Origin: Blastobasis lacticolella
Taxonomy: Eukaryota > Arthropoda > Insecta > Lepidoptera > Blastobasidae
Length of the DNA stretch: 64,000 nt
Assembly: GCA_905147135.1 (NCBI GenBank)
Contig: LR990060.1
Span: forward strand, 11,052,001-11,116,000
Reading direction: 5' to 3'
In this document: positions 1 to 64,000 of the stretch, one piece after another
How the letters are laid out: every line of letters starts with the position of its first letter
Numbering within the stretch: position 1 is the first letter of the stretch
Translations under genes and position numbers: made by a program
The notes under the pieces: model-generated
The model's database searches: none
The model's input: only the letters and a program-made list of their open reading frames with translations
What the model was told of the DNA's origin: nothing

Positions 1-423
1 GTGATATCAGACCTTAAAATCACTGATGTCACAACTGGAGAATCGCGACCCGTAACCCACTATTGGTATCCTGATTGGTCAGACCATGGCACACCTAAAA
101 GCTTGCAAATAGTTGCTGAACTTTCAATAAGGGTAAATAAACAACGAGAGAGATTACTAGAGGGAACCAAGAATGATCTAACAAAACCAGCACCAATTGT
201 CGTTCACTGTTCAGCCGGAGTCAGCCGCTCAGGCACGTTTTGCGCTGCTGATCACGCAATTCAACGGTTAAAGAAAGAAAAAATAATCTGTGTGCAAGAG
301 AGTGTGAAAGCAGTTAGAAAAATGAGACATCGCAGTGTTATGACTCCCGGGCAATATATGTTTATTTATAAAATGATTGAGCATGTACTCTTAGCAGAAG
401 AAAACCTACAAGATACACCATAA
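1..423 (+). CDS. Bracovirus-type protein tyrosine phosphatase, C-terminal part (cut by window edge)
   Basis: Cysteine-dependent tyrosine phosphatase. Bracovirus PTPs are delivered by the wasp into caterpillar cells and act on host phosphotyrosine signalling (family knowledge). Visible here: the active-site loop HCSAGVSRSGTFC fits HCx5R(S/T), and a Q-loop-like QYMFIYKMIEHVL follows. The WPD loop reads DWSDHGTP, so Trp and the general-acid Asp remain but Pro is Ser. The frame is open from base 1 and the first codon is GTG, so the N-terminal half lies outside the window; this is not a start. There is no intron. It stands apart from the PTP cluster at 5-15 kb, outside the LTR element that carries that cluster, so it belongs to a different insertion layer. 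The visible part could encode a functional catalytic core. Confidence 0.85.
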   Translation: MISDLKITDVTTGESRPVTHYWYPDWSDHGTPKSLQIVAELSIRVNKQRERLLEGTKNDLTKPAPIVVHCSAGVSRSGTFCAADHAIQRLKKEKIICVQESVKAVRKMRHRSVMTPGQYMFIYKMIEHVLLAEENLQDTP

Positions 424-701
424 TTCTCCAAGTATTTAATGAACAGAGTTCAATACATTCTAATATAATTGGCACCATAGAAATAAACTTTTTGAGAGGT
501 ATACAGTAAAACCTGAGAGATATTCACTGTCCAATAAATTTACACGAAATTCTATCGATAACTTATTGCTAACCTATTATCGATAACGGGCGTTTATAAG
601 CATCTATTTTGCTAACAGATTGTTTTTACCCTGAAGCAAACTCTTGCAGAGTGTACACAGTAAATTAAAGAACAATAAATTCAATAAATTCTCTCCAGTT
701 T
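424..701. other. AT-rich spacer between PTP and ankyrin pseudogene
   Basis: Noncoding, very AT-rich. I see no promoter that I would defend. It resembles the spacers of the bracovirus cluster further right. Confidence 0.4.
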
Positions 702-1088
702 TTGAGTAATAAAAATAATAGTGATGTAAGTTTTTATCATGGCGCAAATATTGTGAACTGCAAAGTATACTATGCTGTAGATATAATGGAACCTGTGGTT
801 CATTTTGGAGCAGACATCAATGGGAAAGAAGGGCGCGGTAGTTTCACTCCACTGCACTTGTGTGTCTGGAAGAAGGATTATCCTGTAGCTGAATAGCTAT
901 GTGGGATACTAGACGCTGATATAAAGGCCACAAATTATGCAGGAAAGACTGGGCATCAATTGGCTCATTAAAGAGATGACTACGATATGATGAAAATTTT
1001 AAATCAGTCTAGAGCCAAATGTGAACTTTTACTTAGAGAACAGAGTCCATTAAGTAATGATAATAGTAAAGAATTATCAAATCGGTAA
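702..1088 (+). pseudogene. Decayed vankyrin (IkB-like ankyrin) pseudogene
   Basis: Intact relatives bind Rel/NF-kB factors and block immune signalling (family knowledge). One frame carries ankyrin signatures: FGADINGKEGRGSFTPLHLC, then LDADIKATNYAGKTGHQLAH, then DDYDMMKIL. It is interrupted by TAG at 894-896 and TAA at 969-971. There is no in-frame ATG before the first repeat, so the N-terminus is lost as well. The last block parallels the intact ankyrin gene at 6900-7364, which ends with a similar YKMMKMF helix. The order PTP then ankyrin is typical of bracovirus segments. The decay suggests this copy is older than the cluster inside the retrotransposon, although some bracovirus genes are already dead in the wasp. 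Confidence 0.75.
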
Positions 1089-2180
1089 GTGATACCGGAA
1101 TTTTGTTTTTTTGCGTTACACCCTTTTAAAAATCACATATCTAAAATATGGGTTCGGTACCAAGTCCGTATGATTTCTGAAGTCTTTTTTTATTGTTTGT
1201 TAAAATTCATAAATGGGCTTATGAATTATTCGAAGTAGGTGTAAGTAGATAGAAAATATTATTTATTATGAACGGGAGGTAAATCTATGATATTAGCATA
1301 GAAAGAATTTACCTGAGTAAAATCGTAAATATTTTTAATGCGCACTATAGAAAAAATAATAGAGGTTGAATCTTATTTAATTAAACATTTATGATAAACC
1401 AGGTCTTTTACTTCAATGACTGTTGAATTTCATTGTAAGAGACCTTCTTGACTTTGAAGGAGTGTCTACACACTTTTAATATAGCAATGTTCTACTAATA
1501 GAGTGCGAAATCAAGAGCGTACATCGTACATTGGGGACAACGGGCCATCACCATCAAAAAAAAAAAAAAATTGGAAAACGGTTGACCCTAAAGGCCATCC
1601 CTGCAACTTCCCGCTAGATTCAGTCACTAAAAGCTCGAATTTTGCCGCTTGTTACAATGTTTTTGAACTCTTCGAGCTCAGAAGTCTAATGGGAATTTGA
1701 CGAAACAGAATTTTTTTTAAATTTCAATCCACAATAACTTTTGAATGAGTCAACCAATTTTCACGCGGTTAGCAGCACTCGATGAAGTTTTTTGAGCAGT
1801 ATCAATAATTTGAGATCGCGAATTGATCAGATGGGAAAATTCTGATGTTTTCTTGAAAAAATCGATTTTTTCAATTTTTTTCGTTAACGATATCTCACGA
1901 ACAATTCAACCGATTTTGACTCGGTTTGCGGCAATCGACGTCGTCTTCCAATGTTAAGAGCTGATTAGTTTTTGGAATTGATCGGTAAAGCCGTTTAAAA
2001 GATATTTGAAAAAAAACACTTTTAAAAAAAAATTTTTTCCTAGTTTTTTTGAGATTTCTCAGAATCTACCGGTCCGAATCGGTTCAAAATTTCAGAAAAT
2101 CTAAGTTCAGTGAAACTCTTTGGAATGCCGTTTGGTAGGATTCAATCGGTTGAGTCGTTCAAAAGTTATAAGAGGTTTAC

Positions 2181-2213
2181 ATACACACACACACACACAC
2201 ATACACACACACT
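2181..2213. repeat. (CA)n microsatellite
   Basis: About 16 CA dinucleotides with one AT interruption. Confidence 0.9.
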
Positions 2214-2370
2214 CACACCTGTGGCTGAGGAGTTACTGCTATCAGGCGCGTCTCCCCGTAGCGGATGGGAGGATGCTCGCTGTCCTCAGATGATGCTTAT
2301 TTTCCATAGTTGATAAGGGCAGAGGGTAGGAGCCAAATAAAATAAGCTCCCGCGGACAAAACTCCCCTTA

Positions 2371-2374
2371 AAAG
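2371..2374. repeat. Target-site duplication AAAG, left
   Basis: AAAG directly precedes the left LTR and recurs at 18560-18563 after the right LTR. A 4-bp duplication is usual for Ty3/Gypsy elements. It shows that the whole 16.2-kb unit, including the nested viral DNA, sits between two matching flanks. Confidence 0.8.
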
Positions 2375-2881
2375 TTTGGAGGTCTTGAGTAGGATTATTA
2401 GTTAAACTCCGTAGACAAGTGTGGAATGGATGTATTTACAGAAAATGTGCCTAACTATATTTACAAATACGTACTACCTAAACTTGTGTGACAGATCTAG
2501 TAAAAAGCTATTTGCATTGACCAATGGGAAAGCCCGCCGCGAGATAGCTTCCCCCACCACGCCGCGCGCCGGTGTGGTGCCGCTATAAAAAGGAGGCGTA
2601 GAGCGGCGGACGCCCATTTGGCCGGCGCATCGAGGGACAGCACATCGGAGGAAGCTCGGCGCGTACGGTGGCGACTACAGCGGCGGCGAACTCCGGTGAT
2701 CTTCTGAAGCTGCGCTGGAGCTCCGTGGCGTGAAGAACAATCCCAGACAAGTCGTTCTTTTCAGAACGCAATCTTAAGTTTCGTGACCTAATACGTTCTC
2801 TGTGGCTAAATACGCATTCGTTCTATTTATTATAGAACACGAGTTTCACGACTTTTATACGAATACAATACGGTAGCCACA
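2375..2881 (-). repeat. 3' LTR of the split Gypsy element (left copy)
   Basis: 507 bp. By reading it matches 18053-18559 base for base. On the minus strand it begins TGTGGCTACC and ends CCTCCAAA. A polypurine tract lies just outside at 2882-2893. Confidence 0.9.
2584..2592 (+). promoter_or_regulatory. Antisense TATA box in the left LTR
   Basis: TATAAAAAG lies on the plus strand, opposite to the element's own genes, in a GC-rich setting. Transcription from it would run rightward through antisense integrase toward the viral insert. The same box is in the right LTR at 18262-18270. Promoter function is inference. Confidence 0.4.
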
Positions 2882-2893
2882 GTACTCCCCCTC
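2882..2893 (-). other. Polypurine tract of the split Gypsy element
   Basis: On the minus strand GAGGGGGAGTAC immediately precedes the 3' LTR. This is the expected place and composition for the plus-strand DNA primer. Confidence 0.75.
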
Positions 2894-4149
2894 AAGCGAA
2901 GCGTACAGGTAGTTTGGTGGTGCGTCCGGCTCGTGTCTTGTATTGTGTTGGTCTCGTGTTTCGCATTGTGGTCGGCTGTTGTCTCGATGTAGGTATCTTC
3001 GTTTCAGGGTCGTTTCTGTTGATTTGTTGTCGTTGGGTAGTGGAGTTGTATTCATTTTTAGCGGTCTCGTTCAGTGTGTAGGCAGGCTTGAGTCGGTCGA
3101 TTGATATTTTAGCTTGTCGTTGTGGTAGTTGAACGGTAAATATTTTTCTGTCTCGGTCAATGACCTTGTAGGGCCCCTCGTACGGTGGTTGTAGCGGCTT
3201 TTTTACAGCGTCGATTCTTACGAAAACGTAGCTGCAGGTTTGTAGGTCTTTATGCACGAAGATCGGTCTGTTGCTTGCATGTGATGGTAGTGGTTGCTTT
3301 GGTTTCAGAGTGTTGATTGTTTTTCGTAGTTGGGATACGTAGTTGTAGTCGGCGACTTGCAGATTTTCGGTTTGTGTAGTGGTAGCAAAAAAATCTCCAG
3401 GTAGGCGCAAGTTGTAGCCGTAGGTAAGTTCGGCAGCGCTGATATTTGTGTCGTTACGTAGTGCGGCTCGAAGTCCCAGCAAAACGGTAGGTAATTCTTC
3501 GATCCACGTAGTTTGTCCGGAGAGTCGCGTTTTCAGTGCCGCTTTTAAACTGCGATGCCAGCGCTCGACGATACCGTTTGCTTGCGGGTGATACGGTGTT
3601 GTGCGTGTTTTTTCTATTCCCATTATTTTCGTTAGGTAGGTAAATAGCTGGCTCTCGAACTGTCGTCCTTGGTCGGTTGTGATGGTTTGTGGGCAGCCAA
3701 AACGGGTTATCCAATGTTCGTAGATTACTTTCGCCACGTCTTCGGCGGTGATTTCTTCGGTAGGTATTGCTTCGGGCCATCTTGTAAGTCGGTCGATCAT
3801 TGTAATAAGATAGCGGTAGCCGTGCCGCGTCGGGGGTAGCGGTCCGACTATGTCGATGTGGATGTGCTGAAATCTGTCTGCCGGTGGGAACGAAGATAGT
3901 TCGCTTGACGTGTGGCGATGTATCTTACATTGTTGGCAGCGTAGGCATTGTTTGGCCCAGGTGCCAACGTCCTTGTTCATCGATGGCCAAAAGTATTTTT
4001 GCGTGACAAGCTTTCGGGTGGTGCGTACTCCTGGGTGGCTGATGTTGTGGACTGCCTCGAATGCTATCTTGCGGTACGGCAGCGGTAGGTATGGTCGCAT
4101 ATGTTGAGTAGACGTCTCGCAGTATAGAGTAGTGTTCGAGTTAGGTAAA
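2892..4149 (-). pseudogene. Gypsy pol, 3' part: integrase (separated from RT by the viral insert)
   Basis: Retroviral-type integrase. The open frame continues upstream of the first ATG (4100) to the insert junction near 4149, so that ATG is internal. Visible parts: N-terminal zinc finger (HNISHPG with CLRCQQC), core DDE residues in HIDIVGPLPP, TTDQGRQF and NGIVERWHRS, and a C-terminal tail with KPLQPPYEGPYKV. No stop or frameshift is seen in this half. It lacks its own promoter and start because 11 kb of other DNA separates it from RT-RNase H, so it is probably dead although its sequence is well preserved. The good preservation argues that the split is recent. Confidence 0.88.
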
Positions 4150-4160
4150 CAGGAAAGTTA
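4141..4160. other. Left junction of the bracovirus insert
   Basis: Retrotransposon pol runs to TAAA at 4146-4149, and foreign DNA starts at 4150 with CAGGAAAG. TAAA recurs at the right junction (15224-15227). This is either a 4-bp target duplication or a microhomology. If the last A belongs to the insert, the duplication is 3 bp (TAA) and both insert ends read ACAGG inward. Confidence 0.7.
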
Positions 4161-5097
4161 TCGATCTCGAAACTCGAAAGCTATAGTGACTTAGTCAAAA
4201 TTTGGCACTGATGTATGTATACATCTATAAATGTATATGTATAACGAATTTAATTTTTGAATAAATTATTTATTATTTAGATATAAGTGTGAAACAATTT
4301 GCGAATAAAAATGATAATGTATAGCTTTTTACGATTAGAATTAAAATTGTGAACATATGGAACATACTTCGTATAAGGGGCGGTATTCAAAGAACATCAA
4401 CAGAGTAGGTAAAGAAAACATAAACTCGATATACCCGTTAATAAAATAATTAACGTTTCAACTAATGACTACTGAGAATTTTGGAGCGATAAGCTCCAAT
4501 CAATCATTGATTGACCTTTCGGTAATGAGATTGCGATAGTTCATTTCATTTCCAAGAAGTAATAAAGATAATTGTTAACGAGAATTGTTTACTTCAAATA
4601 TCGTTGGTACCTACAAATTTGGATCACCAGTGCGCCTACGTTACTATCAGTCAACATTGACCTATGAACTAGGTTTTACTCAGTAAGTGTCAATAACATT
4701 TCCAAGGTTTCAAGGATAGGTACTACTTCATGGCCTAACATGGACTTCTTTCGCCCAATTAAATAGATTTATGGTCACTACAGGGAAACCAAAATCAATT
4801 ACTCATACAATAGCGCTTTCAAACCCAGTCTTAATTAAGTCACAACGACATATTGTGGGTGAGTCATTTTGTACCAGCAGTGCGGGATTAACTATAATGA
4901 ACTATAAACTCTGTATTCGCTAGCTACTATTTTAAATTTAAATTGCAAGGTTTGCTATTAAAAAGTGGGTAAAAGAGGACAATAATAAAAAATTGTTATT
5001 ATTTTGATGAAATAACTTTTATCTAAGGTATAAAACACTTATAATAATAATTTTGATACTAAGAGACTAGTCTTAAAAATAAATTACAATATCAACA
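4150..5097. other. Noncoding left end of the viral insert
   Basis: No ORF of note. The first 60 bases contain repeated CTCGAA/TCGA phrases and AAAGCT, and could be one half of a host integration motif. The remainder is AT-rich spacer downstream of the minus-strand PTP. Confidence 0.4.
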
Positions 5098-5982
5098 CTA
5101 CGTCTTCTTAGCAACTAATTTAACATATTCTAAAATCGTTAGATAACAAAATGCATAGTACATAGGTATAGATAAGCAGTTTTTTCTCTGCTTGCGGAGA
5201 TCCCTTACTACAGTTTCTAGGTCAACCGTCGCGCTCTCATCATATTTTGATATGCTGATGTCTAGAGCGCAAAAGACCCCCGTGCGATTTGTTGCAGCAG
5301 AACAGTGGACCACCATAGGAGGGAAGTTAGAGCTCCTGCCGTCCAACTCCGCATATGCTTGAGCCTTTCTGGCTTTGAGGACAAAGTTGAAAAAGTCTGA
5401 TCGGCTCTGAGGCATGCTTTTATGAGACCAGTCAGTGTAGGCAAAGTGTGTAAGGTCCAATGAGTCTCCACTGTCGTCTGTCACCCGCAGCTTGGTCACT
5501 ATATGGTCACGAAAGGTCTTTATTTTCCTTGTTTCAATAGTAAAGTCGCCAAAGAACACTGTCCTTCCTTTCTTCGGGCTCCAATACTGGTAACAAGCTT
5601 CCCGTCCTTTATCCTGTGTCTTTGTCAGCATAACAATGACTCTGGATTGATAAGCAAACACCATTTTCCAAAAATCTTCAGCTGTTGACTTAAGCGGGCC
5701 CTGACAGCACAAGTACTTGTCCAGGGTTTTGTATCCGTTGACATGATTGGCATTAATATAATTGTTTTCTCCATTTTCTGTTGGTAGGATCACCCTGTTG
5801 TAATCAAAACAAGGTAAGAACCAGTATCTATTTTTCATAATATTTTCTGCCTGCATCGATATCTTGCAGCTGTAATTAACCCGTTCGTTTAATAATCTCC
5901 GATGCTGTTGTTCGAGGGTCTTGATTATACTTTCTTCATCGTAACTAACTCCAGACTGTTGTCTTGTGCTAATTCCGCCCAT
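5098..5982 (-). CDS. Bracovirus-type protein tyrosine phosphatase, divergent WPD loop
   Basis: 294 aa, single exon, full PTP length. N-terminal KNRYWFLPCFDYNRV and the INANHVNGY substrate-recognition region are at about residues 50-82, QGPL is near 94, and the active site HCSAATNRTGVFC is near 227-239. HCx5R is kept, but the loop interior is unusual (SAATN for the common SAGVG). The WPD loop has become DWSHKSMP, so the general-acid Asp is missing. It may therefore bind phosphotyrosine substrates with little or no turnover (inference). The start is the first ATG, 80-90 bp downstream of a TATA box. It is divergent from the ankyrin gene at 6900. Confidence 0.85.
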   Translation of the reverse strand: MGGISTRQQSGVSYDEESIIKTLEQQHRRLLNERVNYSCKISMQAENIMKNRYWFLPCFDYNRVILPTENGENNYINANHVNGYKTLDKYLCCQGPLKSTAEDFWKMVFAYQSRVIVMLTKTQDKGREACYQYWSPKKGRTVFFGDFTIETRKIKTFRDHIVTKLRVTDDSGDSLDLTHFAYTDWSHKSMPQSRSDFFNFVLKARKAQAYAELDGRSSNFPPMVVHCSAATNRTGVFCALDISISKYDESATVDLETVVRDLRKQRKNCLSIPMYYAFCYLTILEYVKLVAKKT

Positions 5983-6068
5983 TTTTGAGAATTCACTTTC
6001 GTAGGATAAAAGTCCTTGTTTTAACCAGAGATCAGTGTCAACTGAAAATTTTTGTACTCAGAGTGGCA

Positions 6069-6076
6069 TATTTATA
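6069..6076 (-). promoter_or_regulatory. TATA box of the minus-strand PTP
   Basis: TATAAATA on the minus strand, about 90 bp upstream of the ATG at 5982. Confidence 0.55.
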
Positions 6077-6824
6077 GTCCTGTTTCAGCATTAATATTAA
6101 CTTTTTCCTCCCAGTATCGATAATCTAACCAATATGACGCACGATGTTCCAGTCTTTTGAATTTAATACTTATTTCATCATCATTAAAAATTAATTTTAA
6201 CAATCGAAATTCCCCTGTGGTTAATTAACAAGCCTATCAGCGAGTATAATGTTATCATGAACTTTTTTTCTTTGAATGTTCCTAACAATGGTATTGTTAA
6301 ATTTAGGTATAATTAAAAATCCTGTATATGGACTTTAAATAACTAAAGCGTCGATATGACGCATCACGTTTCAGTACATGAAATTAAATATTTTTTTTGT
6401 TATTTTACCCTATTAATTTTCAAGTAATACTTCCTATACAGTAAGTGAATCGTCATAATGGAGTAAACTTTAAGTAATCAAAAGATCAATATAATAAGAA
6501 TTGCATCATGAATTATACCATAACTTTGTTCCCGGCTGTACAAACAACATTAATATTTATCTATTAGTTTTATTAATTGATAATTTGACTCAATTAAAAT
6601 TTATTTGAATGCATAGAAAAATTCTTTTTCAAGTTACACCAAAAAAGTATAACTTTTTACTTGCTTACACAAGTACACACATGATTTGTAAACAATATGA
6701 AGTAATTAGATTAGCAACGAACTATATGGAGGACACGTGAATTCCGAGCGCGACGACATTGAACCTACGGGAAAACCGGCGATGGAAGTTATTTTTATTT
6801 ATAGATTTGATTATATCAGCTGGC

Positions 6825-6832
6825 TATATAAG
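6825..6832 (+). promoter_or_regulatory. TATA box of the ankyrin gene
   Basis: TATATAAG, 75 bp upstream of the ATG at 6900, the same spacing class as the PTP promoters. Confidence 0.65.
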
Positions 6833-6899
6833 AGTCTTCCAGTAGGATGTAGTATCATTGAAATTCGGGACGTCAAGAAGTAACCAAGCTCTCTAAAAA

Positions 6900-7364
6900 A
6901 TGTCTTCGCGCAAACTTAACAACATTTTTGGCCAAGTAAAGTCTGAAAGAAATAATACTATGTTCCATTTGATTGCTGAAGCAGACCTTGATAATATTTT
7001 GGATCGCATTTGGAACGCGACCCGTCGAAACGAACTGGAGCCAATACTGAAAATAAAGAATGACGACGGGGACACGTGTCTACATAGTGCCGCTAAGATC
7101 CTAAAAGAATCTCGAGCTGAAAGAATAATTGCTCAACTACTCGACATGGGAGCGGATTTGGACGCGCAAGATAGCACAGGAGACACTGTTTTGCACATAG
7201 CAGTAAAACGAGAGGACTACGTGCTCATCGACTGGCTGGTTTTAATGCGTGCTGATATGAATATAAAAAACAACAGTGGACTAACGGCGTATGAAGTGGC
7301 AGAACAAAACAATAATTACAAAATGATGAAAATGTTTTCGAGTGAAAAAGAAAAACAATCCTGA
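6900..7364 (+). CDS. Vankyrin: IkB-like ankyrin protein
   Basis: 154 aa, single exon, the usual length for a viral ankyrin (150-180 aa). Ankyrin repeats are at about residues 57-90 (GDTCLHSAAKIL, LLDMGADLDAQD), 91-123 (GDTVLHIAVKRED, RADMNIKN) and 124-148 (GLTAYEVAEQNN, YKMMKMF). FHLIAEADLDNIL near 22-34 may be a preceding degenerate repeat. Vankyrins resemble IkB without the degradation-signal N-terminus and C-terminal PEST. They retain Rel/NF-kB in the cytoplasm of infected caterpillar cells, damping immunity (family knowledge). The start is the first ATG after a TATA box. The frame is intact, in contrast to the decayed copy at 702-1088. Confidence 0.88.
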   Translation: MSSRKLNNIFGQVKSERNNTMFHLIAEADLDNILDRIWNATRRNELEPILKIKNDDGDTCLHSAAKILKESRAERIIAQLLDMGADLDAQDSTGDTVLHIAVKREDYVLIDWLVLMRADMNIKNNSGLTAYEVAEQNNNYKMMKMFSSEKEKQS

Positions 7365-8642
7365 GTGTTTAGTGAACAAGCTTAGGTCCATCAGCTTATT
7401 GTAATTTTTAGGGTGTTTAAACATAATTTTGAAGCTATTAATTATATCGTATTGATTAGTATTAGGTAATAAGTTTTATGGATAATTTGATTTTATGAGC
7501 CGCAGGTTTAAAGTGTTTTATTAAATGGGTGAATTTTAAGTCAAGGTAATTTTATTACAAATTAGCAACAGGTTCCCTTACGACTAGTTTGGTCTATACC
7601 TATTCAATTTAAATAATCTTTCAATTGTTTCCGTCCACATGAGTCAAATGTTTCAAATTAGGTTCCTCAAAACACTTTGTTATTCAAAACAAGAGTGCAT
7701 GGATGCAACTTTTACACCTAAAGCTGTCAGTTGAACAAAAATGACTCTTATTTCGTAGTCTAGAGAGAAGAGATTATTTTTTTACAGCAATGCAATTAAT
7801 CTTCAGGGCAAACGTGACTTTTACGTCACTCCAGTGAAACCATGAATCATTACTTGTTATTTTCAGTTCAAAATACAAAAGCATTTTTGTAGAATTTTAT
7901 CAGGAAAGTTTCAGTGAAGTACCTAAGCTTCACCTGAATTTCCTAATTTTCATTACATGTTAAACATGTGCTATTTTTTTACGTCTAGTAATAAAATCTT
8001 ATCAGGGGGTCGTTACTTCAAAGCTCTTAAAATTTTACAACTTTCCAAGTAAATTAATGAGTAAATTTATAGTTAGGTGTGTTTATAGTTAGGTGTGTTT
8101 TCCAGAAAATAGGCCTTGACTGATGTCATGTCAAGAATTAGGTGAACACTGGGCCCTTAGTTACGAAATGTCGTTAACATCGCAAAGACTGATCGCTGTG
8201 ATTCATAGAACTGTAGGCAAAATAACTTAAAGCATGTCGCACTCTTATAGAGAAGAAGTTGCAAGATATTTATAATTATAACGCTTATGATTATTTAGAC
8301 GCTGTAAAACATCATGAATGCAAAAATATACAAATTCACGTAAAAAGTGTAACCTAATGTAATTGAGGTTTTTGCGTCATCAATAATGTAATCGATTGAA
8401 AATACGTCATTAAACACTCTTTCTAATGGTCAATGCTCCGATGAACGACCCAATTATATATAATTATTTTGATATTATTTTATAGCCGTCAATCATTAAC
8501 TATTTAATGGGACTTCATATATACATTATTTGCGTCATCAGAACAATAACCTAATTAACCCACCTAATTAGACCGATACTCTAATTGGGTTTTGGAAAAA
8601 ATATACTAATAATGATTGTTATTTTCTGTTAGGTTTTCACAA
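7365..8642. other. AT-rich spacer in the viral insert
   Basis: No gene I can support. A short tandem duplication of about 18 bp (tatagttaggtgtgttt) lies at about 8069-8100. Two TGCGTCA motifs lie at 8373 and 8531. Confidence 0.45.
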
Positions 8643-8804
8643 ATGATTTTAATCAACCACAATAGCTGGACGATAGTTTTATTCGTCGTGTTGACATCTG
8701 ACACTGGTCCCGATAATAAATTTGTCCTCACAGCCAATTGTTTTTTGGAAGAAGTAGAATTACCGTATCATATGTTCGGCTACGTATTATATTTTTATTG
8801 GTAA
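8643..8804 (+). CDS. Short ORF with signal-peptide-like start (uncertain)
   Basis: 53 codons from ATG. A hydrophobic stretch (TIVLFVVLTS) near residues 10-19 could be a signal peptide or membrane anchor, and the C-terminus is aromatic. A splice-acceptor-like ttttctgttag lies just upstream, so this could also be a second exon or a remnant of a longer secreted protein. I do not recognise a family, and chance is a real possibility in AT-rich DNA. Confidence 0.25.
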   Translation: MILINHNSWTIVLFVVLTSDTGPDNKFVLTANCFLEEVELPYHMFGYVLYFYW

Positions 8805-9188
8805 CAGACTTAAAACTGTATTTTTATTGCTTTTAGTAACACATTCCCGAATACATGAAAAATAAAATTTTGTATTCACTCTCTTTAAAATTCAATGCAT
8901 TGTTTTAATAATGCATCAATGACGTTAGTTGGCTAAGGTTATTGAGGTCATATTGTCGTTGACTCTCAAATGCAGACTGTTTTTTTGTCATGTTGTTCTT
9001 GAGAATGGGAGCAAAATAAATGGATGTATGGTAAAACATGCCCGTCCAGTTATACAAAAATGAGCTTTATTTTGAAACATGAAGGATTTTATATTGCTCA
9101 CTAGTCTGTTTCTTTCGACGACAGTTAACGAATACCTTCTGCATCGTTATCTTAATTTATTACCCCGAAAAGGATAACCCGACTCCCT

Positions 9189-9194
9189 ATAAAC
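9189..9194 (+). promoter_or_regulatory. TATA box upstream of the 75-aa ORF
   Basis: TATAAA, 70 bp before the ATG at 9259, the same spacing as the other viral genes here. Confidence 0.4.
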
Positions 9195-9258
9195 CACTGG
9201 ATACTTATGAGTTGCTTATTTCGTGGTGAAGTCTTATTACGGTCATACGTGCATCAGG

Positions 9259-9486
9259 ATGTATTCTTCTGAAGATAGACTAGAGCTTGCAAAAGAAGTC
9301 CTTAGGCTTCAGGAAAAATTTTACCGTTTAAATGTTAAAAGTCCTCAAACGGAAGAAGCTAAGAAACGAAACGACGAAAAGATCCGAATAGCAAGGCAAC
9401 AATATGAAAATAAGAAGTACGAATTGGTCATTATGTGTTCACGAGAGCGGTTTGTTGAGGATTTAGTGCAAATGGCTCTCTTGTAA
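9259..9486 (+). CDS. 75-aa charged helical protein, unknown
   Basis: The first ATG gives 75 aa; GTG at 9223 would add 12. Rich in Glu/Lys/Arg with heptad-like leucines (SSEDRLELAKEVLRL) and a central EEAKKRNDEKIRIARQQYEN, so a helical or coiled-coil fold is likely. A TATA box at the same spacing as in neighbouring viral genes and a less AT-rich composition than its flanks support a real gene. TAA is followed at once by a donor-like GGTAAGTG at 9488, so it may be a spliced gene's first exon. I recognise no family. Confidence 0.45.
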   Translation: MYSSEDRLELAKEVLRLQEKFYRLNVKSPQTEEAKKRNDEKIRIARQQYENKKYELVIMCSRERFVEDLVQMALL

Positions 9487-10156
9487 TTAGGTAAGTGCTT
9501 CTGCTTTATTTTTATTAATCACATCTACGATTATACTAATGGTGATTCATTCAAGGGTCAGCGATAGTTCGTAGAATACTTGAATAGATCGTTTGCATAC
9601 TAAAGTAATTGGAACCGTAATTGTTTTTGAATTTAGGTCACCTGGGCGATTATTATCTGAGCATGCGTAGATTTTACCTCAAAAAGATTCGTTAAAAATC
9701 CACTAGAATAAAGGCACTATAGAGCTTAGTTGAAGTGTGATACGCAAAATGCATTCAAGGTAAATGTCGGTGCATTATTGCATTTAAGAAACAAGAAAAA
9801 AAATCAATTTAAAATACAAAAAAAATTAATACCTACTGTTTAAACTTGCCAATACTTAACAACCTAGTGAGTCAACAATGGACTAGGTAATTTAATTTGG
9901 ATTAATTAATCCTTTTGGGAATTAACTATAAGGATAATGAACTAGGAATACCTCGTTTTATGTATAGCAATTAAAATCATGAACCACATGTAGCTATTTA
10001 ATTTATGCTAACGGTTGGACATTTGCGTAGGGTTTCACGAGGGTATAAAATGCTGTTTACTACAAAATAAATTTAGTTTACAAACAACTGATTAGGAAGA
10101 AACAGTTTTCACCAGTTATTGTGCATAGTTTTTTTTTTTTCTAACAGAATACGCTC
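9487..10156. other. AT-rich spacer and promoter region of the dead PTP
   Basis: No ORF of note. It contains the TATA box at 10044-10050. Confidence 0.45.
10044..10050 (+). promoter_or_regulatory. TATA box upstream of the PTP pseudogene
   Basis: TATAAAA about 107 bp before the remaining coding frame. Confidence 0.45.
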
Positions 10157-10984
10157 GTGACGAAAATCCTGCACCGCAATCATGAATATCAACGACTTTC
10201 TTCACTTTATGGACCAACCAAATCTACTCGTATAGTAAAGGAATTTAACTCTATAAGTCTGGAGCAAGGAGAAGAGCAGAAAGGCTGTATTCCATTGGTG
10301 CATTACCTTTGTCGTAAGAAGCTCAATGATGAAGCAAACCAGGAAGCAAGCTTCATCGACGGTTACGATACCCGCCGGAAATTCTTGTGCATCAAAAATC
10401 CATGCGTGAAAGACCGAGACGTGTTCTGGTAGGCAGTGTGGGACAATAAAGTCCAAATAATAGTGATGACGTGCCAGTTGATGAATCAGGCCTATCAATA
10501 TTGGTCTTCAAAAGAACGTTACACTTTAGCTAGTAAGAAATTTGATGTTAAGACTTGGAAGATTATAATCTTTTCTCACTATACTTTAACTGTCTTAAGT
10601 TTAAATCAAACTGGACCTAAGTACAAGCGGAGCCGTTCAATTTTTCACTATCAGTATACTGCTTGGCCTAGAGAAAAATTTGATCATCAACCAGATGCTT
10701 TTGTAGAGTTTTATAACTTTGTTAATCAAATGTATGTCAAGTTGAAGAAACAAGTAGCTGATAAGACATTTCCTCCTATGCTGGTGCATTGTATCGAGGG
10801 TATTGGCAGTTCTGATGTATTTTGCACGCTAGATATCTGTATCAACCAATTAAAAGCTACAGGAATCGTCTCATTGCCACATACCCTCAAAAAAATGCGA
10901 CAGCAAAAATTTAGGTCCTTTTGCCGCTCTGATCTCTATGTATTATCCTACCAATTAGTCAAAGCATATCTTGATAACAATTAG
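10157..10984 (+). pseudogene. PTP pseudogene with nonsense codon and lost catalytic arginine
   Basis: One frame covers most of a PTP but is broken three ways. There is no in-frame ATG before the first stop; the open frame starts at GTG 10157 or ACG just upstream. TAG at 10430-10432 follows DVFW, where relatives have a Gln codon. The active site reads HCIEGIGSSDVFC, so the essential Arg of HCx5R is Ser. The WPD loop is AWPREK, without Asp. The downstream part reads on to a normal C-terminus (YVLSYQLVKAYLDNN). The catalytic losses could predate the nonsense mutation, i.e. it may already have been a non-catalytic PTP in the virus. Confidence 0.85.
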
Positions 10985-11479
10985 CCCATCAGGCTCTAAT
11001 GTAAGTTTTGTCTTTTCCATTTTTTATAGCTCATTTGACTGATTATAAAGTTTATAATGTATGTTTGAGTTCAAAGTAATTGTGAAATATGAATGAGCCG
11101 CTTTTCTTATGAACTATGAGCCAATATTGTAATTAAGAGTAATATTATCATTGCCATTAGAATGCAGGTATAATTTAATTAAAGTTTACATAATCTTAAC
11201 TCAAGTCTGTTTCTTAGAAATTCGTATCTACTGCGAAAAGTGTCTTTATAAACAAACAAATTTTATGGTTATGTCATTGATAATGTGGACTTGGGGCTTA
11301 CAATAGATATAAAGAATGAGTTATCACTTAATTCCATGAAATAGACATATCAGCAGAGGTTCGTGACCCGGGAGTGTCATCCCTTGACTCGTCATTTAAT
11401 ATAAGCGCCAGTTGATAGATACTTGTATAGTCTTCTTCGGGACCTCATTACGTACAGTCGCATTGTCAAAAAATTAAAA
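10985..11479. other. Spacer with conserved 3' block and PTP promoter
   Basis: Contains the first copy of a 3' block (11118-11190, GAGCCAATATTGTA ... ATTAGAATG) that recurs after the next two PTP genes, and the TATA box at 11400. Confidence 0.55.
11400..11405 (+). promoter_or_regulatory. TATA box of tandem PTP copy 1
   Basis: TATAAG followed by a block (GCGCCAGTTGATAGATACT) that is nearly repeated at 12881 before copy 2. Both boxes lie 79-80 bp before the ATG. Confidence 0.65.
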
Positions 11480-12436
11480 ATGTACTTAAAAATCGAAGTA
11501 AATGACCAAAAAGTAGCTGCAGTGAGTGAGGACGAATTTAGAAGCAGAAGAAATCAACCCAATTGTTTAGAAGTTGTCGGATCGGAGCATAATTACATCA
11601 CGTCACAGCCGCTCATTGGATCGTTTGAGCACTTTTCAAAGCCAGAAAATCAAGACAAAAATCGTTACTTCGACGTCGCCTGCTGGGACGAATCTCGGGT
11701 GACAATTACGCCTAAAGAAGGTAATACTGATTACATCCATGCTAATTATGTTGATCATTATGGAAGACCCAAGAAGTTTGTGGCGACTCAGGGACCTCTG
11801 AAAAAAACAGTTAATCAATTTTGGCAGATGGTCTGGGAGCAGAATTCTCCAATTATTGTCATGCTAACAGGATTCCAGGATAATGGGAATGAAAAATGTG
11901 CGCAATACTGGGCTACTTCTCGTGACAAACAAGATATTTTTAAAACCAATGATTTTTCAATCAGAACATTATTAGAGATCAAGGACAATTCAGGATACAT
12001 TAGGTCACTATTTGAAGTTTATAATTCTACCACCGATGAAACGAGAGTGACACTACATTATCGGTACGTAGATTGGCCAGAGCATGGAACACCTCCCAAC
12101 AGTAAATCATTTTTAAACTTTATTAGAGATATAAATACGCAATATCAAAACGCCTTGAACAACGCAGTGAGTGGGCCAGCACCTGGACCTATTATTGTTC
12201 ACTGTAGTGCTGGGGTCGGAAGAACAGGAACTTTTTGCGCTATAGATTCTTGTATCTATCAACTAGCAAGAACCAAAAAAGTCTCAGTACCCAAAATTGT
12301 AATGCAGATACGCGAACAGCGGCATTTAAGTGTTTTAACTGTAGAACAATATAAATATATTTACACTGTTCTGCATGACTTATTGCAGTTATTTGAAATT
12401 TATCCTATGATAAGGGAACTCTTTTGTGAGCCTTGA
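11480..12436 (+). CDS. Bracovirus-type protein tyrosine phosphatase, tandem copy 1
   Basis: 318 aa from the ATG at 11480, single exon. I prefer it over an ATG 57 bases upstream because it aligns with the start of copy 2 and keeps the 80-bp TATA spacing. Visible: KNRYFDVACWDESRV, DYIHANYVD, TQGPL, FWQMVWEQ, and active site HCSAGVGRTGTFC with HCx5RT intact. The WPD loop is DWPEHGTPP, Asp replaced by Glu, which in other PTPs lowers turnover. Such a PTP may be slow or act as a substrate trap (inference). It is one of a tandem pair with 12960-13907, about 1.48 kb apart, sharing promoter and 3' sequences. Confidence 0.9.
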   Translation: MYLKIEVNDQKVAAVSEDEFRSRRNQPNCLEVVGSEHNYITSQPLIGSFEHFSKPENQDKNRYFDVACWDESRVTITPKEGNTDYIHANYVDHYGRPKKFVATQGPLKKTVNQFWQMVWEQNSPIIVMLTGFQDNGNEKCAQYWATSRDKQDIFKTNDFSIRTLLEIKDNSGYIRSLFEVYNSTTDETRVTLHYRYVDWPEHGTPPNSKSFLNFIRDINTQYQNALNNAVSGPAPGPIIVHCSAGVGRTGTFCAIDSCIYQLARTKKVSVPKIVMQIREQRHLSVLTVEQYKYIYTVLHDLLQLFEIYPMIRELFCEP

Positions 12437-12959
12437 CTGATGTACACGTTTGTTTTGATTATTTTATAAGGTTTAGAAAGTACATTCAATTAAATAAGTG
12501 TGACTATGAAATAAAAATTGAACCAATATTGTATTTAGAAGTAATATCATAATTGTTATTAGAATGTAAGTCTTAATTGATTAAAATTGTTTACACTGTA
12601 TTTGATAGTTTAAATAATCTTTGCAAAAATCAGTAATTAGATTGACACTTGTAGAGTCAATGACTAAAAATTTTGCGTGGGCAGAAAACGGATTTCCTTT
12701 GGTTAACCAGTACCTAAAGTTCTTATCAACGAATTATGCGGGAAACCTACCCGTAACTATGATTCAGAATGAGTACTCCTGATTGCGAAATAATGGAAAT
12801 ATTGTGATTACTAATTGTTCTCGTCAATAAGCGTGGGAAGTAATATCCTGTGGGAGGTAACATCCTATGATTTTAAGAGATATAAGCGGGAGCTGATAGA
12901 TACTAGTCTATTGTCATCCTCGACACAGTACGTGCGGTCATATTGTTTGAATATTTAAA
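12437..12959. other. Spacer between tandem PTP genes
   Basis: Holds the second 3' block (12520-12595) and the promoter of copy 2. No ORF of note. Confidence 0.55.
12881..12886 (+). promoter_or_regulatory. TATA box of tandem PTP copy 2
   Basis: TATAAG, 79 bp before the ATG. The following 60 bases are closely similar to those after the TATA box at 11400. Confidence 0.65.
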
Positions 12960-13907
12960 ATGAATTTAAAATTAATTATGTCTTCCCAAAAATTAACTGC
13001 AGTGAGTGAAGAAGAATTTAGACGAAAAAGATGTCAAGCTGGTTATTTGAACACAATCCGATTCGAACATTACTTAATCATGTCACAGCCGCAAATTGGA
13101 TCGTTTGAGCACTTCTCAAAGCAAGAAAATGAAATGAAAAATCGTTACCCCGACATCATCTGCTGGGACTCTTCACGTGTGAAAATAACTCCACAAAACG
13201 GTGATACTGACTACATTCACGCCAATTTCGTTGACCAGAGTGAAACATCAAGGAAGTTCATAGCGACACAGGGACCTCTAAATCAAACAATTGATAAATT
13301 TTGGCAAATGGTATGGGAGCAAAACTCCCGAATAATTATAATGCTGACAAAATTCCAAGCTGCCGGAAAAGAAACATGTGCTCAATATTGGAACACGGAC
13401 AAAAAACAAGTGAATTTTCAAGCAGGTGAGCTGGCAATCAAGACAGTAGATGTAATACAAAATTCGGGATACATTATAACGACATTTGAAGTTTCTAATT
13501 GCACCACCAAGGAAAGCAGGCTCATTATACATTACCAGTACTTAGACTGGCCAGAACATGGAGTGCCTTCTAAATGCAATTCATTGATGGAACTTATTAT
13601 AGATATGACTGAAAGTCATCAGAAGATTCTAAGAAAAGCAGCAAATGCATCCACTGGACCTGTTATTGTTCACTGCAGTGCTGGGATTGGAAGAAGTGGG
13701 ACGTTTTGTGCTATAAACTCATGTGTAACTCAATTAGCAAGGACCAAGAAACTTTCAGTGCCCGAAACTGTGATACAAATACGAGAACAAAGACGCTCAA
13801 GTGTTTTCGCTGTAGAACAATATGTATTTATTTATACTGTGCTTCATGAGTTTTTGCGGCTATTTGACATGTATTCTGAAGTGAGACAACTCTTTTGTGA
13901 CCCTTGA
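12960..13907 (+). CDS. Bracovirus-type protein tyrosine phosphatase, tandem copy 2
   Basis: 315 aa, single exon. KNRYPDIICWDSSRV, DYIHANFVD, TQGPL, FWQMVWEQ, and active site HCSAGIGRSGTFC (HCx5RS intact). The WPD loop is DWPEHGVPS, again with Glu for Asp, so the change predates the duplication that made the pair. A second Met at codon 7 could also serve as a start, but the first matches copy 1. The last codons and 3' flank (LFCDP, then ttgactgatgta) repeat those of copy 1. Expected role: interference with tyrosine-phosphate signalling in haemocytes or gland cells of the parasitised caterpillar (family knowledge). Confidence 0.9.
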   Translation: MNLKLIMSSQKLTAVSEEEFRRKRCQAGYLNTIRFEHYLIMSQPQIGSFEHFSKQENEMKNRYPDIICWDSSRVKITPQNGDTDYIHANFVDQSETSRKFIATQGPLNQTIDKFWQMVWEQNSRIIIMLTKFQAAGKETCAQYWNTDKKQVNFQAGELAIKTVDVIQNSGYIITTFEVSNCTTKESRLIIHYQYLDWPEHGVPSKCNSLMELIIDMTESHQKILRKAANASTGPVIVHCSAGIGRSGTFCAINSCVTQLARTKKLSVPETVIQIREQRRSSVFAVEQYVFIYTVLHEFLRLFDMYSEVRQLFCDP

Positions 13908-14557
13908 CTGATGTATTGTGCACATTTGTACTAATTATGAGCCAATATTCTACACAGAAACAATATATAATCGTTATTAGAATGTATGTCGTAATTGATT
14001 AAAACTTTTGAAGGAATTGTCACTGTGATTTTCGCGAAATAAAACGACGCGCATACCGCTCGTTTTGTTTTTTTTTTCTTCTAATTATCAGCCTAGCAAT
14101 CAAATGAAAAGAATACTCATATGGTATTGTCATTCTAGAGCAAAAATAGACCAAAGATGACCTACATTATAATCTTTTCATTGTTAAACCGATCTTAGTC
14201 CCAGATATGGGTCATATAAAAGGAAAATTGTGTGCCAGTATTTATAATTACATTCACAGATGACGAATGATGAAATACGTGATGTATTGACCCAATTAAA
14301 AATATATTTTCATATATGACGCACTTCATTATGGTTTAATGTCACTTGAAAACCATAAGGTAATAACTAACAATAATAATATTAATCATCATGAAATAAA
14401 CCACAGAACTACACTAACCACACTCACAAGTTGAACTTTATGATAAGGGATCTTATAAAACGCCAACAAATGTTGATTTATTTTCAATGTTACGGAACCA
14501 TTCGTTGTAGTAACACTTCTACGTCTCACCCTAAGTGAAGCGTTTTCATTTCCTGCT
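13908..14557. other. Spacer with third copy of the PTP 3' block
   Basis: The 3' block lies at 13939-14008, with a TGACGCA motif at 14318. AT-rich, no ORF of note. Confidence 0.5.
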
Positions 14558-14797
14558 ATGGATTCGAAATTATCAACAATTGATGGTGCAGCTGAATTCA
14601 TGCAACGAGCTCAACATCCAGATAACATCGATTTGATCTCTCAAGAACATTCCAACATTCTTGCAATATCGATAAGTGGGACCTGTGAAAACTTTTATAA
14701 GCCTGAAAATTTGTACGTAAAAAATACAAATCCGCTCATTATTTCATCACTGAATATCAAAAATTTATTCAATACACCTACGAGAGATCACTGTTGA
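14558..14797 (+). pseudogene. PTP N-terminal remnant
   Basis: 79 codons, ATG to stop. LISQEHSNI and ENFYKPENLYVKN align by eye with the PTP N-terminus (SEHNYITSQ, EHFSKPENQDKN of copy 1). Everything after the KNRY-like point is missing, including the catalytic domain. It is probably a truncated tandem copy at the edge of the insert, and could still make a short protein. Confidence 0.55.
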
Positions 14798-15223
14798 AAG
14801 AATTATAATTTTGAGTTCAAATACTCTAGGTAAGGACTATCAGTCATTAGTCATAATTTCCGTGAGCACTAAGCTCAAATGTAATACCGACTTTAGAAAA
14901 CTATAGCAGGAAAAAGACTCAAATAACTTATAAATAGTTCGATTCAAAAGATCATTTTTGAGCTACTGACTGGAGACAAAAGAGATAAGATTTGACCTAA
15001 GTCTGATCCCGGCGAGGGAAAACCCCAATTGTTAAATAATGGGAAGATAAAAATTTTACTAAGAGGCAAATATCTTGAAGAAGAGAACATAAAAAACATC
15101 ACATTTTAAGTGTTTTGAGCGTGCTGATTAACACAAAATTTTACAGTTAAAAAAACCATTTTTTTTTATTTACAAATTTTTTTTGGTTTGGAATTTATAA
15201 TTCGACATCAAAATCATCCCTGT
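14798..15223. other. Noncoding right end of the viral insert
   Basis: No gene. It ends CATCCCTGT at 15223. Read inward on the minus strand this is ACAGGGATG, which mirrors CAGGAAAG at the left end. Confidence 0.5.
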
Positions 15224-17173
15224 TAAAGTAATTTTACGTAGGCATAAATTACTTTGTTTCTCGAGCTTCGTTATCGTGCTGTCTCTTTCTTGCACTCTTG
15301 CGATTTCTTCGTAATTGAGTGTTGTTGGACAGGCGATACTTTCGACGCGGCTGAGGGCGTCGGCGACGACGTTATCTTGGCCAGTCACGTGACGAATGTC
15401 GGTGATGAATTCGCTGATGAATTGCAGTTGGCGTGCTCGGCGCGGTAGCTCGGATGGCGATGGCGCCTTGTGTAATACGTAGGTAAGCGGCTTGTGATCG
15501 GTGAAAACTATGGTTTCCCTTCCTTCGAACATTTTTCTGAAGTGCTTGACTGCCATGTAAATAGCTAGTAGTTCGCGGTCGAATGTACTGTACTTCTGTT
15601 GTGCGTCGGAGAATTTCTTCGAGAAGTAGCCGAGTGGTTGCCATCTGTTACAGATGCGTTGTTGGAGGACGGCTCCAGCTGCTTTGTCGGAGGCATCTGA
15701 GAATATCGCCAACGTTCCATGGTGGGACGGGTGGGCGAGTAAAGCTGCCTTTTGAATGCTGGCTTTACAGGCTTCGAATGCAGATGTTGATTGGTCGTCC
15801 CATTTAATTTCTGTTTTGTCTTTCCTCTTCGAATTATGTAGGTAATTACTGAGCGGGGCTTGGATGGTAGCGGCGTTAGGTATGTTCTCTCGGTAAAAGT
15901 TGAGCATGCCGAGGAATCGTCGTAGCTCTTCGATCGTCTTCGGTTTCGGAAAATCGGCGATTGCATTGATTTTCTCTTGTGGAGGTTTTATTCCGTGCTT
16001 CGAGACGTGGTACCCGAGGAAGTTGACTTCGTCTTTGCCAAACACGCATTTCGAAGGGTTGATAGTAATGCCGTATTCTTCTAGTCGTTGTAGGACTGTT
16101 CGAAGATGTTTCCGGTGCTCATCTTCGGTTCGGGAAGCGATGAGGAGATCGTCGACGAATGGAAAGACGTAATCCAGCCCTCGCAGTACTTCGTGGACAA
16201 ACCGCTGAAAGGTTTGCCCGGCGTTGCGGAGGCCGGGGCACATGCGTGGGAACTCGAACAATCCGAACGGTGTTATTATTGCCGTTTTTTCGATGTCTTC
16301 TTCCTTGATTGGCAATTGTTGATAAGCTCGGTTCAAATCGAGCGTAGAGAAGACTTGACAACCGGCGAGGTGGTAGGTAAAATCTTTGATGCGTGGTATC
16401 GGGTAGCGGTCGGGCTTCGTAATACTGTTTAGGCGTCGGTAGTCGCCGCAAACTCGCAGGTCACCGTTTTTCTTCGGTACGATGTGTAAAGGTGATGCCC
16501 ACGGGCTCTTGCTCGGCCGGCACAATCCTTGATCGATCATGCTTTGGAATTCGTTCTTGACTCGATCGTAACGATTGTGAGGTATGGGGCGGGCTCTGCA
16601 GTACAACGGTGGTCCGGAGGTCTCGATGAAATGTTCCACGTTGTGTTTGGGGTTGAGTTTCATCGAAGTGATGCGAGTGATTCCAGGGAAATCTGCTAGA
16701 ATACTGTGGTAGGACTGTTGCAGGTCGATGCTGCGAACTGTAGGTATGTTCGTGTGACAAACTGGTGCGTTGACTGCTAGGTTTGTGACGTCATCGATTA
16801 GTCGGCGGTTCTTGAGGTCTACAATCAGTCGGTGATGTTGAAGAAAATCGGCTCCAATTATTGGTCTGCTGACGTCGGCGATGATAAATTTCCAGCGGTA
16901 TGGTCGGCGTAGGCGTAAATCAAGATCCAACGTCGTTTCGCCGTAGGTAGATATCGCGGAGTTGTTGGCTGCGTAGAGCGTGAATGGCAGCGGTTGCGGT
17001 CGAGTTCCTTTCCTCTTCGGTATGACGGATATATTTGCACCCGTATCTACTAAAAAGGTGAGTTTCGAGTTTCTGTCAGTGACGAATAGGCGGTGTGCTG
17101 TACTTGAAACACTGGTTTCCGCCACAGCCAGTGTTCGTTTTAGTTTTCCGTCTGCTGTGCGGTGAATGAGCAT
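15170..17173 (-). pseudogene. Gypsy pol, 5' part: protease, reverse transcriptase, RNase H
   Basis: 667 codons in the open frame, of which all but about the last 18 are pol. Aspartic protease [13 protein letters not shown] is near residue 40. RT has [14 protein letters not shown] and the active-site box FVDDLLIAS near 330-340. RNase H shows [18 protein letters not shown] and [10 protein letters not shown]. The frame overlaps gag by 34 bp in another frame, so synthesis would need a frameshift. It ends just before the HHCC finger, because the viral insert starts there. No internal stop is seen, consistent with a recently active element. Confidence 0.88.
15218..15230. other. Right junction of the bracovirus insert
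   Basis: Foreign DNA ends at 15223. TAAA at 15224-15227 duplicates 4146-4149, and the pol frame resumes. The last 18 codons of the open frame below 15224 are viral DNA read by chance. Confidence 0.7.
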
Positions 17174-18000
17174 GGCGACGTGCAGCGTCTGGCGCGATCT
17201 CCAAATCGGCGATGGTAGTAGCAGATTGGGCGATGCGGCGAGTGCGGCCGGGGTGGTGAACGGGACGGTGGTCTGCGGTGGTAGCGCTGGTACGACGGGC
17301 TTCGCTGTCTCGAGCGTTGGAAGTGGCCGCGTGTCGATTGCTGCGCTCGTCCTTGCTTTAGTTCCGCGACCTCCATACTAAGCTTCCGAATTTCTTCGAG
17401 AAGGGTTTGATCGTGGGTTTTGTCTTGAGCTAAAGACGCAGGTGTTGAGGACACGGCGGACACTTCGGGCGACTGTTGTAACACGTTGTCGGCGAGGTTC
17501 TCTAAGTCGTCTAGTTTTGCGGTTTTGTTAATATTTTCGCTGACGGCGATTGCAGAGCGAACGGTAGGTGGTAGATTTTTCTTCCAAAGATGCTGCAGCA
17601 CTGGTTCGGACAGCTTTCCTCGGCTGAGCATTTTCATGTGGCGTAGCAGCTGGCTGGGTGTGCGATCGCCTAACTCCACTTCGTTAAGCAGCTTCTCGAG
17701 TTTCCGCTCGTCGCTCTCTTCGTAGACGCTGATGAGACGACTTTTCAGCGCGTCGTAAAATTCGGCGTCGTCGTTAGGTGGGTCGTAGATGATGTCGCAC
17801 ACTTGTTCCAGCTCTGGTTTGCCGAGTTGCGCGATGATCATGTCCACCAGCTGCCGTTTTCCTTTTTTCTGATCCGCTGTGACCGACTCGAATCTGTAGA
17901 ACCATAGTCGTGGGGTGTCGCGCCAAAACTGTGGGATGCGCAGCGAGAGAGCGATGCCTGCAACTTCTTGCTGTTCCCGTTGATAGTCTTGAGTCGCCAT
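17140..18000 (-). CDS. Gypsy gag protein
   Basis: 286 aa capsid/nucleocapsid precursor. [14 protein letters not shown] opens a Ty3-type capsid domain. [13 protein letters not shown] and [19 protein letters not shown] belong to its middle. The C-terminus is Arg/Ser/Pro-rich ([15 protein letters not shown]), then [18 protein letters not shown], a Cys/His box of CxxH...C...C order rather than canonical CCHC. That box is the hallmark I associate with CsRn1-clade elements. The frame is intact. The ATG lies 53 bp inside the 5' LTR edge. Confidence 0.85.
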
Positions 18001-18040
18001 AGTTCCCGGTGCTAAGCTGTGTTCTTGTTTCTTGAACGGC

Positions 18041-18051
18041 GGTGGTCACCA
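18041..18051 (-). other. Primer-binding site, tRNA-Trp-like
   Basis: On the minus strand TGGTGACC starts one base after the 5' LTR. Those eight bases fit the complement of a tRNA-Trp 3' end (established for other retroelements); the following bases diverge. Confidence 0.5.
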
Positions 18052-18052
18052 C

Positions 18053-18559
18053 TTTGGAGGTCTTGAGTAGGATTATTAGTTAAACTCCGTAGACAAGTGT
18101 GGAATGGATGTATTTACAGAAAATGTGCCTAACTATATTTACAAATACGTACTACCTAAACTTGTGTGACAGATCTAGTAAAAAGCTATTTGCATTGACC
18201 AATGGGAAAGCCCGCCGCGAGATAGCTTCCCCCACCACGCCGCGCGCCGGTGTGGTGCCGCTATAAAAAGGAGGCGTAGAGCGGCGGACGCCCATTTGGC
18301 CGGCGCATCGAGGGACAGCACATCGGAGGAAGCTCGGCGCGTACGGTGGCGACTACAGCGGCGGCGAACTCCGGTGATCTTCTGAAGCTGCGCTGGAGCT
18401 CCGTGGCGTGAAGAACAATCCCAGACAAGTCGTTCTTTTCAGAACGCAATCTTAAGTTTCGTGACCTAATACGTTCTCTGTGGCTAAATACGCATTCGTT
18501 CTATTTATTATAGAACACGAGTTTCACGACTTTTATACGAATACAATACGGTAGCCACA
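18053..18559 (-). repeat. 5' LTR of the split Gypsy element (right copy)
   Basis: 507 bp, reads identical to 2375-2881. Identity indicates a recent insertion. Confidence 0.9.
18262..18270 (+). promoter_or_regulatory. Antisense TATA box in the right LTR
   Basis: TATAAAAAG on the plus strand, copy of the box at 2584-2592. It points out of the element into the right flank. Confidence 0.35.
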
Positions 18560-18563
18560 AAAG
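18560..18563. repeat. Target-site duplication AAAG, right
   Basis: Matches 2371-2374. Confidence 0.8.
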
Positions 18564-19362
18564 CATAAAATTAATGTGTGTACAATCTGCTGGAAAGTGG
18601 TATATATTAGCCGTGTCTAAATAGCGTGACACATAACAATGATTCAGCGTGGGTGTTTAAAGTATACGGGAATTTCAGTTACACCTAGCAATAAACCTAA
18701 GAACGAAATCGTGAGCGTGACCTTGCTCAATGTGTACTAGGTCATGGAAAGCCGATAATGTAGACTTTTTCTTCTGGCAGTGAACGCGGCTGTTATTTCT
18801 AGGTTACTCGAAAACATGTTACCTAGGTTATGTAACGATCTTTTGTCACGTTGTGCATGTATAAGCGCTCTTACAATGAAAACTTAATATAAATTATGGT
18901 TTTTTATATCGCAATCTCTATGTACGCAAAAGTCTAATTTCTTAATGAACGAAAGCCAATGAACAACGTGCATACAAATCGTTGATGTCACTTAGGTGAA
19001 GCTAAGCCCTTTAGCGTGACGAATTCCCTGCAGAAGTGTGAAAAATGACGTCACCTTAGCAATAAAGTTTTGATCAATTATCAAGGTATTATAAGTACTT
19101 ACATGCGCCTTGATGCAAAGAGGATAAAAAAACTAAGTTAGTTTCTGAATTGCTGACCATCTTTAGCAATTGTTTAGGTTTTTGATAACAGCATACTTTA
19201 GTCAGATTATTTGAGTTGATTTTGCTATTAGAATGTAAATGTCAGATAAATTTCATTATCACCTTGCAAGACTTTGCAACATCAAAAGTAATACACTCCC
19301 ATAGATCAATATACTACGCATAATAAGTCCGCCAATTGTATTATTTTTAGTGCAATAAAGTT
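18564..19362. other. AT-rich flank, possibly older bracovirus DNA
   Basis: No ORF. It shares TATTAGAATGTAA (about 19226) with the 3' block after the viral PTP genes. The style (TGACGTCA, long AT spacers) is like the viral insert. The last 60 bases look like a LINE 3' end. Confidence 0.35.
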
Positions 19363-19363
19363 T

Positions 19364-19394
<31 letters not shown>

Positions 19395-19395
19395 C
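19363..19395 (+). repeat. (AAAT)n tail of a LINE 3' end
   Basis: gcaataaagtttttaaat followed by repeated aaat. This is a common tail of lepidopteran LINE 3' ends (family knowledge). Confidence 0.6.
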
Positions 19396-19524
19396 ATAGA
19401 TTTATGTAAATCATATTTGATGACAAGCGAGTTTTTTTGTTTATTAGATTTTCTGTAAAATATTCACTGAAAATAATTTTTTAAGGAATATTTTCTGGTA
19501 AGCTTTTTTTTCAAGTTGGAGCAA

Positions 19525-20157
19525 TCATTTTTTGAAAATTTCTACTTGGAAATCATTCCTGTTTATGTATGGTATTTTATCATCCTTGGCATAATTTATT
19601 TTGATATTAGGTTTATTTTCATCAGCGTACAATGATGCGTAAAAATCCGTAGCTATTTTTGTCACTTTTGATCTATAACTTTGTGTTACTCCGGTTTTGT
19701 CTTTAAGGCTGTTGATCCAAGACTTTCCTGCACCTATCCCCTGCTTTGCAATTCTAAGTGATTTATTTCTCTCTAGCGTCGTCTGTATTGTATTCGTATT
19801 AAAGTTTCGTATATCTATTCTTATGCTTCGTTTCACTGCTTTATCTATCTCTCTGTATTCTTGATTTTTCCTATCAGTTACCATACTTAATCTATCTTGT
19901 ATTAATTTCTGAGTATAATTGGACAATTTCCTAACCTTTTTCTTGGATATATTGATTTTATTACTTGCAGTTTTTATACTATTTTTAAGATTATCGTAAA
20001 GAATTTGTACGTCATCGCAATGTTTATCTATTTCTAAAGAGCTGAAAAAGTTTGATAGTTCTAGGCGAAATTGTGTTTTATTAGTTGTAAGCGTTTGTCT
20101 GTCAATATTTCTGATTTTATGTTGAAAAGCTGTATTCCTATTAATCTTTGTTTTCAA
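19525..20157 (-). mobile_element. Non-LTR retrotransposon ORF fragment (endonuclease-RT linker)
   Basis: 210 codons open. KLSNYTQKLIQDRLSMV, YREIDKAVKRSIRIDIR and TKIATDFYASLYADE are typical of the segment between endonuclease and reverse transcriptase in RTE/CR1-like LINEs. No endonuclease or RT core remains, so it is a 5'- and 3'-truncated copy. Confidence 0.7.
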
Positions 20158-20818
20158 TACTGTTGTTATTCGCAGCGTCTATCATCTGAACTAAATTGTA
20201 ATCTATTTAAAGCTTGTATATTTCTGATGATAGATTTATCTGACGCTAATGCAAAAGTAGTAGGAAGGATTCCTAAGGATAGATAGACATAGTTTAAGCA
20301 GAAATCGAGTTTTTTTTTTTAAAGTTGTATTTTTCTACTAAAAATATCAAGTATCGATAACTACATCGTTCACAATTAATTTAGACCCAAAAAAGTTCAA
20401 ATTTAAGTTGAAATAAATGCAATTTAAGTAAAAGCGCGCAATGTAAAGGCCGCGCGAAGTCAGTTCAGACGACGTTCTGCCACCTACCGTAGTCATAAAC
20501 TACTGTATTTGAAAGTTATCGTATTTTTTAGTATAGGTACATGTCATTGCCCCACTCTAATGCAGAATGCGCAAGAATATTTAGCATGGTAAATGACATC
20601 AAAACAAAAAAGAGAAATAAACTAATAACTGAAATCTATTGACAAAACAAGCCATTAAAATAAACAACACAACATGTGATCAGTTTGAACCCAATAAAGA
20701 TACATATAAAATATTTACAGTTATAATAAAAATATACACTAAAATCTACATCTAAAATACCTAAAATATACACTAATACATATAAAATAATACTAAAACT
20801 TAAAAAAGTCGCCCACAC
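20158..20818. other. Noncoding, AT-rich
   Basis: I see no gene. It is probably further LINE debris and simple AT sequence. Confidence 0.4.
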
Positions 20819-21085
20819 CTCTGCCCCCCGGAATGGTGCCCAGAAAGCTGGCTGCGTTGCTTCGTTAAATAGCGATGCTTTTCCGTTGCCCAAGGAACGA
20901 GCCAGCTCTCCGGTCACCAGTTGTGTCATTTAGTTTTTTGGAAAGTTCTATAAAAAACTTTCTCGCACCAGGGCCCCACAGTCCCGACGTTTCCACCACA
21001 AACGGCTGAATTACGAAGTCTTGCGCTAGACTTTCGTATTTCCTCCGCTTGAGGTTTTCCGCAGCGAAGGCCGCAGCCCCAGCTA
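20819..21085 (-). mobile_element. LINE reverse transcriptase C-terminal fragment
   Basis: The minus strand reads AAENLKRRKYESLA, then FVIQPFVVETSGLWGPGA, then ELSKKLNDTTGDR. This is the 'VVET-G-WG' segment found after the RT core in CR1/R1-like LINEs. It has stops and no intact ORF. Confidence 0.65.
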
Positions 21086-22256
21086 AAAGAAAGTTATGTT
21101 GAATAAAGTTAATGTATATTATGTGTCATTGTTAATGTAAATTAAATCAACTACAACTATTGAAAGTGACTCTGAAATATGAAAATTTCCCTTCACCTTA
21201 ATATCATTCATAAATATTATTAAAACACAGTAAAAAGTAAGCTATTTATTTTTGTTGATGTGCAATAAATTATTAATTATCTATATATAATATTAAAATT
21301 TATCACTGTAATTCTCACAGACATATAAATGTCTGTGGTAATTCTACCGTATTTTTAATATTTGAAACACCGTAATTTTCCCAAAAATGTGGTAATTTTG
21401 ACCCACTGTGCACCGTAATTTTGATCATTTAACTGGCAACACTGCCAGAGGGTGGTAACACCATGAAGTTATAGATATACCTTCATGGGTAACACTTACC
21501 AAAATGATAAAACGGTTCAATAGCGAAAACGTCTACTCAACCGAAGACGAAGACATTGAAATGTTAAATTTGTTTTGTGAAATTTAAGTACCTTTCATTT
21601 TTAAAAGAACGAAGAAATAATTTGTTTATTGTGCACCTATTTATTTATTTAACCCAATCAAATTTGGGGGTCTTTTCTGAATAAAGTATCATTTTGGAGA
21701 AAAATAATTATGAATCTGGGGAAATATGAGAAAACACATCTGGCAACCCTGCCTGTCCGCCATTTTCTTCCTTGGTTTATTTGATTTTTGTTTTTGGCGT
21801 GCGATTAATTTTATCTCTTTTCGAAGGCAAAGCATACTGCGTTTCTTACAAATTACTGACAGTTAAAAATTTATAACAAATTATAGTGTTGTAGTGTGTA
21901 TGATGGGCAAACCGTCGAGAACGCGTCTCTCTGTTAGTTAAAGTTTCGTTATCACACACCTTACACAACCAACAAGTCTCAGTGAACTTCAGTAAAGTGA
22001 CCCCAGATCAGACCCAGTCCCCAGGCAACAGCAACACTTTATTTTTAGGATTAGTTCGTATGTATTCAAGTTGTGTTTGGAATGGGAAGAAATAAAGTGG
22101 TGCTTACTTGTCTTGCGAATTGTGCGACCAATGTCAACAATTTCTATGGTTTTGCTTTGATTATAACACTGTACAGCGATACAGCACTAACTTTGAGCTT
22201 ATTTCAATTTGGTTCTCAATCTTTAAATATGTAATGTTGCACAACCTATTTTACAG
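21086..22256. other. Upstream region and probable 5' UTR of the NYN ribonuclease gene
   Basis: AT-rich to about 21.75 kb, then higher-complexity sequence that probably holds the promoter and an untranslated first exon. A small palindrome (cagacatataaatgtctg) lies near 21320. The acceptor TTTTACAG ends at 22256. I cannot place the transcription start. Confidence 0.4.
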
Positions 22257-22304
22257 AAAAGCTGTGACGGATCTACAACAAGCATTCCAAAATCAAGCTG
22301 CGAT

Positions 22305-23081
22305 ATGAATATGTCTAAATCGCAAAAGAAAAAGCAGGCGGCTCACAAGAAGACCAGGCGCAGCATTATGAAGTTATTTGATGTCATGCGCAATGAGAGT
22401 TGCAGCTCGCTAGACAATGATGATAGTGTTGTGATTGTAAATTCTAGCCCGGCCTCCAAAAGGAGGTCACGCAGTCCAATCTTTGCATGCAGCAACAAAC
22501 GCTCTAAACAGGACAACAGTCTCATCATCCTTGATGGCAAAGACTCGAAAGCTGCCAGTAGCAGCAGCACATTAAATGCTAAAAATCCAGTCATGCAGTG
22601 TTCCACACCGCTAGTTAAAAAAAATAGCAAAGCTCTACCAGACCTATTGGCATCAAATGTTTCTAGTGTAAAGAGTAATACGTTAAAAATTCAAAAGTTA
22701 AATGAGGAAATACAGGACTTGACTAGAGACATCAATGGTGACTCTTTTATCACAATAGACTTGACATCGGAAACATTGAACAATAGCAGCTTTAGCAGGA
22801 ATAACACAACAGTTATAGATTTAGAAAATGTTACTGAGGATAACAATGATTGTACTGTGGTATCGGTTGACAATACAAGTTTATCAACAACTGGGGATTC
22901 GGATGTGACTGTCCTTCGTAGGCCGTTCAATAAAAATAAGAGTAAGAAACTGAAAAATGTTGTCAACGGTATCTCAAAGTTAAATCCTACAGAGAAATCA
23001 AACATGCTGGAATATATAATGAAGCAGATTTTAAATGGTTGTGAAGTGCCCGAGAAGATAAAACGCAGCCTACAAATAAAG
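22305..23081 (+). CDS. N4BP1-like: NYN ribonuclease, coding exon 1
   Basis: 259 codons, phase 0 end, donor GGTAGGG at 23082. The exon proper starts at 22257, with 48 bp of 5' UTR. It carries the whole disordered N-terminal half. Confidence 0.8.
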
Positions 23082-26000
23082 GTAGGGAATGCTGCTAATG
23101 ATTGAACACTGAAGTTAATATTGGAAGACTACATTTCGAAAAGCATCAACATCTTAATTCAATATTTTCAGGAGACAAAGTCTTGTGCCATGGAAACAGT
23201 GGAGGATAACTACATAAAGGAGGTTATACTCGGACAGTCGAATTCTCGTAACAGCATAGGCAGCAATATTTACAATCCCGAGAGAGATGCTAAGAATAAA
23301 TGTGGACTTAGAATGATTATTATAGACGGTAGCAATGTCGCCATGGAGTGAGTATAGGTTGTCCAATTATAGGGTAATCCGATTGCCACTACATGGATGG
23401 TACGCCGCTCATGGAATTGCAATTGCGTAGTTAGTAACTTCCATTACTTACAGATTAAAGATAGTGTAAACATGGCTTCAGCGATCAAGGTAAGTCGATT
23501 ATGGTTTATCGATGTTCATGTGAGCGAATGTGGTGATTTCTGGAGTTTTGGGCGTGATTAATCTTCATCATCTTGGCGTTAATGCTCCAGTTGTGCTCTC
23601 GCGCACGAGGGCCCGGGATCCGCCTTGACCATGATCCAGGATTTGGCAGGTCAGGTAATTACAGTGGAGCGACTGCCATCTGACCTCCATGACCCTGCTA
23701 CCAGGGGAACCTGACCAGATTGGATAATAGTTACACATCCAGTCACTTGAATGTGCAGGTTTCATCACGATGTTTTCCCTCATCGGTTAGTATTCAACTA
23801 ATGTACATGACTCAGAAAATAGTCATTGGTACATGGCCAGAGCGGGATTCGAACCCGGGACCTCTGGCTTATGAGTCGAATTTTTTAACCACTCGGCCAC
23901 CAACGCTCAGTTTTGGGAGTGATTGCTGAGATTAAAAGTGGGATGGTGTGGCAAGTATGGTGAAAGTCCATGTTCGAGGTCTTTAGGTTTGTTCAAATTT
24001 ATCCAGGCTACTTATAAGTAAACCTACTTCCTTAAATAATGTAAAAGAAGGTGAGTATTATGGTCTTATTGCGTTCTGTACCTGGCAAGCAAATTCAACA
24101 TGGTAAGTGAATTTACAGAATTTCTGGATTAGTAGTATTTTTAGGGGTTGTATATTGATCACATTCTCATCTGATGGAATGTGACGATGTGGCTGAAGAT
24201 GGAACATCCTTACAAGACGTGCCTTCACTTCAGCCATGAAGAAACTCAGGAGATTGTCACTGAAAGAAAGTCTATAAAGGCATTCCATATCAAACAAGGA
24301 AGTATCTATTGTGTCGTTGGCAATTATAATTACAGTAAAATAATATTGCCGCTATCTGAAGATGTGTTGCTTATTTGTATCAATTAAGAGAGTTACTTTT
24401 TCAAACAATTTTTTAATGTGACAAAAGTGTGCACAGCCCACCTGTTGGAAAGTGGTAACTACTCCCCCCCCTAATGGTAAGCAGTGGCCATAGGTCTGGA
24501 ACTCCAGTGCTGTTAGGAAAACCTCTGCAGGTAGGTTGTTCCATTGGAGCTAAATTCCTCTGCTGCTGTAACTGTATGTACATGTACTGGAACTCTTTAA
24601 GCGGAGTCTGGCAGAGTAGAATTTAGCACCAACCCATTCCATTACAGGTGTTGTAAAAACGTGTAATATGTGTTCTGTATGTTTCTATACAAAAAGACGA
24701 AAAGTAAAGTACCGACAATGATAAGTATAATCACAGAAATCTAAATAAATTGAGGTATTTAAATAAATCAGTCAATTTATATAGATTTCTGTAGATAATA
24801 CTTATCATTGTCATGCTACAGTATTGTTTTTCTGTTGAACATACTTTACCAGTACAGACACCTCCGTTGACCAGAAAGAGGGCAGCAGCGTTTTCTGTTG
24901 GTTTGTTTTTTAAACTTCCAACCCAGTGAAGATTATGAGAGCTGGCTACTAATGTAGAGGAGGATAGTCCAGCAGTGGCCTGTTATAGTCAGCTAATGTA
25001 ATGCCTCTATGTCTAGGAGGCCTATATCCTGCGAGTCTGATAGTTTTTTATACATTAAGTATGTTCATTGATACAACCACACACTGAATTATATTAGAAC
25101 TATAGTTCTGACCATACGGGCGTGTGTTTAGGGGACCTGGGTTCGAATCCCAGTATGGATCGGGTATTGTTTCTTGGAACCTAAAGTGAAATGTTTTGTG
25201 TTTTTTTCCAAAAACTATTGAATCGATTTTGGCGCCATGCAATGTCGAGCGGGTAATTTATAGTTATTGTTTCTTTATAGCGTTTTAATGTTTTCTTAAT
25301 GTTATATTACTATTTTACAGACATGACAAGGGTCGATCATTTTCGGTGAGAGGTCTCCAAATTTGTATAGACTATTTCTTGAAAAGAGGCCACGTCGTGA
25401 AAGCTTTCGTACCGAGATTCAGGTGATTAGAACATGTTGAAGATATGCTTTTGTGTAGGGAAAGTAAATTGGGAATATCCTATTAGAATGATGTACGAAT
25501 GTGGTACGTGGGTGACTCTTTAAATCCATGTGTATATCAAACCGTTGTATACATGCTTGCCGTCCTCAGCGTCTTTCACTCGCGCGCAGTTCGAATGTTT
25601 TTCATACCACTAAGGTGGCAGACTGCCTGATGGTAAGCAGTCACCGCAGCCTTTGAACGTTTGCAATACCAGGGGCCGTTTGCACCCGTCTTTGTAAACA
25701 GTGAACTTTCCCGGGGATACCTATTATTTTCTCAGGATAAAAAGTAGCCTATGTTATTCAGGAATAACGTAGCATCTCATTAGTAAAATATTTTTTTAAT
25801 ATGGGCCAGTAGTATTTAAGTTTATTCATTAAAAAATACAAATCTTTTCTCTTTATATTATTAGCATAGATAACGAACTGTTATGTACTAATGAGGAAGT
25901 GTTTTTTTATACTACTAAGGTGGCAAACACGCTTTCGGCCTGCCTGATGGTAAGCAGTCACAAGTTGTCACTTTGTGGGATCACTGCTTCACCATAGTAA

Positions 26001-28689
26001 CTTTTGCACCACCATAAAGGCGCATTTTCATTGGTCGTTAGCGCCCGTATGCGGGGTACGGCAGATTTCTGTAACGCGGCATGCGTTGCGCGGGCCCGCA
26101 TGCGAGGAACCGTTTACATCGGTCGTTAGCGTCCGCATGCAAGGTGCGAAAGAACCGTGTTGACTGATGACGTCTAATGACCGAGGTGCTATGAGGGAGT
26201 CCCCGAATGCTTTGTATCGACCAAGTTATCGACTGACTAATTTCATTGGTCGTTATCTCGAATGCGGTAAGCCCTCGCACGCATTGAATCGACCTACTTA
26301 TCGACCGATGAATTTCATTGGTCGCTAGCCCGCATGCGGGAAGTCCCCGAAGTGGGTCTAACGACCGACCGATTTATCGACCAATGAAAATGCGCCTTAA
26401 CGTACTGTAGACCCAGCACGGCTAGCACAAAACTCTCGCGCGCGATAAACTAGAAAAGGCGCGACATGGATAGTGCTATCTCTGTCATCTTAACAATAAT
26501 AGTTCTCTGCAAAATTTTACCTTAATAATAAGTAATTTGTATATAGTAGCTCTAATATATAACCTCATTCGTGCAACACATTAGTTTTCAACTGTAATGT
26601 TGTACAAAGAATGAATAATAGATAAATGAAAGAAGGGTACAAAACGCTCTGTCGCGTACACAATTGAGCTAGCCGTGCAGATTAGTCTCATTTGTCCACC
26701 CGCTGGCACTTTGCCCCACCATAAAGCCACTTTTTTCCCCACCATAGTCACATTTTGCCCCACCCGTACCTTCCTACACTAACCCGCTAGCCGACCTTAC
26801 TTCCCCAGGTGTAAGTGGGGTAAAAGCACCCTGCCACGGCTATTGGATGACTTGGAGAGACGTTCCTTGGTAGTCTACACTCCGAGCAGGGAGATTCAGG
26901 GGAAGATGATTACGTCATATGATGACAGGTGAGAAATTTTCTTTCTTAAGCTATAGGTATGTTTCATGGGATCGTTGAAGAGGTATGTTAAAGGTCTTTG
27001 GGCAACGCATTGGTAGCGCGGTGAGGCCGTGTGGTGTCCGGCAGAGTAGAATAGCACCAACCCCCTTACACTCATGGGTGTCGTACAAGGCGACTAATGT
27101 TTTCGAGACAAAAGATCAAGAGTCTCCAAGTCTGGAAAATGGGCAGCAGCATTTTCCATTGTTATATTGAAACACTGCGATCTCCAACCCGCCTGCCAAG
27201 CATAGAGATTATGGCAATAACCTCCCCTTTCGTGGGAGAGGCCGTAAGTCCTGCAGTGGACTGTGACGGGCTGTGTTGATGATGATTGGTAGCGCCCCTT
27301 GTGTTGCTGATGTCCATAGGCGGCGGTGACCACGTACCGTCAGGTGGCCCTCATGCCTGTTTGTGTGCTGTATTACATAAAAAGAAATCTAAAAAAAAAG
27401 ACTAACTATGACAACGATACCTAATACTGAATCATCATCTTGGCGTTAATGTCCCGGTTATGCTTTCGCGTACGAAGGCCCGGGGTCCGATTTGACTATG
27501 ATCCAGATAATGACAGTGGAGCGACTACCATCTGAACTCCGTGACCCTGCTACCAGGGGAACCTGACCAGATTGGATCATGGTTACACATTCACTCGCCT
27601 GGATTCATCACGATGTTTTCCATCACCGTAAAAGCATCGGTTAGTTTAGTATTCAAGTTTCAAATGTTCTAACTCAAAAAGAATAATTGGTACAAGGCCA
27701 CAGTGGGATTTGAAACCGGTACCTCTCGCTTACCAGGCGGATACCTTAACCTCTCTGCCACCGACGCTTTGATACCTAATACTGAAAAGTGGCGTGAAAA
27801 CAAAACTAATGTTGACATCATATTCATGATACCAAGGGGTGCAGTAAGCATGTGCTCGAACAACGACTTTTACTATGGGAGCAACTCTAAAATTGCGTGC
27901 CCTCCGAAGGAAGGACCGCGTGGTTTTCGTATCGTGTTTCACATAATTATAATGACACAAAACTAAGAACCATCTACATCTAAAGTTGTTGTCTGGGACA
28001 TCGTTCAAATCCAAACTGACTGCTTGGTTATTTTTAAAGTGTTCTAGAATTTAAAGTTAAACGACAAATAATTTAGATTTACAATGTTTGCACAGTTGCA
28101 TGATATTTGTTTTAGCAGTAACTTTGCAGCGTTTCTAGCGAATACTACTTAATATAGTGAATTAAGTGAATTGGCCGTGTGGTGTCCGGCAGAGTAGAAT
28201 AGCACCAACCCCTTACACTTATGGGTGTCGTACAAGGCGACTAATGTTTTCGAGGCAACAGATCAAGAGTCTCCGTAGTCTGGAAAATGGGCAGCAGCAT
28301 TTTCCATTGTTATATTTAAACACTGCGATCTCCAACCCGCCTGCCAAGCGTGGCGATTATGGCAATAGCCTCCCCTGTCGTGGGAGAGGCCCTAAGTCCT
28401 GCAGTGGACTGTTACGGGCTGTGTTGATGATAGTGAATGACTGTTTCCTAATTCCAGATACATCGTGCAATGTGCAGCCGAATTCGACGGTGTCATCGTA
28501 TCTGGTGACAACTACAGGGATCTGTTGAACGAGAATCCACGGTGGCGTTTCGTTATTGAGAACAGACTGCTGCCTTTCACGTGGGTGGGAGACATGTTGA
28601 TGTTCCCAAAAGATCCTTTAGGGAGAAACGGCCCGACTTTGGAACAGTTTTTGCGACATTCTAGTGTTCCTGTGCCGAAGAACCCGTAG
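22305..28689 (+). CDS. N4BP1-like: NYN/PIN-domain endoribonuclease, N4BP1/ZC3H12 family (5 coding exons)
   Basis: Exons 22305-23081, 23172-23347, 25321-25422, 26809-26928 and 28458-28689 join in frame with GT-AG borders to 468 aa. The C-terminal 170 residues are a Zc3h12-type NYN RNase domain: IIIDGSNVAM with Asp near 311, RGLQICIDYFLKRGH, TPSREIQGK, SYDDRY with Asp 390/391, SGDNYRD with Asp 409, and PKDPLGRNGPTLEQFLRH at the end. These four acidic residues match the magnesium-binding set of Regnase-1. No CCCH zinc finger follows, which favours N4BP1/KHNYN over ZC3H12A. The first 259 residues are low-complexity, with an early basic patch (KKKQAAHKKTRR) and hydrophobic-acidic motifs such as ITIDLTSE. 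In vertebrates such enzymes cleave mRNA or viral RNA. Introns hold SINEs. Confidence 0.85.
23172..23347 (+). CDS. N4BP1-like: NYN ribonuclease, coding exon 2
   Basis: Acceptor ATTTTCAG, donor GTGAGT. Encodes the start of the NYN domain, with DGSNVAM at the exon end. Confidence 0.85.
23560..23908 (-). repeat. tRNA-headed SINE, family S1, full copy
   Basis: Read on the minus strand it starts GAGCGTTGGTGGCCGAGTGG (A-box-like) and has GGTTCGAATCC (B box), followed by a body of about 270 bp ending near 'ccaagatgatga'. Other copies: 27430, 30627, 33890, 36083, 39195, 54970, 60145. It lies in intron 2 of the ribonuclease gene. Confidence 0.8.
25085..25180 (+). repeat. tRNA-like SINE fragment
   Basis: Contains the B-box-like GGTTCGAATCC in a context different from S1 and S2. 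No complete tRNA fold. Confidence 0.4.
25321..25422 (+). CDS. N4BP1-like: NYN ribonuclease, coding exon 3
   Basis: 102 nt between TTTTACAG and GTGATT. Encodes GRSFSVRGLQ and FVPRFR. Confidence 0.85.
26017..26398. mobile_element. MITE with 20-bp inverted ends
   Basis: Ends AAGGCGCATTTTCATTGGTCG and its inverted match, at about 26017 and 26398. The interior repeats the phrase 'ttcattggtcgttagc' three or four times. No coding capacity. In intron 3. Confidence 0.7.
26809..26928 (+). CDS. N4BP1-like: NYN ribonuclease, coding exon 4
   Basis: 120 nt between TTCCCCAG and GTGAGA. Encodes LLDDLERRSLVVYTPSREI and the catalytic SYDD. Confidence 0.85.
26948..27370 (+). repeat. LINE 3' tail interrupted by an S3 retroposon
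   Basis: 26948-27019 and 27285-27370 form one LINE 3' tail (gggcaacgcattggtagcgc, then ctgatgtccataggcggcgg). Similar tails lie at 38520, 45520 and 56150. An S3 element sits inside. Confidence 0.7.
27020..27284 (+). repeat. Short retroposon family S3, complete copy with 11-bp target duplication
   Basis: 265 bp starting near GGCCGTGTGGTGTCCGGC and ending in GAT repeats. ATTGGTAGCGC flanks it on both sides (27009-27019, 27285-27295). Other copies: 28172, 45100, 45822, 54690, 56719, 59054, 60538, 63231. Confidence 0.8.
27430..27769 (-). repeat. SINE S1 copy
   Basis: Nearly full length; tRNA-like head at the right end. Confidence 0.75.
28172..28433 (+). repeat. S3 retroposon copy next to exon 5
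   Basis: Flanked by AGTGAAT on both sides. It ends about 24 bp before the splice acceptor of the last ribonuclease exon. Confidence 0.75.
28458..28689 (+). CDS. N4BP1-like: NYN ribonuclease, last coding exon
   Basis: Acceptor TAATTCCAG, stop TAG at 28687-28689. Encodes SGDNYRD and the DPLGRNGP terminus. A retroposon ends only about 24 bp upstream of the acceptor. Confidence 0.85.
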
Positions 28690-30243
28690 GAACACTATAG
28701 TGTAAAGAGATCGTTATAACCTTCAACCACAAAACATGGCCTCGTAAGTCTTCAGTTGTTGTTAGCTCATACCTTACCATGTCTAGGTTTGAGCTTGTTT
28801 GACAAGCTATTTGGAAATGGTAGCGGTAAAGACACTTGTAGCGACATTTATCGCTCCAATAGGGTAACTCAACAATACTCACATTACGAGTACAACGAAC
28901 ACAAGGTTGGCAAGCATCCGCACATAGATGGCGCTGACCGTCCTACATCGCGCTAGTGAAATGTGCCAATTTCCGCGGAATATATACTACTTCCGACGAT
29001 CAACTGTCGGACTCTTGGTCCCCTGGTCACAATACCCGGCCAGGTGGGTAATTAATTACCCTTTCTACCTTCTCCATCTTCGCTTGCCAACATTGGCGGC
29101 TGCCTTATTCCTCCACCGTCAAACATTCAACTGATAACTGCTGGCTATTTCTCGATTTACGGAGGTTATGAATGGTCTGCGTCTAAAGATATTAGTGCCA
29201 AACGTCGCTTGCAACCAGAAGGGTGCTATTACTACAGTGCAAGTGGAAAGTGGTGATTTTCAGTGGCGACTGTGATTATAAAATCGTTGATTATGTATGA
29301 GATTGGAACTGAATTTGTGATTCTTGTCTAGAATACGGGTTTTATAACTACCTGATATTTGTAATAGTTAAGGAACTTGATGTTTTAGAGTTAATTTTAA
29401 ATTATTCCAGCCCAATTTCTTTTACTAAAGTCTAGTTTAAAATATCATTTCGTTAATAGACTTTCTTTTTTACCAACTTTGATACCAAATAGTATACGTC
29501 CCGCTACAAAAGTTAATTGCGGATATTATTTTTGTATCATTTGTTGTTGTTATAATAATTATAAATATAAATTAGTTTTATAGCATTCTATTTACATTAC
29601 AATTGCGTTTTTACTTTAAGTTTATGATTAGAGAAAAGCCTTGCTCAACATTTTTATAGATTTCCAATATGTAACATTCAGTGAGTTAATAATTATTTTC
29701 AAATTATGTTTGTAATAACATTTTGTTTGACAGCTAAACGAGTGGTATTTAGCTATTAGTCTTCCAAATCTGATAATTTCACATTTATTCTGTCATTTTT
29801 ATTCTTGTAATTAATGTTATACCTTACCTACTGCCAGTAAATTGTAAAGCTACGCTCGTCCGTCACTACTTAAGTACAAGTTCTTTATTGGCAGTATAGA
29901 ACAAAATTGTACCAATTATGAAAACTCATGGGAGGAAAATATACCAAAGTCATGTTATTTTTATTTATTTCCTTGTTTTTTATTTATCCCTGAGCTCCAA
30001 TACTTGACTGGCTGGCTCGGGAACCCACAGTGGGTCTTGACCTATCCCGCTACTTGAGGATGCCTATTATTTCTGGCCTCTCCCACACATCATCCATTCA
30101 ACGATATCTAGGTCGTCCATATATACGTCCTGCTATTCTGACTCATATTCTCTTACCTTTTCCTCGTACGAGCGAAGAGGGATCCGTAGAGTCTGGGTTC
30201 TAGTTGACATTCGGTTTGATATTTCCTGACATTACCCGACCCT
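28690..30243. other. 3' UTR and intergenic region after the ribonuclease gene
   Basis: No further gene seen. The 3' UTR must begin here but I cannot fix the poly(A) site. AT-rich after 29.3 kb. Confidence 0.4.
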
Positions 30244-30500
30244 GACGACCTGAGTGGTTCAATTGTCAACATGCCGGTCTGCCACTCAAGAGGTCCCGGG
30301 TTCGATTCCCGGCCGGGCAGAAATTGAAATAATGAATTTTAATTTCTGTTACGGGTCTGGGTGTTCTATGTATAATAAGTATGTATTTAAAAGTATTTAG
30401 GTAGTATATCAGTTATCTAGCACCCATAGCACAAGCTTTGCTTAGTTTGGGGCTAGATGGCGCTGTGTGAATCTGTCCACGAATATTTATTTATTTTATT
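30244..30500 (+). repeat. tRNA-headed SINE, family S2, full copy
   Basis: Head GACGACCTGAGTGGTTCAA with B box GGTTCGATTCC. The body ends 'ggggctagatggcgctgtgtgaat'. Other copies: 37430, 39785, 40090 (partial), 43366, 53727. Confidence 0.8.
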
Positions 30501-30626
30501 ACCAAAAGTTGGTTTGTTGTACACAAGATAAAACATACACGTTACTTTACAGAAATACATGTCAACAGCTAGGCAGTTCTATTACTCTTGGTGTATGAAA
30601 TCAAAACCTTGTAAAAATAATTATCT

Positions 30627-30755
30627 AGGCGTTAATGTCCCGGTTGTTTTAGCGCACGAGAGCCTATTCACCTTGACCATGATCCAGGATTTGGCAGATC
30701 ATGTAATTACATCGGAGCGACTGCCATCTGACCTCCGTGACCCTGTCATCAGGAA
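30627..30755 (-). repeat. SINE S1 partial copy
   Basis: Body only; the tRNA-like head is missing. Confidence 0.65.
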
Positions 30756-31046
30756 AGAAGTGCCCCTCGGGAACTACTACCAGAATCTGATGCCAGAGCC
30801 AATAGCTCGCGATGTAAGAATGCTGAAGACCGGGACAAGTGGAAGACGAAGACCTGTGATCACTTACCATCAGGTGATCTGCGGGGCTATTGGCTAACTC
30901 AGTTGACAACTGTATATGACACTAGATAATTCTACACCACGTCATCTACGTTGAAAACTGCCAATAGCGTCTACCAAATTAGAGTCGTGTCAGATTTTTT
31001 TATGTCAAATTCAGTTGTCCACCGAGATAGCCGATAGGCCCTCTGA

Positions 31047-31233
31047 GGGCCTAGTGTGAGTTCCGCTTCGATTTTACTTTACTATCGCGTTTGCGTTTAC
31101 GTGAAATTTAGTATGAAAAAATATATAGCGCCGCCTAGTGGTACGTAAATGAAGTTTTTTTCTTGATACTAATTTCGACGTAAACGCAAACGCGATAGTT
31201 AAGTAAAATCGAAGCGGAACTCACACTAGGCCC
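31047..31233. mobile_element. Foldback MITE, about 54-bp inverted ends
   Basis: Arms GGCCTAGTGTGAGTTCCGCT... pair over about 54 bases with one mismatch, leaving a loop of about 75 bp. No ORF. Confidence 0.8.
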
Positions 31234-31432
31234 TCTGGTTGCTTGTTTGCCTCCATTTATTAATCCACAACGGAAAAAGGGGTGTTATAATAACCTGTCT
31301 GTGGCATCGTAGCTCACGAACGGATGGACCGATTTGGATGCGGTTTCCTCTATTTTAAAGCCAGTTTAATCGAGATGGTTCTTAGCTTGTATTATTAAAA
31401 TCGGTTCTGTAGTTTAAATCATATTTGAGTAT

Positions 31433-31596
31433 AAGGCCGGCCGCATACATTCGTTTTCCGGGTCATGTTACCGAATTTAAATTTTGAATTCGACCAATCA
31501 GAAGCCAGCGTGAAGTGTCGTGGATTCTGATTGGTCGACTTTGATATTCGCATTCGGAAACCTAATCAGGAAAACGAATGTATGCGGCCAGCCTAA
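31433..31596. mobile_element. Foldback MITE with inner second inverted repeat
   Basis: Ends GCCGCATACATTCGTTTTCC and inverse at 31440 and 31588. A second inner pair (ATTCGACCAATCAGAA/TTCTGATTGGTCGA) gives nested hairpins. Confidence 0.7.
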
Positions 31597-33889
31597 GTGT
31601 ACTGTATGTATGCGAAGCACCCGCCACCGGCGGGTGTGTTTAGTAATAAACTAGCAGTGTCAATAGAAGGTTGTTTTATTGAGCTCCCGATATATCAATA
31701 ATTAAACTTGTTCGGGGTTTACCCGACTTTTTCTGTCGATTATAACGTTCCAGACCCGTTCCCGCGGGAACAACTTTGAACTTCAGAATAAATCGTAGCC
31801 TATGTGCTAATCTGGGCGAAATTTCATCAAAATCCGTTTAGAAGTTTTCGCGTAAAGTTGTAACAAACATCCAATCCATCCATCCTTACAAACTTTGCAT
31901 TTTATAATAAAAAAGAGCTTGAAAGCAGACCCTGGCGGAAGTCTAGCATTAACCCAACGCTTTTTTTTTACCACTAACTTGGCTAACTAGCTACATCCCG
32001 CCTGATGATGATGACGAATGAGGGAAGTGATGACTAAAGTTTCATTTAGGTGGTGGTTTCCGAAGGTGAAAACCTAAAAAATAAAACCACAAACCATACA
32101 CTTGTACTTGTGTTTATTAAAAACTGGAAAATACCTATGTAGTTCTACTTCCAATGGTTACAATATTTAATATTGCACAAAGATGATGGCAATGACCTTA
32201 CGGTTGATCGATCAGTTTCTATAAAATAATCAAGCTTCATGTGCAGTAAGTATGTATAACTATATGATGTAGGGATTATAAAATTACTGGGCAGCAGAGA
32301 ATGCCAAAATCATTTTCTATAAACTTAGTTAAGGTACAGTAAAAAATTTTAAATTGACTTAGCTCAGGGATGCACAAACTTGTACCTTTTTAAATACATA
32401 TAAATTCAGTTCTGACCAAGTTTTGTCTAGGCAAACATATCATATTATTGGCCTATGGCAAATAAAAACCTTTCATTTGACATTTAACTCAATTAAATAA
32501 CAGATGAGGGTAGATTGTCTCCATGGCAACCCCATAGAAGGACCAGGGTGAGAGTAGGCAACCCATATACTTAATTGAGTAATATTTTTTAATGCACGAT
32601 TTTTTTAAATGACAGAAGGGAAGATGGACGGATCTCATACAATTAAGAGTTGTTTCTAACTTTAGATCATGTTATTCTCTGCAACCCAGCCCGTTGAGTT
32701 TAGTAAAAAGCGTGTAAAAATACAATATGCATCCTTAAAAATAAAAACAGTTACATCTTATCTAATCTCACTTTGAAAGTGCAAGCTATCCTTACAAGTT
32801 AGTTTTAGCAGTCTTTCGATACGATGATTCGATTGATCATATTGCTCGTGGCGATATCCCATTTGGGCGCTTCCCTTTGGGACAGGCCTCGTGTCCATTC
32901 CTCAAAGTTTAAACCTTTACTTAATATCTATGTGTGTACGAAATGAAATGATTAATCCGTTTATTTTTCACATCTTGTAAAATACTGTATTTATACTTTG
33001 ACTCTTTGCTTGAGTCAGTAAATATTAGTTTTTGCGATTTCAGATGGCGCTACTGAGAGTTGAGACATGACTTAGAAAAATTTTCTGTAGATAATCATAG
33101 AGATCATGAAAGGATGTCTCAAGTGAGTTCTAACTTCAAAATAAAGCCCTGTTATTGGTTGGATTATGTCCAAAATCTTTGGATAGAATCAAATATAGAA
33201 TCAATTTGTCTTTTAACAGCAGTCGCTTCCAAAATAAAATTTAAAAAAGATAAAGACAATGTCGGAGTCAAAGAAATTGGACATAGAGGCATAGAAGGAG
33301 GCTACTCACAGCTGAAGCCACAATCAATATTCTGTTTCCTTTTTTAATGGTGCATATAATGTGTCCAAAAGAGACGGATATAAGTTGTAAAATACCCCTC
33401 CAAAACCACTGCTATTGTCAAATTTGGCCAACCAAGGCCTCGGTCACATGTTCTAGCTTTTTGTATAACATTGAGTCATTTGTATAGAGTGTACATTCTC
33501 TATCGGTCGAGGCTCCATCTATGCCCTATGTCCAATATCTTAGGGATAGAATAGAACCGTCATTTTACAGCAGTTGTTTCTGTCTCACTAACGCCATCTG
33601 TTGGATTTTGAAATATTACGGGTTTGACTATGATTACTGAAATCTATTTTTATTTAACGCTATTTAGGTATTTTTATAATATAGATATAATTTTAGATTC
33701 ACATAATAAATATTATTTTTCCAAAAAGGTACAGTCTAGTAACACAGCATTTTACATGAAGTGAAGAAACATACATACATTTATGATGCGTTAAATTATT
33801 TGTGCTCATAGCAGAGTATAATTTCTTACTGAACTAAAAATTGGAGCTGTAGTACGAGTTTTTAGTACATTCGCACTCCTAATACGCAA
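31597..33889. other. Intergenic repeat debris
   Basis: 31620-31925 resembles the 3' part of lepidopteran LINE/Helitron repeats (ccaccggcgggtgtgt, aaaatccgtttagaag). The rest is AT-rich with no gene I would support. A 95-codon frame at 33060-33347 has no recognisable feature. Confidence 0.4.
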
Positions 33890-34022
33890 TGACATCTTGG
33901 CTTTAATGTCCCAGTTGTGCTCTCTTGACCATGATCCAGGATTTGGCAGATCAGGTAATTACAGAGAGACTGTCAATCGTGACCCATTAACATGGGAATC
34001 TGACCAGATTGGATCATGGTTA
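33890..34022 (-). repeat. SINE S1 partial copy
   Basis: Body segment matching 23570-23740 with a small internal deletion. Confidence 0.65.
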
Positions 34023-34969
34023 ATACGCAATGTTATATTACATAAATGTAATATGTTTACAGCGGTTAAAATAGTACAGTGCCTTTACATTTGATAGCGG
34101 AAGATATAGGTAGCTGTTTCTTACACATACCTATTATTATACTATAAAAGCGTATACCCGTATAAGCCTCGATTAAACTCGCACTCAGCTTACAGAGCGT
34201 AAAATAACGTCCATACATCATCATCACAAAATCTTCGAAGACAAAAGTATTAAAAACGTTGTATGGAAAATCGGGAAGATAAATTTTGGCACTACCTAAA
34301 GTTATTCAAAAATATCAAACTATTAAAAGAAACAATCAATTACAAACGCAAGAAAGGGATGATCAAATCATCGATTTTCCATTCAAAATAGTTTGTATCA
34401 CCTCCCTTGCTCAGAAATAATATCAAAATTGGCAAGTATATCAAAAATAAGAAAAATAATAATAGTAACATATAACAATATACTTAAAACATAGTACAAT
34501 ACTTAGAAAACGGAATTATACTTAACATAAAAGAGATTTTCGACTTTGGCTTTGTTTTGATCAAAGTCTTGGAACACTTAAACCTAAACAAAATTAATTG
34601 AGAACATAATTGAATAGAATCACATCATGCAAAATCAACTGGAGAATTAAAAACCTACATTAGAAGTTATTGATTCATTTGCAACTTTCTCTTAAAACTA
34701 CTTTGACAATTACAGGTTTAACACTGCCTTTAGGCGCAGTATGTTCAAGTTGCAAAATGTACATAAGGTGGCTCTGCAACAGAGCATGACACAGACATTT
34801 TAGCGACTTTGACATTTTGCAACTTAGACATTCTGCACCTAAACAGTTCAACATTTACGGTTCACAATAAAATAGTAATCAAATGGACTGATGCTTATTC
34901 GCCTAATTTCAACCCCTATAGAGGCTAAAGACTAAATCCCTCCCTAAAGCAAAATCAAACTTCAAAAGT
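34023..34969. other. Probable 3' UTR of the coiled-coil gene and AT-rich DNA
   Basis: Lies downstream of the minus-strand stop at 34970. No ORF of note. Confidence 0.4.
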
Positions 34970-35737
34970 TCAATCATCACTTTTAGCGACCATATTGTCC
35001 AATTTTAACTGTTCTAGTTGCAATTGTCGTCTTATAGAACCCAATTGCGTCAATATACTGACATTTTTACCCTCATTATTAGGCAGAGATTTTAATATAT
35101 TCTTCTGTACCGCTGGCACTTTCCACTTATCCTCAACTAGCTTCATACCATCGCTTACTATCTCTGTATCTTCCTCAATAATTTGAGGCTTGGGCGTATG
35201 TCGTAAGACTGGGATAGGCGTTTCATCGTTCACTATATCTGGTAAATCTTTTCTCAAAAAGGACGGCTCATATCTAGGCTTATCTAATCTATCTTTAGGA
35301 CGATCGTGTATTAAGGCCTCGACGACTCTTTCACAGCCATTTTTTCTTTCACCTTTGTCTATATCGAGTCTGCCGTTAGAACTTACGCTTTCTAACCTAT
35401 TCGACATTAGACTCTCTTTGCTTGGATTAAGGTTCTTTCTCAGATAGCTGTCGACATCGTAGTTCGGAGAGAATATAGAGTTGTCCGGTATGTTTGTTGA
35501 GAATGGCAGTCTGTTCTCTTTGCTTAGTTTGTCTGTTCTATAGTCTTTGGTTGATGTTGGTTTTCTAGGGTATATGTCGGAGTAGGAAGGCTGGTAGCGT
35601 GATGGGTCAGTTTTGGCGTTTCTGCTTGCTATGGAGTGTGGTTGCGTCTTAGCTCGGAACAGGGTTTTTTCCTCGTCGTAGATTTCCTTCTGCAACGCCG
35701 TGCGTTTCTTTTCGTAATCCGTTGCGTTTTCTTTCAT
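34970..35737 (-). CDS. Coiled-coil gene, last coding exon
   Basis: 255 codons plus stop. The acceptor TTTCTAG sits directly before the ATG codon, so that Met is internal. Starts KENATDYEKKRTALQKEI, then disordered. Confidence 0.7.
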   Translation of the reverse strand: MKENATDYEKKRTALQKEIYDEEKTLFRAKTQPHSIASRNAKTDPSRYQPSYSDIYPRKPTSTKDYRTDKLSKENRLPFSTNIPDNSIFSPNYDVDSYLRKNLNPSKESLMSNRLESVSSNGRLDIDKGERKNGCERVVEALIHDRPKDRLDKPRYEPSFLRKDLPDIVNDETPIPVLRHTPKPQIIEEDTEIVSDGMKLVEDKWKVPAVQKNILKSLPNNEGKNVSILTQLGSIRRQLQLEQLKLDNMVAKSDD

Positions 35738-38700
35738 CTAGAAATGGATTGAAATTATATTAGTTAGGGAGCAGATTGTTGTGAAATGAGTGTGTTTGAT
35801 ATATAAAGACTGAATGTGTCCATGGTCAAATCTGTAGCCGTATTCACAATGGCTCGGAAATCGGATTCGGATACGGAATCGACAAAGCACCCTGCAAAAG
35901 TTAGGAAAATGTGGTTTCAGTTAATTTTGATGAAATTTTCATATGTTATAGAGAGTAGAGTTTCCGTGGAATCTATCGGGATTCTGAATAACAGTTTTCG
36001 AATCGATCGACACGGATTCGCCGCTCACGATTTCGTGTCGAATCGTTCGGAAACGGTTCCGAATCATTGTGAATACGGCTACTGGTCTGGTAGCAGGGTC
36101 ACGGAGGTCAGATGGCAGTCGCTTCACTGTAATTACCTGATCTGCCAAATCCTGGATCATGGTCAAGGCGGACCCCGGGCCCTTGTGTGCGAGAGCACAA
36201 ACGCCCACAAACGCCAAGATGATGATTATGATATATAAAAACTCGACTGAGAAATCACTTTATCACCAAGGTTGAAGACGAGTTGCACATCGTACAGCAA
36301 CAAGGATGATTTTCCTTTGCAATTATTTTATTAAATATTCTGACAGGCAACAGTCTCAGTCTTAGCGATATTTTGGTGACACGGGAAAGCAGAAAACAGA
36401 AGGTACAGAAAGGTAGAGCAGACCAGCCGAGCGAAGTCGGGGCGTGCGTAATACCTACAGGGTAATTTAAAATCAAGCTTGATACCAAAGGCTATGCATG
36501 TGCTCGTGAGAACAAACAACTTTCAGTATAGCCCCAACACTGAATCGCGAAAAAAATCTGCTGTTTCATAAATTTCTATTAAACACCTAATTTTTTTCGT
36601 GATTTCAGAGTTGGTGCCATAGTACAAGTTGTTTGTTATCACCCTTATGTATGGAAGTGTTAATACCTGTGTGTGTATGCCTCTCTGTCTTCGAGTCTCA
36701 TTGTCCTGCGCGGCTCGCAGCATTCTCAACTGTTCTTCTAAACGACGCATCTCCGCTTGCTCTAGCATTCTGGAACCATTGGTATTAGCATATTAGTTTC
36801 ATACTATTCAGATGGCAAACGAGATCCTGCCTGATGGTAAGCAGTTACCACAGCCCAGGTACCAGTACCAGTTTTACCCAGTACCAGTTTTCGGTTCTAA
36901 ATAAATCTTTAAACTTATGGACGTTTGCAATGCAATGAGAACCGATGACTTTTTATTTGATGTTAATAATGTCTATAGGCAGCGGTGACCACTTCCCGTC
37001 AGGTGGCTTGCTTGTTTGTGTCTGATCTGCCTACCGTATTATATTAAAGAAATATATTAATCTGGCTTCTAAATGAAAGAAGCCGCATCTAAATAGATCC
37101 AGCTGGAGGGTATGACTCAGGTGGTAGGACTCTGTGAAGCCTGTGGAGAGTGGATGAGTACCACCTTATCTATTTCTGCCGCCAAGTTGTGTTCCGGTTT
37201 GAAGGATAAGGTAGCCAGCGCAATTAGACAGACATAGACGTATCTTTATTTGGTCCAATAACACATTCAAAAAACTTACAGAATAAGTACATAATAAGGA
37301 AGCAGGGCGATGCGTCGTCGGATCAAATTGGACCAGCCTCAGCTTAATCAGAGTCAAATCAGTTTTCAGAGTGACTCATAATAGAGCTTTTTACAGGCAC
37401 GAGGCATTTCATCTTAGGCTTCACAGTAAATAATAAATAATCGTGGACAAATTCACACAGCGCCATCCAGCCCCAAACTAAGCAAAGCTTGTGCTATGGG
37501 TGCTCGATAACTGATATACTACTTAAATACTTTTAAATACATACTTATTATACATACTGTCCAGACCCGTAACAGAAATTAAAATACATCATTTCAATTT
37601 ATGCCCGGCCGGGAATCGAACCCGGGACCTCTTGCGTGGCAGACCGGCATGTCGACCGTTGAACCACTCAGGTCGTCAATGTAATGTACAGTGACAACGC
37701 ACCGGCGGTTCTGCATTTTTGTTGCCATCAACCTGTAGGATAGGTAGGTGGCGTGGGGGCCGAGTCGCTCTTTTCCCTCAAATATGGTTGAATTGGACGA
37801 TGGCTGGGCCCTGCGTTATACTCGTGAACGGGTGCTGCCTTGGTGGACTGGCTTACTCTTGCTGTAGTTTTAGGTGGCTTTTCTTAATTATACTAGACAT
37901 ACCTATATAATATAATATAGCGTTCCGGCTCTGCCTGGCATTGTCGAGCACGGTTCGGTCGTGGTTGGCGAGGGATACGTTTATCTACGGCCATAGGGCG
38001 GTCAGCGTGTCACTGTGTGTTTCCTTCCTACTTTCCTACCCCCCTCCTTTTTGACGATTGAAAGAGATATTTAATGTCCTAATCAATGAAGAAATTTTGA
38101 ATTTTGATTAGTAGATGTTATGGGTGACAGTTACCATTTACCATCAGGTAGGTTGTTTGCTCATTTGTCGCTGAGAAGCAAAAAAAAAATTAGGGCAACA
38201 CAGCACTCACTTCTCCCTTGTCTTCCGTTCCTCCCGGATCCTCTGCTGTTCCAAGATCTGATTCTTCAGCTCCTGTTGATAGAACTGCCTGCGGACAGCC
38301 GCCTCCTGGGAATTTATCATTATGGAAGTTATTGTCCGGATTTAAAGGATAAGGATTTCAATTATATTAAAGATTAAGATATCATTTTGGCCCTAAAAGC
38401 GGACAGTCATCATGATCATCATCTTCATATCATTTCTATTATTACAGATTTCGACGTCATAGTAAAATGTTTGTTAATTCTATCGAACGATTCGGATGTG
38501 GAATGAACCCCAGCCACAGTGTTTCCTTTGGACTATGGCATGGGATCGTTCGAGAGGTATATTAGAGGTCTCTTCAGAGGCGGGCAACGCATTGGGGACT
38601 CCCCTGGTGTTGCTGATGTCCATAGGCGGCGGTGACCACGCACCATCAGGTGGTCCGCATGCCTGTTTGTCTGCCGGATAACATAAAAAAAAAAATATTT

Positions 38701-41700
38701 TTTTCTGAAATTCCTAGATTCTTTCCTGCGGTCGTCGGTCCACCTTGCCTAGGGAGGCCTACCCACGCTTCGTCTTCGGGTACGTGGTCGTCACTCGAGA
38801 ACTTTACTGCCCCATCGGTCATCTTTTCTGCGAGCTATGTGCCCCAGGATGCGGTAGGCACAGGACCAGCCTTTGTGGAGATCTCTGGGGGAGGCCTATG
38901 CCCAGCAGTGGGCGTCTTTCGGCTGATATGATGATGACGATTCCCAGATTTTTGGTCCAAAAATGTATATATATATTTTTTTTTTATGTTATCCGGCAGA
39001 CAAACAGGCATGCGGGCCACCTGATGGAAAGTGGTCACCGCCGCCTATGGACATCAGCAACACCAGTAATGAAACGTATGAAACGTGAATTTCAGTATTT
39101 ATTTATTTTGTAGTCTAATGGTATGTGGGACATCAGACCCCTTTTTACGAGTGGATTATGGATAAATATTTTAGAATACTGATATTGGTATACATTAGTT
39201 GAATGCCAACCGCTCTTACGGCGAGGGAAAACATCGTGATGAAACCTGAACATTCAGGCGACTGAATGTGTAACCATGATCCAATCTGGTCAGGTTCCCC
39301 TGTTAGCAGGGTCACGGAGGTCAGATGGCAGTCGCTCCACTGTAATTATCTGACCTGCCAAATCCTGGATCATGGTCAAAGCAGACCCCGGGTCCTCGTG
39401 CGCTAAAGCACAACCGGGACATTACCGCCGAGATGATTATTTTTTAAATTTTCATTACGGTACAGATTTGACGTCATTGTAAACATTTTAAGTTTATTAA
39501 CACTATCGGAAGATAATCTTTTTCTGGCTCTTGGAATATCATTTTGGATTGTTATATTGCTGGTCCAAAAATGTTTGAAACGTGAATGATGTCTTTCGCA
39601 TGGATTAGAGATATATTTTTTCAATACTGATACATGTGTCCCATACCTTCTCCGCTTCCTGATTCCGTATCATAATGGCGTCCGAATCCAGTATGGAAGG
39701 TAGGTAGGTGTGACGAAGCGAAGAGAGAAGCTTGGTACGGGCCGCCGCCGCTGGGCGTTCTGGGGATATAGGTTTTAGGGTTAAAATAAATAAATAAATA
39801 ATAAATAATCGTGGACAAATTCACACAGCGCCATCTAGCCCCAAACTAGGCAAAGCTTGTGCTATGGGTCCTAGCTAACTGGTATACTACATATATACTT
39901 TTTTTAAATACATACTTATTATACATAGAACACCCAGAGCCGTAACAGAAATTAAAATTCATCATTTAAATTTCTGCCAGGCCGGGAAACGAACCCGGGA
40001 CCTCTCACGTGGCTGACTGGCATGTTGACCACTGAACCACTCAGGTCGTCAAATATGAGGGGTCGTAAAATGGTTATTCGCTACACATAAATTTATCAGT
40101 TATCTAACACCCATAACACAAGCTTTGCTTACTTTGGGGCCAGATGGCGCTGTGTGTGTGAATTGTCCAAGCATATTTATGTAAATATTATAATGGTGGC
40201 AAAAATGGTTCAATGTCAAATTCGTTAAGACGTTTTGTGAGTCGTGATAGACACTCACGTGGATGGTGGTGGGAGTGAGGGTAGGTAATCATCGAATCCG
40301 AAAGAGGGTAGACAAATAAATATGTCTGTCCTTCATAGCGACAAGTTTACCCGCCACGGTCGACACGCCAAGAACTAATTTTTAGTCCAATAAAGAGATA
40401 ATATATCTATCTATCAAACCTAACTGACAGAAAAAGTCAGATAACCCCTAATTAAATTAACACGTACTCGAATATTTTCTAAACTTTATAATTTCTAAAT
40501 TTAAATAAAATTCCGATTTTAATGATCAAGCTAAGAACCATCTCGATTTTAATTTAATATAAAGAAATAAAGGAAAAAAAAACGCATCCAAATCCGTCTA
40601 TCCGTTCGGGAGCTACGACGCCACAGACAGACACACAGATCGACAGATACACACTTCAAACTACCCTCTTTTATCGCCGGTGGCTAAAAAATTCCAATTA
40701 AAATTCATCACTTCATATTTTGTCTGTTTCTAAGTCTCCCTAGTCTATTTACTACATGCAGACACACAGATCGACAGATACACATCAAACTACCCTCTTT
40801 TATCGCCGGTGGCTAAAAATTTTAAATAAAAATTAATCACTTCATATTTTGTCTGTTTCTAAGTCTTCCTAGTCTATTTACCGCCACAGACAGGCACACA
40901 GATCGACAGATACACATGTCGAACATATCTCTTTTATCGCCGGTCGCTAAAAATTTCAAATTAAAATTCATCACTTTATATTTTGTTCATGTTTAAGTCT
41001 TCTTACCATCGATCTCGCCATAGCTCATCCGGCGGTGGGGTATCGGGTTCTGGTTCTGGTGGGACTGTTGGTGGGACTGCGGTGGAACCGGTGGGACCGA
41101 CCAATCAGCGGCCACGGTCCGGGGGGACAGCTCCCGTTCAGCCTCCACCACTCGTTTGAGTTTGAGGGGACAGGACGTCGATAGCTGTGGACAAAAAGAG
41201 AGTTAATACAATATTCTGATATTTCCTATTCTTTAACCGTACTCTTTCGGCCTCGCTAAAGTGATTTAAAACTTGTTGAATTTTTCAAGACGAAAATCAA
41301 AGTCGAACACCGTTCGACTTGAAGCGAGGGATTCAAAAATAGAGCATCTGAGGCGCATTTTTGAAACCGCTCGCATCCACGCGAGCGCTCGCGTGCTCTA
41401 CCTATCTCTTTCGAACTCGTGGTAAATTACTAGAGAAAGAAAAGAGACGTATCAGATGGCGAGCGCTTGCGTGGTTGTGAGCGGTTTAAAAAATAGGGAA
41501 AATCAACATCATGCATGCAAATGTTCAATATTTCATGCCGCAAATCAAAATTAAAAACCGTTCGAATCGAAATCTGGTGTGTAGAACAACATTCTAAAAT
41601 TCGACTAACCGCATACAGTTCCGCTTCGTCTGTCTGTACCGCCACAGACAAGGGACTGACGCTGGCCTGCACGCCCGTGTCCACTCTGCTGAAAAACAAA

Positions 41701-44700
41701 TAGACATTTTCAAATGGAATTCATATTTTTTTTTATTCTACGCAGTGACAAACGAGCAGACAGCCCACCTGATGGTAAGCGGTAACTGTCGCCCATAACA
41801 TCTACGATTCATGCGTTTAGGTTGCAGGTAACTAAAATGCAGAACGGCAGGTGCGTTGTCACTGTGAGGACTAAGATGAAATGCCTCATGCCTGTAATTT
41901 CGCTGGCTACCTTATCCTTCAAACCGGAACACAACAATGCAAGCATTGTTGGTTGGCGGCAGAAATAGATAAGGCGGTGGTAGTCACCCAGGCCCGAGGA
42001 GTCCGGGCTTGAGAAAGTCCGATCACCTGCGGCCTTAGCCAAGAGGTTTCGTTAATTTACAATCGTTTGTGGTAGAAAAAATTTATGGGATTTTACATAA
42101 GCTCACGTTATCTGACATAAGCTGTTTGTGGTAGAAATTCTTGGTCCATAGACGATTCACGTACTTTCGGTTTACAAAGGAGGCGGATTGGCGGATGATC
42201 CTACACAATCAGAGTCAATGTAGATGTTGGTAGAAATAGTCGAACTTCGACCTGTCAATTTTCTACGCATCACGCAAGCGGAGCTGTCAAAGATGGCTAG
42301 ACCGGCTGGAGGTCTTAAAAGGCCACATTTGCGTTCCATTTTAGAGTACCACAAACTTATTTGATTCGGTGGCCATTACTGGAACGAAGTGACGTCATTT
42401 TTAATTGTCATGTCAATGTCAACAACAGTACTTTGCAGATAAGTTTGTGACAAATTCATATGAATCGCTATTATAAAACGCTAATGTGGCCTTTTTAGAC
42501 CCCATGATCATAACTCCAATAGAGGGCGCTGTCCAGGTAATACGTCAAACAGGTACAGTCTGTCTCCAACCAATTTTCAATTGATGTAAACAAACCAAAA
42601 CTTAAAAATAATAAGAAACAATTATTATAAAGCCGCCTTCGTTATTGTGCACCATCTATAATTAGTCAGTTAAAACTAGACATTTTGTGTGAATTCACAT
42701 CTGTTATTTTGTTTTGAGGGAATGATGGGAACCTACATTTTTCTGTGCGCTTATTGGATTGTTTCTATTGATGGAATATTGGTTTGAGACAGAATTTAAA
42801 CAGTTTGTGTGTTGTTTTTTATATAATTGAACTAGCCAGGCATTTGACCGCCATTTCACCTGGACCTAGGAACAGCCTATTCATTCTGGGCTTGAAGGCG
42901 TCTAGATTATAATGATCAAATGATTTTTCAGGAATGATAGAGCACGAAAGTTCTAGTATTCTAAGTTGTTGTGAATCGAGCGAAGTGGACTAGGAGGAGC
43001 AGGAAGGCGAACCCGGGGCACTCGGGAGCGAAACCGGGATTTAATGCCAGGATTATGTCACTCATCCACTATATAATTATTCAACGGTCAAGGGGCTTCC
43101 GTCCTGGGGGCTCAGGGGGCACTGATTCGCGGCGGGGGAGAGGTGAGATGATTCCGATTAGCGGAACATTCCATTCCTATACTATAACATAACCTAACCG
43201 GTGGTGGTAACGTGGTGTTATTGTGTGTAAATAAATGTTTTCTATTCTGTTCTATTATATTCTAACCGACGAAAAAACGTCTGTGTGCAGAAAAAGAATG
43301 CATACACTTCAATATTTCCTAAACAGATAATAACCATCTCGATTTAACTTTTACTATTTTTTTTTGACGACCTGAGTTGTTCAATGGTCAACATGCCGCC
43401 GGTCTGCCACGCAAGAGGTCCCGGGTTCGATTCCCGGCCGGGCAGAAATTGGGTCTGGGTGTTCTATGTATAATAAGTATGTATTTAAAAGTATTTAAGT
43501 AGTATATCAGTTATCTAGCACCCATAGTACAAGCTTTGCTAAGTTTGGGGCTAGATGGCGCTGTGTGAATTTGTCCACGAATATTTATTATTTTATATTT
43601 TAACTGGCTTTCAAACAAAGAAAACCGAATCGAAATCGATTCATATACAGATATAGATACACGTGTCAGACGACCATGACCGGTCGTGCGACCATGGTCG
43701 AGACCCCAAAACCCACCCGTCCCACGACCGTGGTCTCACGCCTTATAACACCCCTATTTTTTCGTCGGGGTTATTCATCATCTCTCATACCAAAAAACCG
43801 ATACTCACGTCCGAAACCCATTCTTAGCGACATCTACCGGCATATAGCAGACACTAGATCGCCGCTGCGGGCTCTCCTGCTCTAACCTCCGCACGCGTTG
43901 CCTCTCCAACTCTTCCTCTCTCTGTCTCTCCTTTTCCTCTCTCTCCAAACGCTCCCGCTCCGCTTGCTCCTTGGCCTCTTGTTTCTTTTTTGATTGCTGG
44001 GTATATAATAAATAATAATAATCGTCAACAATTCAACAATCATCGTAAACAACAATAAAATCTAAGTAATCTAATAAAAGTTAAATGAGTTTCGGGCAAC
44101 CCAGCCTATGACCAATACCGTTGAGCGATATCTTATTGGCAAGGATTTGTTATTTTCTACTACTTTTACTATTGCTACTTTAAATATTGTATGTCCGAAA
44201 TGATCAAACTGTTGAGACTCACAAATATAATCTGTAATACTTAAATGTACCTACACAGTTCAACAATAAAGTTATTCTATTCTATTCTATGGCAACAATT
44301 CTCGCCATAGTGAAAGTTGTAGAAAATAAGAAAAAAGTTATGGAGTTAAAGTTTCTCGTTTCATACATTTCTGCCGGTCCTCCTTTGACCTATTTCCCGG
44401 TTTCCGATTGAGCTGCAATTTTGCACACCCATGTAAGTTCGGTGACAATGCAATGTAATGATACCACCGAACTGATCTGATGATGAAGATGAAGGTGGCG
44501 ACAGGAACTCCTAAACTACGCATGGTAAACCTATCAACTTTGGGCTCGCTTGATGAAGTCTTGTCAAATACTTTGTGGAGATCTCTGGGGGAGGCCTATG
44601 CCCAGCAGTGGGCGTCTATCGGCTGATGTGATGATGATGATGATTAAGTTTTCTGTGGATAATCATCGTCGTCTTAGCTCTTATCCCGGCCTCTGCCAGG

Positions 44701-45078
44701 GTCCGCTTTCCTACTCATTCTTCTCCACTTCGCCCGGTTTTCGGCATCCTCTCATCGTAAACCGTTGGCTCTCGCATTCGACTCAGCGATGTCAATCCAT
44801 TGCTTCTTGGGCCACTTTCCTGATACCGTTTTCTGTGGATAATACCTGTTAATACGCTCTACTTTCGCCATTACCTGTTGAAACTTACAAGTAAGACTCA
44901 CCAGATCCAAATACTCCCGATACTGCTGCTGGTGCAGTCTCCTCAGCGCGTTTCTCCGCCGCTCGTACTCGCCGAGCGGGCCGAGCGCGTCCCCGCGCGG
45001 GGCGGGCTCGGCCCGCGCCAGCGGCCCGTTCGGCGAGTACTCACCCGCGCGTAGCATGGCCGCCAGGCCGAGACGACG
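34970..45078 (-). CDS. Coiled-coil protein, possibly CSPP1-like (8 C-terminal coding exons; 5' end not found)
   Basis: Minus-strand exons 45078-44902, 43996-43809, 41688-41610, 41184-41007, 39759-39647, 38305-38211, 36769-36667 and 35737-34970 all have GT-AG borders and matching phases. They join to 566 codons plus stop. The protein is highly charged with long coiled-coil segments: EYERRRNALRRLHQQQYREY, EQAERERLEREEKERQREEE, FYQQELKNQILEQQRIREER, EMRRLEEQLRMLRAAQ. A Ser/Arg/Lys-rich tail follows. The repeated 'Y/E-R-R-L-Q-Q-Y-R-E-Y-L' pattern recalls centrosome and spindle pole-associated protein 1, a microtubule/cilium protein, but the match is from memory. Upstream exons would lie beyond the Gypsy element or outside the window. 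Confidence 0.65.
36083..36229 (+). repeat. SINE S1 partial copy
   Basis: Body in the opposite orientation to the copies at 23.5 and 27.4 kb. Confidence 0.65.
36667..36769 (-). CDS. Coiled-coil gene, internal exon
   Basis: 103 nt, acceptor GGTTCCAG, donor GTATTA. Encodes LEQAEMRRLEEQLRMLR. Confidence 0.7.
37430..37679 (-). repeat. SINE S2 copy
   Basis: Full-length, inverted relative to 30244; the head ends at 37679. Confidence 0.75.
38211..38305 (-). CDS. Coiled-coil gene, internal exon
   Basis: 95 nt, donor GTGAGT. Encodes FYQQELKNQILEQQR. Confidence 0.7.
38485..38700 (+). repeat. LINE 3' end
   Basis: Remnant of a LINE C-terminus (MGSFERYIRGLFRGGQRIG), then the non-coding tail 'ctgatgtccataggcggcgg'. 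The inverted tail of another copy follows at 38985-39066. Confidence 0.65.
38875..38940 (+). repeat. Short dispersed repeat ('gcccagcagtgggcgtct')
   Basis: A common lepidopteran retroposon tail ending in GATGATG. Also at 44573-44643 (+) and 62930-63075 (-). Confidence 0.6.
39195..39437 (+). repeat. SINE S1 partial copy
   Basis: Body and half of the head region, plus orientation. Confidence 0.65.
39647..39759 (-). CDS. Coiled-coil gene, internal exon
   Basis: 113 nt between ATCCCCAG and GTATGG. Its phase links both neighbours. A longer open frame in another phase is a shadow. Confidence 0.6.
39785..40051 (-). repeat. SINE S2 copy
   Basis: Full length with a (TAAA)n-type tail at its left end. 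Confidence 0.75.
40090..40182 (+). repeat. SINE S2 tail fragment
   Basis: Body end only. Confidence 0.6.
40614..40990. repeat. Tandem repeat, about 130 bp x 3
   Basis: The phrase 'cagatcgacagatacac' recurs three times about 130 bp apart, each followed by 'ttttatcgccgg' and AT-rich sequence. It ends 16 bp from an exon of the coiled-coil gene. Confidence 0.75.
41007..41184 (-). CDS. Coiled-coil gene, internal exon
   Basis: 178 nt between GTCCACAG and GTAAGA. Only one frame is open; Pro/Gln/His-rich (VPPVPPQSHQQSHQNQN). Adjoins a tandem repeat on its donor side. Confidence 0.65.
41610..41688 (-). CDS. Coiled-coil gene, internal exon
   Basis: 79 nt between TTTTTCAG and GTTAGT. Encodes VQASVSPLSVAVQTDEAELY. 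Confidence 0.6.
42830..43050. repeat. LINE-derived fragments
   Basis: 'tgaccgccatttcacctgg' and 'cttgaaggcgtctagatt' recur at 45665-45780 and, inverted, near 61585-61660. Confidence 0.5.
43366..43596 (+). repeat. SINE S2 copy
   Basis: Head and body present, with a small deletion after the head. Confidence 0.75.
43809..43996 (-). CDS. Coiled-coil gene, internal exon
   Basis: 188 nt between TATACCCAG and GTGAGT. Almost pure Glu/Arg/Gln/Lys helix. Confidence 0.7.
44573..44643 (+). repeat. Short dispersed repeat ending in GAT repeats
   Basis: Same family as 38875-38940. Confidence 0.6.
44650..44870 (-). repeat. LINE C-terminal fragment
   Basis: The minus strand reads GKWPKKQWIDIAESNARANG, a typical LINE ORF2 terminus. 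Confidence 0.55.
44902..45078 (-). CDS. Coiled-coil gene, most 5' exon found
   Basis: 177 nt, phase 0 at both ends, acceptor GGTTACAG, donor GTGAGT. GC-rich unlike its surroundings. Confidence 0.7.
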
Positions 45079-45099
45079 CTGTAACCCCAGCGAGAATAA

Positions 45100-45380
45100 C
45101 ATCATCACAGCCCATAACAGTCCACTGCACTGTAAAGATTGGAAGAATCGGGGGGAAGGGCCGAGCTGCACTACAGGACTTAGGGCCTCTCCCGCGAAAG
45201 GGGAGGTTATTACATAATCTCCACGCTTTTCAGGCGGGTTGGAGATCGCAGTGTTATAAATATGACAATGGAAAACGCTGCTGCCCATTTTCCAGCCTAT
45301 AGAGACTCTCGATCTTTTGCCTCGATAACATTAGTCGCCGTGTATGACACCCACGAGTGTAAGGGGTTGGTGCTGTTCTC
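45100..45380 (-). repeat. S3 retroposon copy
   Basis: Inverted; its tail lies about 20 bp from the exon at 44902-45078. Confidence 0.75.
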
Positions 45381-45439
45381 AGGGGAGGCCTTTGCCCAGC
45401 AGTGGGGTAATTCAAACTAATATAATAATAAAAAATTTG

Positions 45440-45670
45440 ACATGCGAAGATTTGAAAGAACGTTTCTCGTTCGTACGATTCGGATATGGAATGAGCTTCC
45501 ACTTGAGTTTATTTTGTACAATGACATGGGATCGTTCAAAAGGTATATTAGAGGTCTCCTTAGAGGCGGGCAGCGCATTGGTAGCGCCCCTGGTGTTGCT
45601 GATGTCTATATGCGGCGATGACAACTTTCCATCAGGTGGTTCGCATGCCTGTTTACATTTAAAAAAACAG
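45440..45670 (+). repeat. LINE 3' end
   Basis: RTIRIWNELPLEF and MGSFKRYIRGLLRGGQRIG, then the tail found at 38.6 kb. Confidence 0.65.
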
Positions 45671-45821
45671 GCAATTGACCGCCATCCACCTGGTGGTAAG
45701 TGACGCTGCGGTCAAGATGGAGCATGCCTGTCTAGGAACAGCTTATTCACTCTTGTCTTGAAGGCGTCCAGATTATCGTACGCATTGCTAATAAATGTTT
45801 ATGGCATCATAAAATCTTTCA

Positions 45822-46067
45822 GAGCCGTGTTGTATCCGGTAGAGTAGAATACCACCAACCCCTTACACTCTACATTGTCGTACAAGGTGACCAATTTTTG
45901 TGAGGCAAAACTCATCTAAACTAGTCTCCGTAAGCTGGATAATTGGCAGCAGCGTTTTCAAATTACACTGCGGTCTCCAACCAGCCTGCAAAGCGTGGAA
46001 ATCACGGCAATAACCTCCCTTTCCTCACGAAAGGCAGTGTTAGAGCGCTTTCAGGCTTTCACTGTAC
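45822..46067 (+). repeat. S3 retroposon copy, divergent
   Basis: Degenerate copy that abuts the left end of the intact Gypsy element. Confidence 0.6.
46064..46067. repeat. Target-site duplication GTAC, left
   Basis: GTAC recurs at 52542-52545 after the right LTR. Confidence 0.85.
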
Positions 46068-46546
46068 TGTTACCAACATTCAACACCTCCACTAGCTCCA
46101 TTCCTAATAGGCCTAAACCAGAATAATATATAATAGATATAATTCTAATTGCGACCACTAGCGCCATCTAGTAGCACTTGATTGTTTTACGGAGTCAATC
46201 ATTTCCTTACTCATTCATAAGTTTATTTTCATTATAGTTCATTACCAGAAATAATTATGTTAATTAATTTATTCGTCTTTTATATGTACTATTTACATGA
46301 TACGTTGTTAACAAAAACGTTATAATTATTGTTTAAGTTGTTAAATTCTTTCCGGCTAAATTATGATGGATGATGGTATTTTTCTTGTCTCGGAGGTTAT
46401 AAAAATTTTGCTTAGATTGTGACACATGTGTTATAAATATAACTTTTGATTCGTTACGGTGTAACTCTGGACCATTAAATTATAATAATAGCGATTGAAA
46501 ACGTATCGGCTGCTTATTTAAATCCCCTGAAACCACTTCTGTAACA
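46068..46546 (+). repeat. 5' LTR of the intact Gypsy element
   Basis: 479 bp, matches 52063-52541 on reading. Confidence 0.93.
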
Positions 46547-46548
46547 AT

Positions 46549-46562
46549 TCAGAAGTGGGATC
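46549..46562 (+). other. Primer-binding site, tRNA-Leu-like, displaced
   Basis: TCAGAAGTGGGATC fits the complement of a tRNA-Leu acceptor/T-stem but lacks the usual leading TGG. This displaced type is known for mdg3/micropia elements (recalled). Confidence 0.55.
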
Positions 46563-46588
46563 GGGAACCACAACGGCCCACAAGGACG

Positions 46589-49500
46589 ATGTCAGGTCCG
46601 TATATCAACGGTTTGGGTCGACGAAGAAAGAGGAAACTCGGAAGTGAGTCGTCGGAAGAAGATCAGAATGAAGAAATTTTTTTTTCTGACAACGACAACT
46701 CCTCACGGTCTAAGCGACGACGCCGTGTTACCCCTGCCGATGCGGAGCTAATTCCAAAATTCCGCCCAGAAGACGCATCTACTAACGTCGTCGGATGGCT
46801 ACACAAGATCGATCAGCTCGGGGAGATTTACCAATGGTCGAATACAGACCGACAATTTGTCATGCAGCTTCGGCTTCGTGGTTCCGCCAGGGAATGGTAC
46901 GACGACTTAGAAGATTACAACTTGGATTGGGAAGACTGGAAGGAGGCCTTAAGTACAGCATTTCCTAGATCCACCGACTATGTAGACAGGTTGGAACAAA
47001 TGTTGGCGAGGAGCAAGAAAGACAACGAAACAATGACCAAGTACTTCCATACCAAACTTTCACTGCTCAAGAAGTGCAGTATTGACGGAGAAAAGGCAAA
47101 TTCGTGCATTATTCGAGGTCTCCCTGCTGAACTGAGAGCTAACGCAAAAGCCTACCAATGTGACTCACCAGAACAGCTGTATTACGGTTATTTATCATCA
47201 CTTGAAAACTTTAAGCGAGTAGAAGCGGCAGCGTCTACGGCAGGAAGATCGACTTGGAGAAGAGGTAACAGCAGCAATACATCCATCGGAGTGACTAGAC
47301 AGCAACAACGTACGCTGTTACCGAAGTTGTGTTACATGTGTCGTCGGCCTGGACATGAAGCGCGAGATTGTCGGCAGCTGCTACGCTGCGACATCTGCCA
47401 ACGTATTGGACATACGACAGCGACTTGCTGGTTCGCTCCAGGTGCTTCGCGCCAGCAACAATCGCGACAGGTCAGTAATGTTTTAGCTATCACATATGAT
47501 ATATTTCAAGACCTATATAAGAGAAATGTAAAAATAAACGATCGTCAATTATTGGCTTATATAGATACAGGAAGTAAGCTCAATTTACTTTCGCTCTCAT
47601 GTGCTCAGGACTTACATATCGACATTAGCCCCTCTAATGTTGTTATGAGAGGTTTTGGCGGGGGAAGTACTCGTTCACTCGGTGTGAGCAATATAAGTGT
47701 AATGATTGACGATTTAGCATTGCATGGTCAGGTGGAAATCACAGATTGTCAACTTTCAGATATAGACTTAATAATTGGTCAACCAATGATACATCAAAAT
47801 GATGTCAGTTTAATAACTACTCATACATCTGTGAATTTCGTACCTACCCACAAATTATCTAACTTTTTATCTGACATCAACCTAACTGCGAATGATTTTG
47901 TATCCAAGTTTAGGGTACGATTGAAAAATAATGTAACGATTCCCAAAAACAGTAGCATGTTCGTTGAAGTTTACGTTGATTGTATTGACGATTTGGAGCA
48001 CACATTTTTAACGAATGCAGTATGGTATGAGAACGGGTGTACATCATATTGTATACCAGAGGCAATTATTAAAACGATATCACATCTCAGAATAATTAAT
48101 GTAGGTAGTGAAAGTCTAGTGTGGTCAGCTGGTAGACTAATAGCCAGAGCTGTATCATTTACGCGACAGACAAATGAAGTAGGGTTTGAAGTGTTTACTA
48201 TTAACGACGAGGACGAAAGTATGCAGCATGAAAATAACGTTGATGTGACGGACGTGGATATTGGCGAACTTAACGATATAGATAAAAATAAATTAATGAA
48301 ATTATTAAACCAATATAGGGATTCGTTTGCAAAGAGCACAAAAGACTTGGGATGTACTGATATGATAGAAATGCATATTCGCACGACTACTAGTCAGCTT
48401 GTTTATTCGAAACCATACCGATTATCATATAAAGAGAGCGAAGTAGTAAACGAGAAAGTTAATGAACTTCTGAATGCGGGCATAATTAGAGAGTCTGTCT
48501 CAGAATACGCCAGTCCACTGGTGTTAATAAAGAAAAAAGAGGGCGGCTATAGACTTTGCGTAGATTATAGGGCGTTAAATGCGCAAACCATCAAAGACAG
48601 ATATCCGTTGCCCCATATCGAGGATCAGGTAACTCGACTGGCTGGTAAGTGCTACTTTACGACTCTAGATCTAGCGCAGGGTTATTACCAAGTACCTATG
48701 AATGAAGACTCAGTTAGTAAAACTGCGTTTGTTACACCAACTGGTCAGTATGAGTTTCTTAAAATGCCGTTTGGTTTAGCAAACGCACCAGCAGTGTTCT
48801 CAAGACTGATCCAGATGACCTTAGGTACATTAACTAGAGATATAGCTCTATATTTGGACGATGTGATGATTCCTACGGTGACTGTAGAGCAAGGCTTGGA
48901 TCTTTTAGAAACGGTTTTAGATTTATTAACTCAAGCAAAACTTAAATTGAATTTAAACAAATGCTCCTTTCTGAAAAGTTCCGCTCTATATCTCGGTCAC
49001 GAAATCACTGCGGGTACGATACAACCAGGCCGAGCGAAAATCAGTTGTGTAGCTAATTATAATCGACCGCGTAACGTCCATGAAATCAGGCAGTTCATAG
49101 GACTAACGTCCTATTTTAGGAAATTTATCGAAGGCTTCGCTGTTATTGCTCGTCCCTTAACAGAGCTTACGAAAAAAAGTGTAGAGTGGCAGTGGACAGA
49201 CGAGCAAGAACACGCATTTCAAACTCTAAAAGAGCGATTGATTGAAAGGCCTGTGTTAGGAATTTATGACAAAGACGCAAACACTGAGCTCCATACTGAT
49301 GCGAGCAAGTTGGGGCTTAGCGGGATCCTCATGCAATACCAACGGGACGGTAAATTAAAACCCATTGCGTACTTTAGTAGAGTCACAAGCAGGGAAGAAA
49401 GTGTCTACCATAGCTACGAGCTAGAAACTCTCGCGGTAGTAGAGTCACTCAAACGTTTTCGCATTTATTTGACAGGGATTCCTGTCAAAGTAGTCACTGA

Positions 49501-50974
49501 CTGTGCCGCGCTTCGAACCACTCTGGTTAAACGAGATTTAATACCCCGAATAGCTCGATGGTGGCTCACCATTCAGGATTTTGATCTCGAGATCGAATAT
49601 AGAGCGGGCGACAAGATGAAGCACGTCGACGCATTAAGCAGGAATCCCATGTCGTATAATGTGCTGATGATAGATAACTCTGACTGGCTGTTGACTTTAC
49701 AAATGCAGGACGCGAGCGTACAAGAAATTCTTACTCGGTTACGTGGCCCTACTATCAACCCAGATATTGCGGCTAATTATATAGCTAGGGACGGAATATT
49801 ATATCGGAAAACGTTAGTCGGGGAGAGATTCGTTATTCCTAAGCTAGCAAAGTATGGACTTCTACAGAAAATGCACGATCAGATAGGACATCCTGGTTTT
49901 GAAAGGTGTGAACAGGTGATTAAAGCTCAATTCTGGTTCCCGAAAATGACGAGATTTATTAGAAAGTACATTAAATCTTGTCTCCAGTGTGCATTTGGAA
50001 AGAGAAATTATGGTAGGTTAGAAGGAGAACTACATCCTATCGAAAAATCAGCTTTCCCGATGCATACATTGCACGCGGACCATTTGGGACCCTTCGCAAA
50101 AACTCGTAAGGGTAACGCGTATATTTTCATGGTCATCGACTCGTTCACAAAGTTTTTATTTGCAAAACCTGCTAAAAACTGCAGTTCGATAGAGACAATT
50201 AGGTTGTTGAAAGAAATAACTACGCAGTTTGGTAATCCAGTCAGGATAATTACTGACAGGGGCAAAGCTTTCACCAGCCGTTACTTCAAACAATTCTCTG
50301 AAGAAATGCAGTTCAAACACATACTGAATGCCATTGCTAGCCCAAGGTCCAATGGACAAATCGAACGGTCAAATAGTACAGTAATAAGTGGCTTGACCAC
50401 AATGGGCGAGACGGAATGTAGTTGGGACACTAAGCTCGCAGACATTGTATGGGGAATCAACAATACTTTAAACTCGACCACAGGACACTCTCCATTCAGC
50501 TTAATGTTCGGGCACTCCAACAGCCGCTTTCCGGCTATCCCTTCTGACACACCTCTGGATCTTGAGACACAGCAACAGCGATTACAAACTAGGAGAGATG
50601 AAGCCAAAATTCGCATGGACGAAAATATGAGCTCGATGAAAGAAAGATTCGACAAAAAACATAAGAAATGCAGGAAATACAATGTTGGGCAACTTGTACT
50701 ATGGAAAGGTGGAGTCGCTAGGGATGCTCAGGCAAACCTAACGCGAAAATTAGATGGGATCTATACCGGACCTTACAAGGTCACTAAATCTGATCAGTCA
50801 TTGGACCGGTATACTATAACTAGCATAAAAGGAATGAAAGGTTATAGAAAATTCAATGCGGTAGTTAGAAGTGACACACTGCGGCCTTATAAGGTAATAA
50901 TTTCGGATGATGATACTTCAGGTAGCGATCATGAGGTAGACCGTGATGATTTAATAGATCTTCTAGAAAGTTAA
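46589..50974 (+). CDS. Gag-Pol polyprotein of the intact Gypsy element
   Basis: 1461 aa in one frame, starting 43 bp after the LTR. Gag domain, then two CCHC knuckles (CYMCRRPGHEARDC, CDICQRIGHTTATC) near residues 250-280. Protease has AYIDTGSKLNLLS near 330. RT has FTTLDLAQGYYQVP and the box YLDDVMIPT near 755-765. RNase H has ELHTDASKLGLSGIL and VVTDCAALRTTL. Integrase has a finger (HDQIGHPG with CLQC) and DDE residues in LHADHLGPF, IITDRGKAF and NGQIERSNST. An LVLWKGGVAR-type C-terminal domain and an acidic tail follow. All catalytic motifs are intact. No separate env is present. Confidence 0.93.
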   Translation: MSGPYINGLGRRRKRKLGSESSEEDQNEEIFFSDNDNSSRSKRRRRVTPADAELIPKFRPEDASTNVVGWLHKIDQLGEIYQWSNTDRQFVMQLRLRGSAREWYDDLEDYNLDWEDWKEALSTAFPRSTDYVDRLEQMLARSKKDNETMTKYFHTKLSLLKKCSIDGEKANSCIIRGLPAELRANAKAYQCDSPEQLYYGYLSSLENFKRVEAAASTAGRSTWRRGNSSNTSIGVTRQQQRTLLPKLCYMCRRPGHEARDCRQLLRCDICQRIGHTTATCWFAPGASRQQQSRQVSNVLAITYDIFQDLYKRNVKINDRQLLAYIDTGSKLNLLSLSCAQDLHIDISPSNVVMRGFGGGSTRSLGVSNISVMIDDLALHGQVEITDCQLSDIDLIIGQPMIHQNDVSLITTHTSVNFVPTHKLSNFLSDINLTANDFVSKFRVRLKNNVTIPKNSSMFVEVYVDCIDDLEHTFLTNAVWYENGCTSYCIPEAIIKTISHLRIINVGSESLVWSAGRLIARAVSFTRQTNEVGFEVFTINDEDESMQHENNVDVTDVDIGELNDIDKNKLMKLLNQYRDSFAKSTKDLGCTDMIEMHIRTTTSQLVYSKPYRLSYKESEVVNEKVNELLNAGIIRESVSEYASPLVLIKKKEGGYRLCVDYRALNAQTIKDRYPLPHIEDQVTRLAGKCYFTTLDLAQGYYQVPMNEDSVSKTAFVTPTGQYEFLKMPFGLANAPAVFSRLIQMTLGTLTRDIALYLDDVMIPTVTVEQGLDLLETVLDLLTQAKLKLNLNKCSFLKSSALYLGHEITAGTIQPGRAKISCVANYNRPRNVHEIRQFIGLTSYFRKFIEGFAVIARPLTELTKKSVEWQWTDEQEHAFQTLKERLIERPVLGIYDKDANTELHTDASKLGLSGILMQYQRDGKLKPIAYFSRVTSREESVYHSYELETLAVVESLKRFRIYLTGIPVKVVTDCAALRTTLVKRDLIPRIARWWLTIQDFDLEIEYRAGDKMKHVDALSRNPMSYNVLMIDNSDWLLTLQMQDASVQEILTRLRGPTINPDIAANYIARDGILYRKTLVGERFVIPKLAKYGLLQKMHDQIGHPGFERCEQVIKAQFWFPKMTRFIRKYIKSCLQCAFGKRNYGRLEGELHPIEKSAFPMHTLHADHLGPFAKTRKGNAYIFMVIDSFTKFLFAKPAKNCSSIETIRLLKEITTQFGNPVRIITDRGKAFTSRYFKQFSEEMQFKHILNAIASPRSNGQIERSNSTVISGLTTMGETECSWDTKLADIVWGINNTLNSTTGHSPFSLMFGHSNSRFPAIPSDTPLDLETQQQRLQTRRDEAKIRMDENMSSMKERFDKKHKKCRKYNVGQLVLWKGGVARDAQANLTRKLDGIYTGPYKVTKSDQSLDRYTITSIKGMKGYRKFNAVVRSDTLRPYKVIISDDDTSGSDHEVDRDDLIDLLES

Positions 50975-52062
50975 CTTCGCTGTTATCATTCGATTGAAAC
51001 TTGAACTGATTGCAGCCAATCATTTATACCTATCATATCAAGTATACCTGTTGTAATAAATATAATGTTTCTTTCTACAATCTTTATAGGACTTTTGTTA
51101 AGTGTTTGGAACTAATTAGATAATCATAGTCATAATAATGGAGAGGTTGTATTCACATGAATGATTTTATATATATTTAATAATAAGTTGAATTGAGATA
51201 AAATTATTAGTTGAGTTTAAATATTATTGTAGTCTTTGACAATAATAATGCATACCCAAACCTACACTAATCGTCACCAAACAAAAAAATGTACATTAAG
51301 TTAATAGCTATGTGCGACTTATGGATGGCTGTGTGACCAAATCCATAAATAGCAGTATAATTATAATGAAAATGACATAAAGTAGTACTGTGTGATAAAA
51401 ACCATATAACAGTGTAAAATTAATACTGTGTGATCATAAACTGTGAGATGAGAATAATGGATGGCTGTGTGTGTGACCAAGTCCTTGTACACTATGTAGG
51501 TAACTAATTTATTACAAATGACATAGAACTGTGTGATAAATACTATGTGACATAATAAATACTGTGTGATCATTAACTGTGAGATGAAAATAATGGATGG
51601 CTGTGTGACCAAGTCCTTGTACACTATGTAGGTAATTAATTTATTACAAATGACATAGAACTGTGTGATAAATACAATGCGACATAAAAAAAAAATACTG
51701 TGTGAAATTTAACTATGTGACCTAAATACAATAAAAAAAAAAAACTCAATACTTACCTGAAATTATTTGTATATCTATATATTTATATTAATTCTGTGTG
51801 AATGTACGAAAATAGTCGAAGCCAAAGGAAAGGAGAATACACATAATTATTTATCCATCTACTGTGTGAATTAAGAGCTGAGAAAGTCATTATCTGTTGG
51901 TTAGGGCAAGTTGAACAAATAAAATGTAAATTACTGCGTGTTTTCCTCTATTTTTTCAGGGTTACAACACCATTGGTAGCAGTGGTGATATTGGCGGAAC
52001 AAGCAACAAATATACAGCAGTCGGAGATCGCCGTGGGACACGGCCTGCGCAGGATGGCCGAG
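50975..52062 (+). other. Long untranslated region between pol and the 3' LTR
   Basis: About 1.1 kb without env. It contains tandem repeats (51322-51700) and many CTGTGTGA phrases. Confidence 0.6.
51322..51700. repeat. Tandem repeat of about 135 bp, 2.8 copies
   Basis: Units begin 'atggatggctgtgtg(tgtg)accaa' at about 51322, 51458 and 51594. Each contains 'ctgtgtgat' and 'aactgtgagatga'. Confidence 0.75.
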
Positions 52063-52541
52063 TGTTACCAACATTCAACACCTCCACTAGCTCCATTCCT
52101 AATAGGCCTAAACCAGAATAATATATAATAGATATAATTCTAATTGCGACCACTAGCGCCATCTAGTAGCACTTGATTGTTTTACGGAGTCAATCATTTC
52201 CTTACTCATTCATAAGTTTATTTTCATTATAGTTCATTACCAGAAATAATTATGTTAATTAATTTATTCGTCTTTTATATGTACTATTTACATGATACGT
52301 TGTTAACAAAAACGTTATAATTATTGTTTAAGTTGTTAAATTCTTTCCGGCTAAATTATGATGGATGATGGTATTTTTCTTGTCTCGGAGGTTATAAAAA
52401 TTTTGCTTAGATTGTGACACATGTGTTATAAATATAACTTTTGATTCGTTACGGTGTAACTCTGGACCATTAAATTATAATAATAGCGATTGAAAACGTA
52501 TCGGCTGCTTATTTAAATCCCCTGAAACCACTTCTGTAACA
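52063..52541 (+). repeat. 3' LTR of the intact Gypsy element
   Basis: 479 bp, ends GTAACA. Confidence 0.93.
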
Positions 52542-52545
52542 GTAC
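52542..52545. repeat. Target-site duplication GTAC, right
   Basis: Matches 46064-46067. Confidence 0.85.
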
Positions 52546-53726
52546 CTACTTTTTTATTTATTTAGGAAAACACGCACGCACGCACGCACATTTATTCTAC
52601 TTTTTTATTGTTCTTTTGTTTGTCAATAAGCTGCTATTATATGGCAGTTACATAAACTACTATTAAAATACAGTTTTGTCATTGGCATTTCAACCATAAT
52701 GTACCTATATTACATGTATTTAACTGCTGTAAAGCTGTCAAATGAACTAATAAATAAATTTAATAACATATCCATATTCACTGTAAAAAATACTGCCCGT
52801 ACTTAACTTTTCATAACTAAAAGGAAAATCTTTGACGTTCAAATCAAAATTTATGACCCATAATGTCTTTGCGGCCTCACGCGGCCAGTCGCAATTGAAA
52901 TATGAATTATAAATTTTTTCATCATAGGAGTGACTCAACATAATTTTTCACTCTTTCTATTATTCCGTAAGAAATAAAGTTTGTAAGTTTCAGCTCTCTT
53001 CTATTCAGTAATTTCATACGTAGTTAGTCGATTAAGGGCCGATTTTTCAAGCCTCAGATAAAACATATCAGTCTGATAAGTTATTAAGCGACTAAAACAA
53101 AATGCTATCATTACTCGTATATAAGTGAAGGATTACAGATTGTTTTAATTTGGCAGTATATTACTTTATCGGGCAGATAAATTTTAACTGAGAATAAAAA
53201 AATCGGCCTTTAGTGGTATTGAAATTGTGTCATACCAATTTTATGGCTCTATTTGGTATATTGACATCGTTAACTTTGGAATTTTCTTTTATAATTTTGT
53301 TTGGGTTAGTGTTAGTACTCTGTGGTTTGGGTTAGGTGCCAACTAGCCCTATCCGGTCAAAGACCACTTGATACTTTTAAACATGCTGTCAAGCGACCCC
53401 TAAAATTATCACGAGTTAGCCAGTTGTAACCAACAAGGGATACCGATAGTACCAGTTGCTACAAAAACTGCTAATGCGATGTACAAGCTAGCCGTTTGGC
53501 ACACGTGTACTAGAACGAAAATTTTCCCTAAGGAGGTGGAGGAGAAGGGGGGGATGACGTCATCATTTTTTTTGTAGTCTCTCGTACTCGTAGGTTGAGC
53601 TCGTATATTGAATGTTTATTTAGAGTACTGGTTCGGGCAGCGTTCTTGCAACTCAAATAACCAAGGTTCGCAGAGTCCGGGAACTAGACAACCGTTTCCT
53701 ATTTTGAGGCTAGTTGAACTTCAGTC
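52546..53726. other. Noncoding; short (CACG)n at 52568-52586
   Basis: AT-rich, with no gene I can support. Confidence 0.4.
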
Positions 53727-53975
53727 GACGACCTGAGTGGTTCAGTGGTCAACATGCCTTTCTGTCACACAAGAGGTCCCGGGTTCGATTCCCAGCCGGG
53801 CAGAAATTGAAATGATGAATTTTAATTTCTGTTACGGGTCTGGGTGTTCTATGTATAATAAGTATGTATTTAAAAGTATATAAGTAGTTTATCAGTTATC
53901 TAGCACCCATAACACAAGCTTTGCTTACTTTGGGGCTAGATGGCACTGTGTGAATTTGTCCACGATTATTTATTT
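53727..53975 (+). repeat. SINE S2 copy
   Basis: Full length, close to the consensus of the other copies. Confidence 0.78.
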
Positions 53976-54194
53976 ATTATTCAGCACCGCAACGAGCTCG
54001 CCACACGTGTGCCTCCCAATACCGTTGGCGCAGCGAGGTTGACCAGGCTTTCGGTTGGGGACCCTGATACTGGATGAACAGTGTCGGGAGCCGATTGATA
54101 CCCCGTGTATATTTACCTATATTTATATTACTTAGTGTACATACCGCGACGTCCGACGATGGGATAGATTTCATCCATACTATCTAGCATGGCA

Positions 54195-54420
54195 TCCATC
54201 CAAATGACGTACAGGCATCGCGAGCCTCCACAAGCCTGTGAAGAGCTCGATCCTGAAGTCTTTCCTCTGCACTACAACATGGGGTTCTTCAAAAGGCATG
54301 TCTACAGGTACCTCAAAGGCCGGTACCGCATCTGCTCCTAAAGAGAGCTTTTGAGGTTGTAGATGTCCTGGACGACGGTAAAAGCTTTTCATCAGTGTGC
54401 CTAGGTAATAAAAAAAAGAT
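54195..54420 (+). repeat. LINE C-terminal end
   Basis: The plus frame reads HYNMGFFKRHVYRYLKGRYR, then tail sequence. An inverted relative is at 56515-56700. Confidence 0.6.
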
Positions 54421-54689
54421 CCAAGCCTAACAGTTGAACGGTCCAACCGATCGCCATAATCAGTGGACTTAGTGAAGCGACAGCGCATGACTGGCCGCTA
54501 ATAAGCAAATAGCGTTTGCTTATTAATCACAGCTCAATTAGCCCGAGCGTTCATTGTATGCATACAATTTCCAATAAGCGCGCGTTGCCGAACTCTGTTA
54601 CGTGTGATGTGTGTATTGGTATGGCTACTTTTTAAAGGTTGGTGAAAAAAGAGAGTTTATATGTTTGACGTATCTGTGTACCGTGTGTT

Positions 54690-54845
54690 GGCCGTGTGGT
54701 GTCCGGCAGAGTAGAATAGCACCCACCTCTTACACCCGTGGGTGTCGTACAAGGCGACTAATGTTTTCGAGGCAACAGTTCTAGAATTTACGTAGGAAAA
54801 TGGACAACAGCGTTTTCCATTGTTATATTACCCACAGCCCATAAC
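54690..54845 (+). repeat. S3 retroposon, truncated
   Basis: First half only. Confidence 0.7.
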
Positions 54846-54969
54846 AGTTAACTGCTTATGCTTAAACTTACTCCATATTAGTGAGGGCTTAGCAATATTC
54901 TATACGCTTATCAGACGGGTGGGATTGGGTCGAAATGGAAGACGTTACTACGGGAGGAGGTCTGAGAAG

Positions 54970-55238
54970 GTAATTATAGTGCAGCGACTGCCATCTGACC
55001 TCCGTGACCTTGTTAGCTCTGAACCCGACCAGATTAAATCATGGTTATACATTCAGCCGCCTAAATGTGCAGGTTTTATCACGATCTATTCGCTCGCCGT
55101 AGGAGCATCGGTTAACATTCAACTAATGTAAATACATAACTCAGAAAATAGTCATTTGTACATGGCCGCAGTGGGATTCGACCCCGGTTCCTCTAGCTTA
55201 CGAGTGGAATACCTTAGCAACTCGGCCACCGGCGCTCA
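54970..55238 (-). repeat. SINE S1 copy
   Basis: tRNA-like head at the right end, diverged. Confidence 0.7.
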
Positions 55239-55239
55239 C

Positions 55240-56140
55240 AGAGCCTCTTCAATTATAAAAAGAAAATCTTTAAAAATATTCTAAATATCGTTCGGAACTA
55301 CGCAGCACTAATCGTCCAACCAAACGTCAGACTCAACTCGCCCTCTTCCATTGATGCCTTAACAGGCCACTTCGAGGTAGCATTTCCTTCACAACGCTCA
55401 ATGTACGCCTCACACCGTGCACGCAGAGGCATTACAGACAGGAATGTAAAACGGCATTCATGCAAGCATTTATTGGAAACATCTATTAAGGTGTCAGTCT
55501 TCTTAATTGGTGATTAATTGTATCTACGTTTTTCAGTTACAATCACTTTGCTCGTCGATCGTTCGGACTACGAGTGCTAGGAATTTATTTATTGTAATGT
55601 TGAACGTTTCTTTTCTTACTAGCTTTTGTTACGTAGTAACACGTAACTATGTCCACGTGAAATTCATAACTTGTGAGTAATTGTCTTACATTTTTCAGTT
55701 AAAACCACATTACTTCTAGATTGTAGTATGTGTTTAGAGATTGTGACATTGAATGTTTTTCTTATTATAAGCGTTTACCATAACAGAGGTATAGCACTCC
55801 CGTGTTGCCGACACTGTTAAAACCCTTTTCACTGCTTTCATTAAGATCTCCATGTACTTATTCTCTAGGGAAAACCTCTCCAGGGAGCTCTGGGTAGCAG
55901 TGTGGTGACCAGCAGAGTAGAATAATTAGGAGAGGTAGGGCATAGCGGGGTATCCCGTTCGAATTGGAGCCGCCCGACTGGGGAAGTACCTCCACCTTAC
56001 AGAATACCGCAGCTAAACAATACTTTTTTAAATAGTATTGTGTTTCTGCCGGTGAGTAAGGTTTCCAGAGCTCCATGGGGTGGGAATTTGGGGAACCGTG
56101 GCTTTGGCAGTGGAGGGATATTTGCCTTTTTGCTGCCAGA
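55240..56140. other. Noncoding, mixed composition
   Basis: 55300-55500 is higher-complexity and could hide a short exon, but no splice pair or family is recognisable. 55860-56080 is repeat debris. Confidence 0.3.
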
Positions 56141-56149
56141 GTAACGTGT

Positions 56150-56250
56150 TATAGAGGTGGGCAACGCATTGGCGATAGTCTCGGTGTGGCTAATGTCTAT
56201 AGGCAGTGGTGACCACTTTCCATCAGGTGGCCCGCTTGCCTGTTTTCCTA
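56150..56250 (+). repeat. LINE 3' tail
   Basis: 'gtgggcaacgcattggcgat' and 'ctaatgtctataggcagtgg'. Confidence 0.6.
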
Positions 56251-56514
56251 ACGTAAGAAAAAAAAAAAGAATGTAGCTCCAATCCCATCCATAGGTTGGT
56301 ATCCATCCATTAGGTTCAACCATAATAGTATTTTAACAAAGTTGCTATCGTCGTTCTTGTCTATTCTTATTATTCCCTCTTTACTGCGGTTTACATCAAT
56401 GGACAGAGGTTCAGAAGCGGTTCGCTAGTGATTTTGTCACGTTGACGACTCAGTCCCAGAATGAAATTGTAAATTGTCGTGTAACGCATAATAAGCAGTA
56501 AATTTTTTTATTGC

Positions 56515-56700
56515 CTAGGGAGGCACATGAACAGACAGACCACCTGATGGAAAGCGGCTACCGTCGTCCAGGACCTCTGTAACCTACGGGGAGCGTACGC
56601 GGTGCCGGCCTTTGAGGTACCTGTGGACATGCTTTTTGAAGAATCCCATGTTATAGCGCAAAGGGGAAGTCATTCCACATCTTGCGCGTGCGCGCATTAA
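56515..56700 (-). repeat. LINE C-terminal end
   Basis: The minus strand shows a FFKKHVHRYLKGRHR-type terminus with frameshifts. Confidence 0.6.
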
Positions 56701-56718
56701 CATTTTGGTAAGTTTAGA

Positions 56719-56988
56719 TCACAGCCCGTAACAGTTCACTGCAGGACTTAGAGCCTCCCCACGAAAGTGGAAGATCACCTCCTAACGTCAATAATGACAT
56801 AATATCCACGCTTGGCAGGCGGGTTGGAGATGGCAGTGTTGTAAATATAACAATGGAAAACGCTGCTGCCAATTTTTCAGTCTACGGGGTCTCTAGATCT
56901 TATGCCTCGAAATCATTAGTCGCCTTGTAGGGCACCAAGGAGTGTGAGGGGTTGGTGCTATTCTACTCTGCCGGACACCACACGGCCA
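56719..56988 (-). repeat. S3 retroposon copy
   Basis: Full length, with a small internal insertion near 56782-56806. Confidence 0.75.
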
Positions 56989-58470
56989 CTTAAGTGTAGA
57001 CAGATGGATTAACATAATGTTTTAAACTATCGCAGTTATTATCACACATTTTAAAAGAACGTTCCGGGTTTCGTCATCAACCTTTACAATGCAGATGGAT
57101 CGATATGGTAAATTATCAATCAAAAGCGTAAGTACTTCATTATTTTCACGCTAACACACTTACACCTATGTAGGATTACATGCAAAAGCTCCATTCTTAA
57201 TAAATCACTTAACCAAAGTCCTTGGCGAACAACAATGCATGGCGTGCCAAAGCCGGCGCAGTAACAACACAAAATTCAACTCGAACACTTAGCTGTCATT
57301 AAAGGGAACGAAATAAATTGCCTTTGAATCTAGCAATAGGCGAACACCTTGGTGAATGCCTTGAAATTTTACGTCTTGTCTAGAAACTTAGCATGCGAAG
57401 TTAAAGCAATTAATATACAGCGATGCCATATGGAGATAAGGCAACTTTATGATGTTGAGAAATGGTAATAAAAGTGGGGGAAATTGTTATGCGATTCCAA
57501 TTAAATGTTGAGCTTGTTTTACTTGGATGCCTACGTGAGATTACGAAATGGTAGACCGTATTTTTATCACCATAGGTAATATTTTTGTTATGATTTGTGG
57601 GTTTGTTTTGGTTCTCTTTATTAGAATGATGGGCTATCACAACTACTCTATCTATTGTTGAAAACCGCATTAAAATCCGTTGCGTATTTTAAAAGATCTA
57701 AGCGTACATAGATACATAGGGACAGACGGCGGGAAGCGACTTTGTTTTATATCTACTATGTATGAATGTGTTATGTTAATGGGTAAACGCCCATACCCAT
57801 ACTTGTTTGATGGGGTCAATATAATAGGACCAGGATAAGTCCGTATTGTCTGACAGTAGTAAAAATTATAAAGTGTGGATATGGCAATAATCTGTCCTTG
57901 GTCCTTCTTGTAATCATTCAGTTATTTGGTCACATTAGCTTGAACTTGTACTTTAAGTTTGTGTAAATTATTAATCATGCTGAACATTATCTGCCGCACT
58001 TCCTTTTTAATTGTTTTGCCCATTATTTAATAATATTTTTCTTAAATCACGAAAATAAACAATCCTACAAAAATCAAATTGTTTGTGATGACTTTTATGA
58101 ATGGCGTTCTATGACGTTTAAAAACTTGCCATACAGAGTTTTTTAATAAGCTATTCGGTCTTAGCGTGGTCTTATTATACTATAAAACACGGTCTACGAG
58201 ATTATTTTTATACCGAATTTCGTTTCTACAAGGCATTAGCTACGCCCGATCGCGGATTACACCGCAACACGACACGGTGCGCCCCTTCGCGGTGTTTACC
58301 GCTTTTACCGCTTTATTTTCGGCAAATGAAACAGTTTAGTGAAGTTGAATAATTCATGCCATCGCGGTGGGAATCAATAATGTAGGTAGGTTAGCTTTTC
58401 CCCTTCTCCGTCGAGTCAATTTTCCCTATTTATTTTGAATTAAATCACTTTTTGTACCCTATTTATTTTT
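56989..58470. other. Noncoding, AT-rich; inverted Helitron-like fragment at 57660-57775
   Basis: 57660-57775 is an inverted match to 58720-58830. Otherwise nothing seen. Confidence 0.4.
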
Positions 58471-58473
58471 TTA

Positions 58474-58690
58474 TTATCTAAATCTGGCTTGCCCAGTAGT
58501 CGGCCTCATCAACGGCATTATCAGTCGATAGGAACAGTTCCTCCCTAGTGCAGGTAGCAGGACAAAGAGGACAAGAGAGCAGATGCTCCATGGTTTGGGA
58601 TGGAGCTCCACAGTCGCATCGCTGCTGTGTCTGGTCGATGAAGCCCCACTTAGCCAGAGAGACTTTGCAGCGGCCAACCTCCGTCCGTAA
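58474..58690 (-). repeat. LINE ORF2 zinc-knuckle fragment
   Basis: The minus strand, in the frame next to the longest open one, reads CDCGAPSQTMEHLLSCPLC, the CCHC knuckle found at the end of Jockey/R1-type LINE ORF2. Confidence 0.65.
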
Positions 58691-58715
58691 GCTTTTCCCC
58701 GGGACTTCGTAATAA

Positions 58716-58922
58716 TCTATCTATACATAGTATAAAACAAAGTCGTTTCCCGCTGTCTGTCCCCATGTATATATGCACGCTTAGATCTTATAAACTACGC
58801 AACGGATTTTAATGCGGTTTTCAAGAATATATAGTGATTAAAGAGGAAGATTTATAAGCAAGAAAAAAGTGTAGGTAGGGGTGAAGCAGGTGTACGCGAA
58901 CGAAGTTGCGCCGGGTCCACTA
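58716..58922 (+). repeat. Helitron-like or LINE-like dispersed repeat end
   Basis: 'cgcaacggattttaatgcgg' to 'gcgccgggtccactagt'. Partly repeated at 58930-59050 and 59395-59512, the two parts being split by an S3 copy and flanking sequence. Confidence 0.45.
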
Positions 58923-59053
58923 GTACATAGAATAAAACTATGTGCCTGCCCGAAGTCTGCCCTATGTGGATGCTTAGATCTTTTAAACAATGCAACGGTT
59001 TTTAATGTGGTTTTCACTATCATTTAGAGAATTTCTTCCGGAAGGTTTATATG

Positions 59054-59313
59054 TATCATCATCACAGCCCGTAACAGTCCACTGCTGGACTTAGGGCCTC
59101 TCCCACGAAAGGGGAGGTTATTGCCATAATCTCCACGCTTGGCAGGCGGGTTGGAGATCGCAGTGTTTAAAAATAACAATGGAAAATGCTGCTGCCCATT
59201 TTCCGGACTACGGGGACTCTTTATCTTTTGCCTCGAAAACATTAGTCGCCTTGTACGACACCCATGGGTGTAAGGGGTTGGTGCTATTCTACTTTGCCGG
59301 ACACCACACGGCT
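59054..59313 (-). repeat. S3 retroposon copy
   Basis: Full length, lies inside a 58716-type repeat. Confidence 0.75.
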
Positions 59314-59718
59314 GTTATATTTATTTATTTATTTAACATTTTATTGCACACAGTAAATTATATGTATAAATCTTGCATATTATGGTAGAGATAATGCGGT
59401 TTTCAAGAATAGATAAACTGATTCAAGAGGAAGGTTTATGCGCAAGAAAAAAAGGACAGCTAGGGGTAAAGTAGATTTACGCGAACGAAGTCGTGCCGGG
59501 TCATAAACTTACTAGGTATACTAAACTCTTTGATATAACTTCTACGCCATATATATGTTCTGTGCTGGCGGTAAAGACGAAGAAAGCTTAATGCAACACA
59601 AGGGGATTCTATAATAAGTGAAAGAGAGATGTGTGTGTCAGGATCGCAGTGAGACTGAATTTGTATAGAAAAGGCAGACATTGAAAGGCAAAACTTAATA
59701 AAAAAACATCTCAACTAA

Positions 59719-59824
59719 GGCGCTGTCCTCATTGGCAACGGTCGTGCGAACATCGTCGTACGACGGACTTCGCCCGACCTCAAAACCGCCCGTCGCACCA
59801 CCATTGCCAATTAGAACGGCGCCT
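59719..59824. mobile_element. Small MITE, about 24-bp inverted ends
   Basis: GGCGCTGTCCTCATTGGCAA and an imperfect inverse near 59803-59824. Confidence 0.55.
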
Positions 59825-60144
59825 AAAACTGGCAAAGTTTACCTACTTCCACCAAACAATCAGTGAAAGCAATCAAATCCGAAACTTGTAACCACTTTGA
59901 CCCATTTGATTACACCACAACCGTCACATATCTAAAATCTTCGAAAAACTTCAAAGCACTTTAATACTTATTTTCTGATACGCAGTAAGTAGTATGGTAT
60001 GAAGAGATTCGGCGCAATTTACTGTTGTCGTATCAACGTGGACCGCTCCGTATCAGAGTTGTTTGCGAAATGGTATTACTTTGAAACACGCAATCCTCTG
60101 TTGTTATATACAGGGCGATTTCTGGACACGTGATTAACCTGACA

Positions 60145-60513
60145 TTGTCATCATCTTGGCGTTTATGTCACGGTTGTGCCCTCGCACGCCAGGGTCCAGT
60201 GTCCGCCTTTACCATGATCCAGGATTTGCGAGATAATTACAGTGAAGCGACTGCTATCCGTGACCGACTGGTATCCGACCTCCATGACCTTGTCACCCGG
60301 GGAACCTGACTGCATTGGATCATGGTTATACATTCAGTCGCCTGAATGTGCTTGTGCAGGTTTCATCAAGGTGTTTTCCCTCACCGTAAGAACATCGGTT
60401 AGTGTTCAACTAATCTACATAACTCAGAAAAGATTCATTGGCCCATGGCGGCTCTAGGGTTCGAACCTGGACCTTCTCGCATACGAGTCGAACCCCTTAA
60501 CCACCGACGCTCC
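60145..60513 (-). repeat. SINE S1 copy
   Basis: Full length with tRNA-like head at the right end, diverged. Confidence 0.7.
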
Positions 60514-60537
60514 CTATCCTACCCTACCTGACTCCGC

Positions 60538-60799
60538 GCGTCCGAGGTGTCCGGAAGAGTAGAATAGCGCCAACCCCTTACACTCTGTGTGTCGTATAAA
60601 GAGACAAAAGTTTTCGATGCAAATATGTAGTCTCCGTAAACTGGGAAATGAACAGCAGCGTTTTCCGTTGTTATATTTATAACACTGCGATCTCCAACCC
60701 GCCTGCCAAGCGTGGAGATTATGGCAATGAACTCCCCTCCCGTGCGAGAAGGCCACAAGTCCTGCAGTGGACTGTTATGAGCTGTGATGATGATGATGA
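60538..60799 (+). repeat. S3 retroposon copy
   Basis: Full length, ends in GATGATGATGA. Confidence 0.75.
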
Positions 60800-62857
60800 A
60801 CGAAATGAAAAAGCTGGGTTTGATGTGCGGCGGGGGCTCTATGAGAACAAACCCTAGCTAGGGACAGATGATATCGACCAGTTATCTACTCAACATCCCG
60901 ATTCTTTTTTGGAGAATATTTTCGTGACTCGTACTTTTCAGAGCCCTAATTCCAAAGGCGGGTTTTTGTTCTAGCTTTTCTTTTTATTTCACAGACGAAA
61001 AAACAAAGTTTTTAGCTTTATGATAAAATCAATTTCCATTATGAAAGTGTCGTACGCATGCCGGCTCTTATAAAAAGAGAGTTATCGTAGCGTGACCATT
61101 ATCGTATCTAATCATAATCAAACGTACAAAAAGTGTAATTCTTGATGTACATACAGAGAAAAACGATTCCTTATTCACTTGTGTATGGATGTTCGATGGA
61201 GTTGTGTATGGATGACCTAGGGCTCTATTATTTAATCGCTTGCCTCGAGGCGAACGATTTTAAATTTTGATTTTCAGCATTAACAATTTAGTATTTGTTT
61301 AATTTGCAACGATTCAGAAATAGGGAAAGCGTCATGCATCAACATACAGAAAAACATACGATATCTCAAAGCAATTTACTTACGACTCTGCGGCAGAGCC
61401 GATCTATAGAGGCATATTGTAGCTGATACTAATCTTTACGTAGTATAAAATAAAGTCACTTTCGGATGCGGTAGACGTGGTCTGCCGTCCGACCAAGGCC
61501 GGTTTGCCCCCGCATTCGAAAACGACTTTATATTGTACCCCGTAACGATTAGTATCAACTGTCTAGCTGCTTTCTAGACCGGCCCTGTACCTAGACAGGC
61601 ATGCTCCATCATCGGCCGCATTGTTACTTACCACCAGGTGGGATGGCGGTCAATGCCCGACTTAAAAAATAAAAGTGTCTAAAGTACCGTCTTCAAGAAC
61701 CACCCTGTATACAGTTCACGTGTTCGAAACGGCTCGAAAATAGGCTGGACGGAATTCGGGTGGATTTCAGCGAAGCCAGGGCACAGGGCGTGGCCTTATT
61801 TGGCAAATAGCTTTTAATAAACGTTCCTCAGGTATGGAAAGTATGGTGCGGCTGTTATCGCTAATTTCTAATTTCCTATGAGGTTTTCATTAAGTTAGGG
61901 GTAATTTCCTATCAGATAAGGTTCCCAAACTGAGTCTCGATATAGTAAGGCCATCGCGCGGCGTCGTACAGGTCGCTTTACCCCGATTTGTATGGAAGTG
62001 GCTTGAATCTATACACACAAAGTTAAAAACGGCCCATATCTATTTTGTGCTATACATCTAATTAGGAAAACAGTTAAGGAAAGAAAACAAATGCAATAAA
62101 TAATGTAGTCTGGGTTAGTGTTTTAAGTCACACCAGTACAAAAAAATTTGAGCTTTTGGTGGGATTGGGTCTGAAAGGTTTATCGAGAAATTCGTAGTTC
62201 CATACATAATTTTTTTAAAGTTCTGTACATCGAGGTGATGAACATTCTGAATTAAGTAATTCGTACTTATATACTTTCTGAACACAGTACATCGCTATTT
62301 TGAACTTCGACATTTAGTATTACACTCTTAACTTCTCTACACAGAGTACCTCGGTCGTCACCAAGCTTACATGATACAAAATTTAAAATTTCTTTATTGA
62401 TTAGGACATTAAATATCTCTTTCAGTCGTCAAAAAGGACCCCTCCTTTAGGAAAGTAAGAAGGAAACACACAGTGACACGCTGACCGCCCTATGGCCACA
62501 GCAAACCCACCCCACGCCAACCACGACCGGACCGTACTCGACAATGCCAAGCCGAACCGGACCGCGTTCAAACGTTCGCGCGTTCATGGTATGCAAATGT
62601 CATAAACATTTTCTAATTCAGGTTGCAAGAGTTGACCCACACAAACATACTACCTACAACACACACGACACGGCTAGTAAAGAAATATTCTCTCAATTTC
62701 TTCTAACTTCACTTTCTTCCACGTAATTACACTACATATTAATTAGCAATTTACTCCAGCGTGTTGGTGCAATTTCCATATTTTCTTACGCGGACTTCCG
62801 CAGAATGCATGTTCGATAAGACGTGTGCAGTGTGAGTGAGTTTTCTGCGCTTCGAAT
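60800..62857. other. Noncoding repeat-rich DNA
   Basis: Contains the MITE at 61427-61557 and an inverted LINE fragment at about 61585-61660. No gene seen. Confidence 0.4.
61427..61557. mobile_element. Palindromic MITE
   Basis: 'gctgatactaatctttacg' at the left pairs with 'cgtaacgattagtatcaac' at the right. Inner 'aaataaagtc'/'gactttatat' also pair. Same family as 62858-63586. Confidence 0.65.
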
Positions 62858-63586
62858 ACTAGTACCAGACGCTCCGATTTGCCTGGATCCGACCAACCGT
62901 CAGTTGCAGTTGATACTAATCCTTCATCATCATCGTCATCATCATATCAGCCGAAAGACTATGGCCCACTGCTGGGCATAGGCCTCCCCCAGAGATCTCC
63001 ACAAGGGCCGGTCCTGTGCCTTCCGCATTCAGCTGGTATCTGCGATCTTTACCAGGTCGTCGGGCCACCTTGTGGGAGGCCTACTAGAGGTCTTCCGGTA
63101 TGGTACGGTACTAATCCTTACGATGTACAAAATAAAGTCGCTTTCGGGTACGGGGGACGTGATCGGACGTCAGACTCAGGTCGGCTCGCTCGCGCATCCG
63201 AATTAATCCAAAGAGATTTTAATATGTTTTCGGCCGTGTAGTGTCGGGCCGAGTAGAATAGCAACAACCCTTACACTCTTGGGTGTCGTACGACGCGACT
63301 AATGTCTTCGAGACAAAAAATCTAGAATGTCATAGAATCAGACGATAAAAATGGGCAGCAGCGTTTTCCATTGTCATATTTATTACACTGCGATCTCCTA
63401 CCCGCCTGCCAAGCGTGGAGACTATGGCAATAAGCTCCCCTTTCGTGGGAAAGGCCCTACGTCTTGCAGTGGACTGTTATGGGCTGTGCTGATGCTGCTG
63501 ACTTTATTTGGTAGACCATAAGGATTAGTATCGACTGCAACTGACGGTTGGTCGGCTCCAGCCAAATCGGAGCGTCTGTTACTAGT
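62858..63586. mobile_element. Foldback element with 67-bp inverted ends and nested retroposons
   Basis: 62858-62924 and 63520-63586 are inverted repeats over 67 bases with about four mismatches, both starting ACTAGTA. Inside lie a 38875-type repeat (62930-63075, minus) and an S3 copy (63231-63500, plus), so the element was hit at least twice. Confidence 0.75.
63231..63500 (+). repeat. S3 retroposon copy
   Basis: Full length, nested in the foldback element. Confidence 0.75.
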
Positions 63587-64000
63587 TGAACTCTTGCTTG
63601 AACAGAGCTCGTTACGTGATGGCTGATTTGTTTGTGTAGCCATCGCCTGGTGGCCCGTTTGTCTTTGGTTTATTTACACAGACAGGCAAAACTGGAACGC
63701 GTTGCTCATAGAATAAGGGCCATTGTCGTATCACGCAGTATGGAACGCGGAGCGATGCGAAAGTGCGAAAATGTGCTGATTTTGATACATTTTTGCTTGA
63801 AAAAACTATCCCTAAATAAAAGACAAATTTCAAGGTCTTTTGTTGAGCATAACAATGAAATGTAAAATGACATTGACAATAGTTTACAAAAACATTCCGA
63901 AAAGGGGTAACTTTGGGATTGCATTTTATCGAGTGGAGTTCATTCAATCTTGTAATTTATAACGATTTTACTAGATTAGATCCTTAATTAAAACATATAT
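63587..64000. other. Noncoding window end
   Basis: Nothing recognisable. Confidence 0.3.

Follow-up and report, generated by a model that had tools for sequence, protein, structure and literature searches.

In the genome of the moth Blastobasis lacticolella, the pol gene of a lepidopteran LTR retrotransposon has very likely been split by a bracovirus circle that a parasitic wasp would have injected and that presumably became integrated in the germ line. The window analysed is a stretch of 64,000 nucleotides of the forward strand of contig LR990060.1 (assembly GCA_905147135.1, positions 11,052,001 to 11,116,000), and all coordinates below refer to it. At this locus an exactly split pol, a left border of the Host Integration Motif, inverted five-base tips, phosphatase and ankyrin genes, a lepidopteran flank and identical LTRs occur together.

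The interrupted element (2375-18559, minus strand) is an LTR retrotransposon of the Ty3 type, in which reverse transcriptase (RT), RNase H and integrase follow in that order. Its 5' LTR (18053-18559, minus strand) and 3' LTR (2375-2881, minus strand; both named in the element's sense) are each 507 bp long and agree at 507/507 sites, the element is bounded by an AAAG target-site duplication (2371-2374 and 18560-18563), and a purine-rich tract, GAGGGGGAG, was spotted by eye just inside the 3' LTR. Apart from the insert, nothing interrupts the reading frames of gag (17140-18000, minus strand; 286 residues, DUF7041) and of the two pol parts. Domain order, LTRs, 4-bp target duplication and purine-rich tract are shared with Ty3-type retrotransposons of Lepidoptera (P0121, and P0129 of Mythimna separata), from which the Blastobasis lacticolella copy differs in being interrupted. 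The named pol relatives among the 120 matches listed include Mythimna, Parnassius and Plutella, as well as one flea. Neither the LTR nor either of the two element pieces recurs elsewhere in the 64-kb window. Another LTR element in the window likewise has identical LTRs (479/479).

Aligned with the uninterrupted homologue P0121, the N-terminal part of pol (15224-17173, minus strand; protease region, RT and RNase H) covers residues 5-654 with 92% identity and no gaps, and the C-terminal part (2892-4148, minus strand; integrase zinc-binding and core domains) covers residues 655-1069 with 87% identity and two gap positions. The split is therefore exact: RNase H lies on one side of it and the zinc-binding domain of integrase on the other, with no pol residue missing at the insertion point relative to P0121. 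An earlier sequence-only reading had described such an exact split, apparently identical LTRs and the AAAG duplication, all of which the alignments bear out; its insert of 11,074 bp carrying PTP and ankyrin genes holds as to cargo (PF00102 and ankyrin matches), while the length comes to 11,075 bp (4149-15223). The GC content is 50% in the element vs. 34% in the insert. The insert starts with ACAGG and ends with the inverse, CCTGT (15219-15223, minus strand), and a search for a terminal inverted repeat gave nothing longer than these five shared tip bases. Outside each tip stands TAA (4146-4148 and again 15224-15226), either a 3-bp duplication or microhomology; the accessible parts of the literature searched held no description of a 3-bp TAA repeat as a mark of bracovirus integration.

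The left end of the insert carries a border of the Host Integration Motif, AACAGGAAAGTTA (4148-4160, plus strand), which matches the published border ACCAGGAAATTTA at 11/13 positions. A score this high within 3 bases was reached at 5 of 20,000 random sites in the window and at 18 of 20,000 sites inside the insert. The right end has the CCTGT tip and matches the longer border at 7/13 positions overall, a non-significant score that was reached by 4344 of 20,000 random sites and does not stand out from chance, and the right border was therefore rejected as independent evidence for the motif. The hexamer AGCTTT, which we take to be the core of the wasp-side junction in bracovirus circles, occurs near the left end at 4177 (minus strand) and 4323 (plus strand), and was dropped as evidence for that junction since it is found six times in the insert. 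The Host Integration Motif has been reported in microgastrine wasps and not in Chelonus inanitus, so the donor was probably a microgastrine.

The cargo of the insert comprises four tyrosine-phosphatase genes or pseudogenes (PF00102), one phosphatase fragment and one ankyrin gene. PTPa (5098-5982, minus strand; 294 residues) retains the HC(x5)R signature and has WSH in place of the WPD loop. It is followed by a vankyrin-like ankyrin-repeat protein of 154 residues (6900-7364, plus strand), an open reading frame of 75 residues without assigned identity (9259-9486, plus strand) and the pseudogene PTPb (10182-10984, plus strand), which has a disrupted frame and lacks the signature arginine. PTPc (11480-12436, plus strand; 318 residues) and PTPd (12960-13907, plus strand; 315 residues) are open phosphatases with WPE at the WPD loop, PTPc retaining the signature, and the fragment is a short frame (14558-14797, plus strand) whose match to the N-terminal region of PTPc is weak, at 32% over 50 residues. 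The genes with intact frames, PTPa, the ankyrin gene, PTPc and PTPd, may each be transcribed from a promoter of their own.

In the phosphatase tree PTPc and PTPd join phosphatases of bracoviruses and Cotesia, apart from cellular PTPN1 and PTPN9 (support 99/97), and PTPa sits on a long branch outside the bracovirus set. This grouping and the 11/13 left border uphold the bracovirus identity proposed earlier for the insert. The closest named relatives come from Cydia pomonella, whose bracovirus-like phosphatases P0001, P0003 and P0011 include matches of 81% identity for PTPd (to P0001) and 71% over 202 residues for PTPc; P0001 and P0011 probably lie on one contig. On the wasp side, Cotesia or its bracovirus comes next, and no donor segment near identity was found, the best named match being 56% (Cotesia vestalis bracovirus). 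A search of a viral-contig collection returned no phosphatase relative for PTPd, and for the ankyrin gene it returned one 37% match, on a metagenome contig.

The motif border at the left end and the inverted tips with TAA outside each are what would be expected if a bracovirus circle had been opened at its Host Integration Motif. After injection of the circular DNA into a caterpillar, the circle would have opened at this motif and shed the stretch of a few dozen bases that separates the two borders, so that these borders became the outer ends of a linear segment, which would then have joined host DNA at TAA within pol without loss of a pol residue. The insert may represent the whole circle. 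The retrotransposon would have inserted before the virus, both recently, and since its LTRs are still identical, the viral DNA was likely captured recently in an inherited genome. At an assumed substitution rate, LTR identity would place the upper age of the viral insertion at about 1 million generations, unless the composite moved as a unit or the LTRs were homogenised.

The former could have happened if the circle had gone into an older copy and the resulting composite of 16 kb had later been retrotransposed with helper proteins; the identical LTRs would then date that copying event, not the viral capture. LTR identity and the AAAG duplication are equally compatible with such a course, which we nevertheless regard as quite improbable: the insert holds 19 AATAAA and 12 ATTAAA hexamers on the element's transcribed strand, so that a full-length RNA of the composite would be unlikely, PTPa is read on that same strand, and neither the LTR nor the two element pieces have a second copy in the window. 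It is highly improbable that the nest is old and that its LTRs owe their identity to gene conversion or to an assembly error in which one LTR was written over the other. The LTRs lie 15.7 kb apart and belong to a repeat family, where conversion or mis-assembly could occur, but gag, both pol parts, PTPa, the ankyrin gene, PTPc and PTPd are all open, as in a young locus, and the second element with its identical LTRs makes young elements unremarkable here.

The host of the element is identified by a gene for an NYN-domain ribonuclease (22305-25422, plus strand), of which three exons were recognised and which lies 3.7 kb from the retrotransposon. Full-length relatives occur in Lepidoptera, to which 60 of the 66 named matches (78 in total) belong, with no named Hymenoptera, in agreement with the earlier assignment of the locus to caterpillar DNA. 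A tree of 30 of these matches places the gene outside the tortricid set; Cydia pomonella, by comparison, is a tortricid host, and the captures in Cydia pomonella and Blastobasis lacticolella were probably separate events.

Outside the retrotransposon, at 1-1085, the window contains a remnant that the sequence-only reading had not included. It consists of the C-terminal part of a second, separate bracovirus-like phosphatase, truncated by the window edge (1-423, plus strand), and an ankyrin-like frame that has decayed, with two stops in frame and Pfam matches under the curated cut-offs (723-1085, plus strand). Border matches of 10/13 occur in the region at 530, 1398 and 1424; the ends of the remnant are nevertheless undefined because the window holds 35 matches of exactly 10/13 on both strands (14 + 21). 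A phosphatase/ankyrin-like pair of this kind is what a proviral cluster might show, and once it had emerged we considered whether the window is wasp DNA, with the insert a provirus or a circle returned to the wasp's own genome, as in the six reintegrations described for Cotesia in the available part of PMC8549517. This origin was rejected on the lepidopteran ribonuclease gene in the flank, and with Mythimna, Parnassius and Plutella among the named pol relatives in the matches listed it can practically be dismissed. Somatic integration in the sequenced larva, although frequent in parasitised larvae of Sesamia nonagrioides (PMC8549517, available part), or a chimeric assembly is extremely unlikely, as each somatic event falls at a different site and would normally be kept out of the consensus by the assembler, and in a chimera neither a pol complete to the residue nor an insert beginning at a motif border would be expected.

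Integration of a wasp-injected circle agrees with what is known from related systems. According to PMC8460044, the bracovirus of Cotesia vestalis has 31 of its 33 phosphatase genes and all five of its ankyrin genes on circles with the motif, and PMC8549517 gives 12 to 85 somatic integrations per host haploid genome for parasitised larvae of Sesamia nonagrioides. As far as these two sources were available, the integrations of Cotesia vestalis (PMC8460044) and Cotesia typhae (PMC8549517) share with the Blastobasis insert a phosphatase and ankyrin cargo and, as proposed for the latter, opening of the circle at the motif to give ACCAG.../...CTGGT-like ends. They differ in being somatic and from parasitised larvae, whereas the Blastobasis insert stands in an assembled genome and is presumably germline; its right border is also weak and its target is a retrotransposon. 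The accessible portion of Gasmi et al. 2015 (PMC4574769) likewise describes bracovirus-derived genes in germline DNA of moths and butterflies, with no complete circles reported there for Lepidoptera, and insertions in the monarch lineage were traced through the species phylogeny to an ancestor of about 5 million years ago. Compared with these cases (PMC4574769, same portion), the Blastobasis segment spans from the motif border to the opposite tip and is likely younger than the monarch insertions.

Germline bracovirus insertions are already known, and the self-dating nest is what the present locus adds. Heisserer et al. 2023 (msad050), to go by the title, reportedly describe germline chromosomal polydnavirus integrations in lepidopterans; among the literature matches listed, no title mentions a bracovirus segment sitting inside an LTR retrotransposon. 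Within one genome, a retrotransposon with identical ends would bracket a viral capture from above, and such limits are rare. The locus also combines one well-kept integration border with an older bracovirus-like remnant nearby. Tentatively, and with considerable doubt, we suggest that it may have been hit twice by wasp viruses, with a complete circle so recent that it should still be unfixed in the living species, roughly 3 kb away from an earlier and independent capture. Should the insert prove polymorphic in the moth, it would open a direct view of the earliest generations following such a transfer, in which the phosphatases may decay, be silenced or be put to use. If one phosphatase lineage has indeed been captured more than once, in Blastobasis lacticolella and in Cydia pomonella, this would suggest that moths retain viral phosphatases.

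A Ty3-type LTR retrotransposon lies on the minus strand of the window (2375-18559), with LTRs of 507 bp each (2375-2881 and 18053-18559) that show no differing site between them and with AAAG bordering the element at both ends, as the sequence-only reading had claimed. Its gag is an open frame (17140-18000, minus strand), and the pol frame is open on either side of a single interruption. According to Pfam, the first pol part carries reverse transcriptase and RNase H and the second the zinc-binding and core domains of integrase. The first part is 92% identical to P0121, a homologue without the interruption, and aligns gap-free to its residues 5-654, and the second part aligns to residues 655-1069; thus no residue is missing at the break, and the exact split between RNase H and integrase proposed earlier is confirmed. 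The nested insert had likewise been placed correctly to within one base (4149-15223, 11,075 bp). Another LTR retrotransposon lies at 46068-52541 (plus strand) and has a single 1461-residue frame (46589-50974), LTRs identical at 479 of 479 sites (46068-46546 and 52063-52541) and GTAC on either side, so that young elements are not unusual in this stretch. A 210-residue open frame at 19525-20157 (minus strand) has no Pfam match and resembles a piece of a non-LTR retrotransposon.

The insert has a GC content of 34%, compared to 50% for the element, and is flanked by TAA outside each end, perhaps a 3-bp target duplication, perhaps shared microhomology. Genes, open frames and pseudogene sequence make up about 41% of it: the phosphatase PTPa (5098-5982, minus strand), an ankyrin gene (6900-7364), an open frame of 75 residues (9259-9486), the phosphatase pseudogene PTPb (10182-10984), which lacks the signature arginine and has a broken frame, the open phosphatases PTPc (11480-12436) and PTPd (12960-13907), and a short frame with weak likeness to a phosphatase start (14558-14797). 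PTPc and PTPd retain the HC(x5)R signature, and their catalytic loop reads WPE; WPD is found in six of the eight relatives aligned. The loop of the Cydia pomonella phosphatase P0003 also reads WPE in place of WPD.

In one account of Cotesia vestalis bracovirus, the borders of the Host Integration Motif, at which circles open on joining host DNA, are given as ACCAG and GAAATTTA, plus their inverses; on integration the intervening stretch of about 40-70 bases is dropped, and 31 of 33 phosphatase and all five ankyrin genes lie on motif-bearing circles (PMC8460044). At its left end the insert has AACAGGAAAGTTA, which matches a motif border at 11 of 13 positions. Elsewhere in the window this score is reached at one plus-strand position and nowhere on the minus strand; within 3 bases it was attained at 5 of 20,000 positions drawn at random from the window, and inside the insert at 18 of 20,000. 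The right end has the matching tip CCTGT, and since its 13-base score of 7 is common among random sites (4344 of 20,000), it contributes the inverted tip only. Candidate wasp-side junction hexamers occur at 4177 and 4323, but the hexamer is present six times across both insert strands.

PTPd shows 81% identity to a predicted codling moth (C. pomonella) protein and 56% to a phosphatase of Cotesia vestalis bracovirus, and PTPc is 71% identical to C. pomonella P0011 across 202 residues. A tree was built from four window sequences and 17 of the 120 matches listed; it puts PTPc and PTPd within a 14-row set with bracovirus and Cotesia phosphatases, separate from cellular PTPN1 and PTPN9 (support 99/97), with P0011 as the partner of PTPc (100/99); PTPa sits on a long branch outside this set. 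The stick insect Dryococelus australis also has a predicted protein (P0010) inside the bracovirus phosphatase set, which may reflect either contamination or an unexpected host. C. pomonella has at least three bracovirus-like phosphatase genes (P0001, P0003 and P0011), nearest to PTPd and PTPc, on contigs of 505,925 and 126,355 bases; P0001 and P0011, both listed with the former length, probably share one contig. These genes are probably that moth's own captures.

On the right, 3.7 kb away, lies an NYN-domain ribonuclease gene with exons near 22305-23081, 23172-23347 and 25321-25422. Of its 78 matches 66 are named, 60 of them from Lepidoptera and none from Hymenoptera; the remaining six, from cockroach (twice), beetle, springtail and two flies, align over no more than 21% of the query. 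A tree with 30 of these 78 matches places the gene within Lepidoptera, without a supported position in any single superfamily and outside the tortricid set (100/99). This makes the host a moth or butterfly and probably not a member of Tortricidae, from which we infer that, provided the insert in this window is young, C. pomonella acquired its copies in separate captures.

Outside the retrotransposon, window positions 1-423 hold the end of another phosphatase (Pfam PF00102), with 38-42% identity to eight proteins of the bracovirus set and, in the tree, a long branch inside the 14-row set with no supported partner. It is followed at about 723-1085 by an ankyrin-like frame that contains two in-frame stops and whose Pfam matches fall under curated cut-offs. 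This pair (1-1085), which is cut off by the window's left edge, suggests that bracovirus DNA had inserted here earlier in a separate event; the retrotransposon may have landed within that DNA or next to it. A low-GC stretch at 1500-2370, ending in a CACACA run, shares no long match with the window's right part and may be part of the older remnant or a separate repeat.

If insertion came after the element was in place, the insert is necessarily the younger of the two. With 2.9e-9 changes per site per generation, zero differences in 507 bases put the 95% upper bound at about 1.0 million generations, and with 1e-8 at about 0.3 million, both rates being general values and not those of this species. 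Later copying of the composite of element and insert, or homogenisation of the LTRs, would void the bound. The 19 AATAAA and 12 ATTAAA motifs on the insert's transcribed strand argue against copying via RNA. The reading as a bracovirus insertion stands with the limits given above, those on the age bound included.

Germline insertions of this virus group in Lepidoptera are reportedly, by its title, the subject of Heisserer et al. 2023. Bracovirus insertions in lepidopteran germ lines have already been described in one published account (PMC4574769). What looks uncommon here is a long segment with a retained integration border, a built-in clock and a second remnant nearby.
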